Source: Candidatus Cloacimonadota bacterium
GTDB taxonomy: Bacteria > Cloacimonadota > Cloacimonadia > Cloacimonadales > TCS61
Direction of reading: 5' to 3'
Assembly (NCBI GenBank): GCA_030600585.1
Contig: JAUVLU010000023.1
Span: 1 to 40,618 of the forward strand
Length of the DNA: 40,618 bases
Positions within the stretch are counted from its first letter, which is position 1. Each line of letters starts with the position of its first letter. A model generated the notes under the pieces. That model did no database searches, was not told the DNA's origin, and worked only from the letters and a program-made list of their open reading frames with translations. Shown here piece after piece: positions 1-40,618 of the stretch. Made by a program: the position numbers and the translations under genes.

Positions 1-3000
1 TTGAGTTCACAGAGAAAAGCTCACAAAATGATACATTTACACAATTGCATATTAAAGACTGTTCTTCATCCGGAAAGGCTGGAGAACCGCAATTACCGGT
101 ATATACTAAGTTCATTATTCTCCCTGATCATGGAAATTATGTTTTAGAAAATATTTCATACGATGAAAAGATCATCGAACTGGATAAGGCGGTTTTACCT
201 ACCGGTTTTTTTGATGACTGCGAAGTAAATACTGCTGAATATAATAAAGATGAATGGCTCCCTTCGGAGATCGTTACAATAAGTGATCCAAACATCATGG
301 GTGCGTACCGGTTCTCACAGATTGCTGTATCACCTACACAATATAACCCAATCCAAAACAAAATTAGAATTTTAGAAAACATTGAAATCAATATAATGCT
401 GGATGAAGCTGATACAAAAAATCCGAAACTAAAACAAAACAAGATCAATTCATTTTCCGATATAGCCAAATCATTAATTCAAGGAAATGTAATTAATCAA
501 ACCATGCAGAATGGACAATATCTCTTTATTATTCAAGATGATATAGCCTCTCTTTTAGATCCGCTATTACGTTGGAAAGAAAAACTGGGTTACAAAACCA
601 GAGTTGCAACTTTATCCGAAACCGGTTATACTGCGGATTCTATTAAAAACTATATCCAAAATGCTTATGATAATTGGGAAATTCCTCCTGAATTTGTTAT
701 TCTAATTGGTGATGTTTCAGGTGCTATTCAGTGTCCCGCTTTTTTTGTAGAAGGCTATTGGGAACCATATGCTGTAAGTGATCACAATTATACTCTTCTC
801 GATGGAGATGATTATTTCCCTGATGTTTTTATCGGCAGACTTTCAGTCCAAAGTCAGATGGAATTAATGACTATTATATCTAAAATTATTAATTATGAGC
901 GAAATCCTTTTATGGATATCCCATGGCAGAAACGTGCTTTAATGGTTGGACATATTGAAGAATGGAATGGTTACTCTCAGCGTGAAATTTTGATGGGAAT
1001 CCGAAACAAACTACTTGATTTTGAATATACCACTGTCGATACATTTATAAGTCCCTGGCAGCAGGGAAATATCCAGCTTGCAAACAAAATAAGTGAAGGG
1101 GAATCATTTATATGTTTTCGCGGGGCTGGATCTCCTTCCTATTGGAGTGGTGGTTATGCAGGTCCCATGTTTACGATTGATGATATTAGTACTTTGAATA
1201 ATGGTTTTATGCTGCCGATGGTTACAAGTATGACTTGCGCCGGTGGTGATTTTGCGTCCGAACAATATACAACATGTTTCGGTGAAAAATGGTTAGCAGC
1301 AGGAAGCCCTTCGGTTCCACAGGGAGCAATTGGATTCATCGGTCCAAGCGAACATGATACAAAAGCCTGGTTCAATAATGCAAATGCGATGGGAATTTAT
1401 CAGGGTGTTACTCAGGAAGGATTATTTCGCTGTGGAGAAATGCTGCTTCGCGGAAAGATGGAATTGTACAACAACTACCCGCATAATCATGCTTGGGGAA
1501 GCGCATTAGACTCAGATCAATTCTACTTTTATGTTTATAATCTTCTTGGAGATCCCGGATTGCAAATATTAACTGATATTCCGCAAGAGATCGAACTCAT
1601 CTTTGATCCGGTTATTCAATCTTCAGTCAATTTTATTGAAGTGCACATCGATATTTTAGGGGATGATCTTTCCGGATTTACGATTGCTATCACATCTGAA
1701 GACAGCCTTATAACAACCGGAACTACAGATGCCGGCGGAACTGCAATTATTCCCATTGATCTACCTACCGGCAGCTATGAAGTTACTGCTTCCAAATACT
1801 GTTATATTCCAATTACGCATGATCTTGTTGTGGAAGCTGACGCATCTCTTGTATTAGAAAATTTTTCTTTTTCAGATCAACTTGTTTCAGGTTATAATTC
1901 TAATTTGGAATTCACTATTGCCAATGCCGGAATTACCGATATTGAAAATATAACAATAATTCCACTGTGTGATAATGATCACATCACTTTCCCGAATAAT
2001 TCGCTTGATTTGGATATTCTGGAAGCTGGACAGAATTATTCGGGTGAATTTGAAATACAAGTTTCCCAAAGTTGGGTAGATGGAGAGGAGGCACTAATAT
2101 TTCTGGAAATAACTTCTGACGGCGGAGATTTTATTTTCTTAACTCCGTCGGTAATTGTTTCACCTGAACTTATGGTTTCTGAATTTATAGTGCAGAATTC
2201 AACCCAATGCCTTATCCAAAATCAAACGACAAATATTTTAATCGAGCTGCAAAATTGCGGCAATTTTGGTACCGGTAATTTCCAAGCTGAACTGATCTGT
2301 ACGAATGAGAATGCCATAATCGAGGATGCCTTCAGCAGCTTTGTTAATATTCCCCAAAATGGAACAGGAACCGGTATTTTCTTTGTTACACCAGAAAATG
2401 TGAACTCAGGTGAAATTGCTCAATTTGAATTAATTATCACAAACGATTATTCTATTCTACAAAATATCAGCTTCAACTTTCCTATCGGTATTATTGATTC
2501 AACCAGTATTACCTTCTCAGAAAACGGTTATTATGCAATTGAATCAGGAGATATTGGAAATTTCAGTGCTCCACAGTATAACTGGATCGAGATAGATCCT
2601 GCTTATGGAGGTGACGGATCACTTCTCGATTCCGATCATACAACTATCGATGGATTTACAAAAGTTATTCCCCTTCCATTCCAATTTAATTATTATGGTA
2701 ATTTCTATGATAATATCTCTATTTGCTCCGAAGGCTACATCTCTATGGAAACAATGCCGCTTGTATTTCATAGAAATCGTAATATCCCATCGGGAGTTGG
2801 TCCAGCAGGAATGATAGCACCCTTCTGGGATGATCTTATCGATGGCAGAATATATGTTAAATACGATGTAGAAAACCATTATTTTATTATTGAATGGTCG
2901 GATTTTAAAAATGAATTTGATGGAACCAGCGAGATATTCCAGGTTATACTCTACGATCCCGAATTTTATTTCTCAACCAACGAAAATAAATTGATAAAAT

Positions 3001-4787
3001 TCCAATATAAAGAAATAAGTAATACAGACCATGATGAGAATTATGCAACTGTTGGATTAGAAAATTATCAGCAGGATAGTGGTTTATTATTAACTTTCTC
3101 CAATATTTATCCAAACACCGTACATGAATTGCAAAATGAGACCGCAATACTTTTTTGCCATAATATTGAGATCGGCATCCCGTTCATAAGTGCTGAACCC
3201 GAGAGCTTCTTTTTTTCAGTTACTGCCGATTCCATCTTCACGGTTGATTTTACATTATTAAATGTTTTGGGTTCTTCCGATATTTCATATAATGTTTCAT
3301 TAGCACACTTTGCAAAAATACCTGATGGGTATCCAACTAATTTCAATGAAGATTTCTCCAGAAATATCGAAAGTAGTCTAATTTTTAATATGACGAATAC
3401 ATACATACCAATAATTCCGATGAACTTCCTTTTTTATTTGATCCATAATGACATCGATGGTGAAGGTGTTTATGGCATTACAATTGACTTCCCACCCGGA
3501 TTTTATGTGAATAGCGCTACGAATATTGATGAACTGGAATATAATAATGAAACTGGTGACGGAGCAGAAATAAGCTGGGGTTTTGTACCGGGAAATAGCA
3601 TTATTCCTCCTCCTTCTTCTTCAATCCCGATAAATGTAAATGTGACAATCGATGAAAACCAAACATCTCCGGTTGAGATTGGCTGGTATATCGAAGGAGA
3701 CGGAACGGGAAGTGCGCCGCATCAGGTAAGCGGTACATTCACGGTTAATCCGACCGGTGACAATTATCTCTGGATAACTTACCCAAACGGCGGAGAAACA
3801 ATTGTTCCCTCGATACAAGATACACTTTTGTGGGATAAATACGGTGATGCGGAATATGTGCAGATAGAACTAAGCAAAGATAATATGGCAAGCTGGCAGA
3901 TAATTGATGATCAGGCAGAAAATTCAGGGTTGTATCCATATATATTTGATGGTCCGCTCGCCGATGAGTGCAGGATCAAAATATCAACCCTTGATGGAGA
4001 GAGCTATGATTATTCCGATGAATCTTTTAGCATTTCAGCCTTTAATATCATCTACCCGGAAGAGGGTTCAATACTCTCTTATGGAACAATTGATACATTA
4101 ATATGGCAATATACCGGAAATTACGATAATGTGCAGATCGAGATTTCTGTGAATAACGGATATTCATGGGAATCAATAAGTGAAATTGCTGAAAATACCG
4201 GTTCATTTGTTTATTCGGTTCAAGGACCTCCTTCCGAATTCTGTTTATTCCGAATTAGTAATACAGCCGGCACAGTACAAAATACATCAGGAACTTTCAC
4301 GATAGTAGATTCACCAGTTGATTGGCTGGAAATAGAAAATACGTCAGGGAATATTCCGGCAGGTGGGAACGATATTAATTCCTTTACAATCTCCTCCGAT
4401 GGATTGATTCTTGCAACTTACGTTGCAGTTATTAAGGTTATTACAAATATTGGACAAATTTTAAATATTCCAATCACGCTGGAAGTATATTCAACAACAC
4501 CTCCAATAGAGCATTATAAACTCAGTCAGAATTATCCAAATCCATTTAATCCGTTCACAAAGATCGACTATGAAATTCCTATAGCCGGTAAGATCACAAT
4601 AAAAGTGTATAATATCAGGGGACAATATGTTAAAATGCTTATTAATGAGCAAAAGGAACCGGGAAGTTATTATACCTATTGGGATGGAACCGATGACAAA
4701 AACCGCAAAGTAAGCTCAGGAGTTTATTTCTATCAACTCGAATCAAGCAAATCTACAAAAACAATGAAGATGATTCTTATCAAATAG
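1..4787 (+). CDS. Secreted gingipain-like (peptidase C25 family) protein with T9SS-type C-terminal sorting domain, 5' end outside window
   Basis: The reading frame is open to the first base, so the N-terminus (signal peptide) lies outside the window; a TTG at 45 is only an internal codon. Numbering below counts from that TTG. The first ~40 residues resemble a C25 propeptide (GEPQLPVYTKFIILP). Residues ~155-510 look like a C25 caspase-fold domain, with DGDDYFPDVFIGRLS and the Cys-containing stretch SMTCAGGDFAS (Cys398). Where many C25 enzymes have GHGS, this one has RGAGS (Ala361), so activity is uncertain. Ig-like and nidogen-like beta domains follow (~520-1030), then two Ig-like repeats (~1255-1440, YPNGGE and YPEEGS starts). 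The last ~90 residues are a FlgD-like/T9SS sorting domain (NYPNPFNPFTKIDYEIP). The family is exported across both membranes and anchored or released. No partner gene is visible. Confidence 0.85.
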   Translation, partial: EFTEKSSQNDTFTQLHIKDCSSSGKAGEPQLPVYTKFIILPDHGNYVLENISYDEKIIELDKAVLPTGFFDDCEVNTAEYNKDEWLPSEIVTISDPNIMGAYRFSQIAVSPTQYNPIQNKIRILENIEINIMLDEADTKNPKLKQNKINSFSDIAKSLIQGNVINQTMQNGQYLFIIQDDIASLLDPLLRWKEKLGYKTRVATLSETGYTADSIKNYIQNAYDNWEIPPEFVILIGDVSGAIQCPAFFVEGYWEPYAVSDHNYTLLDGDDYFPDVFIGRLSVQSQMELMTIISKIINYERNPFMDIPWQKRALMVGHIEEWNGYSQREILMGIRNKLLDFEYTTVDTFISPWQQGNIQLANKISEGESFICFRGAGSPSYWSGGYAGPMFTIDDISTLNNGFMLPMVTSMTCAGGDFASEQYTTCFGEKWLAAGSPSVPQGAIGFIGPSEHDTKAWFNNANAMGIYQGVTQEGLFRCGEMLLRGKMELYNNYPHNHAWGSALDSDQFYFYVYNLLGDPGLQILTDIPQEIELIFDPVIQSSVNFIEVHIDILGDDLSGFTIAITSEDSLITTGTTDAGGTAIIPIDLPTGSYEVTASKYCYIPITHDLVVEADASLVLENFSFSDQLVSGYNSNLEFTIANAGITDIENITIIPLCDNDHITFPNNSLDLDILEAGQNYSGEFEIQVSQSWVDGEEALIFLEITSDGGDFIFLTPSVIVSPELMVSEFIVQNSTQCLIQNQTTNILIELQNCGNFGTGNFQAELICTNENAIIEDAFSSFVNIPQNGTGTGIFFVTPENVNSGEIAQFELIITNDYSILQNISFNFPIGIIDSTSITFSENGYYAIESGDIGNFSAPQYNWIEIDPAYGGDGSLLDSDHTTIDGFTKVIPLPFQFNYYGNFYDNISICSEGYISMETMPLVFHRNRNIPSGVGPAGMIAPFWDDLIDGRIYVKYDVENHYFIIEWSDFKNEFDGTSEIFQVILYDPEFYFSTNENKLIKFQYKEISNTDHDENYATVGLENYQQDSGLLLTFSNIYPNTVHELQNETAILFCHNIEIGIPFISAEPESFFFSVTADSIFTVDFTLLNVLGSSDISYNVSLAHFAKIPDGYPTNFNEDFSRNIESSLIFNMTNTYIPIIPMNFLFYLIHNDIDGEGVYGITIDFPPGFYVNSATNIDELEYNNETGDGAEISWGFVPGNSIIPPPSSSIPINVNVTIDENQTSPVEIGWYIEGDGTGSAPHQVSGTFTVNPTGDNYLWITYPNGGETIVPSIQDTLLWDKYGDAEYVQIELSKDNMASWQIIDDQAENSGLYPYIFDGPLADECRIKISTLDGESYDYSDESFSISAFNIIYPEEGSILSYGTIDTLIWQYTGNYDNVQIEISVNNGYSWESISEIAENTGSFVYSVQGPPSEFCLFRISNTAGTVQNTSGTFTIVDSPVDWLEIENTSGNIPAGGNDINSFTISSDGLILATYVAVIKVITNIGQILNIPITLEVYSTTPPIEHYKLSQNYPNPFNPFTKIDYEIPIAGKITIKVYNIRGQYVKMLINEQKEPGSYYTYWDGTDDKNRKVSSGVYFYQLESSKSTKTMKMILIK

Positions 4788-4865
4788 GTTTGCACCAATT
4801 TGGAGAGAAACCGCAGGAAGAATTGATTGAGATCAGAAAGCAGAGATCAGAAAGCAGAAAGGATA

Positions 4866-4895
4866 AAGTAACTCAAAGCTCCTGCTTTGAGAAAA
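4866..4895 (-). repeat. Dispersed palindromic repeat (CTCAAAGC-AGGA-GCTTTGAG)
   Basis: The 8-bp arms CTCAAAGC and GCTTTGAG enclose a 4-base loop. The same 30-base unit occurs in opposite orientation at 10234-10263 and 12516-12545, each time embedded in poly-purine/pyrimidine DNA outside genes. Confidence 0.8.
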
Positions 4896-4927
4896 GGAAA
4901 TTCGGCTTCGTTTCCAACTACACCGTG

Positions 4928-5010
4928 ATAAGATGCCGCAGAAAGAAATGTTGTCATCCTGAGCCCCGAAAATCGGGGAAGGATAGCGAGAGCATAAGAT
5001 GCCGCAGAAA
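4928..5010. repeat. Pair of 17-bp direct repeats around a CCCCGA hairpin
   Basis: ATAAGATGCCGCAGAAA occurs at 4928-4944 and again at 4994-5010. Between the copies lies a CATCCTGAGC...GAAGGAT unit with a CCCCGA-aaa-TCGGGG hairpin. A related CCCGATTTTCGGG hairpin sits in the 130-bp repeats at 10.1 and 12.3 kb. Confidence 0.7.
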
Positions 5011-5192
5011 AAATTGATTGAAGATATACGATTTGAGATTTACGAATTACGATTAACGATTTGAGAATGAAAAATCTGTCTTTCTGAACCCCATCCCAAA
5101 CCCTTCCCCTTAAACTAATGGAAAGGGAGTTTTACTCGTTACCCCGGTATTTGACGGATGGTTTTGAACCTAACAATGGCTAATTGAACCGC

Positions 5193-5222
5193 TTCGACTC
5201 GACGTTTCTTTTTCGAGTCGAA
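5193..5222 (+). terminator. Strong hairpin, possible terminator
   Basis: A perfect 10-bp inverted repeat, TTCGACTCGA / TCGAGTCGAA, encloses a 10-base loop. The following bases are A-rich on the plus strand rather than a clear T-tract, so terminator function is uncertain. Confidence 0.4.
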
Positions 5223-5242
5223 AAGCAGAATTATTTTTCTAA

Positions 5243-5271
5243 TTGACACTTAATAATAATATTTACAAATT
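5243..5271 (+). promoter_or_regulatory. Candidate promoter for the lipoprotein gene
   Basis: A perfect TTGACA is at 5243-5248, followed by AT-rich DNA with a weak TACAAA-like element. TTGACAC is also seen upstream of the genes at 27710 (minus) and 29489. The -10 element is poor, so this is only a candidate. Confidence 0.25.
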
Positions 5272-5336
5272 CGGTTTTGTATTGTTGTTTTTGATTTTAA
5301 ATAAAACGAAATTTAATAATTTTATTGGAGGTGTGA

Positions 5337-5801
5337 ATGAATTATAATTTTTTTAAAAAGAACAAAAGCATATTGTTATTATTTTTGTCCCTATTATTAA
5401 TTAGCTGCAATTTTAATCCATTCCAAAGCGATGAAGATATTTGGGATGGCAAAGTTTACACCATTCCCGAATTATTTGATAGCGGCATTGCGCAGGATGG
5501 TAATACTTATCTTGTTGAAGGTTATATTTTTGAACTTAATTATTCTCTTGAATATGAAGACTTTCTATTATTTCCTGAAATCAATACACGTAGAGACACA
5601 ACCTATCACAATATAGACATAAATGTTGTGAGTAATGTAAATTCAATTTTTAACAAGATTGTTAATGCTTTTGAGAATACTGAAGAAGAATGGATTCAAG
5701 TTACTATCAGGGGAATAGCAAAGGAAATTACAATTTACGGTAATGGTTGGTCAGACAATATTTTTATTATGGAGATTGATGCTGTTAGAATCAACGATTA
5801 A
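5337..5801 (+). CDS. Small lipoprotein of unknown function, possibly OB-fold
   Basis: This 154-residue protein has a clear lipoprotein signal (charged start, hydrophobic stretch, lipobox LLIS-Cys at about residues 20-24). GGAGGT lies just upstream of the ATG. After the lipobox, the pattern IPELFDSGI..DGNTYLVEGYI followed by alternating beta-like segments (NIDINVV, WIQVTIRGIAKEI, IFIMEIDAVRI) is reminiscent of an OB-fold-like lipoprotein; that is inference from pattern only. The gene is AT-rich and is followed 54 bases later by another secreted unknown, probably co-transcribed. Confidence 0.7.
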   Translation: MNYNFFKKNKSILLLFLSLLLISCNFNPFQSDEDIWDGKVYTIPELFDSGIAQDGNTYLVEGYIFELNYSLEYEDFLLFPEINTRRDTTYHNIDINVVSNVNSIFNKIVNAFENTEEEWIQVTIRGIAKEITIYGNGWSDNIFIMEIDAVRIND

Positions 5802-5855
5802 AAATAAGGACGTGGTGTGCAAATGTTAAGTACATTTTTAAAGGAGAATATTGAT

Positions 5856-6806
5856 TTGAAGCTAAGTTATTTGATAATTGTTGTGATTACAATTTTAGGG
5901 AATCTATTTTGTGAAGAAGAATTATTACAAATTAAAAGTCCGCATAAAAATCTCGAAGACAACGTTGATGTAAAAATTATGGATTTGGTTTATCCTCAAA
6001 GCGCTATTATTCCTATGATTAATACTGAATTCAATGATTCATTGAAATTTCTAATTCCATCAAATGAGATATTAAAGAGTTATGATTTTAATTTACAGCA
6101 AATAATTTCTTTTAATCTTAATAACTTAGAAAACAATAAAGTATATTCTTTTGCTAATTACAACAAATTGAGTTATTTTAAATCATCAGATTTCCTTTAC
6201 ATTGATATTGATAACGATAATACTCCCGAAGTTTTCTGCAAAGCTGAAGCGCCTTGGGGTGGTGGTGGAGAATATTGTACAATTTACTGGAAAAAAGATA
6301 AAAATTATTATAGATTAGAAAACGCTTTCTGGGGAACTATTGAAAGAATTATTACAGCAAATAATACCGTGGGTACATTAATTACCAAATATAAATCTCT
6401 TACTTCTTGGAAAATTTATGAAATAAGCATGCCTTCATACAACATAATAAAAAATATTTTCTATAGTAGAATAAATATTCCATTAGAAACCGATGGAATG
6501 AATGGGAAAAAGTTTCATACAATTAATCCACCTGTATTACTTAGAGTCTGGCCTGAAAGAATTGATTCGGGTTTCTTTGATCCTCTAATTCAAGATCGTA
6601 ATAATGGTAATGTTCAAGCCATTATAAAGAGCAAATGTACGGGTTTAGCGTATTGTAAATTTGTTGATTCAAATAATAAAATATGGTATTTAGTAATTAT
6701 ACAAGTTAACCAACTTCCAATCTGGCACACATTTAGAAATATTGAAGGAAATGGTGAGCATCTTATTGGTTGGTTAAATGAAGAGTTTATTCGTTTTGAT
6801 GAGTAA
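5856..6806 (+). CDS. Secreted protein of unknown function with C-terminal SH3-like segment
   Basis: I choose the TTG at 5856 because AAGGAG (5841-5846) sits 9 bases upstream and the protein then begins with a typical signal peptide (MKLSYLIIVVITILGNLF). The frame is open back to a GTG at 5817 without a comparable ribosome site. The mature part holds DIDNDNTPEVFCKAEAPWGGGG (an FG-GAP/calcium-loop-like DxDxD stretch). The C-terminal ~75 residues (GNVQAIIKSKC...WYLVI...IGWLNEEFI) resemble a bacterial SH3 domain. No family is recognised. The gene is AT-rich and followed by two hairpins. Confidence 0.65.
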   Translation: MKLSYLIIVVITILGNLFCEEELLQIKSPHKNLEDNVDVKIMDLVYPQSAIIPMINTEFNDSLKFLIPSNEILKSYDFNLQQIISFNLNNLENNKVYSFANYNKLSYFKSSDFLYIDIDNDNTPEVFCKAEAPWGGGGEYCTIYWKKDKNYYRLENAFWGTIERIITANNTVGTLITKYKSLTSWKIYEISMPSYNIIKNIFYSRINIPLETDGMNGKKFHTINPPVLLRVWPERIDSGFFDPLIQDRNNGNVQAIIKSKCTGLAYCKFVDSNNKIWYLVIIQVNQLPIWHTFRNIEGNGEHLIGWLNEEFIRFDE

Positions 6807-6816
6807 ATAATGCACT

Positions 6817-6843
6817 TAACATGTGCACCTGCAGTAGGTGTTA
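6817..6843. repeat. Bulged inverted repeat after accessory gene
   Basis: CACCT-gcagt-AGGTG forms a hairpin, extended by TAACA (6817-6821) and TGTTA (6839-6843) with four unpaired bases on one side. It immediately follows the stop codon of the secreted unknown. A similar CACCT-G-CCAC hairpin follows pyrG at 17221. Confidence 0.5.
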
Positions 6844-6855
6844 TCAGTCCATTTC

Positions 6856-6878
6856 ACCTGAATCGTACCGATTCAGGT
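6856..6878 (+). terminator. Hairpin between convergent genes, likely terminator
   Basis: A perfect 10-bp stem, ACCTGAATCG / CGATTCAGGT, has a 3-base loop (TAC) and is followed by TTGGTCGGTTTG. It lies between the convergent genes ending at 6806 (plus) and 6979 (minus), where a bidirectional terminator is expected. Confidence 0.5.
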
Positions 6879-6978
6879 TTGGTCGGTTTGTTCGGTCGTG
6901 ATCGTTCCGATCCCGCCGCACACGCCAAACATTAACCAACCTTCCGCTTCGCTCCATGTTGTAACGAAAGTCAGCTTC

Positions 6979-7686
6979 TTAACCCTTCATAAGTGATTCA
7001 AAATAGGCGGGAATTTTTGTTGTAAATGTCATCTTCTCTTTTGAATGCGGATGAGTGATCGTGAGGGAAGCTGCATGAAGCATGAGCCGTTTAATGCCCT
7101 TTTCCTTTACTCCATATTTCTTGTCGCCAGCTACTGCACAGCCTTTGTCAGCGAGATGGACACGAATCTGATTTTTTCTGCCGGTTAGCAGATCTACTTC
7201 CAAAAGACTGTATTTTGCTGATTCTCTAATAACTTTATATCCGGTTTTTGCAAGCTTGCCTTTTTGAGGGTCATCAACAGAATACATTTTATGAACACTA
7301 TTTTCTGCAAGATAGGAAGTAATTATTCCCTCTTTCTCCGGCATCGTTCCATGTATCAGAGCATAGTACTTTTTTTCAAATCCCTGCCATTCTTCCTGAA
7401 GATAACGTTTGGCTTTCTCAGTCTTAGCAAACACAATAACCCCGGAAGTATCTCTATCTAAACGATGCACGATAAAAATTCGTCTTCTCGATTTCTGATT
7501 CCCTTTACGCACGTATTCATTCAAGAGATAATAAGCTGTTTTGTCTCTCACTTTTTCGCTGCTCACCGTAAGCAGACCGTTCACCTTATCCACCACAATT
7601 ATATCCCGATCTTCATAAAGAATTGTAAGCCCTTTCGGCTGGTATCTTTTGGGTGGTCTTTTAAATTGTTTTATACTTTCCTGCAT
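6979..7686 (-). CDS. RluA-family RNA pseudouridine synthase
   Basis: This 235-residue enzyme should isomerise uridine to pseudouridine in rRNA or tRNA. It carries the RluA signature HRLDRDTSGVIVFAKT (catalytic Asp77), the entry motif VVDKVNGLLTVSS, and the conserved TGRKNQIRVHLA and GDKKYG segments. There is no N-terminal S4 domain, so it is closer to the short RluA/RluC-like enzymes than to full RluD; the target position cannot be told. It stands alone on the minus strand, convergent with the secreted unknown at 5856-6806. Confidence 0.92.
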   Translation of the reverse strand: MQESIKQFKRPPKRYQPKGLTILYEDRDIIVVDKVNGLLTVSSEKVRDKTAYYLLNEYVRKGNQKSRRRIFIVHRLDRDTSGVIVFAKTEKAKRYLQEEWQGFEKKYYALIHGTMPEKEGIITSYLAENSVHKMYSVDDPQKGKLAKTGYKVIRESAKYSLLEVDLLTGRKNQIRVHLADKGCAVAGDKKYGVKEKGIKRLMLHAASLTITHPHSKEKMTFTTKIPAYFESLMKG

Positions 7687-8042
7687 AATGATTATTATTC
7701 CTTAATTCATTTTTTATCTTGCTATACAAAAGTTATTTATAAATCCATGAGTCAAGCGATTTGATCTGTTAAATTCCAATTCGATAAATTCCTTGTCATG
7801 ATTAATAAATTTTAAATTTTTGTTTTAAAATTAAAATATATGAGTTCTGCAAAATTGAGTGTGTTTGTAGTATTGCTTTAGTTTGTCTTTGCGAGTTTTA
7901 TCAGCCTCAGGCTGATTTCTTCCTGCTATTACAAACGAAGCAATCTCTTATGTTGAGAGAAAGGAAAGAAGTGATTGCCACGTCGCTTCACTCCTCGCAA
8001 TGACAGAAAGAGTTTTGCAGAATTTAAAAAGGAGAATAAATC
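7687..8042. other. Intergenic region with dispersed inverted repeat and argF leader
   Basis: There is no gene here. The first half is AT-rich and probably holds the promoters of the divergent RluA-type gene and argF. The second half is a long inverted repeat (7884-8005), then AAAAAGGAG just ahead of argF. No ARG box or attenuator was recognised. Confidence 0.6.
7884..8005. repeat. ~120-bp imperfect inverted repeat (TGTCTTTGCGAG...CTCGCAATGACA)
   Basis: The ends TGTCTTTGCGAG and CTCGCAATGACA are inverted copies with one mismatch. An inner hairpin, TCAGCC-tca-GGCTGA, and paired GAAGCAATCTC/GTGATTGCC segments lie between them. This matches the style of dispersed elements known from many unrelated bacteria. 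It has no coding capacity and could be a transposase-dependent mini-element. Confidence 0.7.
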
Positions 8043-9044
8043 ATGGCTTATGATTTTCAAAATAGGAATTTCTTAAAATTATTGGATTTCACACCGAAAG
8101 AGATCAATTTTCTGATCGATCTTTCTTTAAAGCTTAAAAAGGCAAAATATGCAGGAATAGAGCAACCGGTTTTAACCGGTAAGAACATCGCACTTATCTT
8201 TGAAAAATCATCTACAAGGACAAGGTGTGCCTTTGAGGTTGCAGCTCTTGATCAAGGTGCTCATGTAACATATTTAGGACCCAGCGGAAGTCAGATAGGA
8301 AACAAGGAGACAATGAAAGATACCGCCCGCGTGTTGGGAAGAATGTATGATGGTATTGAATATCGCGGCTTCGGACAGGACATCGTGGAAGAGCTGGGAA
8401 AATATGCAGGCGTTCCTGTTTGGAACGGGCTTACCACCGAATTTCATCCAACTCAGATCCTCGCAGATTTCCTAACTGCCAAAGAACATTTGAATAAACC
8501 TTTTAACGAAATGGTTTTTACTTATGTAGGTGACGGCAGAAATAATATGGGTAATTCTCTCATGGTCGGCGGTGCTAAATTAGGAATGGATTTTAGAATT
8601 GCAGCTCCCAAAGAAGTACAGCCGGATGCTGAACTAATAGATAAGTGCAACGAAATAGCAAAAGAAACCGGTGCTAAGATCACTGTCACAGATAACATCA
8701 AAGAAGGTGTAAACAATGCCGATGTGATCTACACAGACGTTTGGGTTTCTATGGGAGAGCCGGCAGAAGTCTGGGAACAAAGGATCGATCTGCTCAAAGA
8801 TTACCAGGTAAATACAGAAATGATGAATATGACTGGAAACCCAAATACGATATTTATGCACTGCCTGCCTTCATTTCACAATACAAATACAAAGCTTGGA
8901 AATGAAATATTTGAAAAATTCGGACTTGCGGAAATGGAAGTCACAGATGAAGTTTTTGAAAGTGAAGCATCTGTTGTTTTTGATGAAGCTGAAAACAGAA
9001 TGCATACTATAAAAGCTGTTATGGTTGCTACTTTAGGTAGATAA
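8043..9044 (+). CDS. argF: Ornithine carbamoyltransferase
   Basis: This enzyme makes citrulline from ornithine and carbamoyl phosphate in arginine synthesis (or the reverse in arginine breakdown). At 333 residues it has the normal family length. The carbamoyl-phosphate loop STRTR is at residues 57-61, and the catalytic HCLP motif, with its ornithine-binding cysteine, is at 273-276. AAGGAG precedes the ATG. No other arginine gene is adjacent, so the direction of the pathway cannot be inferred. Confidence 0.96.
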
Positions 9045-9047
9045 ATG

Positions 9048-9082
9048 GTTATCCCTGCTGAACAAAAGTTCGGCAGTGTAAC
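9048..9082 (+). terminator. Hairpin downstream of argF
   Basis: CTGCTGAAC-aaaa-GTTCGGCAG (one G-T pair) is flanked by GTTA/TAAC, giving a long stem that starts four bases after the argF stop codon. The tail is ATAATTTA rather than a clean T-run. Confidence 0.5.
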
Positions 9083-9168
9083 ATAATTTATGAAAGATTG
9101 TGAAAGTAAAATAAAAAATATCATCCTGAGTTTTACCCGCCGGGGCGGGGATTCTGCTTTAGCTGAAT

Positions 9169-9209
9169 TGTATCGAAGGATATATCTTAATAAAAAACAC
9201 TTCGATACA
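9169..9209. repeat. Hairpin of a CATCCTGAG-type dispersed repeat
   Basis: TGTATCGAAG (9169-9178) and CTTCGATACA (9200-9209) are perfect 10-bp arms. Upstream CATCCTGAG and CCCGCCGGGGCGGG (9122-9150) belong to the same repeat type. It fills the space before the PAP2 gene, and reading it as the protein's N-terminus would be wrong. Confidence 0.6.
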
Positions 9210-9230
9210 TCCAGCAGGGATTTTTTATGT

Positions 9231-9992
9231 ATGAAGAAAACTCATCTATTCTTTTTAATCCTTCTTATTCCAATCTTGTTGAATTCTTATATTTTTGAAG
9301 TTGATACAACCGAATCACTAATTTTTTTTTCCTCAGTTCTCGCTCTCGATCTGAGTAATAATTATTTTGATAGACAGCTCATAAAAGCTCCAACCGAATT
9401 AGAACTGAATGCTTTAAGCCAGGATGATGTTCCATTCTTCGATAAAATTGCGTTCCAACCCTATTCATCAACATTAAAAGGCTACAGCAATTATGCGGCA
9501 TATCTTGCAACAGGTTCTACTATTTATTGTTTATACGAAAGTGATAGAAGGGTTTTATTGAATAATCTCTTAGTTTTCAGTGAGATCATGATAGTTCAGA
9601 GTGCAATTGTAAAATGGACGAAAACCCTTACCCATCGCTATCGACCGTTCGTGTATGATGAAGATGTGTCATATAGTAAAAAAAAGCAACGAAACAGTCA
9701 GCATTCATTTTACTCGATGCATAGCTCGACAGTTTTCGCATCAGCAACATGCGGTTATTATTACTACTTCCAAAAGTATGGGCATAATATTTTAATAGGT
9801 TCACTTCTTTTTGGAACTGCCGGTGCAACTGCAATATTACGGGTTGCTGCAGCTCAGCATTTCCCATCGGATGTTGTGGTAGGTGCAATTGTTGGAAGCG
9901 GAATAAGTTATGTCATCTGTAAATATCATCAGAATAAAAAATTAAAATTATCTTTCGGATATGATTCTATAGATATAAGTTATAGATTTTAG
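9231..9992 (+). CDS. PAP2-family membrane phosphatase
   Basis: Proteins of this family dephosphorylate lipid phosphates or undecaprenyl pyrophosphate at the membrane. I start at the ATG at 9231 because it opens with a signal peptide (MKKTHLFFLILLIPILLNS) and the upstream open frame (to 9090) is dispersed-repeat DNA. The three PAP2 motifs are present: KTLTHRYRP (K-x6-RP), SMHSS in place of the usual PSGH, and R-VAAAQ-H-FPSD with the catalytic His and Asp. Several hydrophobic segments fit a membrane protein of 254 residues. The substrate is unknown. Confidence 0.85.
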   Translation: MKKTHLFFLILLIPILLNSYIFEVDTTESLIFFSSVLALDLSNNYFDRQLIKAPTELELNALSQDDVPFFDKIAFQPYSSTLKGYSNYAAYLATGSTIYCLYESDRRVLLNNLLVFSEIMIVQSAIVKWTKTLTHRYRPFVYDEDVSYSKKKQRNSQHSFYSMHSSTVFASATCGYYYYFQKYGHNILIGSLLFGTAGATAILRVAAAQHFPSDVVVGAIVGSGISYVICKYHQNKKLKLSFGYDSIDISYRF

Positions 9993-10102
9993 GTTAGTAA
10001 CGAACCTTTTTCACCGCTAAGAACGCAAAGACGCAAATTTGAAACTTAATTTACCAATGACCAATTTAATCTTCGTGAATTTCGCGGCTGATTATTTTTA
10101 AC

Positions 10103-10232
10103 AACGAATCCGTCTTCGTCCCGATTTTCGGGACTACGCCGTGACAGGCAAAAACTAACAAGAACAAACTTTTTTGCCACTAAGAACACTAAGTAACGCT
10201 AAGAATATTGCTCTTTATCTTTTACCTTTTTG
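10103..10232 (+). repeat. 130-bp perfect direct repeat, copy 1
   Basis: By direct base comparison it is identical over 130 bases to 12344-12473. It begins AACGAATCCGTCTTCG, contains a GTCCCG-attt-CGGGAC hairpin and the phrase TTTTTTGCCACTAAGAACAC, and ends in TTTTACCTTTTTG. The two copies bracket the ABC-F gene in the same orientation. Confidence 0.95.
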
Positions 10233-10233
10233 T

Positions 10234-10263
10234 TTTTCTCAAAGCAGGAGCTTTGAGTTACTT
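10234..10263 (+). repeat. Dispersed palindromic repeat, copy 2
   Basis: Same CTCAAAGC-AGGA-GCTTTGAG element as at 4866-4895 (opposite orientation) and 12516-12545. Confidence 0.8.
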
Positions 10264-10293
10264 TTGCCTTTTACTTTTTTCCTTGATCCTTGC

Positions 10294-10328
10294 TTTCTCC
10301 TTTCTCCTTTCTCCTTTCTCCTTTCTCC
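10294..10328 (+). repeat. Tandem 7-bp repeat (TTTCTCC) x5 in a pyrimidine tract
   Basis: Five exact TTTCTCC units are followed by degenerate GCTTTTT/GCTTTCT units up to ~10375. Similar pyrimidine tracts occur at 12470-12605, and purine ones (reverse strand) at 4837-4865 and 35130-35178. Confidence 0.8.
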
Positions 10329-10464
10329 TTTCTGATTTCTGCTTTTTGCTTTTTGCTTTCTGCTTTCTGCTTTTTACTTGAATGAATTAAATTCAATTTT
10401 GTTGAGTAATCTGTATTTGACAAATAAACTCTCATTTAAAAGCTGTTTGTTAGTGAGGTAGTTA

Positions 10465-12342
10465 TTGAGTAAGAATATAATTTCGATTGAAGAATTGAAT
10501 AAATCATTCGCTGAGAAATTGATCTGTAAAAACAGTTCATTTGGAATATTCGAGAATGAGAAGATCGGATTAGTTGGAATAAACGGATGCGGTAAATCAA
10601 CGCTTTTAAAACTTCTAATTGGAATAGAGCCTGCTGATTCGGGAAATATCACATTCCGCAAAAATATTCGTACCGGTTATCTTCCTCAGATTCCTCAGCT
10701 TAATGCAGAAAACACAATTTATGAAGAAATATATTACAGTGATCATCCTCAATTTGATCTATTACAAAAATATTATAGGATCCTCAAAAGACTTGAAACA
10801 GAACCATCACCGGCTGTAGAAGAAGAACATCACCGCATCATCAAAGAAATTGAAATTAGAGATGCCTGGAAGATCGAAGTTAAAGCAAAGAGTATCTTAG
10901 ATAAATTTGGGTTTAGCGATATAAATCAGAAGATATCAACTCTCTCCGGCGGGCAGAAAAGACGTATCGATCTTGCTAGAGTATTGATGGACGAACCGGA
11001 TATACTGCTGCTGGATGAACCGACCAACCATCTTGATATTGATACTATCGAATGGTTTCAGAATTATCTATCCAATTACAAAGGTACGATCTTCTTTGTA
11101 ACTCACGACCGTTATTTTCTGGACGCAGTTTCCAATAAAATAATTGAAATGGATAATGGACAGATAAACTTTTATAAAGGGAATTATTCATATTATCTTC
11201 GTAAAAAAGAGCAGCAGGATATTGATGTTAAGAGGAAGGAAACTCGACGCAAAGCTCAATTGAAAAAAGAACTCAAATGGCTTCAGCGTGGTGCGAGAGC
11301 AAGAACTTCCAAGCCAAAAGACCATCTTGACAGGGTTAAAAAATTGATTGATAAATCTTATCTATCCGAGAATAAAGATCTCAATATTTCCTTCAAAACA
11401 AAGCGTCTCGGGAAAACCATTTTAGAGATCAGGAATATTTCTAAACAATATGATGATAAAGTTCTTTTCACTAATTTCAATCATAATTTTCAAAAACTGG
11501 AGCGGATCGGGATCATCGGGGCTAACGGATGCGGGAAAACAACTCTTCTGAAGTGCATCATGGAAGAGATCGATCCGGATAACGGCTCAATTAAAATTGG
11601 AGTTAATACCTCTTTTTCATATTTTCAGCAGAATATTGATGAATTCGATAATGATCAAACTGTTCTAAATTACATTCAGGATTTTGCGCATAATATTCGC
11701 ACGGCTGATGGAATTCTTCATTCTGCCTCTGAAATGCTGCAGCGTTTCCTTTTTGACGGCAAGATGCAGCAGAGTAAATTAGAAAATTTATCCGGCGGAG
11801 AAAAGAAACGGCTCTACCTTTTACGCTCTTTGATGTTCGGAAGTAATTTTATTATCCTCGATGAACCAACAAATGATCTCGATATTCGCACATTGGAAAT
11901 ATTGGAAGATTATCTCGATGCATTTAAGGGCTGCATTATTGTCGTTTCGCATGATCGATATTTCCTGGATAGGTTAACAGACTACCTCTTTATTTTCGAT
12001 GAAGATAGAATAATAAAATTCCCTGGAAATTATTCCGATTTTTTACTGGTTAAAAAATATCGTGATGAAGAGAAAAAAAAAAATAAATCTGAAAACAAAA
12101 AGCAAAAAATAAAAAAAGTATCAAATAAACTAAGCTTTAATGAAAAACGTGAAATAGAATTGATCGAGAAAGCAATAAAAAATATAGAAGATCAAATTTT
12201 ATTATTAAATAACAAAATTGAAAAAGAAGCCTCAAGCCTCTCCCCTGCTGATTTCAGGGAGATCACAAATAAATTGGAAGAATTAAAAGTAAGAATGGAT
12301 GAACTCGAATTTCGCTGGTTGGAATTGGATGAGAAGAATTAG
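10465..12342 (+). CDS. ABC-F family ATPase (Uup-like)
   Basis: This soluble protein has two ABC ATPase domains and no membrane segment, the hallmark of ABC-F proteins that act on ribosomes. Domain 1 has Walker A GINGCGKST (residues 38-46), signature LSGGQKRR and LLLDEPTNHLD. Domain 2 has GANGCGKTT, LSGGEKKR and IILDEPTNDLD. The last ~80 residues are charged and helix-forming (ENKKQKIKK...), like the Uup C-terminal coiled coil. The start is a TTG with GAGG upstream. The gene stands alone between identical 130-bp repeats, so recombination between them would remove it. Uup is the closest named relative I can suggest, not a certainty. Confidence 0.9.
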   Translation: MSKNIISIEELNKSFAEKLICKNSSFGIFENEKIGLVGINGCGKSTLLKLLIGIEPADSGNITFRKNIRTGYLPQIPQLNAENTIYEEIYYSDHPQFDLLQKYYRILKRLETEPSPAVEEEHHRIIKEIEIRDAWKIEVKAKSILDKFGFSDINQKISTLSGGQKRRIDLARVLMDEPDILLLDEPTNHLDIDTIEWFQNYLSNYKGTIFFVTHDRYFLDAVSNKIIEMDNGQINFYKGNYSYYLRKKEQQDIDVKRKETRRKAQLKKELKWLQRGARARTSKPKDHLDRVKKLIDKSYLSENKDLNISFKTKRLGKTILEIRNISKQYDDKVLFTNFNHNFQKLERIGIIGANGCGKTTLLKCIMEEIDPDNGSIKIGVNTSFSYFQQNIDEFDNDQTVLNYIQDFAHNIRTADGILHSASEMLQRFLFDGKMQQSKLENLSGGEKKRLYLLRSLMFGSNFIILDEPTNDLDIRTLEILEDYLDAFKGCIIVVSHDRYFLDRLTDYLFIFDEDRIIKFPGNYSDFLLVKKYRDEEKKKNKSENKKQKIKKVSNKLSFNEKREIELIEKAIKNIEDQILLLNNKIEKEASSLSPADFREITNKLEELKVRMDELEFRWLELDEKN

Positions 12343-12343
12343 G

Positions 12344-12473
12344 AACGAATCCGTCTTCGTCCCGATTTTCGGGACTACGCCGTGACAGGCAAAAACTAAC
12401 AAGAACAAACTTTTTTGCCACTAAGAACACTAAGTAACGCTAAGAATATTGCTCTTTATCTTTTACCTTTTTG
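12344..12473 (+). repeat. 130-bp perfect direct repeat, copy 2
   Basis: Identical to 10103-10232 at every base. It starts two bases after the ABC-F stop codon. Confidence 0.95.
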
Positions 12474-12515
12474 CTTTTGATCCTTGATCCTTGCTTTTTG
12501 CTTTTACCTTTTTGC

Positions 12516-12545
12516 TTTTCTCAAAGCAGGAGCTTTGAGTTACTT
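12516..12545 (+). repeat. Dispersed palindromic repeat, copy 3
   Basis: Same 30-base unit as 10234-10263, at a similar distance downstream of the 130-bp repeat, so the homology between the two flanks continues in patches beyond the 130 identical bases. Confidence 0.8.
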
Positions 12546-12663
12546 TTACCTTCTTCCTTGATCCTTGCTTTTTCCTTTTTGCTTTTTGCTTTTTCCTTTC
12601 AATCTCCAATCTCCAATCTCCAATCTTTTTCTCTGTGCCTTTGTGTCTCTGTGTTTAATTCTT

Positions 12664-13605
12664 TTAAAAACCTTTAATTTTATCCTTTAATTCCTTTATT
12701 CTCGATCTTCTCAGCATTTTTTCTTCCAGCTCTTTTCTTAGCTGCACAACATCATCCTCTACACTTGCCAAGACATCACTTGCTTTATGAAAATCTAAAA
12801 TTCCAACATCCATTAATTTGGGCTTAATATAGATATCTGGAGTTTTGATCTTCATTTGATATTTTATAATAGAATCTTGCAATATTTCAAAACTAGTCAT
12901 AATATTATCAAATAAATTTGGTGCTTTTACTTTTTCCGGAATGCTCAGATTTCCCGAAACATCGATTGCAATTGTAATATCACATTCATCCTGGATAATA
13001 TCATACGGCAAATTATTTGTAATACCACCGTCTATTAAAACCATATTATCCATAATTACAGGTTCAAATACAGCAGGAATAGACATACTGGCTCGAATTG
13101 CCGGAATGAGTTCACCTGAATCAAAAATGATTTGTTTCTGTTCCCAATAATCTGTTGCTACAATTTTCAAAGGTATTTTCAACTCTTCAAAAGTTTTTAC
13201 CGGTAGATTCTCTTCAAAGAATTTTTCAACTCTCTTTCCATATAGAAAACTTGTATTCTTAAAAAATGAAATATCGATCATTTTGTGGATATTTTCAAAT
13301 TTTTTATAATATTCTTTTATATCGGTTATTTTATCATCAACGAATTTTTCTAATATATTTCCATCTTTCCCGCTCGAAGTAATTTCTTTTTCTGTTTTCT
13401 TGCTACTAATATCAATTGTGTCTAAAATATCATTGATTTCTTTTCCCGATAATCCTGAGGCATACATTGCACCAATAATAGCGCCAATGCTTGTTCCGGA
13501 AATTATGGAAGGTTTCAAGTTCATTTCATCTAAGACCTTAAGGAATTCAATGTGACAGATCCCTCTTGCTCCACCACCGCCAAGTGTTAATCCGATTTTT
13601 TTCAT
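12664..13605 (-). CDS. Patatin-like phospholipase (RssA-like)
   Basis: This 313-residue serine lipase-type hydrolase should cleave acyl esters from lipids. It has the oxyanion loop GGGGARG (residues 9-15), nucleophile motif GTSIG (Ser39) and catalytic DGG (Asp192), the full patatin dyad. There is no signal peptide, so it is cytoplasmic or membrane-associated like bacterial RssA-type proteins. The C-terminus is charged and helical. It is transcribed divergently from murI. Confidence 0.9.
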   Translation of the reverse strand: MKKIGLTLGGGGARGICHIEFLKVLDEMNLKPSIISGTSIGAIIGAMYASGLSGKEINDILDTIDISSKKTEKEITSSGKDGNILEKFVDDKITDIKEYYKKFENIHKMIDISFFKNTSFLYGKRVEKFFEENLPVKTFEELKIPLKIVATDYWEQKQIIFDSGELIPAIRASMSIPAVFEPVIMDNMVLIDGGITNNLPYDIIQDECDITIAIDVSGNLSIPEKVKAPNLFDNIMTSFEILQDSIIKYQMKIKTPDIYIKPKLMDVGILDFHKASDVLASVEDDVVQLRKELEEKMLRRSRIKELKDKIKGF

Positions 13606-13646
13606 AATTTCTTTCCAACCTGTTTTTCAATATTAATTCGAATTCT

Positions 13647-13675
13647 AAAATAATTATCTACTGCCAGCTTGACAA
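13647..13675 (-). promoter_or_regulatory. Candidate promoter for the patatin-like gene
   Basis: On the minus strand TTGTCA (13675-13670) is followed after 17 bases by TATTTT (13652-13647), about 40 bases upstream of the start codon. The spacing is ideal; the -10 matches 4 of 6. Confidence 0.35.
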
Positions 13676-13730
13676 CATATTTCTATTCACAATTTTGGAA
13701 ACAAGTAAGTTTTGCAAAGGAGAAAGTATT

Positions 13731-14534
13731 TTGGATAAAAAACCAATTGGTATTTTTGATTCAGGTGTAGGTGGATTAACCGTATTCAAAGAAATTCGCA
13801 AACGATTCCCCTACGAAGATATTATATATTTTGGTGATACTGCTCGAGTTCCTTACGGACCGAAATCCCGGAATACTGTTATTGAATATTCTATTCAGAA
13901 TGCACGATTCCTGATCCAACAAGGAGCAAAGATCATTGTAATAGCCTGTAACACTTCTTCTGCAACCGCACTAACGCAACTTCAAAAATTACTTCCGGTT
14001 CCGGTTCTCGGTGTTATCGAACCGGGTGCTCTCTCCGCCGTTAAAATGTCCGTCAGCAAACGCATTGGTGTAATTGGAACGGAAGGAACTATTCGCAGTC
14101 AGGCATATTCCTCCGCAATTTCCAAACTGGATAAAAGCTGTATTGTATTCAGCAAACCATGCCCTCTATTTGTTCCACTTGCTGAAGAAGGCTGGCAAGA
14201 TCATGAAGCAACCCGGCTTACAATTAAAGAATATCTTACTTCTCTTCTACAGAATGATATTGATACTCTGGTTCTGGGCTGCACTCACTATCCCATTCTT
14301 AAAACTGCAATTCAACAATTTGCAGGAGATAAAGTTACACTTGTTGACAGTGCTAAAACCGTTACAGACAAACTTGATGATATCCTGCCAAATAGAGAAT
14401 CCAAAAAAATTGGAGAAGATCATTTTTATGTAAGTGATAATGAAGAAAAATTCAATAATATTGCATCAAAAATACTTGGTATGAATATAGATAAATTGAT
14501 AAAAGTTAGACTTGGTGAAGGCTGGTTTCTATAA
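13731..14534 (+). CDS. murI: Glutamate racemase
   Basis: It converts L- to D-glutamate for peptidoglycan. All hallmarks are present: GIFDSGVGGLT near the start, YFGDTARVPYG, ACNTSSA with the first catalytic Cys and GCTHYP with the second. I start at the TTG at 13731 because AAAGGAG (13716-13722) lies 8 bases upstream and the racemase core begins four residues later; the frame is open to an ATG at 13695. Length is 267 residues, usual for the family. The next gene follows after two bases. Confidence 0.95.
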   Translation: MDKKPIGIFDSGVGGLTVFKEIRKRFPYEDIIYFGDTARVPYGPKSRNTVIEYSIQNARFLIQQGAKIIVIACNTSSATALTQLQKLLPVPVLGVIEPGALSAVKMSVSKRIGVIGTEGTIRSQAYSSAISKLDKSCIVFSKPCPLFVPLAEEGWQDHEATRLTIKEYLTSLLQNDIDTLVLGCTHYPILKTAIQQFAGDKVTLVDSAKTVTDKLDDILPNRESKKIGEDHFYVSDNEEKFNNIASKILGMNIDKLIKVRLGEGWFL

Positions 14535-14536
14535 TA

Positions 14537-15580
14537 ATGGAAAAATTTACAGAGTTAGCCTTTAATATAATAAATAATTTATTAAAAATACAAAAAAATG
14601 ATGTCATCTCTATTTCCGGTGAAATTCATAATGGCAACAACTCCAACGAACCGCTCATCGAATTACCCTTAATAGAGGAATTGGCTGTTGCCATAAGAAA
14701 ACGAAAGGCATTCCCCGTTCTCGAGATGTCCACCGAAAAACTAAAAAAACGTTTTTTTGCAGAAATGCCGGATGAGGTATTCTCCGTTCCACCAAATTAT
14801 TACAAGAGTTGGATAAATGCGATAGATAAATTCATTGAGATAAGCTGGGAAAGTTATTCCAGCGATTTTCATGAAACTTCAGACAAACAGTTAAAACAAT
14901 TTAAAGATTCAACAAACTCTATTATGCAGCATCTTTTCCAACAGAAAAAGAAGATCATTTTCCTCAACTTCCCCACACAACAACTTGCAGAATATATCGG
15001 TACAGATTATCAAAAACTTGTTGATACTTACATTGATGGTGTAAATTGCAATTATAATCTGTTAAAAATTAACGGTGAAGAATACCGCGAACAATACTTC
15101 TCATTTTCTAATTATCGTATCACAACCCATAGTGAGACATTGGCTATTAAAATAAACAGAGATAAACCTATTCTTTTTTCCGGTGATACTTCTGAACACC
15201 AAATAATAGTTTTACCTACCGGGATCATTGAATTCCCAATCAAGCGTGAGAGTATGAACGGTATCTATTTTGCCGAAAAAATATATTATAAAGAACGTAA
15301 TTATAATAATGTAAAAATTAAATTTGAGAATGGATCAATACGTTATGTTGCCTTCAAAGAGGATAAAAAGGGAAATTTCCATTTGCAGAATGAACTTATA
15401 AACAGTGATGAACTGTGCTTCCTGACTCTTGGGTTCAATCGAGACATCAAAGAATACACAAATTATTTTTCTTATGACCGCTGTATTGATGGTAATATAT
15501 CGATGAAATTCTTTGATAAAAATTCTAAACCGATATTTCTTTCAAATATAAATAGTAAAATAGATAAAGAAAATAAATAA
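14537..15580 (+). CDS. M29 aminopeptidase-like protein, possibly inactive
   Basis: This 347-residue cytoplasmic protein is encoded between murI and pyrG. Its pattern resembles M29 (AmpS/thermophilic leucyl) aminopeptidases: VLPTGIIEFPIKRESMNGIYF sits where the family has a (S/A)GEV-type metal-ligand motif, followed by FENGSIRYV, LTLGFNRDIKEY and RCIDGNISMKFF. The usual metal ligands (Glu in GEV, Glu before the glycine turn, His in GxxH) are not in place, so it may have lost metal and activity. The assignment rests on pattern only. The two-base gap from murI indicates co-transcription. Confidence 0.5.
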   Translation: MEKFTELAFNIINNLLKIQKNDVISISGEIHNGNNSNEPLIELPLIEELAVAIRKRKAFPVLEMSTEKLKKRFFAEMPDEVFSVPPNYYKSWINAIDKFIEISWESYSSDFHETSDKQLKQFKDSTNSIMQHLFQQKKKIIFLNFPTQQLAEYIGTDYQKLVDTYIDGVNCNYNLLKINGEEYREQYFSFSNYRITTHSETLAIKINRDKPILFSGDTSEHQIIVLPTGIIEFPIKRESMNGIYFAEKIYYKERNYNNVKIKFENGSIRYVAFKEDKKGNFHLQNELINSDELCFLTLGFNRDIKEYTNYFSYDRCIDGNISMKFFDKNSKPIFLSNINSKIDKENK

Positions 15581-15611
15581 TTATGCATTCTAATTAAATA
15601 GGAGAATTATT

Positions 15612-17213
15612 TTGGCTAAACATATTTTTGTAATTGGTGGAGTTTTATCTTCGTTGGGAAAAGGAATAGCAGCTTCTTCAATAGGTTTACTTTTAAAGAA
15701 GATGGGATATAAAGTAGTAATGCAAAAATTTGACCCATATTTAAATGTAGATCCCGGAACAATGAGTCCATTCCAACATGGAGAAGTTTTTGTAACTGAT
15801 GATGGCGCAGAAACAGATCTCGATCTGGGCCATTATGAGAGATTCATTGGTAATCCTCTGAATAAAAACTCCAATTCAACATCAGGTCAGATCTATGAAA
15901 CTGTTCTCAAGAAAGAAAGACGTGGTGACTACCTGGGAAAAACAGTTCAGGTAATTCCTCACATAACCGATGAAATAAAAAGGGTTATTACGGCTATTGG
16001 AAAAGAAAATGATATTGTTATAACAGAGATTGGTGGAACTGTTGGTGATATTGAAAGCCTGCCCTTTTTGGAGGCTGTCAGACAGTTCCGAATGGATGTA
16101 GGCATGGAAAATTCTCTCTTCATTTTCCTTACTTATGTTCCATATATAAAAGCTGCCGGTGAGCTTAAAACAAAACCTACTCAGCATGCAACAACGAAAT
16201 TACGAGAGATTGGAATTCAACCCGATCTTTTACTTTGCCGTTCGGAAATGCCATTGAATGATGAAATCGAATCTAAAATCTCACTCTTTACAAATGTACC
16301 GAAAAGCCGAGTTATAAATGCTTATGACGCTTCTACTATTTATGAAGTGCCAAAAATTCTTATGGAAGCTAAAATTCATGAGAGAATTTGTGAACATCTT
16401 CACTTAAGACAGCGTAAGATCGATTTTTCTGATTGGGATAGAATTATAGATGGCATAAAGAATTCTACTGAGGAAGTTGAAATAGCAGTTTGTGGAAAAT
16501 ATGTCGAACATCAGGATGCTTATAAAAGTGTTTGGGCAGCTCTTATCCATTCAGCAGCAGCTAATAAGTTGAAACTTATAATTAAATGGGTTGATTCTGA
16601 AAAGATCAGCAGTAAGAATGATATTGAGAAGAATCTATCTGGCGTAGATGGAATTCTTGTTCCAGGTGGTTTTGGGAATCGCGGTATCGATGGAAAGATA
16701 GCTATTGCAGGATTTGCCAGAGAAAATAAAATCCCATTCTTTGGAATATGTCTTGGTATGCAGATCGCTGTAGTTGAATTCATTCAGAATGTATGCGGAT
16801 TAACAGAAGCTTACAGCAGCGAGTTTATAGAAGATTGTGAACATCCGGTGATTCATCTTATGGATGATCAGAAATACTTAGAAAAAATGGGTGGCACAAT
16901 GAGATTAGGTGCTCAACCTTGTGTACTCAAAAATGATTCTTTAGTAAATAAAATATATAAGAAGACAGAAATCTCTGAAAGACACCGGCATAGATATGAA
17001 TTCAATAATAAATACAGAGATATCATAGAAAAAAAAGGAATGAGGATCGTTGGAACTTCACCTGATAATTTGCTTGTAGAAGTGGTTGAGATCCCTGATC
17101 ACCCATTCTTTATTGCTGTTCAATATCATCCTGAATTCAAATCTCGACCCGATAACCCTCATCCGATTTTCTTTGAATTCGTAAAAGCAGCAGGGAAGAA
17201 AGGGAAAAAGTAA
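15612..17213 (+). CDS. pyrG: CTP synthase
   Basis: It makes CTP from UTP with glutamine as nitrogen donor. The N-terminal synthetase domain opens with GGVLSSLGKGIAASSIG and contains DPYLNVDPGTMSPFQHGEVFV. The C-terminal glutaminase domain has GICLGMQ (nucleophile Cys380) and QYHPEF with the catalytic His and Glu. At 533 residues it is full length. The start is a TTG (AKHIFVIGG follows) with AGGAG upstream. It ends the murI operon. Confidence 0.97.
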   Translation: MAKHIFVIGGVLSSLGKGIAASSIGLLLKKMGYKVVMQKFDPYLNVDPGTMSPFQHGEVFVTDDGAETDLDLGHYERFIGNPLNKNSNSTSGQIYETVLKKERRGDYLGKTVQVIPHITDEIKRVITAIGKENDIVITEIGGTVGDIESLPFLEAVRQFRMDVGMENSLFIFLTYVPYIKAAGELKTKPTQHATTKLREIGIQPDLLLCRSEMPLNDEIESKISLFTNVPKSRVINAYDASTIYEVPKILMEAKIHERICEHLHLRQRKIDFSDWDRIIDGIKNSTEEVEIAVCGKYVEHQDAYKSVWAALIHSAAANKLKLIIKWVDSEKISSKNDIEKNLSGVDGILVPGGFGNRGIDGKIAIAGFARENKIPFFGICLGMQIAVVEFIQNVCGLTEAYSSEFIEDCEHPVIHLMDDQKYLEKMGGTMRLGAQPCVLKNDSLVNKIYKKTEISERHRHRYEFNNKYRDIIEKKGMRIVGTSPDNLLVEVVEIPDHPFFIAVQYHPEFKSRPDNPHPIFFEFVKAAGKKGKK

Positions 17214-17220
17214 TGTTTGG

Positions 17221-17265
17221 CACCTGCCACGTTAGCGATAGCGTTGTGGAGGTGTTTGTTATGGG
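17221..17265. repeat. Bulged hairpin plus TTTGTTATGGG between convergent genes
   Basis: CACCT-G-CCAC pairs with GTGGAGGTG (17246-17254) leaving one unpaired G, then TTTGTTATGGG (17255-17265). The same 11-mer occurs at 35748-35758, at the 3' end of another minus-strand accessory gene. It may serve as a terminator for pyrG. The bulged stem with CATAAC/GTTATG edges also resembles an integron attC site, which is inference. Confidence 0.5.
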
Positions 17266-17272
17266 AATTTCA

Positions 17273-18406
17273 TCAGTTTTTCTTATACAACTCAAGATCA
17301 ATTTTATTAACTCCTTCTTCTTTATCAAATCTTAGAAATCCAAAATTATTATTAGTTTCAACAATATTAAAGACATATTGATACCTTAACATTTGAAAGC
17401 TATTTAAATCATAAATTTCACTAAAATAATGATCTTGAATATATCCTGAATAGTGTTGTTGGATTGTATATAAAAGATAATGGTTTTGCATTGTTAACTT
17501 ATCTTTATATAGATTTGTATGTGGATATATACCAATCAAATTTTGAGTTTTATCAGTTCTATAATCAAATTTATAAATTACTTCTTCATCACCTAATTTA
17601 CCATAAATATAAAGGAGGTCGTCTTTTTTATTGAAGACTGCATTGTAAGTTCTCTCACAACTTGTAGGAAGATTCACTTCTTTTAGCATAGTTTTATTAA
17701 TTAAATCAAAAAATACAATCTTCTCATTTTCCGAATTACTTCTAACATTAAAAACCAAGAAATCATCAAAAACATTAAGATATTTAATTGGGACGTGTTT
17801 CATAAACTCAATGCTTAAATGTGGTTGTTGATGGATTACAGAAAAAGAATTAAACTCAATATTATATTCTACAATTTCGGATTTTTCCCCTTTTAAATCA
17901 GGATTCAACCAAATAATTGATTTCTCATTTATAGAAATGAAGAGGTTGTTTGAATAATCATCTTTAAGACTACAAATTATTTCTGATTTAATAATCTTGA
18001 TTTCTTTGCTCTGTATATTGTATATATAAATATCTTTTAGTTTATGGGTATCATCATTTTTTGATACGACAAACACAATGTATGAATTATTATTACAATA
18101 CTCACTGATTTGTTTATTATCCCCATCAAATGATATTATTTCATTTGCAATTGATGAAGTTGATATATCGTATTCAATCAATTTGGAATAGTCATCAATC
18201 CAATTTTGATTTATTAAAAATAAACTATTGCTTTCTGATAAGTATTGGTCAGAAATAATCAGTCTATAAGGCATCTGAAATTTGTCTGTAAAAGTGTGAC
18301 TATAATTTGCTTTTACAGTATCATTTGCATAATATCCTGATTGATAGTTAATAGTAGAACAGCTACATAAAACGAATACGATAACTATTAGCACTAAATT
18401 CTTCAT
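17273..18406 (-). CDS. Lipoprotein with beta-propeller-like repeats, function unknown
   Basis: This 377-residue protein starts with a lipoprotein signal (lipobox VLCS-Cys at ~16). The rest is a series of short beta-like units that alternate I/V/Y-rich strands with turns (IYIYNIQSKEIKII, IVFFDLINKTMLKEV, LLYIYGKLGDEEVIYKFDYRT), the look of a WD/kelch/PQQ-like propeller. No family is recognised. GGGG precedes the ATG. It follows another lipoprotein gene (18462-19541) on the same strand, probably as a pair. Very AT-rich. Confidence 0.7.
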   Translation of the reverse strand: MKNLVLIVIVFVLCSCSTINYQSGYYANDTVKANYSHTFTDKFQMPYRLIISDQYLSESNSLFLINQNWIDDYSKLIEYDISTSSIANEIISFDGDNKQISEYCNNNSYIVFVVSKNDDTHKLKDIYIYNIQSKEIKIIKSEIICSLKDDYSNNLFISINEKSIIWLNPDLKGEKSEIVEYNIEFNSFSVIHQQPHLSIEFMKHVPIKYLNVFDDFLVFNVRSNSENEKIVFFDLINKTMLKEVNLPTSCERTYNAVFNKKDDLLYIYGKLGDEEVIYKFDYRTDKTQNLIGIYPHTNLYKDKLTMQNHYLLYTIQQHYSGYIQDHYFSEIYDLNSFQMLRYQYVFNIVETNNNFGFLRFDKEEGVNKIDLELYKKN

Positions 18407-18461
18407 ACTTTACCCCAATTATTATTTACTAAAAATCTCATTTATTTTGTGAAATCCTAGA

Positions 18462-19541
18462 TTATTCAATTTCTTTAAATTCTAAGTATTTATTATAGTT
18501 AATTCTATGAAAACCTATTTGGGAGAGTTCATCTTCAGTTACAATTTTTAAATTTCTATCCGTTATTGAAATAATACTCTTTCGCTTAATTGTGTATAAA
18601 GTTTTTTCATTCTCTACGTAGAAATTATTCTGATCAACACTTATAAGTTTACCATTTATTGTGTTACTCTCATTAATATTGAAGGTTAAAAAACTTATTG
18701 GTAATGTTTTAATCACTTGCTCATATTGTTTCTGTTGAACATCTTGCACGGAAATTTCTTTTATTGTTATTAAGTCTTTTTCGTTTTGCTGTAAGTAAAC
18801 ATTAATATTATGGATAATTTCAGAAATCGAATTTTTAAGTGCTGTGGAAAGAGCTTTGACCATATCTGTTGCATATTGTTCTTGTAAATCAGATGAATTA
18901 AATCTTGTAAAATTTTGATTTTTTCTTTTCTGTTTTTCTTTTGTGAAACCTTTTTGAATAACTTTTTTTGTATATACTAAATTCTCATTATTTGTTAAAA
19001 TCATTGTTAATTGACATTCTGCAACTGCGGGATATGCGATATGTGTTTGTTCACCCATAAAAATGAATTCACCATTTACATTTAATTCATCAATAATGAT
19101 ATCCAACTGATATTTTTTCATGTTGAAATTATTATTTGAATCAGGATGATCCATAAGAAAAATAGCAGAACGATTTATCATCTCAATTAAATTATCATGG
19201 ACAAAAGAAGGAATGTCTTCGTTTATAAGATCTTCATCAATGAAACAACTATATTTTTCCCAATCATAATATATTATTGGTAAACTTTGTTTAACAATAT
19301 TAGTAGAATCAATCATAGTAGATTTACTAAATTCTATATTGTTAATTGATATTAAAACATTTTTCTTTTCAGTAATAATTTCACTATCATATTCAAATTC
19401 AAGTGACTTATTATATTTAGTTAGATTTGAATATAATGTCTCATTATATGAACATCCGAATACTCCTATGAATATAATTAGCAACACAATAATTTTGAAT
19501 TTAAGCATTTCACTAATTTTTACGATTTTTTTTATCTTCAT
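18462..19541 (-). CDS. Lipoprotein of unknown function
   Basis: The 359-residue frame starts ATG with GAGGT upstream; an internal Met at residue 12 gives a more standard signal (MLKFKIIVLLIIFIGVFG-Cys), so the start is uncertain by 11 codons. The lipobox is GVFG-Cys. Residues ~165-215 (ECQLTMILTNNENLVYTKKVIQKG) look like the beta region of an envelope lipoprotein. The C-terminal ~60 residues (INGKLISVDQNNFYVENEKTLYTIKRKSIISI) look like a small SH3/Sm-like barrel. No family is recognised. Confidence 0.65.
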   Translation of the reverse strand: MKIKKIVKISEMLKFKIIVLLIIFIGVFGCSYNETLYSNLTKYNKSLEFEYDSEIITEKKNVLISINNIEFSKSTMIDSTNIVKQSLPIIYYDWEKYSCFIDEDLINEDIPSFVHDNLIEMINRSAIFLMDHPDSNNNFNMKKYQLDIIIDELNVNGEFIFMGEQTHIAYPAVAECQLTMILTNNENLVYTKKVIQKGFTKEKQKRKNQNFTRFNSSDLQEQYATDMVKALSTALKNSISEIIHNINVYLQQNEKDLITIKEISVQDVQQKQYEQVIKTLPISFLTFNINESNTINGKLISVDQNNFYVENEKTLYTIKRKSIISITDRNLKIVTEDELSQIGFHRINYNKYLEFKEIE

Positions 19542-19574
19542 TTCATAACCTCATTTTTTTTCTTATCTAATTTC

Positions 19575-19649
19575 GCATAACATATACACGCTGCGTCAAT
19601 TTTTTTGTTGTACATAACTAACCTATAGTTACAGTATTTTTGTTGTACA
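19575..19649. repeat. GCATAAC site and 13-bp direct repeats flanking a hairpin
   Basis: GCATAAC is at 19575-19581. TTTTTGTTGTACA occurs at 19602-19614 and 19637-19649, enclosing a hairpin TAACTA-accta-TAGTTA (19615-19631). It lies between the lipoprotein pair and the motor operon and could terminate the latter or mark the edge of an inserted block. Confidence 0.6.
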
Positions 19650-19662
19650 ATAACTTTTGCTT

Positions 19663-20568
19663 TTATTCTTCTTTGTTTTTATAAAATCTTGTGGTTGGAT
19701 ATGCCAGCTCAATATTCTTATTCTTGGCAAATTCCGATAAGATATCTTCCCAGATAGCTTCGGTGTAACCCCGTCGGTTTCTGGTTTCGCATAAATGGCG
19801 AATTGTAAGTTTTACTCCATGATCAACAACGCTCGTATAAACTATCGGTGTTAATTCCTTATAATATATCATATATTTTTTTGCAGCTCTCTTAATCTGA
19901 TTCTCCATTCTTTTAGAGATATTCTCACCTTTATTGTTGGCAATTTCCAGCAGGATCTTTTTAGCTTTTTGCCAATCACTTTCAAAGGTAACAACAACTT
20001 CTATTTCATTCCAGAGATATTTGAAACCTTTATCATAATTTGCCAGATCTTGTGTAAATATTTTACCATTCGGAATATGAACTATTCTGCCTGTACTCTG
20101 ATCTGCATGAACCCAGTTCCCGATCTCCAGAAGTGTGAATTCAAAGAAGCTTTGATCTATAACATCACCGGCAAATTCACCGATCTGAACCCTGTCACCC
20201 ACATTAAAAGGACGCCTCGAAATAATATAAAACCAACCGGCAAAATTCGCCAAAACATCTTTTAGAGCAATAGCAACACCGGCAGAAAGCAATCCTAAAT
20301 AAGTAATCAGAGATTGTGCACCTCTAAACCATATCCGACCCACAAGAATAATAACAATGAAAAAAGTAACGGAATTTATCAATTTACGCCAATGATATTG
20401 GGTTTTAACATCGGAAATATTCTTATTGATAAGTTTAACTATCAATATCTTGATCAACCAGATAATAATGATCAATGCGATCGATTCAATGAATTTAATC
20501 ATAAATGGTGAATTGATGTAGGGAATGCTTTGAAAAATGCTTTTTATATATTCCAGTAATTCTGTCAT
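19663..20568 (-). CDS. MscS-family mechanosensitive channel
   Basis: This 301-residue membrane protein forms a tension-gated pore. Two N-terminal hydrophobic segments (~22-50 and ~65-85) precede the MscS pore helix and beta domain (YLGLLSAGVAIALKDVLANFAGWFYIISRRPFNVGDRVQIG, positions ~90-130). It is the last gene of the motor operon; its ATG shares a base with the MotB-like stop codon (TAATG), with AGGAG upstream, so translation is probably coupled. Whether it works with the motor or is only a passenger is not known. Confidence 0.93.
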   Translation of the reverse strand: MTELLEYIKSIFQSIPYINSPFMIKFIESIALIIIIWLIKILIVKLINKNISDVKTQYHWRKLINSVTFFIVIILVGRIWFRGAQSLITYLGLLSAGVAIALKDVLANFAGWFYIISRRPFNVGDRVQIGEFAGDVIDQSFFEFTLLEIGNWVHADQSTGRIVHIPNGKIFTQDLANYDKGFKYLWNEIEVVVTFESDWQKAKKILLEIANNKGENISKRMENQIKRAAKKYMIYYKELTPIVYTSVVDHGVKLTIRHLCETRNRRGYTEAIWEDILSEFAKNKNIELAYPTTRFYKNKEE

Positions 20569-21227
20569 TAATCACTCCTGAAATTCTTGATCAATCGGAT
20601 TTCTACTCTCCTGTTCTTCTTTCTGTTAATAGTAGAATCGTTAGGAACAAGTGGTTTAAATTCGCCATATCCCATTGCCTGCATCTGCTCCGGCGGGAAA
20701 AAGTTATTATCCATAAAGAATTTCACTACATTCAAAGCTCTTGCTGATGAAAGTTCCCAATTGGAAACGAAACTACCACTGAATATGGGAACATTATCGG
20801 TGTGGCCTTCTACCCGAACCTGCCATCCTGGCTCACCCTTTATCCTATTCTGAATATTTCTGGCAACTTGAGCAAGTGTACGCAAAGATTCCCATTTCAA
20901 AAGAGCTTCTCCCGTATTAAATAATACTTCTCCCGGAATTGTAATAACTTGTTCATTTACATCTAAAAGAGAATCTAATTTAGCGAGTTCCATCAAACGT
21001 TCATTTTGCTCTACTATCTGTTTATTCTGTTCAACAATTTTTCTATTTTTTTTATAGTCCATTGTTACATAAAAGAATACAAAAAAGACCAGAAGCAGTG
21101 CCATCAGATCTGCAAACGGGACCATCACATCCAACAAGTTCTGATTCTCACTTAACTCGTCGCTTATATCCTGAAACGTACTTTGCATTGAATATTTTTT
21201 ATCAATAAGTATATCTTCTGTCATCAA
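20568..21227 (-). CDS. MotB-like stator subunit with OmpA peptidoglycan-binding domain
   Basis: This 219-residue protein has one N-terminal membrane helix with PFADLMALLLVFFVFFY; Asp40 sits where MotB has its ion-binding aspartate (YADFMT-type motif). A short coiled region with a repeated KIVEQN unit follows, then an OmpA-like domain (VEGHTDNVPI, SSARALNVVKFFM, NRRVEIRL) that binds the cell wall. It overlaps the MotA-like gene by four bases (ATGA). Compared with ExbD/TolR, the OmpA domain and F-A-D motif favour MotB. Confidence 0.92.
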   Translation of the reverse strand: MMTEDILIDKKYSMQSTFQDISDELSENQNLLDVMVPFADLMALLLVFFVFFYVTMDYKKNRKIVEQNKQIVEQNERLMELAKLDSLLDVNEQVITIPGEVLFNTGEALLKWESLRTLAQVARNIQNRIKGEPGWQVRVEGHTDNVPIFSGSFVSNWELSSARALNVVKFFMDNNFFPPEQMQAMGYGEFKPLVPNDSTINRKKNRRVEIRLIKNFRSD

Positions 21228-21961
21228 TGTAAATATCCTAATAATTTTTCTTTGATCTTATGAGAGTTTTCTTCTTTCTTAATTGAAATTATCCCTGCGA
21301 TGATTATATCTCTTATTCTTGTGTCAGTATTATTTTTGTCTCTTATTTTCCCGGATAAAGGTTTGAAAACCAAGGCTGCAAGAATAAGCCCGTAAAGTGT
21401 AGTAACGAGAGCCAATCCCATTGCAGCAGGAATGGCAGCAGGATCTTTCACACGGTGCAGCATGGCAATTAATCCAATCACTGTTCCCATCATACCGAAC
21501 ATTGGAGCAAAGCTGCCAGCTATTCTAAAAACTCTCTCTGCTACAATATTTTTTTCTGTCATGGATCTGCTGTCACGAGACAAGACTTCATCAATATGTG
21601 TAATATCCTCTCCATCCGCTACAAGATTCAAACCTTTAGCTAAAAATGGGATTTCTTTTATGGATTCATTTTCGATCAGGTTTTTAAAACTTGTTTTTCG
21701 AGATTGCTTACTGATATCTAATATAGTATCAACAAGTTTAATTTCCGAATATTGCTTATCTTTGAATATCGCAATAATAGATTTCCCGGCATTCATTAAT
21801 GCTTGCGGAGAAAAATAAATTACAACAGCTGATAATGTACCTCCGAATGTAATTGCCAATGCCGGCCAATTGAGATACAATGATGGATCTTGCTTAAAAA
21901 ATATCACAGATAAAATTATACCAAATCCAAATATAAATCCAATTATTACTGATAGTCTCAT
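21224..21961 (-). CDS. MotA-like stator subunit (MotA/TolQ/ExbB family)
   Basis: This 245-residue protein has four membrane helices (~4-22, 31-50, 147-168, 178-202) in the MotA arrangement, with a large cytoplasmic loop between helices 2 and 3. Conserved MotA signatures are FAPMFGMMGTVIGL (Pro153, equivalent to E. coli Pro173) and MGLALVTTLYGLILAALVFKPL (Pro201, equivalent to Pro222). The loop carries FLAKGLNLVADGEDI, as in MotA proteins. AAGGA within the preceding gene's last codons serves as ribosome site. It should form the ion-driven stator with the MotB-like partner. Confidence 0.92.
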   Translation of the reverse strand: MRLSVIIGFIFGFGIILSVIFFKQDPSLYLNWPALAITFGGTLSAVVIYFSPQALMNAGKSIIAIFKDKQYSEIKLVDTILDISKQSRKTSFKNLIENESIKEIPFLAKGLNLVADGEDITHIDEVLSRDSRSMTEKNIVAERVFRIAGSFAPMFGMMGTVIGLIAMLHRVKDPAAIPAAMGLALVTTLYGLILAALVFKPLSGKIRDKNNTDTRIRDIIIAGIISIKKEENSHKIKEKLLGYLH

Positions 21962-21963
21962 AA

Positions 21964-23370
21964 TTAATCCTTTATAAATTGCAGAATATTTCTAATATTA
22001 AGAAGCATTTGATGCTGGATCATTTCCTGCTCTTTTTGTTCGATCTGTTCCATGTAATCCATATCTTCGCGTATAATGGAAGCTGCTCTCGGAGTTAAGT
22101 TTGCAATAAATTTATTTTGCATATTTCTATCAATACTCTTAAGGAACTTCACCATCAAATCATGATCAGTAGAGAGAACGATCTGCTCGATCTCATGCTC
22201 GTTTAATTTTGTTATATCAGAAAAAAGGAATACTTTCTGTCTCATTTCTTTCCCTGTCTCCGCATCTATTTGATTTATTTGATCCAGGTATTTCTTGGTT
22301 TTATCCAGATCAAGTTGATTTAATACTTTAATAAGTACTTCCCTGCTGTTAATATTTAATTTCTCATCTTCTATCATTTTATTGAATTTTGTTTGTAAAT
22401 TATTTCTTAGTACGATAATTTCTTTCTTCGATTTACCATTATCTGTTAACATCGTTTTCATTATCTCATCTGTTTCTCCTATATAACAATTCAAGAATTC
22501 ACTTACAAACTTTGAATTAAGATTAGTTAATATAAAAGCAATATCACCGACTTTTTCGTTTTCAACAAGTTTGATAAAACTTTGTATCGAGAGCTCTTCT
22601 AAAAAACTGAAATCAAATGGGTCGATTTCTTTTTTATTATCGATAAGTTGAATAACTAAAGGTTTTTTCTTTGTGGAAACAATGCCGGCTGTTGTACTTG
22701 TTCCTCCAATTCCCTGAGCTGACATATTCCCTTTTATCTGTAATGCTTTCTCAAATCCGGTTACATTTATACTTTGCATAGAAGTTGTTAATTTTGTAAA
22801 TCCTGATCTTAAGATGAAAACAGAAACAAGAATTATTATAAGTAAAGCTATTCCCAAGTAGAGAAATAAAAAATTATTCACCTCTTTTTCTTCTACTTCC
22901 TTAACTATATTATTTGTGAAATCCATAATATTTCTTATCTGTAGCACATCACCTTTTTCAGGATTAATATTCATCCAAAGAGCAACATTCTGCTTAATGA
23001 ATAGCAGGATTTCATCTGTTACATCTTTTTGCAAATAGATCGTAATCTCTTTTTTGGCAACAATTGTTGGATATGTTTCCTGATCATCGATCATAGTAGG
23101 CATAACAGATCTTGATTTTGCAATTGGAAGTCCGGGTAAACTCTTTTCTTTATCAAGCATTGACCCATAAACCTGCAGTCTGCTGGCAGGATAATCCAGA
23201 GTAAGATTAGCAATAACTATGGTTTCTCCTACAATTGGGAAAAGCATTGCTTCTATCCATTCGGCTAGTTCACGCTCTGCCTGAATTTCTTTTACTGTTT
23301 CAATATCAAAGTCTTGTGAAAAGAGCTGTAAAGTGAGAAACAAAATTAAAATTATCAACAGTTTCTTCAT
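21964..23370 (-). CDS. FliF-FliG fusion: membrane-ring/rotor protein
   Basis: This 468-residue protein joins two flagellar motor parts. Residues 1-19 are a signal peptide or first membrane anchor. Residues ~32-155 match the periplasmic C-terminal domain of FliF (WIEAMLFPIVGETIVIANLTLDY; IKQNVALWMNINPEKGDVLQI, like FliF's A-x-G-x-x-x-x-RGD region). A membrane helix spans ~166-188. Residues ~258-345 resemble the FliG middle domain (VLIKVLNQLDLDKTKKYL; the EHPQ motif is not kept). Residues ~375-465 are the FliG C-terminal domain (KVFLFSDITKL, NKFIANLTPRAASIIREDM). Lys411, Arg428, Glu435 and Asp436 fall at the exact spacing of E. coli FliG Lys264, Arg281, Asp288 and Asp289; Arg297 is replaced by Glu444. 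FliF RBM1-2 and the FliG N-domain are absent. Confidence 0.88.
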   Translation of the reverse strand: MKKLLIILILFLTLQLFSQDFDIETVKEIQAERELAEWIEAMLFPIVGETIVIANLTLDYPASRLQVYGSMLDKEKSLPGLPIAKSRSVMPTMIDDQETYPTIVAKKEITIYLQKDVTDEILLFIKQNVALWMNINPEKGDVLQIRNIMDFTNNIVKEVEEKEVNNFLFLYLGIALLIIILVSVFILRSGFTKLTTSMQSINVTGFEKALQIKGNMSAQGIGGTSTTAGIVSTKKKPLVIQLIDNKKEIDPFDFSFLEELSIQSFIKLVENEKVGDIAFILTNLNSKFVSEFLNCYIGETDEIMKTMLTDNGKSKKEIIVLRNNLQTKFNKMIEDEKLNINSREVLIKVLNQLDLDKTKKYLDQINQIDAETGKEMRQKVFLFSDITKLNEHEIEQIVLSTDHDLMVKFLKSIDRNMQNKFIANLTPRAASIIREDMDYMEQIEQKEQEMIQHQMLLNIRNILQFIKD

Positions 23371-23383
23371 AAAATATCCTTAT

Positions 23384-24832
23384 TTATTCATTTAATAGTA
23401 ATTGCATCATTTTCTTTATTTCAACATTATCAGGATCCCTTCTCTCGGCATGTTTTAATTGATACATCGCTTCTTCAATATCTCCCAATCGATAATATAT
23501 CGATGCTAACCTTATATATGATAGCGAGAGATCGGGAGCAAGGGAAATAGCTCTGTTACATTCGTCTATTGCTTTGTAATAATCTTCCGAATAATAGAAT
23601 TCCAGTGCAGAGTTCAAATGTACGGTAGCCTGATTGATCTTTTGAATATCAGATTTTCTTATCTTGGAAGCTTCTTCCTGTACTTTTTGCTCAACTTCTC
23701 TTTCATCCATCACACGTTCGATTATCCTTATAGTATCATGAATTGTTCTGGTTTGAACTATAGTATCAATTATTACTTTTTCTATATAGACGGTATCAAC
23801 TCTCACATCAAGATCCAAACCGAATTGAGATGGAAATAATGACGCCAGGTTTTCTTCTGTATCACGGGTTTTGCCAAAATCTATTTTTATACCGAAGAAA
23901 TGTTCACCATAATCAGATTCCAAGCCATTTCCGGTAGGAATAGTTCCACTTTCGTTCGCCCCAGCCAATGGATATTGGAAAGCATAATCCATACTTATCT
24001 GAATAAAGCTGAAATCCAGTTCCTCATTCTTTTTCCCGCTGGTCGGTTCAATCCATTTTTTGGAATAGAAATTCACACCAAAACCGCCGGTAAGATCATG
24101 GTTATTTACTCCCAATCTAATCTGAAGATTTTTTGCCAATAAATATTCCGCACCAAGACCAAAACCCAGTTCGTTATCATTCTGATATTTTCTGTACAAA
24201 ATATCTCCTGAAAAATTGAACCTTTTCCAGGTTACTTTAGAACCAAAACCCAATCGCATTGGAAGTTTATCTTTATTGTTACTATCTATTGCCATATTTG
24301 TTTGCAAGATGTTCCCAGCCAAAAGCCCAAAATTAGCATATTTATTTAATCTGTAAGAAAATCCCAGATCCAGATCAAAGGCATTTTTACTCTCATTGAT
24401 TTCCGAGAAACTTGTGTAATGATCAAATAAACTCAATCCTGCAGAAAATTTACCAAGTAATTTTTCAGGAAAGATACATGCGCCATAATGCAAACCAAAT
24501 CTGCCCTCTGTATAAGCATTGGAATTGAATGAACCACCGGTTAAAGCAAATGCTCCCGGAACTTGTGATATTGGGAATGACAAATAGACAAAGTTTTGTG
24601 CTATCTCATCATTATCCATTTGTATCATGTAGGGACGTGAATCTGTGATAAGCTGAAAATATCTGAAGCCAGCTAAACCGGATGGATTCCATACTGCTGT
24701 AGAAATATCTCCGGAAGATGCAATACCTGTTTCTCCCAAAGCTGCATTTCGTACTCCACCATTTTCAAAATCATATCCAAAACAAAAAATTGGGAATATT
24801 ATTAGACTAATTATAATATATTTAATTTTCAT
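23384..24832 (-). CDS. PorV/UPF0164-like outer-membrane barrel with periplasmic TPR tail
   Basis: I start at the ATG at 24832 (signal peptide MKIKYIIISLIIFPIFCFG, AAGGT upstream) rather than the TTG at 24847. The ~300-residue N-terminal part opens with RNAALGETGIASSGDISTAV-WNPSGLAG, the PorV/OmpP1-like signature (NP-x-GL), and shows alternating beta strands of an outer-membrane barrel. A linker (VDTVYIEKVIIDTIVQTRTI) and a charged helix lead to about 2.5 TPR repeats in the last ~90 residues. The TPR part should hang in the periplasm. The gene begins 4 bases after the adhesin stop and ends 13 before the FliF-FliG fusion. Confidence 0.8.
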   Translation of the reverse strand: MKIKYIIISLIIFPIFCFGYDFENGGVRNAALGETGIASSGDISTAVWNPSGLAGFRYFQLITDSRPYMIQMDNDEIAQNFVYLSFPISQVPGAFALTGGSFNSNAYTEGRFGLHYGACIFPEKLLGKFSAGLSLFDHYTSFSEINESKNAFDLDLGFSYRLNKYANFGLLAGNILQTNMAIDSNNKDKLPMRLGFGSKVTWKRFNFSGDILYRKYQNDNELGFGLGAEYLLAKNLQIRLGVNNHDLTGGFGVNFYSKKWIEPTSGKKNEELDFSFIQISMDYAFQYPLAGANESGTIPTGNGLESDYGEHFFGIKIDFGKTRDTEENLASLFPSQFGLDLDVRVDTVYIEKVIIDTIVQTRTIHDTIRIIERVMDEREVEQKVQEEASKIRKSDIQKINQATVHLNSALEFYYSEDYYKAIDECNRAISLAPDLSLSYIRLASIYYRLGDIEEAMYQLKHAERRDPDNVEIKKMMQLLLNE

Positions 24833-24836
24833 TACA

Positions 24837-27710
24837 TTACCTTGCAATTATTATGCTTCCTTGAAAAATTCTATTATTTATATTTATCCGGTAGATATAA
24901 AATCCACCACTTACTAAATTTTGTTCAGTATCTTTTTTATACCATCTGGCTTGTTTGTTATCTCCATATCCACTTATAATTAATTTTTTAATTAATTTCC
25001 CGCTTCTGTTGAATATATTACCTGATATCTTTTCCAGATCAACCTGGCTGTAGATAGTAATGTTACAATATTCATCATCCCACGTAACTGTGTGTGGTTC
25101 AATAAGAACCTTTTCATCCGGAATTTCAGGAGTAACAGTAACAACAAGTTCAGTTGAACTCGATGAACGTAATACATTGTCTTCCAAAATAACTGTTAAT
25201 ACTTCTGATCCGGTCCAATTTTCTAATGCTGAGAAGGTTACAACAAGATCTGAAATGCTTACAAAAATATCATCATTATTAATAATAGTCAGGGTTAATT
25301 CTTCCGGCAATTGTTCAGGATCAATAATCATTGGTCCAAAATCGATAACTTCCTCAGTATTCTCGGTAAATGTAATATTTTCTGGGAACAGGTCAGGATC
25401 AAAAGAAGGTGCATCATTCACACTGGTTACAATAATATTTGTGTTGTCGCTTGCCAAAGGTTCACCTTCTTCATCACGAATAATAAAACTCACATTTTCG
25501 ATTCCGAACCAATTTGGATCAGGTTCTATTGTTACCATATAACCATTTATAGTTATTGTTAAATTATTGCTGACTGTAGCTTCCAGAATCGGAACATCAT
25601 TCTCAGGATCATAAATATATAAGCTGAAATTTTCAATGATCATGCCATCTTCCATACATGTCATGCTATCCGGCAGAGTTATTGACGGTGGTTGATTATC
25701 TTCACAAACAAAAGAAAAAGATGCGTCTATAAGTACATTTGGAATAATTGCCAGGTCAGCTGCCGAGATATTAACAGTGATAATTTCACTATAATTAAAC
25801 GGTAGTGGAGGTTGGTATGAAATAATATAACCCGAACTTCCCATCATTGAAATTGCTTCAAGTTCAAAATCCTCTATTGTAATATCATTGATATTTACCT
25901 CTATCGAAGTGGAATCAACATCACTCCCACTATCAAGTATATAACAGCTTATCGAAGTGAACACAGAGACATTTACTGCACCGTTAGCCGGATATGGCTG
26001 CCAGATAAAAGGCGGATAGATATCCTCAATAATACATTCAAATGAATAGTTGTAAGTTCCCATTTGATTTGCTGGTAAAGCCAGATCAGATGCATCAATA
26101 GAGACATAAACAGTATCACCGGAATTGAAATTCTCTACAGGATCAATAATTATCAAATAATCATTATTACCACCGCTGTAGAATAGATTTCCATTCCCAA
26201 TTGAATAAATAATATCCTGCACATCCACAACAACACTATTGATATCTACACCAAAACCATCATCATTAATATGAAATGAGATATTTGTGTTTAAGGCATT
26301 ATCCACAGATAAAGGCTGAGGGTCGAGATTTGTGACATAAGGTGTCTCCTCATCACTGACACATTGAAATGAATAGGAAAAACCGGAAAGTTGATTTGCA
26401 GGAGTTGAAAGATCATCTACGTCAATCTCTACTGTAACTATCTGAGAAAATTCAAAGTTCTCGGATGGATTAATATTGATTGAATAGTCAGATACATTTC
26501 CGCTAAAGGATAAATTCCCGTTTGCAACTGAATACTGCACTGCATCTATTTCAACAAGCAGAGTATTAATATCTACTCCCATATCATCATCATATACATG
26601 AAAACTGATATTAGTATCTATTGGAACATTCTGCTGTCCGGGGACAGGATCGTAATTTCCTATGTATGGAGGAGCAATATCGTATTCGCATTGGAAACTA
26701 TATATATATGTTACCATAACGTTAGCAGGTTGGGAAAGATCGGAAGCATCTATCTGAACGGTAATAACCTCTCCATAATCAAAATTACCGGGTAGATCTA
26801 TTGTAACTGAATACCCATACGGAATTACCTGATACGAGAATGATGTATTAAGATAAGTAAATTGAACTCCCTGAATATCCACAACAACAGAGTTAACATC
26901 GACACCCTCAATATTATCGTATATATTAAAACTTACGTTTGTGTCGATCTGTATTCCATTCGCACCAGGTTCGGGATTCCATTCACCGGTAAATGGAGGT
27001 TGGATATCATCTATTATCTCGAATGAATATTCAAAGGTAGCCATTACTATCCCATTCAAGTCGGAAGCATTAATTGCAATTGAGACAATCTCGGCAAGTG
27101 CAAAATTAACAGGAACATCAATAATAATATGATAAGCATTTGCATTTCCTGAGTATGAAAAACACCCATTATTGTGAGTATAGGTAACACCTTCAATTTC
27201 AACTACTACTGATGTTAAATTCACGCCGATCCCGCTATCGTAAATAATAAATTCAATATCAGTATCCTGAGGAACATTAACCGCACCTGCATCAGGATCT
27301 AAACTGCCGATATAAGGAGGCTGCATATCTTCAATAGTCTGAAACGAATATGAATATGTTGACATTACGTTGGCAGGATTTTCAAGATCAGCTGCATCTA
27401 CCTGAATATTTATAAGATCATCAAACGAGAAGTCCATAGGTGGATTAATTGTAATAATATAATCAAAAGGTGTCCCGCTATAAAAGAAGGAACTGCTGTC
27501 ATTATTATAGATTATTCCATTGATATTAACCTCTACAGTGTTTATATCTACACCATCAACATCATCATAGATATGAAAAGTCACATCAGTATCTACTGGA
27601 ATCCCCGTTGCTCCTGCCGTTGGATATAAAGGTGAACAGTAGGGAGGAACTGAATCTGCAAAAATAAAACAACTGAATATTAAAATGAAAATAACAAAGA
27701 TATATTTCAT
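24837..27710 (-). CDS. Large surface protein: six Ig-like repeats, cadherin-like domains, T9SS-type C-terminus
   Basis: This 957-residue protein has a signal peptide (MKYIFVIFILIFSCFIFAD). Six repeats of ~109 residues follow (~22-670), each starting PPY/PPF...DP.PG.. and containing DxxxGVDxNxxxVxI and Y-SFQC-like ends. Two cadherin-like domains come next (~675-870; TVSNNLTITINGYMVTIEP, SVNDAPSFDPDLFPENITFTEN). The C-terminal ~75 residues (ISGNIFNRSGKLIKKL..SGGFYIYRI..IFQGSIIIAR) form a FlgD-like/T9SS sorting domain. It heads the motor operon; GGAG precedes the ATG. It should be exported to the cell surface and is a natural candidate for the adhesin moved by, or anchoring, the motor; that link is inference from gene order. 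Confidence 0.85.
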   Translation of the reverse strand: MKYIFVIFILIFSCFIFADSVPPYCSPLYPTAGATGIPVDTDVTFHIYDDVDGVDINTVEVNINGIIYNNDSSSFFYSGTPFDYIITINPPMDFSFDDLINIQVDAADLENPANVMSTYSYSFQTIEDMQPPYIGSLDPDAGAVNVPQDTDIEFIIYDSGIGVNLTSVVVEIEGVTYTHNNGCFSYSGNANAYHIIIDVPVNFALAEIVSIAINASDLNGIVMATFEYSFEIIDDIQPPFTGEWNPEPGANGIQIDTNVSFNIYDNIEGVDVNSVVVDIQGVQFTYLNTSFSYQVIPYGYSVTIDLPGNFDYGEVITVQIDASDLSQPANVMVTYIYSFQCEYDIAPPYIGNYDPVPGQQNVPIDTNISFHVYDDDMGVDINTLLVEIDAVQYSVANGNLSFSGNVSDYSININPSENFEFSQIVTVEIDVDDLSTPANQLSGFSYSFQCVSDEETPYVTNLDPQPLSVDNALNTNISFHINDDGFGVDINSVVVDVQDIIYSIGNGNLFYSGGNNDYLIIIDPVENFNSGDTVYVSIDASDLALPANQMGTYNYSFECIIEDIYPPFIWQPYPANGAVNVSVFTSISCYILDSGSDVDSTSIEVNINDITIEDFELEAISMMGSSGYIISYQPPLPFNYSEIITVNISAADLAIIPNVLIDASFSFVCEDNQPPSITLPDSMTCMEDGMIIENFSLYIYDPENDVPILEATVSNNLTITINGYMVTIEPDPNWFGIENVSFIIRDEEGEPLASDNTNIIVTSVNDAPSFDPDLFPENITFTENTEEVIDFGPMIIDPEQLPEELTLTIINNDDIFVSISDLVVTFSALENWTGSEVLTVILEDNVLRSSSSTELVVTVTPEIPDEKVLIEPHTVTWDDEYCNITIYSQVDLEKISGNIFNRSGKLIKKLIISGYGDNKQARWYKKDTEQNLVSGGFYIYRININNRIFQGSIIIAR
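25700..27647 (-). repeat. Coding region for six ~109-residue Ig-like repeats
   Basis: The repeat starts read PPYCSPLYP, PPYIGSLDP, PPFTGEWNP, PPYIGNYDP, TPYVTNLDP and PPFIWQPYP. The copies have clearly diverged at protein level, so this is an old expansion, not a recent tandem duplication. Confidence 0.8.
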
Positions 27711-27762
27711 TATTCGCTCCGTGTAAAAAATTAAATTATTAAATGTAAATTTAATACTAATG

Positions 27763-27768
27763 TGTCAA
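27763..27768 (-). promoter_or_regulatory. Candidate -35 element of the motor operon
   Basis: A perfect TTGACA on the minus strand lies 53 bases upstream of the adhesin ATG, in the only sizeable gap (76 bases) between the upstream xdhC-like gene and the operon. A TTACAT follows at a shortened spacing, so the -10 is unclear. Read-through from the molybdenum-cofactor genes is also possible. Confidence 0.3.
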
Positions 27769-27786
27769 TAAAATATTTAAAAGAAA

Positions 27787-28608
27787 TTATTTTTGCTTCC
27801 TGCTAAGCGAACAAATCTCTGTTACATTATTATAAACAGCCAGCATTTCCGCAGTAATAGCAATAGCGATCTCCTGCGTGGTTGTCTTACCAATATTTAA
27901 CCCGATTGGTGCATGAACACTGTCTATAAGAGATCCGGAGTATTCATTTTCCTTAATTCTATTTATTGCATCGGCAGCTTTTATTTCTGACCCGATCATC
28001 CCAATATATTTTGCTTGTACATTCCTTTCACATAATTTATCTAAAATATCAAAATCATATTTATGACCGTGAGTAAAGATCACAACTGAATCACTTTCCC
28101 GAGGTTCAAAGTTATTCATGAATTCATAGTAATCCGTAGCATAAACTTCTTTTGCAAGTGGTATTCTTTCTTTATTGCCGTATTCTTCTCTGTTATCTAT
28201 TACAATGCAGTAGAATCCAATTGAATTTAAAATGGGAACAATACTTCTGCAGAGGTGTCCGGCTCCAAAAATATATACCTTCTTTGTTGGCGGAAAATAT
28301 TCCAAATAAACTTTTGCCTTTCCCCCGCACATCATACCGATACCTTCTGATGTTTCGGTCAGTTCAAATTCAAGCAAAGCATTATTCTTTGTTGTATGTA
28401 TTTCTTCGCATTTATCAAGCACCATTCTTTCAAGTTTTCCGCCACCTACAGTTCCTTCAGATGTTTTATCCTCATAAGAAATAAGTTTAAATCCGGAACG
28501 ACCGGGTGTTTTCTCTACACCTTCTACAACAGTTGCAAGAACGAATGCAATTCCCTGTTTTTGATTTTCTACTACCTTTTGCAATACATCAAATACTGCT
28601 GTTTCCAT
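27787..28608 (-). CDS. XdhC/CoxF-family molybdenum-cofactor maturation protein
   Basis: Family members bind molybdenum cofactor and help insert its sulfurated form into xanthine-dehydrogenase-type enzymes. This 273-residue protein has the XdhC N-terminal domain (GGGKLERMVLDKC; MCGGKAKVYLEYF) and a Rossmann-type C-terminal domain (VYIFGAGHLCRSIVPIL, GMIGS, VHAPIGLNIGKTTTQEIAIAI). It starts 5 bases after the mocA-like gene on the same strand. No xanthine-dehydrogenase-type enzyme is in the window. Confidence 0.9.
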   Translation of the reverse strand: METAVFDVLQKVVENQKQGIAFVLATVVEGVEKTPGRSGFKLISYEDKTSEGTVGGGKLERMVLDKCEEIHTTKNNALLEFELTETSEGIGMMCGGKAKVYLEYFPPTKKVYIFGAGHLCRSIVPILNSIGFYCIVIDNREEYGNKERIPLAKEVYATDYYEFMNNFEPRESDSVVIFTHGHKYDFDILDKLCERNVQAKYIGMIGSEIKAADAINRIKENEYSGSLIDSVHAPIGLNIGKTTTQEIAIAITAEMLAVYNNVTEICSLSRKQK

Positions 28609-28613
28609 AATTT

Positions 28614-29213
28614 CTATCCTTCAAATTTATCGTTAAATTCTTTTTTTGTGTTCAAATTATGCAGAACAGATTCATCATTTACTTCAATGAATTTCCTGCT
28701 TTCTCTATTATCTTTAATTACGTTACTCAATTGGGAATCAACTGAATAAGACAGCACAATATCTTTGAATGCAGGAGCAAATAAAAGCGGATGTCCACCA
28801 CGTTTAACTTTATCTGTTACATAAGAGGGTTGTGTTATCAAATTCTCAGGATCATAATTTGAAATCAATTCTTCATATACATTTAGTGAAATGAATGGCT
28901 GATCGATGAGTTGCAGCATTACGGCATTTTTCCCGCTTACACCCTCAAATCCTTTCTGCACCGATGAAAACATACCTTTCTTATGTAATTCATTATGAAT
29001 AAAATTTATCGTGTTAGAATTCCCAAAATACGCCAACACTTCACTTTTTACTGTACCTAAATTATCTCCAAGTATAATATAAATGTGATCTGAGAAAGAA
29101 AGGATCTTATTTAGAATATGTACGATCGCCGGAATTCCATCAATATCTAAGAGTGCTTTATCGCTTCCCATCCTGCTTGATTGACCGGCTGACAATATTA
29201 TAGTTTCTAACAT
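28614..29213 (-). CDS. MobA/MocA-like nucleotidyltransferase (molybdenum-cofactor cytidylyltransferase type)
   Basis: This 199-residue protein has the NTP-transferase loop LSAGQSSRMGSDKALLDIDG at residues 6-25, and LQLIDQPFISLNVYEEL plus KRGGHPLLFA, as in MocA/MobA proteins that add CMP or GMP to molybdopterin. Pairing with an XdhC-like gene favours the cytidylyltransferase (MocA) role. It is the first gene of the minus-strand group that continues into the XdhC gene. Confidence 0.88.
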   Translation of the reverse strand: MLETIILSAGQSSRMGSDKALLDIDGIPAIVHILNKILSFSDHIYIILGDNLGTVKSEVLAYFGNSNTINFIHNELHKKGMFSSVQKGFEGVSGKNAVMLQLIDQPFISLNVYEELISNYDPENLITQPSYVTDKVKRGGHPLLFAPAFKDIVLSYSVDSQLSNVIKDNRESRKFIEVNDESVLHNLNTKKEFNDKFEG

Positions 29214-29401
29214 TTTGTTCCCATTACTATCTTAACAACTTTAGATAACAATAATTTATAATAATGTTTAATATTATTTAAATGAGAACTTATGTTATAA
29301 TTCATAGAAGCACCTTGTTATTTTTATTCTTGCATTCTCTTATGCAACTAAGAGCTTTTCTTTCAAGTTCATCAAATTTATACCCACATTTACAAAATAA
29401 T

Positions 29402-29430
29402 TTGACACATAAAATCAATTTTTATTACAT
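29402..29430 (+). promoter_or_regulatory. Candidate promoter of the HD-GYP operon
   Basis: A perfect TTGACA (29402-29407) is followed after 17 bases by TTACAT (3 of 6 match to TATAAT). It lies in the 275-base gap between the divergent mocA-like and HD-GYP genes, which is otherwise AT-rich with no other feature I can name. Confidence 0.35.
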
Positions 29431-29488
29431 ATCCAAGAATTAAGTTATTATTAATTGTGTCAAATAATATGGTGTTGAAGGAATATTT

Positions 29489-31072
29489 ATGGAAAACAAG
29501 AAAGAGCTTATAAGACAAATAAAGGCATTAACCAGAATTGGAATTGCACTTTCGAGTGAGAAAGATATTAATAATTTTTTTAAGATGGTATTAGAAGAAG
29601 CTATTAATTTCACCAATGCAGATGGAGGGACGATCTACACGCTTTCGGAAGATAAGCAGACCCTCGATTTTACTATAATCTGCACAAAATCGATGAATTT
29701 AAATCTTGGAATGGCAGATACAGCCAAATGGCCAAGTGTTCCACTTTATGATGAAAAGAATAATAAAATATTCAAGAATTTTGCATCTTATGTAGCTCAC
29801 ACCGGAAAAGCCAGCAGTGTTGAAAATGCCTATGATCAAGATATATTTGATAACAGCGGAACAAAAAACTACGATACAAACAATAATTATCATTCCAAAT
29901 CGATGGCTGCAATTCCTATGAAAGATCACGAAAATGAATTACTGGGAGTAATACAACTTATCAATGCTTATGATGATAAAGGCAGTATAACCTATTTTAC
30001 CGAAGAACATCTCACAATGCTAACTTCGCTCGCCTCGCAGGCTGCAATTGCCTTTACGAATAAAAATCTTGTGGAAGGATTAGAAAAACTTTTATATCAA
30101 TTTATTAAAAGTATTGCAGCAGCGATAGATCGTAAATCCAAATACACCGGCGGACACATAAAACGTGTGGCATCACTCTCTGAAATGCTGGCAGAAGAGA
30201 TTCAGAAGGATTCCAATAAATACAAAGATATTCACTTTACTTCCGAAGAGATGCAAGAGATAAGTCTGGCTGGCTGGATGCACGATGTTGGCAAGATCAC
30301 AACCCCTATTTATGTTCGTGATAAAGCAAAGAAACTGGAAACAATTCAAGATAGAATTGAACAGGTAAAAACCCGTTTCGAGTTGATTTTCGCACTTATC
30401 CAAAAAGATATTGAATTTGCTAAAACGAAGAAAAACAAAGAAAAATTGAAAAAACTTTATGAAAAACTTTTGGACGATAGAGAATTTGTCATCAAAATAA
30501 ATACCGGTGGTGAATTCATGCGAGATGAATATATTGAAAGAATTGAGGAAATATATAATTTTAGATATTCGGCAAATGGTAAGGAATATCATCTGATTAC
30601 AGAAGATGAAAAAAAGAATCTCTGCATCCGTAAAGGAACACTATTACCGGAAGAATTGGAAAAAATGTGGGAACACGCTCTCGTTTCCCATGAGATGCTG
30701 TCCGAACTTTCTTATCCAAAGAAATTCAAGAATCTTCCTCTTTATGCAGCTTCACACCATGAAAAGCTGAACGGCAGTGGATATCCCTTTAATAAAACGG
30801 CAGAAGAACTTCCGCTTCAATCACGCATTATTGCCATAGCTGATCTGTATGAAGCACTTACTGCTTTCGATAGACCTTATAAAAAAGGTAAAACTCTTAC
30901 CGAAACGCTGAGAATTATGGCATTCATGGTTAAGGATGGCGAGATCGATAAGGATCTTGTCGATCTTTTGATAGATTCTAAATTATACCTGAAATATGCT
31001 GAAGAATTCTTAAAGCCGGAACAAATTGATGATGTTGATATTAATGGAATAAAAGGAATGTATAATAAATAA
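29489..31072 (+). CDS. GAF-HD-GYP protein, predicted cyclic-di-GMP phosphodiesterase
   Basis: An N-terminal GAF domain (~20-195) should sense a ligand; the HD-GYP domain should hydrolyse cyclic di-GMP. Visible motifs are KYTGGHIKRVA, the metal pair His265-Asp266 in HDVGK, HHEKLNGSGYP (GYP at 431-433) and RIIAIADLYEALTAFDRPYKKG. A ~125-residue charged helical insertion lies between HDVGK and the next HD-GYP motif (SHEMLSEL), longer than in minimal HD-GYP domains. No membrane segment is seen. It heads a five-gene plus-strand operon; AAGGA precedes the ATG. Confidence 0.92.
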   Translation: MENKKELIRQIKALTRIGIALSSEKDINNFFKMVLEEAINFTNADGGTIYTLSEDKQTLDFTIICTKSMNLNLGMADTAKWPSVPLYDEKNNKIFKNFASYVAHTGKASSVENAYDQDIFDNSGTKNYDTNNNYHSKSMAAIPMKDHENELLGVIQLINAYDDKGSITYFTEEHLTMLTSLASQAAIAFTNKNLVEGLEKLLYQFIKSIAAAIDRKSKYTGGHIKRVASLSEMLAEEIQKDSNKYKDIHFTSEEMQEISLAGWMHDVGKITTPIYVRDKAKKLETIQDRIEQVKTRFELIFALIQKDIEFAKTKKNKEKLKKLYEKLLDDREFVIKINTGGEFMRDEYIERIEEIYNFRYSANGKEYHLITEDEKKNLCIRKGTLLPEELEKMWEHALVSHEMLSELSYPKKFKNLPLYAASHHEKLNGSGYPFNKTAEELPLQSRIIAIADLYEALTAFDRPYKKGKTLTETLRIMAFMVKDGEIDKDLVDLLIDSKLYLKYAEEFLKPEQIDDVDINGIKGMYNK

Positions 31073-31803
31073 TGTTTAATAAATTAACCAATAACCACAT
31101 TAAGGAACTAACTAAACTGCATCAGAAAAAATTCCGTGTATTATATAAAAAGACGATAGTCGAAGGTGTACGCCTGATCGATCAATTGAACGATTACGGT
31201 ATTAGTTTTGATGAATTGATAATCTCCAACACAGACGAATTTGACTCTTCGAAATATTCTGTTAAACAGATATTAACTGCCAATGAAAACCAAATGAAGA
31301 AGATCACAGCTACCAAAACACCGCAAAACATTGCAGCCGTTATCGATATAGTTCCTATTCCAATAAAACAAACACAATTCCTGCTCTATCTGGATGGAAT
31401 ACACGATCCGGGAAATATGGGAACAATATTTCGAACAGCTACAGCGGCAGGAGTTTCCGGCATAATACTTTCACCCGATTGCTGCGAAATATACAATTCT
31501 AAAGTAATACGCGCATCACTTGGCTCTGTGTTTTATCTGCCTTCGGAAACTCATGAGCATAACTGGCTGAAAAATATAAAAACCACGATCATTGCCACAA
31601 CATTAGAAGATTCCACAAACATTTTTGAACTTGAAAGACCTGCCAGCCTTATGCTCGTTATCGGTTCAGAAGCATTTGGAGTCAGTCAGGAAATTCTACA
31701 ACTATCTAACCATAAAGTAAAAATACCCATTCCCGGAAATATTGAATCGATTAATGCCGCTGTTGCAGCCGGAATTGCAATTTATCATTTTATCGATAAA
31801 TAG
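31072..31803 (+). CDS. TrmH/SpoU-family RNA 2'-O-methyltransferase
   Basis: This 243-residue protein methylates ribose in tRNA or rRNA. An N-terminal substrate-binding part (KKFRVLYKKTIVEGVRLIDQL) precedes the knotted SPOUT domain with HDPGNMGTIFRTATAAG, VIGSEAFGVS and IPGNIESINAAVAAGIAIY, the three TrmH motifs. The ATG shares one base with the preceding stop, so it is translationally coupled to the HD-GYP gene. The target nucleotide is unknown. Confidence 0.93.
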   Translation: MFNKLTNNHIKELTKLHQKKFRVLYKKTIVEGVRLIDQLNDYGISFDELIISNTDEFDSSKYSVKQILTANENQMKKITATKTPQNIAAVIDIVPIPIKQTQFLLYLDGIHDPGNMGTIFRTATAAGVSGIILSPDCCEIYNSKVIRASLGSVFYLPSETHEHNWLKNIKTTIIATTLEDSTNIFELERPASLMLVIGSEAFGVSQEILQLSNHKVKIPIPGNIESINAAVAAGIAIYHFIDK

Positions 31804-31805
31804 AT

Positions 31806-32807
31806 ATGAGTATAACAATAGAAGAACTCACAAAAAATAAAGTGTGGCTTGCACCTTTGGCAGGAATTACCGATAATCCATATAGAACTATCTGTAAGGA
31901 ATGCGGTGCCGATGTTGTGGTTAGCGAAATGATAAGTGTTGACGGGCTTCTTTATAACAGAGACCGCAGTCTTGAATATGCTCAATTCGAAGATCAGCAG
32001 CGTCCTTTTGGCATTCAACTATTTGGTTCTGATCCTAAAGTTTTTAAAAAAGCAGTAAAAGTTGCTTTAACCTTAAAACCCGATTTTATCGACATCAACA
32101 TGGGATGTCCGGTAAAGAAAGTAATAAAACGTGGTGCAGGATCTGCTTTGATGACAACACCCGACATTGCTTTCGCTATCGTAAGCGAAACCAAAAATAT
32201 TCTTTCACCGCTAAATATCCCACTTTCGGTAAAATTCCGTTCCGGTTGGGATATAAACAGTATAAATTCTCTTGAGTTCGGACAACAAATGCAGAAAGCC
32301 GGAGCAGACATGATCTGCCTTCATCCCCGCACCCGAGGGCAAATGTTTTCCGGCAAAAGCAATTGGGAATTAATAGCCGAATTAAAGAAGGAAATCGATA
32401 TACCGGTTATTGGAAATGGTGATATAATCACGATTGATGATATGATAACTATGTACAAGCAAACCGGATGTGACTCGGTAATGATAGGCCGTGGAATTAT
32501 GGGAAAACCGTGGCTGTTTACACAGATACAAGATTATTTCAGCAGTGGAAAGATCAGGCAGATAACTACCGAAGAAAAACTTGAAATTATTAGAAGACAC
32601 ATGGAGCTGATGATATTCCATAAAGGAGAAAAACAAGCCGTTTATGAAATGCGAACCCACTTTTCTCATTACACCAAAGGATTGCGCGGCGGTGCAATGG
32701 TAAGAAATAAAATCAACAAGTTACATGATGTTGACAAAATATTATTACTCGTAGAAAAATTGTATAAAACACAAGAAGAACCAAAGGAGAAAGATGGCAG
32801 ACCATAA
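31806..32807 (+). CDS. dusB: tRNA-dihydrouridine synthase (DusB/NifR3-like)
   Basis: It reduces uridines in tRNA with FMN and NADPH. This 333-residue TIM barrel carries LAPLAGITDNPYRTICKECGAD and VVSEMISVDGL, DINMGCPVKKVIKRGAGSALM (catalytic Cys), the phosphate-binding stretch GNGDI and DSVMIGRGIMGKPW. The motif set fits the DusB/NifR3 branch best. It is spaced two bases from the TrmH-like gene and overlaps the next gene by 14 bases. Confidence 0.93.
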   Translation: MSITIEELTKNKVWLAPLAGITDNPYRTICKECGADVVVSEMISVDGLLYNRDRSLEYAQFEDQQRPFGIQLFGSDPKVFKKAVKVALTLKPDFIDINMGCPVKKVIKRGAGSALMTTPDIAFAIVSETKNILSPLNIPLSVKFRSGWDINSINSLEFGQQMQKAGADMICLHPRTRGQMFSGKSNWELIAELKKEIDIPVIGNGDIITIDDMITMYKQTGCDSVMIGRGIMGKPWLFTQIQDYFSSGKIRQITTEEKLEIIRRHMELMIFHKGEKQAVYEMRTHFSHYTKGLRGGAMVRNKINKLHDVDKILLLVEKLYKTQEEPKEKDGRP

Positions 32808-33684
32808 AAAATTGAATAATATTCTCTGGCAGGCAAAAATGCAATTGAGAACAAACTGGCTGGAAGCTAAAAGAATTCTGCAGTCCGGGCTGGAAATGTT
32901 TCCTAATAATATTGAACTTCTCCTTTTCATGGCAGAGATATATTTTTCTAAAAAGCTGTTTCGTAAAGCCATTGGTGCATATCATGAAGTTCTGAGAATT
33001 GAACCTGATAATGAAAGTGCAATTTTCCAAATAGCGAATTCATTTATGGCTATCAATGAATACAAACTAGCCATAAACTATTATGACATGCTCTATGACG
33101 ATTTTCCGGAATTGCTCTACAATAAAGCGTATGCCTATTCCAAAATCGGAAGAAACCATAAAAGCATTGAAGTATTAGAAAATATCTTTTCCTATAAAAT
33201 AACATCACTCCTTCCCTATGTTTTCCTGGCAGAATTATATTTTCTGGATGGCAGGCATGAAGACTCAATAAACACATTGGAAAAAGCACAGCAGAAATTT
33301 GGGAAACGAGGAAATATCAGCTACCTGATGGGACTGGCTTATTATAATATGAAGAACGTTCTCAAGGCATATATAGAATTTGAAAACGCTGAAAAATTAA
33401 TGGTGAATTCTGCTAATTTTTACAAGAATTATGCACTTACATGTGATAAAATTGGGAAAACTGAGAAAGCAATAAACCTCCTAATGAAGGGCATCAAATT
33501 AAATCCATTTGAACCGATAGTATATATTGAACTTATCCAGTTATACATAGAACATGATAGGTATGAAGAAGCTTTTTCCATAGCACAACTATCCAATAAA
33601 AACGTACCCTATTCTGTTATACTTTCCATGTTATACAATAAAATATTGAAATACATGGATAAAACGGATAATAAAGGAAAATAG
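32794..33684 (+). CDS. TPR-repeat protein
   Basis: This 296-residue protein is made of tandem TPR-like helices (for example IELLLFMAEIYFSKKLFRKAIGAYHEVLRIEP, NYALTCDKIGKTEKAINLLMKGIKLNP). There is no signal peptide or membrane helix, so it is probably a cytoplasmic scaffold. It starts inside the end of dusB, with AAAGGAG (32783-32789) upstream. No specific function can be given. Confidence 0.88.
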   Translation: MADHKKLNNILWQAKMQLRTNWLEAKRILQSGLEMFPNNIELLLFMAEIYFSKKLFRKAIGAYHEVLRIEPDNESAIFQIANSFMAINEYKLAINYYDMLYDDFPELLYNKAYAYSKIGRNHKSIEVLENIFSYKITSLLPYVFLAELYFLDGRHEDSINTLEKAQQKFGKRGNISYLMGLAYYNMKNVLKAYIEFENAEKLMVNSANFYKNYALTCDKIGKTEKAINLLMKGIKLNPFEPIVYIELIQLYIEHDRYEEAFSIAQLSNKNVPYSVILSMLYNKILKYMDKTDNKGK

Positions 33685-33689
33685 GAACC

Positions 33690-35120
33690 ATGGAAGGATA
33701 TAGGATAGTTTGGTGGAGTATTGTTTTTATATTTCATTTTCTGGGAGTAATTGCAGCATTAGACGCTATCTGGAAAGGCAGGACTTCACAGGGTTCCATC
33801 GCATGGGCTGTTACCCTTATAGCTTTCCCATACCTTGCTGTTCCGCTTTACTGGATTTTTGGTGATAGAAAATTCTATGGTTATGTGAATGCGCGTCGTT
33901 CTGGTGACATTGAAATAAATGATATCGCCCATGATCTTAAAGACAAATTAGAGAAAAAGAATCTAATCTCAATGAATGAACACCCGGATTTCAAAGTTGT
34001 AGAAAAATTGGCAAAATTGCCTTACACAAAATATAATCGGGCTGAAGTACTTATAAACGGAGAAGCTACATTTGGCGCAATATTCAAGGGTATCGATGAT
34101 GCACAGGAATATATTCTGGTCCAGTTTTATAAGATCCATGATGATAAGCTTGGAACTAAGTTGCAGACAAAGCTGATAAATAAAGCAAGAGAAGGTGTAA
34201 GAATTTATCTGTTGTACGATGATATCGGCTGTACAACTCTTCCACGTTCATATATGGAAAAAATGCGAAATAACGGAATTCATGTTCACAATTTTAAAAG
34301 CAGGAAAGGATGGGCTCACAGACTTCGTTTAAATTTCCGTAATCATCGTAAGATCGTGGTTGTGGATGGTAAAACTGCTTTTGTGGGCGGTTTGAACGTA
34401 AGTGATAAATATATGGGAATTCATCCGAAATTCGGATTCTGGCGTGATACACACGTTAAGATAGAAGGACCTTCCGTTCAATGTGTTCAACTACCCTTTA
34501 TCTCTGACTGGTTCTGGGCAACCCGAGAAGTTCCTGAACTAAACTGGGAACCTGTGTTCAAACAAGAATGGAAGAACAATGTTCTGGTTCTGTCCAGCGG
34601 GCCTGCCGATGAATTTGAAACTTGCGGCATCTTCTTTGTTCATTCTATTAATTCCGCCAAAAAGAGATTGTGGATAATTAGCCCCTATTTTGTTCCGGAT
34701 CAACAGGTTCTTAGCGCTCTGCAGCTTGCCGGACTTCGCGGTGTGGATGTAAGATTGATGATCCCCCAAAAAACCGACCTGTTAATTACCAACCTTTCGG
34801 CACTTTCCTACCTGCAGGAGATCACAAAAGCAGGCATCAAAGTTTATAGATATTCAAGGGGATTCCTGCATCAGAAGACCATGTTGATAGACGATGATAG
34901 ATCAATGATCGGCACATCAAATCTGGATAACCGCTCATTCCGCATAAACTTTGAGATAAATATATTATTCAGCAGCCGAGAATTTGCCGGCAAGGTAGAA
35001 GAGATGATGATAGAAGATTTTGAGAACAGCTTCCGCATAACCGATGAAGACTACACAAAAAAACCATTCTGGTATAAACTCGCAGTTAAAGTTGCACGTC
35101 TGTTAGCTCCAATACAGTAA
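33690..35120 (+). CDS. cls: Cardiolipin synthase (phospholipase D family)
   Basis: It joins two phosphatidylglycerols to make cardiolipin. At 476 residues it is the usual length, with two N-terminal membrane helices (~5-25 and ~38-58) and two HKD motifs: HRKIVVVDGKTAFVGG and HQKTMLIDDDRSMIGTSNLDNRSF. Start codon ATG, five bases after the TPR gene. It ends the operon and faces the helicase gene on the other strand. Confidence 0.94.
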   Translation: MEGYRIVWWSIVFIFHFLGVIAALDAIWKGRTSQGSIAWAVTLIAFPYLAVPLYWIFGDRKFYGYVNARRSGDIEINDIAHDLKDKLEKKNLISMNEHPDFKVVEKLAKLPYTKYNRAEVLINGEATFGAIFKGIDDAQEYILVQFYKIHDDKLGTKLQTKLINKAREGVRIYLLYDDIGCTTLPRSYMEKMRNNGIHVHNFKSRKGWAHRLRLNFRNHRKIVVVDGKTAFVGGLNVSDKYMGIHPKFGFWRDTHVKIEGPSVQCVQLPFISDWFWATREVPELNWEPVFKQEWKNNVLVLSSGPADEFETCGIFFVHSINSAKKRLWIISPYFVPDQQVLSALQLAGLRGVDVRLMIPQKTDLLITNLSALSYLQEITKAGIKVYRYSRGFLHQKTMLIDDDRSMIGTSNLDNRSFRINFEINILFSSREFAGKVEEMMIEDFENSFRITDEDYTKKPFWYKLAVKVARLLAPIQ

Positions 35121-35741
35121 AACATAAAAACAAAAAGCAAAAAGCAGAAATAAAAGATAAAAGGAAAAAGGAAAAAAACCACAGATGATACTGATTTCCA
35201 CTGATAATAAAAATCTAACTCAATTGTCCCGGATTTGACTTTACCTTACAAATGAAATGAAATAAATTGCCACAAAGACTCTAAGATTTATACGCCTTTG
35301 TCATGCACAAAGGACACTATAAAAAAAAATAACCACAGATAACACTGATTTCCGTTGATAATTTAACCATTTTGGTTTTAATAGAATTACCTTTAGATTG
35401 TATGCTTTTATAGTTTTTTGAGTTTTTTCTTTTTATTATAAAATACAAAACTGTTTGAGCTACGCCACGCTCCCGAGATTACCTTTCAGCTTTGAACGAA
35501 AATCCCAACTTCAATTTGTCACCCAACTTCGATACGAAAACAAGCGTGGGTAACTTTGTTATGCCTATTCTTTCGGAAATCAATTCATTTTTTTTAATAA
35601 TATTTTTCAGTTAATTCAAATTAATTATTCAACGGTTTGTATAAGAATAGTAGCCGATTGCGGAAGTAGAATTTTTCAAGTTACGACTAAATTTTATGCG
35701 GGCTACAATGTTCATATTTATTACTATCTCGGCTATTATTT
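35121..35741. other. Repeat-rich intergenic region
   Basis: There is no gene. A purine-rich tract (35130-35178) is followed by two copies of a 32-base AACCACAGAT... unit, a CCTTTGT-catgc-ACAAAGG hairpin (35295-35313), and ACTTTGTTATGCC (35553-35565), whose first 11 bases recur at 35746-35756. An AGCGTGG-type pair (CCACGCT at about 35466, AGCGTGG at about 35543) may form a long imperfect inverted repeat. Confidence 0.65.
35177..35362 (+). repeat. Two 32-bp direct repeats (AACCACAGAT..CTGATTTCC..TGATAAT)
   Basis: Copies at 35177-35208 and 35331-35362 differ at four positions. They belong to the short ACAGAT/CACTGAT-rhythm repeats that are common between genes of FCB-group genomes. Confidence 0.8.
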
Positions 35742-36119
35742 TTATACTTTGTTATGGGCTTTTTGTTTATCATAATCCTTAATTACTGAAGATTCGCCAA
35801 ATGCCTCATTATATACATAATCAGAAGAATTAGTAAAATCTACTGGAATTTGATATGAATGAAGAGCTTTAATCTTTTTCATTAATTCAATTATTGATTT
35901 CCTTAAAAGTTCTGTTGTCTCATCACTTGTGTCTTTTTCAAATTTTGCTAGAACCTTAATCATTAAAGTTGATAACTTAATAATATTTGTATTTACGTTC
36001 TTTTCTCGAATTACCGATAGGTTGTTTTCTCTCTTCTCTTCAATAATCTGTGTGTTAATTTCACTGTCAATTATTGCCATTTCTAGAGGTAATAAATCAA
36101 TTCTTTCACTATTAATCAA
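35742..36119 (-). CDS. Probable out-of-frame C-terminus of the RecD-like helicase (frameshifted)
   Basis: This frame can begin at a TTG (36119) and encode 125 charged helical residues, but it is open further upstream to 36194, and that extension reads as good protein (YDFDSTDTGLPRHESYGRLI..) with no start codon. The helicase frame just before it ends in EKGEFMI and then an unlikely tail to its stop at 36134. A one-base shift near 36180-36194 would join the two, so I read this as the C-terminal ~150 residues of the helicase, cut off by mutation or sequence error. A stand-alone small protein is the alternative. Confidence 0.6.
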   Translation of the reverse strand: MINSERIDLLPLEMAIIDSEINTQIIEEKRENNLSVIREKNVNTNIIKLSTLMIKVLAKFEKDTSDETTELLRKSIIELMKKIKALHSYQIPVDFTNSSDYVYNEAFGESSVIKDYDKQKAHNKV

Positions 36120-36133
36120 TAGTTGTGATTTAA

Positions 36134-39100
36134 TTAAACGACCATATGATTCATGTCTCGGTAAACCTGTATCAGTGGAGTCGAAATCATAAATTCACCT
36201 TTTTCAGAAACTTGTATATATTTAGTATCGTAATATTTCTTATTAATTAGTTTAAGTGTTGGCTCAATAAATAAGTCTGTTAATCGTCTTCCTGTTTCAG
36301 AATATTCCCCTTTAGTAAATTTTCTAAAATCTTTAAAATCTCCTTGATGAAGTATTATTATTCTGTCTTTTTGCCTTGTTAAAGCTGTATAGAATAATTC
36401 TCTTGATAATATTGGACAAGGATTTGGCAGAATAAAAAACACTACATTAAATCCACTTCCTTGAGACTTGTGAATTGTTATTGAGTAGGCAAGTTCCATT
36501 TGAACATCACCATCTTCCTTGAATTCAGAGCTATTAAAATTATAGGCATAGCCCTTTTGTGAAGAAAAGGCTATATTTATTGGTCTTGGGGAATCAAATT
36601 TCCAATCACCATATTTTCCAATCATTATTCCAATTTCCCCATTGGCAATATATTTTAATTCTTCAATTTCATTCGGATTATAAGTTTTATGCCAAGGTTG
36701 GTTTCTTCTAATGTTTTTAACATTTATAACTTTATCACCATAAACAATTCCATCTTCTGAAATAGGTTTAGGCATTTTTCTTTTGTTATAAATTGTTTTT
36801 CCATTTGATTCAAAACTTCCAGGAAACTTAGCTTTTTCAATAGTCTTTTTTCTAAAAGTTTTTTGAATTTTTTGATTTATTACTTTTGTTCCATAACCAA
36901 GATTTCTTAAAGGTGATAATATTTGCCAATTTTCAATATCATTAGCAGATTCAATTCTAAATCCTGACCAGTTACTCTTTTTGTAATACAATGTTGAACC
37001 AAGAGAAGCATCAAAATTTGCCAATGAATTACCTTTTTGTTTTCCAGACTTAGATAAAAGTTTTTCAATTTCTTTATTTGTAATATCAATAATAATTTCT
37101 TCAAGATGTTTTACATTATGCCATTCTATGAATTTAATGTTATCTAAATCAGTATCTTTATTATTCGCTATTTCATCAAAAATATCAATTTCTTGTTTCT
37201 TTATCTGACTGTCGCTAAACCATTTTGCAAGTCTAACATCAATTCTGTCTTTTTCAGCTTCCACTATGTTATCTCCACCACCTTGCCTAAAAAGAACTGT
37301 TAATTCTGAAACGCCTTTCTGCTCCTTAGTTAAATAATTATGAATATCAACAAATGGACGACCTGAACCAATAGGGGGTAATTGTCTATAATCACCAACT
37401 AAAATAAACCTCTTAACCCCTGATAAACTATCTAATAATGCAGAAAGTTGTTCTTCAGTTAGCATAGAGGCTTCATCAAGAATTACTGTGTCAAATTTCG
37501 ATTGTTCAGCATTGGGATTCATAAAATATCTGCCTGTTTCATGATTATATCTTTTTGCTTGAATAAGGAATTGAGCCAAAGTCATTGCATCTTTCCCCAT
37601 ATTAACCCTTGCTTTTCCTGTTGGTGCTAATTGAAGAACCGTTCCATTTTTAATAAAGGGTAATTCTCTAAATATTTGCAATAAAGTTGTTTTTCCTGTT
37701 CCTGCTGGACCAATTAAAACGGATATTCTATTGTTAGATAGAACTTGTAAAGCATTAGCTTTTTCTTGTTTTGCCTTTTTATCTTTTTCTTTAAACCATT
37801 GGGGATTTGTATCCGAACTTTTAAATTTCTTATTAATTATTCCAAACCAATCTTCTTCTATTTTAGGTGTCAATTCCCGTTTAATACGTTTTTGAACGAA
37901 ATTTTTTATTTTATTTCGAATTTCATCAAAACGGCTAAGTTTAAAATAAATAATGTCTTCTTTTTCATTTAAAACGTGAATAGCAATTTCTTCACGTAAA
38001 AAATCTTCAATAGCTTTTAGGTTTCTAATAGATGGATTGCATAAAGGTTCAAATGGTAAATCATTTAGTTTCGTTACAAGTTGTGAATCAGTACTAAGAG
38101 TGTTACCTGTTGAAGCTGTATGTTCCAAAATACTTACAGAAAATGCTCGTATCCTTTTTTCATTTATAGGCTCATTAATATCTGTAAGCTTCGACAATGG
38201 AAATTTATCAAGAATATTTTTCCCAGAAAAGATTGCTTTATCAATTGTGGAAATTGGTATCTGAATTAAATTTAGTCTTGTTTTCTCGTAAAGCAAATAC
38301 GGATTTTTCAAGTAAGCAATTTGTTGATTTTCTTTAGTGTCAATAATGGTTCTTACTTGCTCATTGTCCAAATTCATTCTACTTAGAAGTTGAAGAAATT
38401 CCTTTTCTTCAAAGCTATATGCTTTCCAAGTATCTTTTAGGATTTTACTAATATTGGGTTTAAAGCTATTAGGTAAAAAAGAATTATCTTTATTAAATAA
38501 TAAATCTATGTAATCCCAAGGATTTTTTTCAACTTCATTGTTATTGTTCCGAATTATTGCATCTAATTCCCAAGCCAACAAATTACCTTGCTCAACTTTC
38601 ATCCCTGATAAGACAGCACCAAGTCCAGGGAATGGCCCTCTCATTTTCCACAATCGAGAAAGCTCATTATCTATCCATTTAAGCTGTTGTTCATAATTCT
38701 TATTTGGAAGTAATTCTTCAAACTTTTTTAATTTTCCTTGTAAAATCAGTAAGGATTCTATTGCGTTGTCATTACTTACCCATTCCGAGCCATAAGAAAA
38801 CTCTTCGAATGAAGGTGCAAAAGCAATATAGTCTTCAATTGCAATACTGTCATCTTTCTCAATAAGTGATACTAATTCTTGATATGGTAATAAAAAACCA
38901 TTTTTATTATTTTCTCTAATAGTATGAAAAATTGGTCTTTCCCAAAGTGTACTTCTAAAAGTTATTGGCAAACTATCATCATAATCGTATTCGGTTAGAT
39001 TTCCTACTTTTGAAATATGACCTACACCAATTAAAATCCTTTCAGATGTATCAATAAATGGAATATTTTTAGCATATATAAATACTAATGAGCTTCCTGC

Positions 39101-39619
39101 GATTATAGGCTTAACAAAAGTATCCAATATAGATTTTTGGTTGTCTATTTGTTGTATCCAAGTATTCTCAAATCCCAATTTTGGTTCTCTATTAGAATCA
39201 TAATCTAAATCTAAATCTATTGCCTTTTGTGACTGATTAGTTTTTTTATCTTTCAACATCCAGTTATACGGTATAACTGAAAAACTGAAAGCAGGATAAG
39301 TTAGTATTGTTTCTTTGTAATGTTTATAATATTTGTCATTATTTGAGTTGCCACTATATGGGTGGGACACTTTCTTACCAATATCATTTGGGGACATAAA
39401 ACTTACCTTTTCACTGATACAAGGTGGTAATTCATTTAAAGGTAATTCGTGTATCCATTTCTCAGCATTTTTTTCTTCAATATCTGTATTTTTGGTTTCA
39501 TTAATTCTTTGTAAGAACATACAAGAACCATTATCTCTTGGATTACTACATATCTTTCCATTCCAATTGCTATCGTGCCAAGGAACTCTTACTGATAAAT
39601 GCTTTTTTGGTATATTCAT
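36134..39619 (-). CDS. RecD-like superfamily 1 DNA helicase with large N-terminal extension
   Basis: The 1161-residue frame has an SF1B helicase core in its second half: Walker A GPAGTGKTT (637-645), Walker B ILDEAS (Asp715-Glu716), GDYRQLPPIGSG, and the C-terminal HKSQGSGFN and YTALTRQKDRI motifs. The first ~600 residues are not a known nuclease to me; they begin with HLSVRVPWHDSNWNGKICSN and a second Cys at 33, a possible metal site. Such long RecD-type proteins often occur in genome-defence or repair islands, but no partner gene is adjacent. The frame probably continues into 35742-36194 through a frameshift. AT-rich, and bordered by repeats on both sides. Confidence 0.8.
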   Translation of the reverse strand: MNIPKKHLSVRVPWHDSNWNGKICSNPRDNGSCMFLQRINETKNTDIEEKNAEKWIHELPLNELPPCISEKVSFMSPNDIGKKVSHPYSGNSNNDKYYKHYKETILTYPAFSFSVIPYNWMLKDKKTNQSQKAIDLDLDYDSNREPKLGFENTWIQQIDNQKSILDTFVKPIIAGSSLVFIYAKNIPFIDTSERILIGVGHISKVGNLTEYDYDDSLPITFRSTLWERPIFHTIRENNKNGFLLPYQELVSLIEKDDSIAIEDYIAFAPSFEEFSYGSEWVSNDNAIESLLILQGKLKKFEELLPNKNYEQQLKWIDNELSRLWKMRGPFPGLGAVLSGMKVEQGNLLAWELDAIIRNNNNEVEKNPWDYIDLLFNKDNSFLPNSFKPNISKILKDTWKAYSFEEKEFLQLLSRMNLDNEQVRTIIDTKENQQIAYLKNPYLLYEKTRLNLIQIPISTIDKAIFSGKNILDKFPLSKLTDINEPINEKRIRAFSVSILEHTASTGNTLSTDSQLVTKLNDLPFEPLCNPSIRNLKAIEDFLREEIAIHVLNEKEDIIYFKLSRFDEIRNKIKNFVQKRIKRELTPKIEEDWFGIINKKFKSSDTNPQWFKEKDKKAKQEKANALQVLSNNRISVLIGPAGTGKTTLLQIFRELPFIKNGTVLQLAPTGKARVNMGKDAMTLAQFLIQAKRYNHETGRYFMNPNAEQSKFDTVILDEASMLTEEQLSALLDSLSGVKRFILVGDYRQLPPIGSGRPFVDIHNYLTKEQKGVSELTVLFRQGGGDNIVEAEKDRIDVRLAKWFSDSQIKKQEIDIFDEIANNKDTDLDNIKFIEWHNVKHLEEIIIDITNKEIEKLLSKSGKQKGNSLANFDASLGSTLYYKKSNWSGFRIESANDIENWQILSPLRNLGYGTKVINQKIQKTFRKKTIEKAKFPGSFESNGKTIYNKRKMPKPISEDGIVYGDKVINVKNIRRNQPWHKTYNPNEIEELKYIANGEIGIMIGKYGDWKFDSPRPINIAFSSQKGYAYNFNSSEFKEDGDVQMELAYSITIHKSQGSGFNVVFFILPNPCPILSRELFYTALTRQKDRIIILHQGDFKDFRKFTKGEYSETGRRLTDLFIEPTLKLINKKYYDTKYIQVSEKGEFMISTPLIQVYRDMNHMVV

Positions 39620-39648
39620 AATTCTGTATTATTCTTTCTTTGTATGAA

Positions 39649-39853
39649 GCACAACGTGTGTGTATATTCTATTGTTGTTATTCCTCTTATTTGGTGGGAT
39701 AACAACAATTGTGTATATATTTCTTTTATCATTTCTTAATCTCCTTAAATACTTTTTTCTAAAAACATTACATCTACTTTTGAGTCAAATAGATAAATTT
39801 TTTATACTAACAATAGGCATAACTTGTGTGTATAACCTATTGTTGTTATGCCT
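39649..39853 (+). repeat. Two 37-bp repeats with palindromic GCATAAC/GTTATGC ends
   Basis: Copies at 39649-39685 and 39817-39853 match at 32 of 37 bases (shared core TGTGTGTATA..CTATTGTTGTTAT). The second copy has perfect TAGGCATAAC / GTTATGCCTA arms plus interleaved AACAATAGG / CCTATTGTT arms. The right half of the first copy also pairs with ATAACAACAAT at 39699-39709. The 66-codon open frame across them is low-complexity and not convincing. Confidence 0.75.
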
Positions 39854-39908
39854 AGTATAGTTTGTCTCGGTAGTTCCGGCTAACCGGCAGTTCGGTCTGT
39901 TCTTTGTC
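39854..39908. other. Junction between AT-rich contig and GC-rich foreign-looking DNA
   Basis: G+C is 20% in 39721-39780 and about 58% in 40081-40200, by direct count. Between them is a short stretch with CCGG-CTAA-CCGG and two AGTTC(C)GG units. To its right, homology to a UPF0261 protein starts mid-domain without a start codon. The join therefore lies about 39.87-39.91 kb, next to the 37-bp repeat. Confidence 0.7.
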
Positions 39909-40269
39909 GGTTAATTTTACCACCCATTTACGTGACAAATTCAAAGATCGGATCCTATATAAACACAACCCCAACATCACCCTTATGCGAACCAACCCTG
40001 AAGAGTGCGCTGAGTTGGGACGCATCATCGCCGGAAAACTCAACCAGGCCAAGGGCCCCACAACCTTATTTTTGCCCCTCAAGGGAGTGAGCGCCATTGA
40101 CCAAGAAGGCCAACCCTTCTACCTGCCTGAGGCCGACGCAGCCCTGTTCAAAGCCCTGCGCGAGAATATTCGCCCGCCAGTGGAATTGATCGAGCTGGAT
40201 ATGAACATAAATGACCCGGCGTTTTCAGCGGCAATGGCAGAACGTTTACTGGAAATGTTGACAAATTGA
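39904..40269 (+). CDS. C-terminal fragment of a UPF0261 (Tm-1-like) protein
   Basis: The ~120 residues match the C-terminal part of UPF0261 proteins: HNPNITLMRTNPEECAELG, the GVSAIDQEGQPFYLPEADAALF signature and INDPAF near the end. The full family is ~400 residues, so about 280 N-terminal residues are missing. The frame continues upstream only to a stop at 39871, without a usable start. It is GC-rich, unlike the rest of the window. UPF0261 genes are usually followed by the family found next here, so the right-hand DNA is a genuine operon fragment cut at the junction. Confidence 0.85.
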   Translation: MSVNFTTHLRDKFKDRILYKHNPNITLMRTNPEECAELGRIIAGKLNQAKGPTTLFLPLKGVSAIDQEGQPFYLPEADAALFKALRENIRPPVELIELDMNINDPAFSAAMAERLLEMLTN

Positions 40270-40335
40270 TCCTGGAAGTCAGAGCGAAACAAACTAAAAT
40301 AATAAAAAATATTTAAGAAACGGAGGATACAAATC

Positions 40336-40618
40336 ATGCCATATATTTCTCGTGATGAATCACTTCGACGGCTGCGAGAACAAGCATCCAAAAACAGCCC
40401 GATTATCGGTGCCGGCGCAGGTACCGGTATCTCGGCCAAGTTTGCCGAGCAGGGCGGGGTGGATATCATTATCATTTACAATTCGGGCCGCTACCGTATG
40501 GCTGGACGCGGCAGTCTAGCCGGGCTGCTGCCGTATGGCGATGCTAATGCTATTGTTGTGGAAATGGCCAGTGAGGTTTTACCGGTGGTCAAAGATACCC
40601 CGGTGCTGGCCGGCGTTT
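40336..40618 (+). CDS. Phosphoenolpyruvate hydrolase-family TIM-barrel protein, 3' end outside window
   Basis: The first 94 residues are present, starting at an ATG with CGGAGG upstream. [51 protein letters not shown] is the characteristic start of the family, which typically sits beside UPF0261 genes. The biochemical role is poorly known. GC-rich like its neighbour; it follows after 66 bases, in an operon. Confidence 0.88.

Follow-up and report, generated by a model that had tools for sequence, protein, structure and literature searches.

What does a motor of flagellar type do when it is encoded beside a surface adhesin and an outer membrane barrel? The question is raised by an operon in a stretch of DNA of 40,618 nucleotides from uncultured Cloacimonadota ("Candidatus Tenebribacter"), the whole of which is referred to here as the window. 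The reading that we favor is a flagellum-derived, ion-driven rotary motor that operates without a flagellum and moves the adhesin on the barrel; we put its probability at roughly 0.55, with neither an experiment nor a prediction of the complex behind it. The identity of the motor is nearly certain; that it is coupled to the adhesin is an inference, drawn from the order of the genes and from analogy, and has not been demonstrated.

Gene order and conservation of the operon

All six open reading frames were present at positions 19663 to 27710 on the minus strand, with the intergenic gaps of 4, 13, and 2 bases that the original prediction had given, provided that the barrel starts at the ATG at 24832, followed by overlaps of 4 bases (MotA/MotB) and 1 base (MotB/MscS) (Table 1). 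That prediction had also treated the six genes as a single system. Five of them, encoding the adhesin, the barrel with its TPR tail, a one-piece rotor, MotA, and MotB, are the conserved core, whereas the MscS gene is a lineage-specific addition found in the motor operon of the two closest genera only and missing from more distant operons.

The operon is conserved and under strong purifying selection: between congeners, dN was 0.09 to 0.18 and dS was 1.2 to 2.7 (dN/dS, about 0.04 to 0.14). The core order, which had been proposed for checking in relatives, is kept across genera and families of the Cloacimonadota while the flanking genes change, and it recurs in other phyla. Because dN lies far below dS and the gene order persists despite differing flanks, the operon is not a chance arrangement. 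Promoter-like sites at the operon were about as frequent as in shuffled sequence, and its terminator-like sites fell within genes.

A normal flagellar regulon elsewhere in the genome would have undermined the idea of a separate motor, and models for three flagellar components, the only ones used genome-wide, gave no sign of one. FlhA (PF00771), FliM/FliN (PF01052), and classical FliF were absent from the Tenebribacter genome. Among 125 Cloacimonadota genomes, FlhA was present in 12, FliM/FliN matched only in the same 12, and the FliF C-terminal domain was found in 10; the rotor fusion occurred in 24, only one of which also carried FlhA. No rod, hook, or filament genes lay within the window.

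Table 1. Features of the motor operon (positions within the window)
Feature	Position	Strand	Evidence and remarks
MscS-type channel	19663..20568	minus	Pfam MS_channel_2nd, 51 bits (cutoff 20.2); accessory
MotB, stator B subunit	20568..21227	minus	Plug/TM with ion-binding Asp (FADLM); OmpA peptidoglycan-binding domain
MotA, flagellar-type stator A subunit, full length	21224..21961	minus	PDB matches; NCBIfam MotP/PomA/MotA
One-piece rotor protein, 468 aa	21964..23370	minus	Signal peptide, FliF RBM3, TM, linker, FliG middle and C-terminal domains
FliG middle and C-terminal (torque) domains	21985..22614	minus	PDB profile search; residue table
TM helix matching FliF TM2	22801..22875	minus	AF2 helix 166-200; hydrophobic stretch; alignment with FliF TM2
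FliF RBM3-like ring-building domain	22930..23295	minus	AF2, Foldseek, family profile; alpha-beta-beta-alpha-beta, long beta-collar missing
SLPGLP motif, loop at collar position	23125..23142	minus	Family hallmark
Outer membrane FadL/PorV/SprF-type beta-barrel	23384..24832	minus	DT(V)-rich linker and periplasmic TPR tail; TTG at 24847 is a possible start
Periplasmic TPR tail of barrel	23396..23704	minus	Pfam TPR; AF2 helices 382-484; alignment
Secreted repeat adhesin, 957 aa	24837..27710	minus	Signal peptide, Big_5 Ig-like repeats, Big_9, C-terminal sorting-like domain

Rotor and stator proteins

The predicted MotA-like and MotB-like genes were borne out by Pfam, NCBIfam, and PDB matches. MotA scored 78 bits against MotA_ExbB (cutoff, 22.9), and its only PDB matches were MotA/PomA proteins over the full length (E value, 5e-33); among NCBIfam models, MotP scored 159 bits versus 21 bits for TolQ and 18.5 bits for ExbB2. 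In MotB, OmpA scored 57 bits (cutoff, 27.2) and MotB_plug 22 bits, just below its cutoff of 24. As judged from these sequence comparisons, the stator is of the flagellar MotA/MotB class.

The rotor was predicted to be a FliF-FliG fusion. The fusion is real, but it does not comprise a full FliF: behind the signal peptide, the FliF share consists of RBM3 and one TM helix, and the FliG share lacks the N-terminal domain, which would be unnecessary because the two parts are fused. The FliG assignment is secure, with a FliG_C score of 55 bits (cutoff, 23.3) and matches of the middle and C-terminal domains to FliG at an E value of 3e-36 in the PDB profile search and 99.5% in hhalign. Four lines of evidence point to FliF. 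The N-terminal part of the AF2 model matched the FliF RBM3/collar region in Foldseek (probability, 1.00; E value, about 2e-3), though the overall pTM of the model was low (0.32). A cross-phylum profile of the rotor family matched FliF clearly in hhalign (96% probability; E value, 5e-9), whereas a profile of the Cloacimonadota fusions alone did so only weakly (45 to 51%). PDB profile matches of the rotor to FliF were also weak (E values, 0.0017 and 0.011), and the N-terminal domain alone gave no PDB match with phmmer. One homologue (L103) passed PF08345 (YscJ_FliF_C) at 29.7 against a cutoff of 23.8 and contained FliG_M and FliG_C in the same protein.

A loop with the sequence L-P-G-x-P is invariant across phyla in the rotor family. 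The FliF of Escherichia coli has GGVPGALSN in its collar; the FliF proteins of the Cloacimonadota themselves have no LPG[LV]P motif, and the loop was therefore not counted as proof of FliF ancestry.

Residues at the torque interface were conserved to differing degrees. In every Cloacimonadota fusion, both positions of the D288/D289 pair are acidic and the R281 position (R428 in the window rotor) is invariant; the R90 position of the operon MotAs is basic (R, K, or H), and E98, the partner of R281, is not conserved. In two other phyla, nearly all fusions have G or A at the R281 position, and the acidic pair of some reads QE or EH. The FliM-binding EHPQR motif was lost in all fusions. The loss of this docking site and of FliM/FliN would leave a motor without direction switching, and rotation is most likely unidirectional and ion driven.

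Output of the motor and alternative readings

The adhesin scored 71 bits against Big_5 (cutoff, 23.6), and its C-terminal sorting-like domain ends IYRININNRIFQGSIIIAR. The T9SS-type C terminus expected from the original prediction was only partly supported: no model matched it in the window adhesin, but its last ~85 residues aligned with those of the other operon adhesins, and one orthologue (L052) passed CHU_C at 27.4 (cutoff, 27) while another (L043) fell below it at 24.6. For the barrel, predicted to be PorV-like with a TPR tail, Pfam placed PorP_SprF above its cutoff (23.4 versus 22.3) together with TPRs, and the best PDB fold match of the AF2 model was chain F of 8gl6, a T9SS RemA-CTD complex (E value, 1.3e-10), followed by FadL; NCBIfam PorV_fam itself remained under its cutoff at 39 bits, and a PorV or SprF assignment thus rests on scores near or below cutoffs. 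The TPR tail was retained in every barrel aligned, and one of its cysteines is invariant in 17 orthologues.

In the mechanism that we propose, MotA/MotB, held to peptidoglycan by the OmpA domain of MotB, would push the FliG torque helix of a rotor ring whose assembly is itself inferred: RBM3 would build the ring in the periplasm, one TM helix would span the membrane, and the FliG domains would form the cytoplasmic track. FliF-FliG fusions of Salmonella are reported to make rings in nonmotile hosts (PMC6079021). The periplasmic face of the ring, with its LPG[LV]P loop, might engage the TPR tail of the barrel, with or without an unidentified partner in between. The barrel would in turn carry the neighboring adhesin, whose export probably relies on SprA, the T9SS translocon. 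A precedent is SprF, the outer membrane carrier through which SprB, an adhesin, is linked to a track that moves (PMC12635249; PMC9143113). The output could be gliding-like motility, adhesin sweeping, or surface retention. Of the minimal ion-driven motor acting on the cell surface that was originally envisaged, the motor parts stand; the output has not been demonstrated, although the order of the genes and the homology of the barrel to adhesin carriers strongly suggest it.

It is possible, albeit unlikely, that the motor powers T9SS secretion or presentation of the adhesin in place of GldLM rather than its later movement. Cargo and carrier share the operon with the motor, Bacteroidota use one motor for both secretion and gliding (PMC12635249), and SprA (PF14349) was found in the Tenebribacter genome (contig C19, 2020-aa frame) and in all other Cloacimonadota tested. 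Those, however, include flagellated Cloacimonadota without the fusion (G059 and G055), which implies that the motor is not a general T9SS engine, and SprA was not detected in the fusion-bearing genomes G196, G337, and G167. GldM (PF12081) was not above cutoff in any of the 125 genomes, but no positive control matched, so a diverged homologue could be hidden.

An envelope energizer or sensor resembling ExbBD-TonB or Tol-Pal, in which conformational cycles driven by the stator pull on the TPR tail so that the barrel opens or is remodeled, with no sustained rotation and no transport of the adhesin, seems improbable. Some FadL-type barrels are transporters, and the TPR tail and peptidoglycan-anchored MotB would bridge the envelope. 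Yet MotA belongs to the flagellar class, has a full torque interface region, and scores only 18 to 21 bits against TolQ/ExbB models, the dedicated FliG torque helix is conserved although ExbBD and TolQR have none, and the usual partner is an adhesin.

We consider it more doubtful still that the adhesin and barrel form a T9SS cargo and carrier pair of their own, sharing the operon for coexpression only while the motor acts on another target. Two Cloacimonadota loci (L050 and L051) have the motor with no adjoining pair, and a second, diverged motor operon on another contig of the Tenebribacter genome (L004), whose FliFG is about 31 to 33% identical to that of the window, encodes FliFG, MotA, MotB, and a TPR protein in place of the pair. 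Against this, the pair adjoins the motor at 17 of 20 Cloacimonadota loci (two rearranged) despite changing flanks and three arrangements, and the order adhesin, barrel, rotor, MotA, MotB was often kept or regained around related fusions in other phyla, where the repeats of the adhesins differ (Big, fn3, PKD, and FG-GAP). A decaying, functionless relic of a lost flagellum is scarcely tenable, for although the components plainly derive from a flagellum, the rest of which is largely missing, the low dN/dS, reading frames that are full length in many genera, a single clade of Cloacimonadota fusions apart from the flagellar FliG of the phylum (support, 100/99), and the occurrence in other phyla of paralogues and of elaborated subtypes all speak against decay.

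Two small phyla carried fusions in most of their sampled genomes. The unconstrained tree splits the fusions of all phyla, but a single clade was not rejected (p-AU, 0.22; long branches), and whether they had one origin is left open. The conserved gene set and its relatives in other phyla suggest a previously undescribed rotary machine at the cell surface. With about even confidence, we take it as a multiphylum class in which a flagellar torque engine, lacking the export apparatus as well as rod, hook, and filament, drives adhesin carriers through a one-protein rotor ring; such a gliding system would either have arisen from the flagellar motor or have a common ancestor with it.

Comparison with known systems

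As originally suspected, no published description of such a system was found in the literature searched (preprints were outside its scope). The operon MotB resembles ZorB models of Zorya (84 bits), but the operon MotA had no ZorA match and the operon contains no ZorC or ZorD. The Agl-Glt system of Myxococcus (AglRQS) likewise applies a stator-type motor to surface movement and has TPR proteins; the operon MotA, by contrast, matches the flagellar class. The Agl motor has been called stator-like (PMC13104615) and is not known to have a FliG/FliF rotor.

Gliding and T9SS of the Bacteroidota share with the operon system SprA, an ion-driven inner membrane motor, and, as far as the near-cutoff scores go, an adhesin with a putative sorting-like C terminus adjoining a putative PorV/SprF-family barrel. 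That motor is GldLM, whereas the operon encodes MotAB with FliF/FliG, and the operon barrel differs in having its own TPR tail.

With the flagellar motor, the operon shares RBM3, the FliG middle and C-terminal torque domains, a flagellar-class MotA, and a MotB with its aspartate and peptidoglycan-binding domain. Flagellar FliF, however, has RBM1 to RBM3 and two TM helices instead of RBM3 and one TM helix fused to FliG; FliM/FliN, FlhA, and classical FliF are missing from the genome, and an adhesin and barrel are added. A 2025 survey found rotor proteins (FliG/M/N) without a filament in 11% of nonmotile species and left their other function open (PMC12199754). The operon system would be a concrete, widespread, and testable answer, adding a new means of surface movement in lineages without flagella and offering structural work a minimal engine, in which flagellar torque generation is separated from the export machine that it normally requires.

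The operon and its one-piece rotor protein

The window derives from G000, a 2.58-Mb Cloacimonadota genome (completeness, 97%), and its closest named records are those of Candidatus Tenebribacter. According to family models, the operon encodes, in order, an adhesin with Ig-like repeats, an outer-membrane barrel bearing TPRs, a FliF/FliG-like rotor protein, MotA, MotB, and MscS, and the ORF positions reproduce the intergene spacing first reported. Residues 253 to 462 of the rotor protein correspond to the FliG middle and C-terminal domains (PDB profile search, E 3e-36), and this part matches the FliGs of flagellated Cloacimonadota (hhalign, 99.5%). The N-terminal part consists of a signal peptide, an alpha-beta-beta-alpha-beta domain (residues 26 to 147) resembling FliF RBM3/collar structures (Foldseek, probability 1.00, E about 2e-3), and a single TM helix. 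A cross-phylum rotor profile matched the RBM3-to-TM2 stretch of FliF (96% probability, E 5e-9), and in L103, a homologous locus from another phylum, a single protein exceeded the Pfam cutoffs for the FliF C-domain, FliG_M, and FliG_C. All nine sequences of the cross-phylum alignment share an LPGxP motif in the loop at the collar position. The FliF-FliG fusion of the original prediction is real as a fusion but includes neither a full FliF, which has lost RBM1, RBM2, TM1, and the long collar, nor the N-domain of FliG.

G000 had no match to models for FlhA, FliM/FliN, or the FliF C-domain (rod, hook, and filament genes were outside this search), so that the separate classical FliF that would have told against the prediction was not detected with that model. 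A second motor operon in G000, with an orthologue at locus L051, has a TPR protein standing in for the barrel and adhesin. The parts, their homologies, their conservation, and the absence of key flagellar genes are direct observations; the identity of the system as a flagellar-type motor is very strongly supported (probability about 0.95).

Coordinates of motor operons and associated features
Feature	Location	Strand
Six ORFs of the motor operon	window 27710 to 19663	minus
Second motor operon (FliFG, MotA, MotB, periplasmic TPR protein; lacks both barrel and adhesin)	G000 C74, L004 6502-10633	
TPR-tail Cys (barrel residue 430)	window 23558-23560	
Large secreted C25/PorU-like protease	window 45-4787	
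Other-phylum fusion	G242, L101 8507-10024	
Sole visible operon MotB of its locus	G056, L049 216-797	
MotB-like protein	L042 1338-1877	
MotB-like protein	L043 9579-10001	

Conservation and distribution

Of 20 Cloacimonadota loci retrieved, 17 have the adhesin and barrel adjoining the motor, 15 of them in the order adhesin-barrel-rotor-MotA-MotB (some are cut by contig ends); the pair is divergent from the motor at locus L052 and downstream of it at L053. Distant genera retain the block with different flanking genes, and the operon is under strong purifying selection. Of the proposed six-gene unit, these five genes are kept across genera, whereas MscS is limited to the window's genus and one other.

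The fusion, counted when full length or represented by a clear N-terminal or joint fragment, occurs in 24 of 125 Cloacimonadota genomes. FlhA and FliM/FliN models matched the same 12 of the 125, and the FliF C-domain model matched 10; only one genome, G056, contains both the fusion and flagellar markers.

Fusions are also present in other phyla (search of 387 genomes), and FlhA is absent from four of five of these genomes. The same gene order is found at the other-phylum loci L102 and L103 and, over a shorter stretch, at L105. Two small phyla had matches in 6/6 and 13/16 genomes, with two or three paralogues in some. Twenty further loci mostly have the order surface protein-barrel-rotor-MotA-MotB; some of them encode a second MotB or an additional protein of 1100-1300 aa, placed between rotor and MotA. 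In a variant operon (L138, L139, L143-L146, and L150), the rotor has C-terminal TPRs and the 1100-1300-aa protein preceding MotA is Pro-rich/helical.

In a tree of the FliG part, all Cloacimonadota fusions form one clade (100/99), separate from the flagellar FliGs of the phylum (95/87); a single origin of all fusions was left undecided by the tree test (p-AU 0.22). The L101 fusion, from a genome that also encodes FlhA, is sister to the Cloacimonadota fusions (99/87, long branches).

Torque interface and stator

In Escherichia coli, MotA R90 pairs with FliG D288/D289 and MotA E98 with FliG R281, as cited in PMC12505986. In all Cloacimonadota fusions, the D288/D289 positions are both acidic and R281 is invariant. 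The R90 position of the operon MotAs is R, K, or H; E98 is gone from them and retained by the flagellar MotAs of Cloacimonadota. Two other phyla have mostly retained the acidic pair, and at the R281 position they carry a different residue, G or A in nearly all cases. From this residue pattern, the R90-acidic pair is retained family-wide and the E98-R281 pair has decayed. EHPQR, the FliM-binding motif, is missing from every Cloacimonadota fusion. With FliM/FliN absent, it is a natural inference that the motor does not switch direction.

The operon MotA is full length and among solved structures matches only MotA/PomA; the operon MotB has a transmembrane Asp and an OmpA domain. Eight other-phylum operons (L135, L137, L140, L147, L148, L151, L152, and L153) contain two MotB genes, one retaining the transmembrane Asp and the other carrying N, T, or S in its place (for example PYGNLMT; read by eye), a sequence pattern that suggests a putative heterodimeric stator with one ion site. 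At L049, Asn occupies the ion-binding position (FANLM) of the sole visible MotB; a second may be missing because the contig stops just past the first. The MotB-like proteins of loci L042 and L043 have MotB_plug only, without an OmpA domain, and a C-terminal part of unknown kind.

Probable outer-membrane partner and proposed mechanism

The barrel scored above the PorP/SprF cutoff, and the best structural match of its predicted model was chain F of the T9SS RemA-CTD substrate complex, followed by FadL. The TPR tail is kept in the aligned barrels, and one of its Cys residues is invariant in 17/17; the periplasmic part of the window rotor has no Cys. In Bacteroidota, cysteines in the C-tail of SprF fasten it to the track. 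Adhesin repeats differ between operons (Big, Big_9, PKD, cadherin-like, fn3, and FG-GAP), and the C-terminus is common to the operon adhesins. G000 encodes the SprA translocon; no match to the GldM model was found, although no control genome matched that model either. The protease encoded in the window carries a T9SS type A sorting domain, which is consistent with a working T9SS.

No description of this system was found in the literature searched on FliG in Cloacimonadota, on FliF/FliG in nonflagellated or gliding bacteria, and on related topics (preprints and most subscription journals were outside its scope); neither FliF nor FliG comes up in a 2026 review of gliding, and Cloacimonadota are absent from a 2025 survey of MotAB.

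We infer that rotor proteins would assemble into a ring that turns one way, driven by ions, and contacts the TPR tail of the barrel, and that the motor would thereby move the adhesin. Coupling of the motor to an outer-membrane carrier is probable; adhesin movement or gliding as its output stands at even odds. The FadL family of barrels includes PorV and PorP-like proteins, which bind CTD cargo, and the SprB adhesin is anchored by SprF (PMC9143113), which links SprB to a moving track (PMC12635249).

What the first reader, a model, noticed from the sequence alone, without database searches (positions are those of the whole stretch)
21964..23370. Natural FliF-FliG fusion that keeps the torque-generating charges
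Seen: a FliF-like periplasmic domain and membrane helix run directly into FliG-like middle and C-terminal domains. Relative to Arg428, Lys411 (-17), Glu435 (+7) and Asp436 (+8) reproduce the spacing of E. coli FliG Lys264, Arg281, Asp288 and Asp289; the Arg297 position is Glu444. Known: these charges interact with MotA. Inference: the protein still takes torque from the neighbouring stator, and the FliG N-domain was lost because the fusion makes FliF binding unnecessary. FliF RBM1-2 are absent, so the ring must differ from the standard MS-ring.
Basis: partly seen in the sequence, partly recalled or inferred. Interest (0 to 1): 0.9.

Follow-up and report, generated by a model that had tools for sequence, protein, structure and literature searches.

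The report
Flagellar motor parts without a flagellum
A bacterium with no flagellum carries a compact protein that fuses the ring and torque parts of the flagellar motor, next to its own ion-driven stator and an outer-membrane barrel with a large secreted surface protein, which suggests a rotary motor used for something other than swimming, possibly for moving surface adhesins.

Summary
The 468-aa protein has a signal peptide, a FliF RBM3 domain, a membrane helix, a linker, and FliG middle and C-terminal domains. FliF RBM1-2 and the FliG N-domain are absent. MotA and MotB follow directly. The same three genes sit together in all 21 related Cloacimonadota loci examined and, with divergence, in a second phylum. 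The genome lacks FlhA, FliF and FliM/FliN, so this is not a flagellum.

The charge claim is half right. Arg281 (22/22) and Asp288/Asp289 (acidic 22/22) are among the most conserved FliG-C positions. Lys264 and Arg297 vary freely. On the stator side MotA Arg90 stays basic, but Glu98 is lost.

The operon usually also encodes a PorV-type outer-membrane barrel with a TPR arm and a large Ig-repeat protein with a type IX sorting domain. The genome has SprA but no detectable GldM. Best explanation: a stand-alone MotAB-driven FliF/FliG rotor coupled to an outer-membrane adhesin machine, perhaps for gliding. Rotor and stator homology is shown; torque, ring formation and adhesin coupling are inferred. 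A FliF-FliG fusion is known in Chlamydiaceae, but with FliG-M only; no stator-linked version was found in the library searched.

The parts
21964..23370 (-). FliF(RBM3)-TM-FliG(M+C) fusion protein, 468 aa
23314..23370 (-). signal peptide / first hydrophobic segment (residues 1-19)
   Evidence: hydropathy
22921..23295 (-). periplasmic RBM3-like domain (residues ~26-150) with shortened collar insert (SLPGLP motif)
   Evidence: hhalign E=2.8e-7 to FliF RBM3; structure Z 12.5 to 6scn/6sd1/7cg7
22783..22875 (-). membrane helix (residues ~166-196)
   Evidence: hydropathy 162-196; helix 166-199 in model
22321..22614 (-). FliG middle domain (residues ~253-350); FliM-binding EHPQ motif eroded
21979..22293 (-). 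FliG C-terminal torque domain (residues ~360-464)
   Evidence: Pfam FliG_C 1e-14; 1qc7_B Z 12.3, 8ucs_H (FliG bound to MotAB) Z 11.9
22063..22089 (-). R428...E435-D436 = E. coli R281, D288, D289
   Evidence: R 22/22; acidic 22/22 at both positions
21224..21961 (-). MotA stator subunit (MotP/PomA-like), R90 basic, P173 and P222 kept, E98 lost
   Evidence: (NF005383 8e-47)
20568..21227 (-). MotB stator subunit: TM Asp (PFADLM) and OmpA-type peptidoglycan-binding domain (GHTDNVPI..SNWELS)
23384..24847 (-). PorV/FadL-type outer-membrane barrel with C-terminal DT-rich linker and TPR arm
   Evidence: NF033709 PorV_fam 7e-10; model top Foldseek hit 8gl6_F, a chain of the T9SS RemA-CTD complex, E=2.8e-10
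24837..27710 (-). large secreted Ig-repeat (Big_5/Big_9) protein with CHU_C-like C-terminus, candidate adhesin
   Evidence: Big_5 E=2e-19; close homologue in L041 hits CHU_C T9SS signal E=4e-6, above cut-off
19663..20568 (-). MscS-type channel, in the operon in the genus and one further genus; probably accessory

Best explanation
This is the rotor of a stand-alone, non-flagellar, ion-driven motor. The fusion protein is exported through its signal peptide so that its FliF RBM3 domain sits in the periplasm, where RBM3 domains assemble rings (inferred). Its FliG M and C domains hang below the inner membrane. The co-encoded MotA5MotB2 stator, anchored to peptidoglycan by MotB, turns it by the flagellar contact between MotA Arg90 and FliG Asp288/Asp289 (residues shown conserved, torque inferred). 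FliM/FliN are absent, so there is no flagellar-type switch. The output is probably passed through the periplasm to the co-encoded PorV-type outer-membrane barrel, which carries a periplasmic TPR arm and is expected to hold the type IX-sorted Ig-repeat surface protein. The result would be movement of a surface adhesin, that is, gliding or adhesion dynamics (inferred from conserved gene linkage only).
For: Rotor domains. Stator. MotA lies immediately downstream of the fusion in 22/22 Cloacimonadota loci (window, the paralogue in L033, and L034-L053). A paralogous fusion-MotA-MotB operon lies elsewhere in the same genome. No flagellum: FlhA, FliF_C and FliM/N absent by profile search of a 97% complete genome. 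Torque residues: R281 is one of 2 invariant columns, and D288/D289 are 2 of 3 all-acidic columns, among 116 FliG-C columns; MotA R90 basic 22/22. Fusion and MotA trees agree: Cloacimonadota clade 97* in both, with the G241 proteins as their nearest relatives in both (95*, 98*). PorV barrel immediately upstream in 16/22 loci and adjacent in about 10 of 18 loci of a second phylum, although only about 10 PorV-family genes occur in the whole genome. SprA present, GldM not detected, 96 CHU_C matches. PorV model most like a chain of the RemA-CTD T9SS complex; RemA is a gliding adhesin (own knowledge).
Against: No experiment. Ring formation was not modelled. K264, R297 and MotA E98 are lost, so the interface is not fully flagellar. 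SprA also occurs in relatives that have neither GldM nor a FliG_C protein (family f10), so the motor is not needed for type IX secretion and its link to that pathway may be looser than it looks. Some loci (L053, the paralogue in L033) lack a neighbouring PorV. No contact between TPR arm and RBM3 has been tested.
Confidence: 0.6

Rival explanations
1. The fusion plus MotAB replaces GldLM and powers type IX secretion or the PorV shuttle rather than motility.
For: SprA present with no GldM detected; PorV and sorting-domain cargo are co-encoded.
Against: SprA occurs in about 40 family-f10 genomes and in many f1 relatives without any FliG_C protein and without GldM. The MotB anchor to peptidoglycan implies force on a separate rotor, unlike GldM, which itself reaches the outer membrane (own knowledge).
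Confidence: 0.2
2. A decayed remnant of a lost flagellum with no present function.
For: Family f1 has lost flagella; remnants are discussed in PMC12199754.
Against: Domain order, MotB Asp, peptidoglycan motif and charged residues are conserved over deep divergence. The operon is syntenic across phyla and duplicated in this genome. The fusion and its MotA are clades separate from the flagellar FliG and MotA of the same phylum.
Confidence: 0.04
3. A TolQR/ExbBD-like energised envelope system in which the stator pushes on the FliG domains to signal or remodel the envelope, without continuous rotation of a ring.
For: FliM/FliN absent; half of the flagellar charge interface lost; the MotB spacer between TM Asp and peptidoglycan motif is shorter (103 residues against 136-139 in most flagellar relatives measured); MscS neighbour in the genus.
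Against: MotA is of the PomA/MotP type with FliG-facing residues; RBM3 is a ring-building fold; FliG_C is kept with its stator-facing acids.
Confidence: 0.15

Closest known systems
Bacterial flagellar rotor and stator (FliF, FliG, MotA, MotB)
   Same: RBM3 and FliG M+C folds; MotA of MotP/PomA type; MotB TM Asp and peptidoglycan-binding domain; R281, D288, D289 and MotA R90 kept
   Different: FliF RBM1-2 and FliG_N absent, FliF and FliG fused; no FliM/FliN, FlhA or separate FliF; K264, R297, EHPQ and MotA E98 lost; PorV and Ig-protein genes take the place of flagellar genes
Chlamydiaceae FliF-FliG fusion (Bergeron 2016, PMC4768692)
   Same: natural fusion of a shortened FliF to a FliG domain in a non-flagellated bacterium
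   Different: the Chlamydia protein keeps an RBM2-like domain and only FliG_M, with FlhA still present in the genome; here RBM3 plus FliG M and C are kept, with MotA and MotB next door
GldLM / type IX secretion and gliding machinery of Bacteroidota
   Same: SprA in the genome, PorV-type barrel, CHU_C-type surface protein, ion-driven inner-membrane motor
   Different: GldM not detected; the motor here is a flagellar-type MotAB plus a FliG rotor
Myxococcus AglRQS and Zorya ZorAB
   Same: ion-driven 5:2-type stators used outside flagella
   Different: no FliG/FliF-type rotor is known to me there; no ZorA match here

Membership tests
Flagellar motor switch protein FliG (TIGR00207 equivalog) | whole-protein score above the curated cut-off | tested here: not met
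   72.8 bits against 226.7
Flagellar motor switch protein FliG (TIGR00207 equivalog) | N-terminal FliF-binding domain | tested here: not met
   homology starts at FliG residue ~107; the N-terminal half matches FliF RBM3 instead
Flagellar motor switch protein FliG (TIGR00207 equivalog) | middle and C-terminal domains | tested here: met
   hhalign E=3.5e-31, structure Z 15.8
Flagellar motor switch protein FliG (TIGR00207 equivalog) | FliM-binding EHPQ motif and FliM/FliN partner | tested here: not met
   motif eroded; no FliM/N in genome
Flagellar motor switch protein FliG (TIGR00207 equivalog) | conserved charges K264, R281, D288, D289, R297 | tested here: inconclusive
   R281, D288, D289 conserved in Cloacimonadota; K264 and R297 not; R281 lost in other phyla
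Flagellar MS-ring protein FliF | RBM3 domain followed by a second TM helix | tested here: met
Flagellar MS-ring protein FliF | RBM1-RBM2 (YscJ homology) and association with a type III export apparatus | tested here: not met
   no room in the ~145-residue periplasmic part; no FlhA in genome
Flagellar MS-ring protein FliF | assembly into a ring | not testable with these tools
   no multimer prediction
Flagellar-type stator MotAB | MotA R90, P173, P222 and MotB TM Asp plus peptidoglycan motif | tested here: met
Flagellar-type stator MotAB | MotA E98 | tested here: not met
   non-acidic in 22/22 linked MotAs
Type IX secretion / Bacteroidota gliding machinery | SprA translocon and CTD cargo | tested here: met
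Type IX secretion / Bacteroidota gliding machinery | GldM motor subunit | tested here: not met
   TIGR03517 found in only 1 of 289 genomes searched, not in this one; GldL was not searched
Zorya defence | ZorA | tested here: not met
   no PADLOC match for the fusion or for MotA
Chlamydiaceae FliF-FliG fusion | RBM2-like periplasmic domain plus FliG_M only | tested here: not met
   RBM3 plus FliG M and C here; definition from PMC4768692

The most novel reading that the evidence does not exclude
A previously undescribed class of motility or surface-dynamics machine: a flagellar-type MotAB/FliG motor, with no flagellum, drives an outer-membrane PorV barrel that carries a type IX-sorted adhesin. 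It would be an independent solution to gliding, spread over at least two phyla.
Probability: 0.4. Interest if true: 0.95.

Novelty: new variant of a known kind. Interest (0 to 1): 0.85.

Why it matters
[quoted passage not shown] This operon gives one concrete, testable answer: rotor, matching stator and a candidate load sit together and co-diverge across phyla. It also separates the torque module (RBM3, FliG M+C, MotAB) from switch, export and filament, which helps define the minimal motor and bears on whether such a motor could have existed before the flagellum.

Tried and rejected
Plus-strand reading of the coordinates: stops throughout. The search for related loci with the 16-row alignment failed (no conserved stretch); a smaller alignment worked. 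PHROGs: nothing convincing (E=0.065). Zorya: no ZorA. Mutual exclusion of fusion and flagellar FliG in the ~124 Cloacimonadota genomes was considered; by my count zero overlap against about 1.9 expected is not significant, and G051 has both a flagellar-type MotA and a linked MotA, so it is not claimed. Direction of the fusion (gain from the flagellum or ancestral) cannot be read from the unrooted FliG tree. Literature searches found no description of a FliG-like protein with MotA outside flagella; the library holds open-access papers only.

Full report
1. What is there. The ORF is on the minus strand, 21964-23370, 468 aa. Its cytoplasmic half is FliG: TIGR00207 E=3e-20, Pfam FliG_C E=1e-14, T. 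maritima FliG 1lkv E=2e-17. No FliF family model hits, but a profile of 20 homologous periplasmic domains aligned to a profile of 21 FliF proteins gives RBM3 only (E. coli FliF 237-428), E=2.8e-7, probability 93%; reversed profiles and FliG give 0.2%. The AlphaFold2 model (mean pLDDT 70, 12-row alignment) shows alpha-beta-[insert]-beta-alpha-beta in the periplasm and the FliG helical arrays in the cytoplasm. VIA-align places FliF RBM3/collar chains at Z 12.5, rmsd 2.4 A over 100 residues, and FliG chains at Z up to 15.8, including FliG solved with MotAB (8ucs) at Z 11.9. The domain order is therefore signal peptide, RBM3, TM, linker, FliG_M, FliG_C. FliF RBM1-2 and FliG_N are absent.

2. The charges. 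In 22 Cloacimonadota fusions, E. coli R281 is R 22/22, D288 is E/D 22/22, and D289 is D/E 22/22. In the 116 FliG-C columns examined only two are invariant (R281 and 238) and only three are all-acidic (238, 288, 289), so two named positions are both among three (chance 4.5e-4) and R281 is one of two (chance 0.017). K264 is K in 8/22 and R297 is K in 1/22. The E. coli contacts are MotA R90 with FliG D288/D289 and MotA E98 with FliG R281 (PMC12505986). In the linked MotAs R90 is R/K/H in 22/22, E98 is never acidic, and P173 (22/22) and P222 (21/21 readable) are kept; unlinked and flagellar MotAs in the same comparison have E/D at 98 in 27/29. In a second phylum R281 is G or A in nearly all fusions, D288/D289 are EE in nearly all, and MotA E98 is again mostly lost. 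The persistent contact is thus R90 with D288/D289; the other pair has eroded. A structural role for the acidic pair is not excluded.

3. Surroundings. MotA follows the fusion in 22/22 Cloacimonadota loci and MotB in all but one that ends in the contig. MotB keeps the TM Asp and the peptidoglycan motif in nearly all. Upstream is a PorV-family barrel with a DT-rich linker and TPR arm, then a large Ig-repeat protein. PorV lies immediately upstream in 16/22 loci, and in L047 and L049 the same genes are kept together in another order. The TPR arm is more conserved than the barrel (0.65 against 0.55). The barrel model's best PDB match is chain F of the T9SS RemA-CTD complex (8gl6, E=2.8e-10), with FadL next; the model itself is of modest confidence (mean pLDDT 64). 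The Ig protein of L041 and the protein before PorV in L058 carry CHU_C type IX sorting domains above cut-off; the window's own Ig protein did not reach that cut-off.

4. The genome. It is a Cloacimonadota MAG near Ca. Tenebribacter, 97% complete. It lacks FlhA, FliF_C and FliM/FliN. It has SprA and 96 CHU_C matches, but no GldM. T9SS has been suggested for Cloacimonadota before (PMC11285876). A second, diverged fusion-MotA-MotB operon lies on another contig. Flagellated relatives in the same phylum have canonical FliF and FliG, and these group with flagellar proteins, not with the fusions.

5. Spread and descent. Their N-termini match FliF from RBM3 on (E=1.6e-15 for a set of seven distant fusions). 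Their operons read (sorting-domain protein)-PorV-fusion-MotA-MotB-MotB', or PorV-fusion/TPR-1300-aa protein-MotA-MotB. The fusion and MotA trees agree in grouping, which fits vertical or joint inheritance of a functional unit. Branches are long and the trees are 'quick' ones, so deep placement is tentative.

6. Mechanism. Shown: homology, linkage, residue conservation, absence of the detectable flagellar apparatus. Inferred: RBM3 builds a ring as it does in the S-ring; MotAB drives it; the load is the PorV barrel and its Ig adhesin through the TPR arm. Type IX secretion itself does not need the fusion, because many Cloacimonadota with SprA have neither a FliG_C protein nor GldM. That favours a motility or adhesin-moving role over a secretion role.

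7. Novelty. A natural FliF-FliG fusion was described in Chlamydiaceae (RBM2-like, FliG_M only; PMC4768692). A complete torque module with its stator, outside a flagellum and linked to PorV and sorting-domain proteins, was not found in the papers searched. I file it as a new variant of a known kind (flagellar-type rotor and stator) and give the 'new machine class' reading 0.4.

Noticed in passing
L033 (G000:C74) 7635-10633: Second, diverged fusion-MotA-MotB operon in the same genome, followed by a 376-aa protein and without PorV next to it.
   Followed up: partly
L182 5499-9407, L184 6047-9949, L188 1213-5127, L057 2225-6073: In another phylum a ~1300-aa protein of unknown function lies between a longer fusion (with a C-terminal TPR-like stretch) and MotA.
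   Followed up: no
L191-L199, L069, L055: Two MotB-like genes follow MotA in several loci of other phyla; one of the pair can lack the TM Asp or the peptidoglycan motif.
   Followed up: no
L050 216-797, L051 7080-7502, L052 1338-1877: Linked MotB is short and lacks the GHTD peptidoglycan motif; in L050 the TM Asp is also Asn. Possibly degenerate or differently anchored.
   Followed up: no
20568-21227 and linked MotBs: Spacer from TM Asp to peptidoglycan motif is about 89-113 residues in linked Cloacimonadota MotBs against 136-139 in most flagellar relatives measured and 164 in E. coli.
   Followed up: partly
L199 3282-4648: The fusion is split into RBM3 (101 aa) and FliG (337 aa) ORFs, a frameshift or a natural un-fusion.
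   Followed up: no
window 45-4787: 1580-aa ORF with a CHU_C match at its C-terminus, another likely type IX cargo.
   Followed up: no
whole genome G000: 96 CHU_C-type domain matches in a 2.6 Mb genome, an unusually large set of predicted type IX cargo.
   Followed up: no
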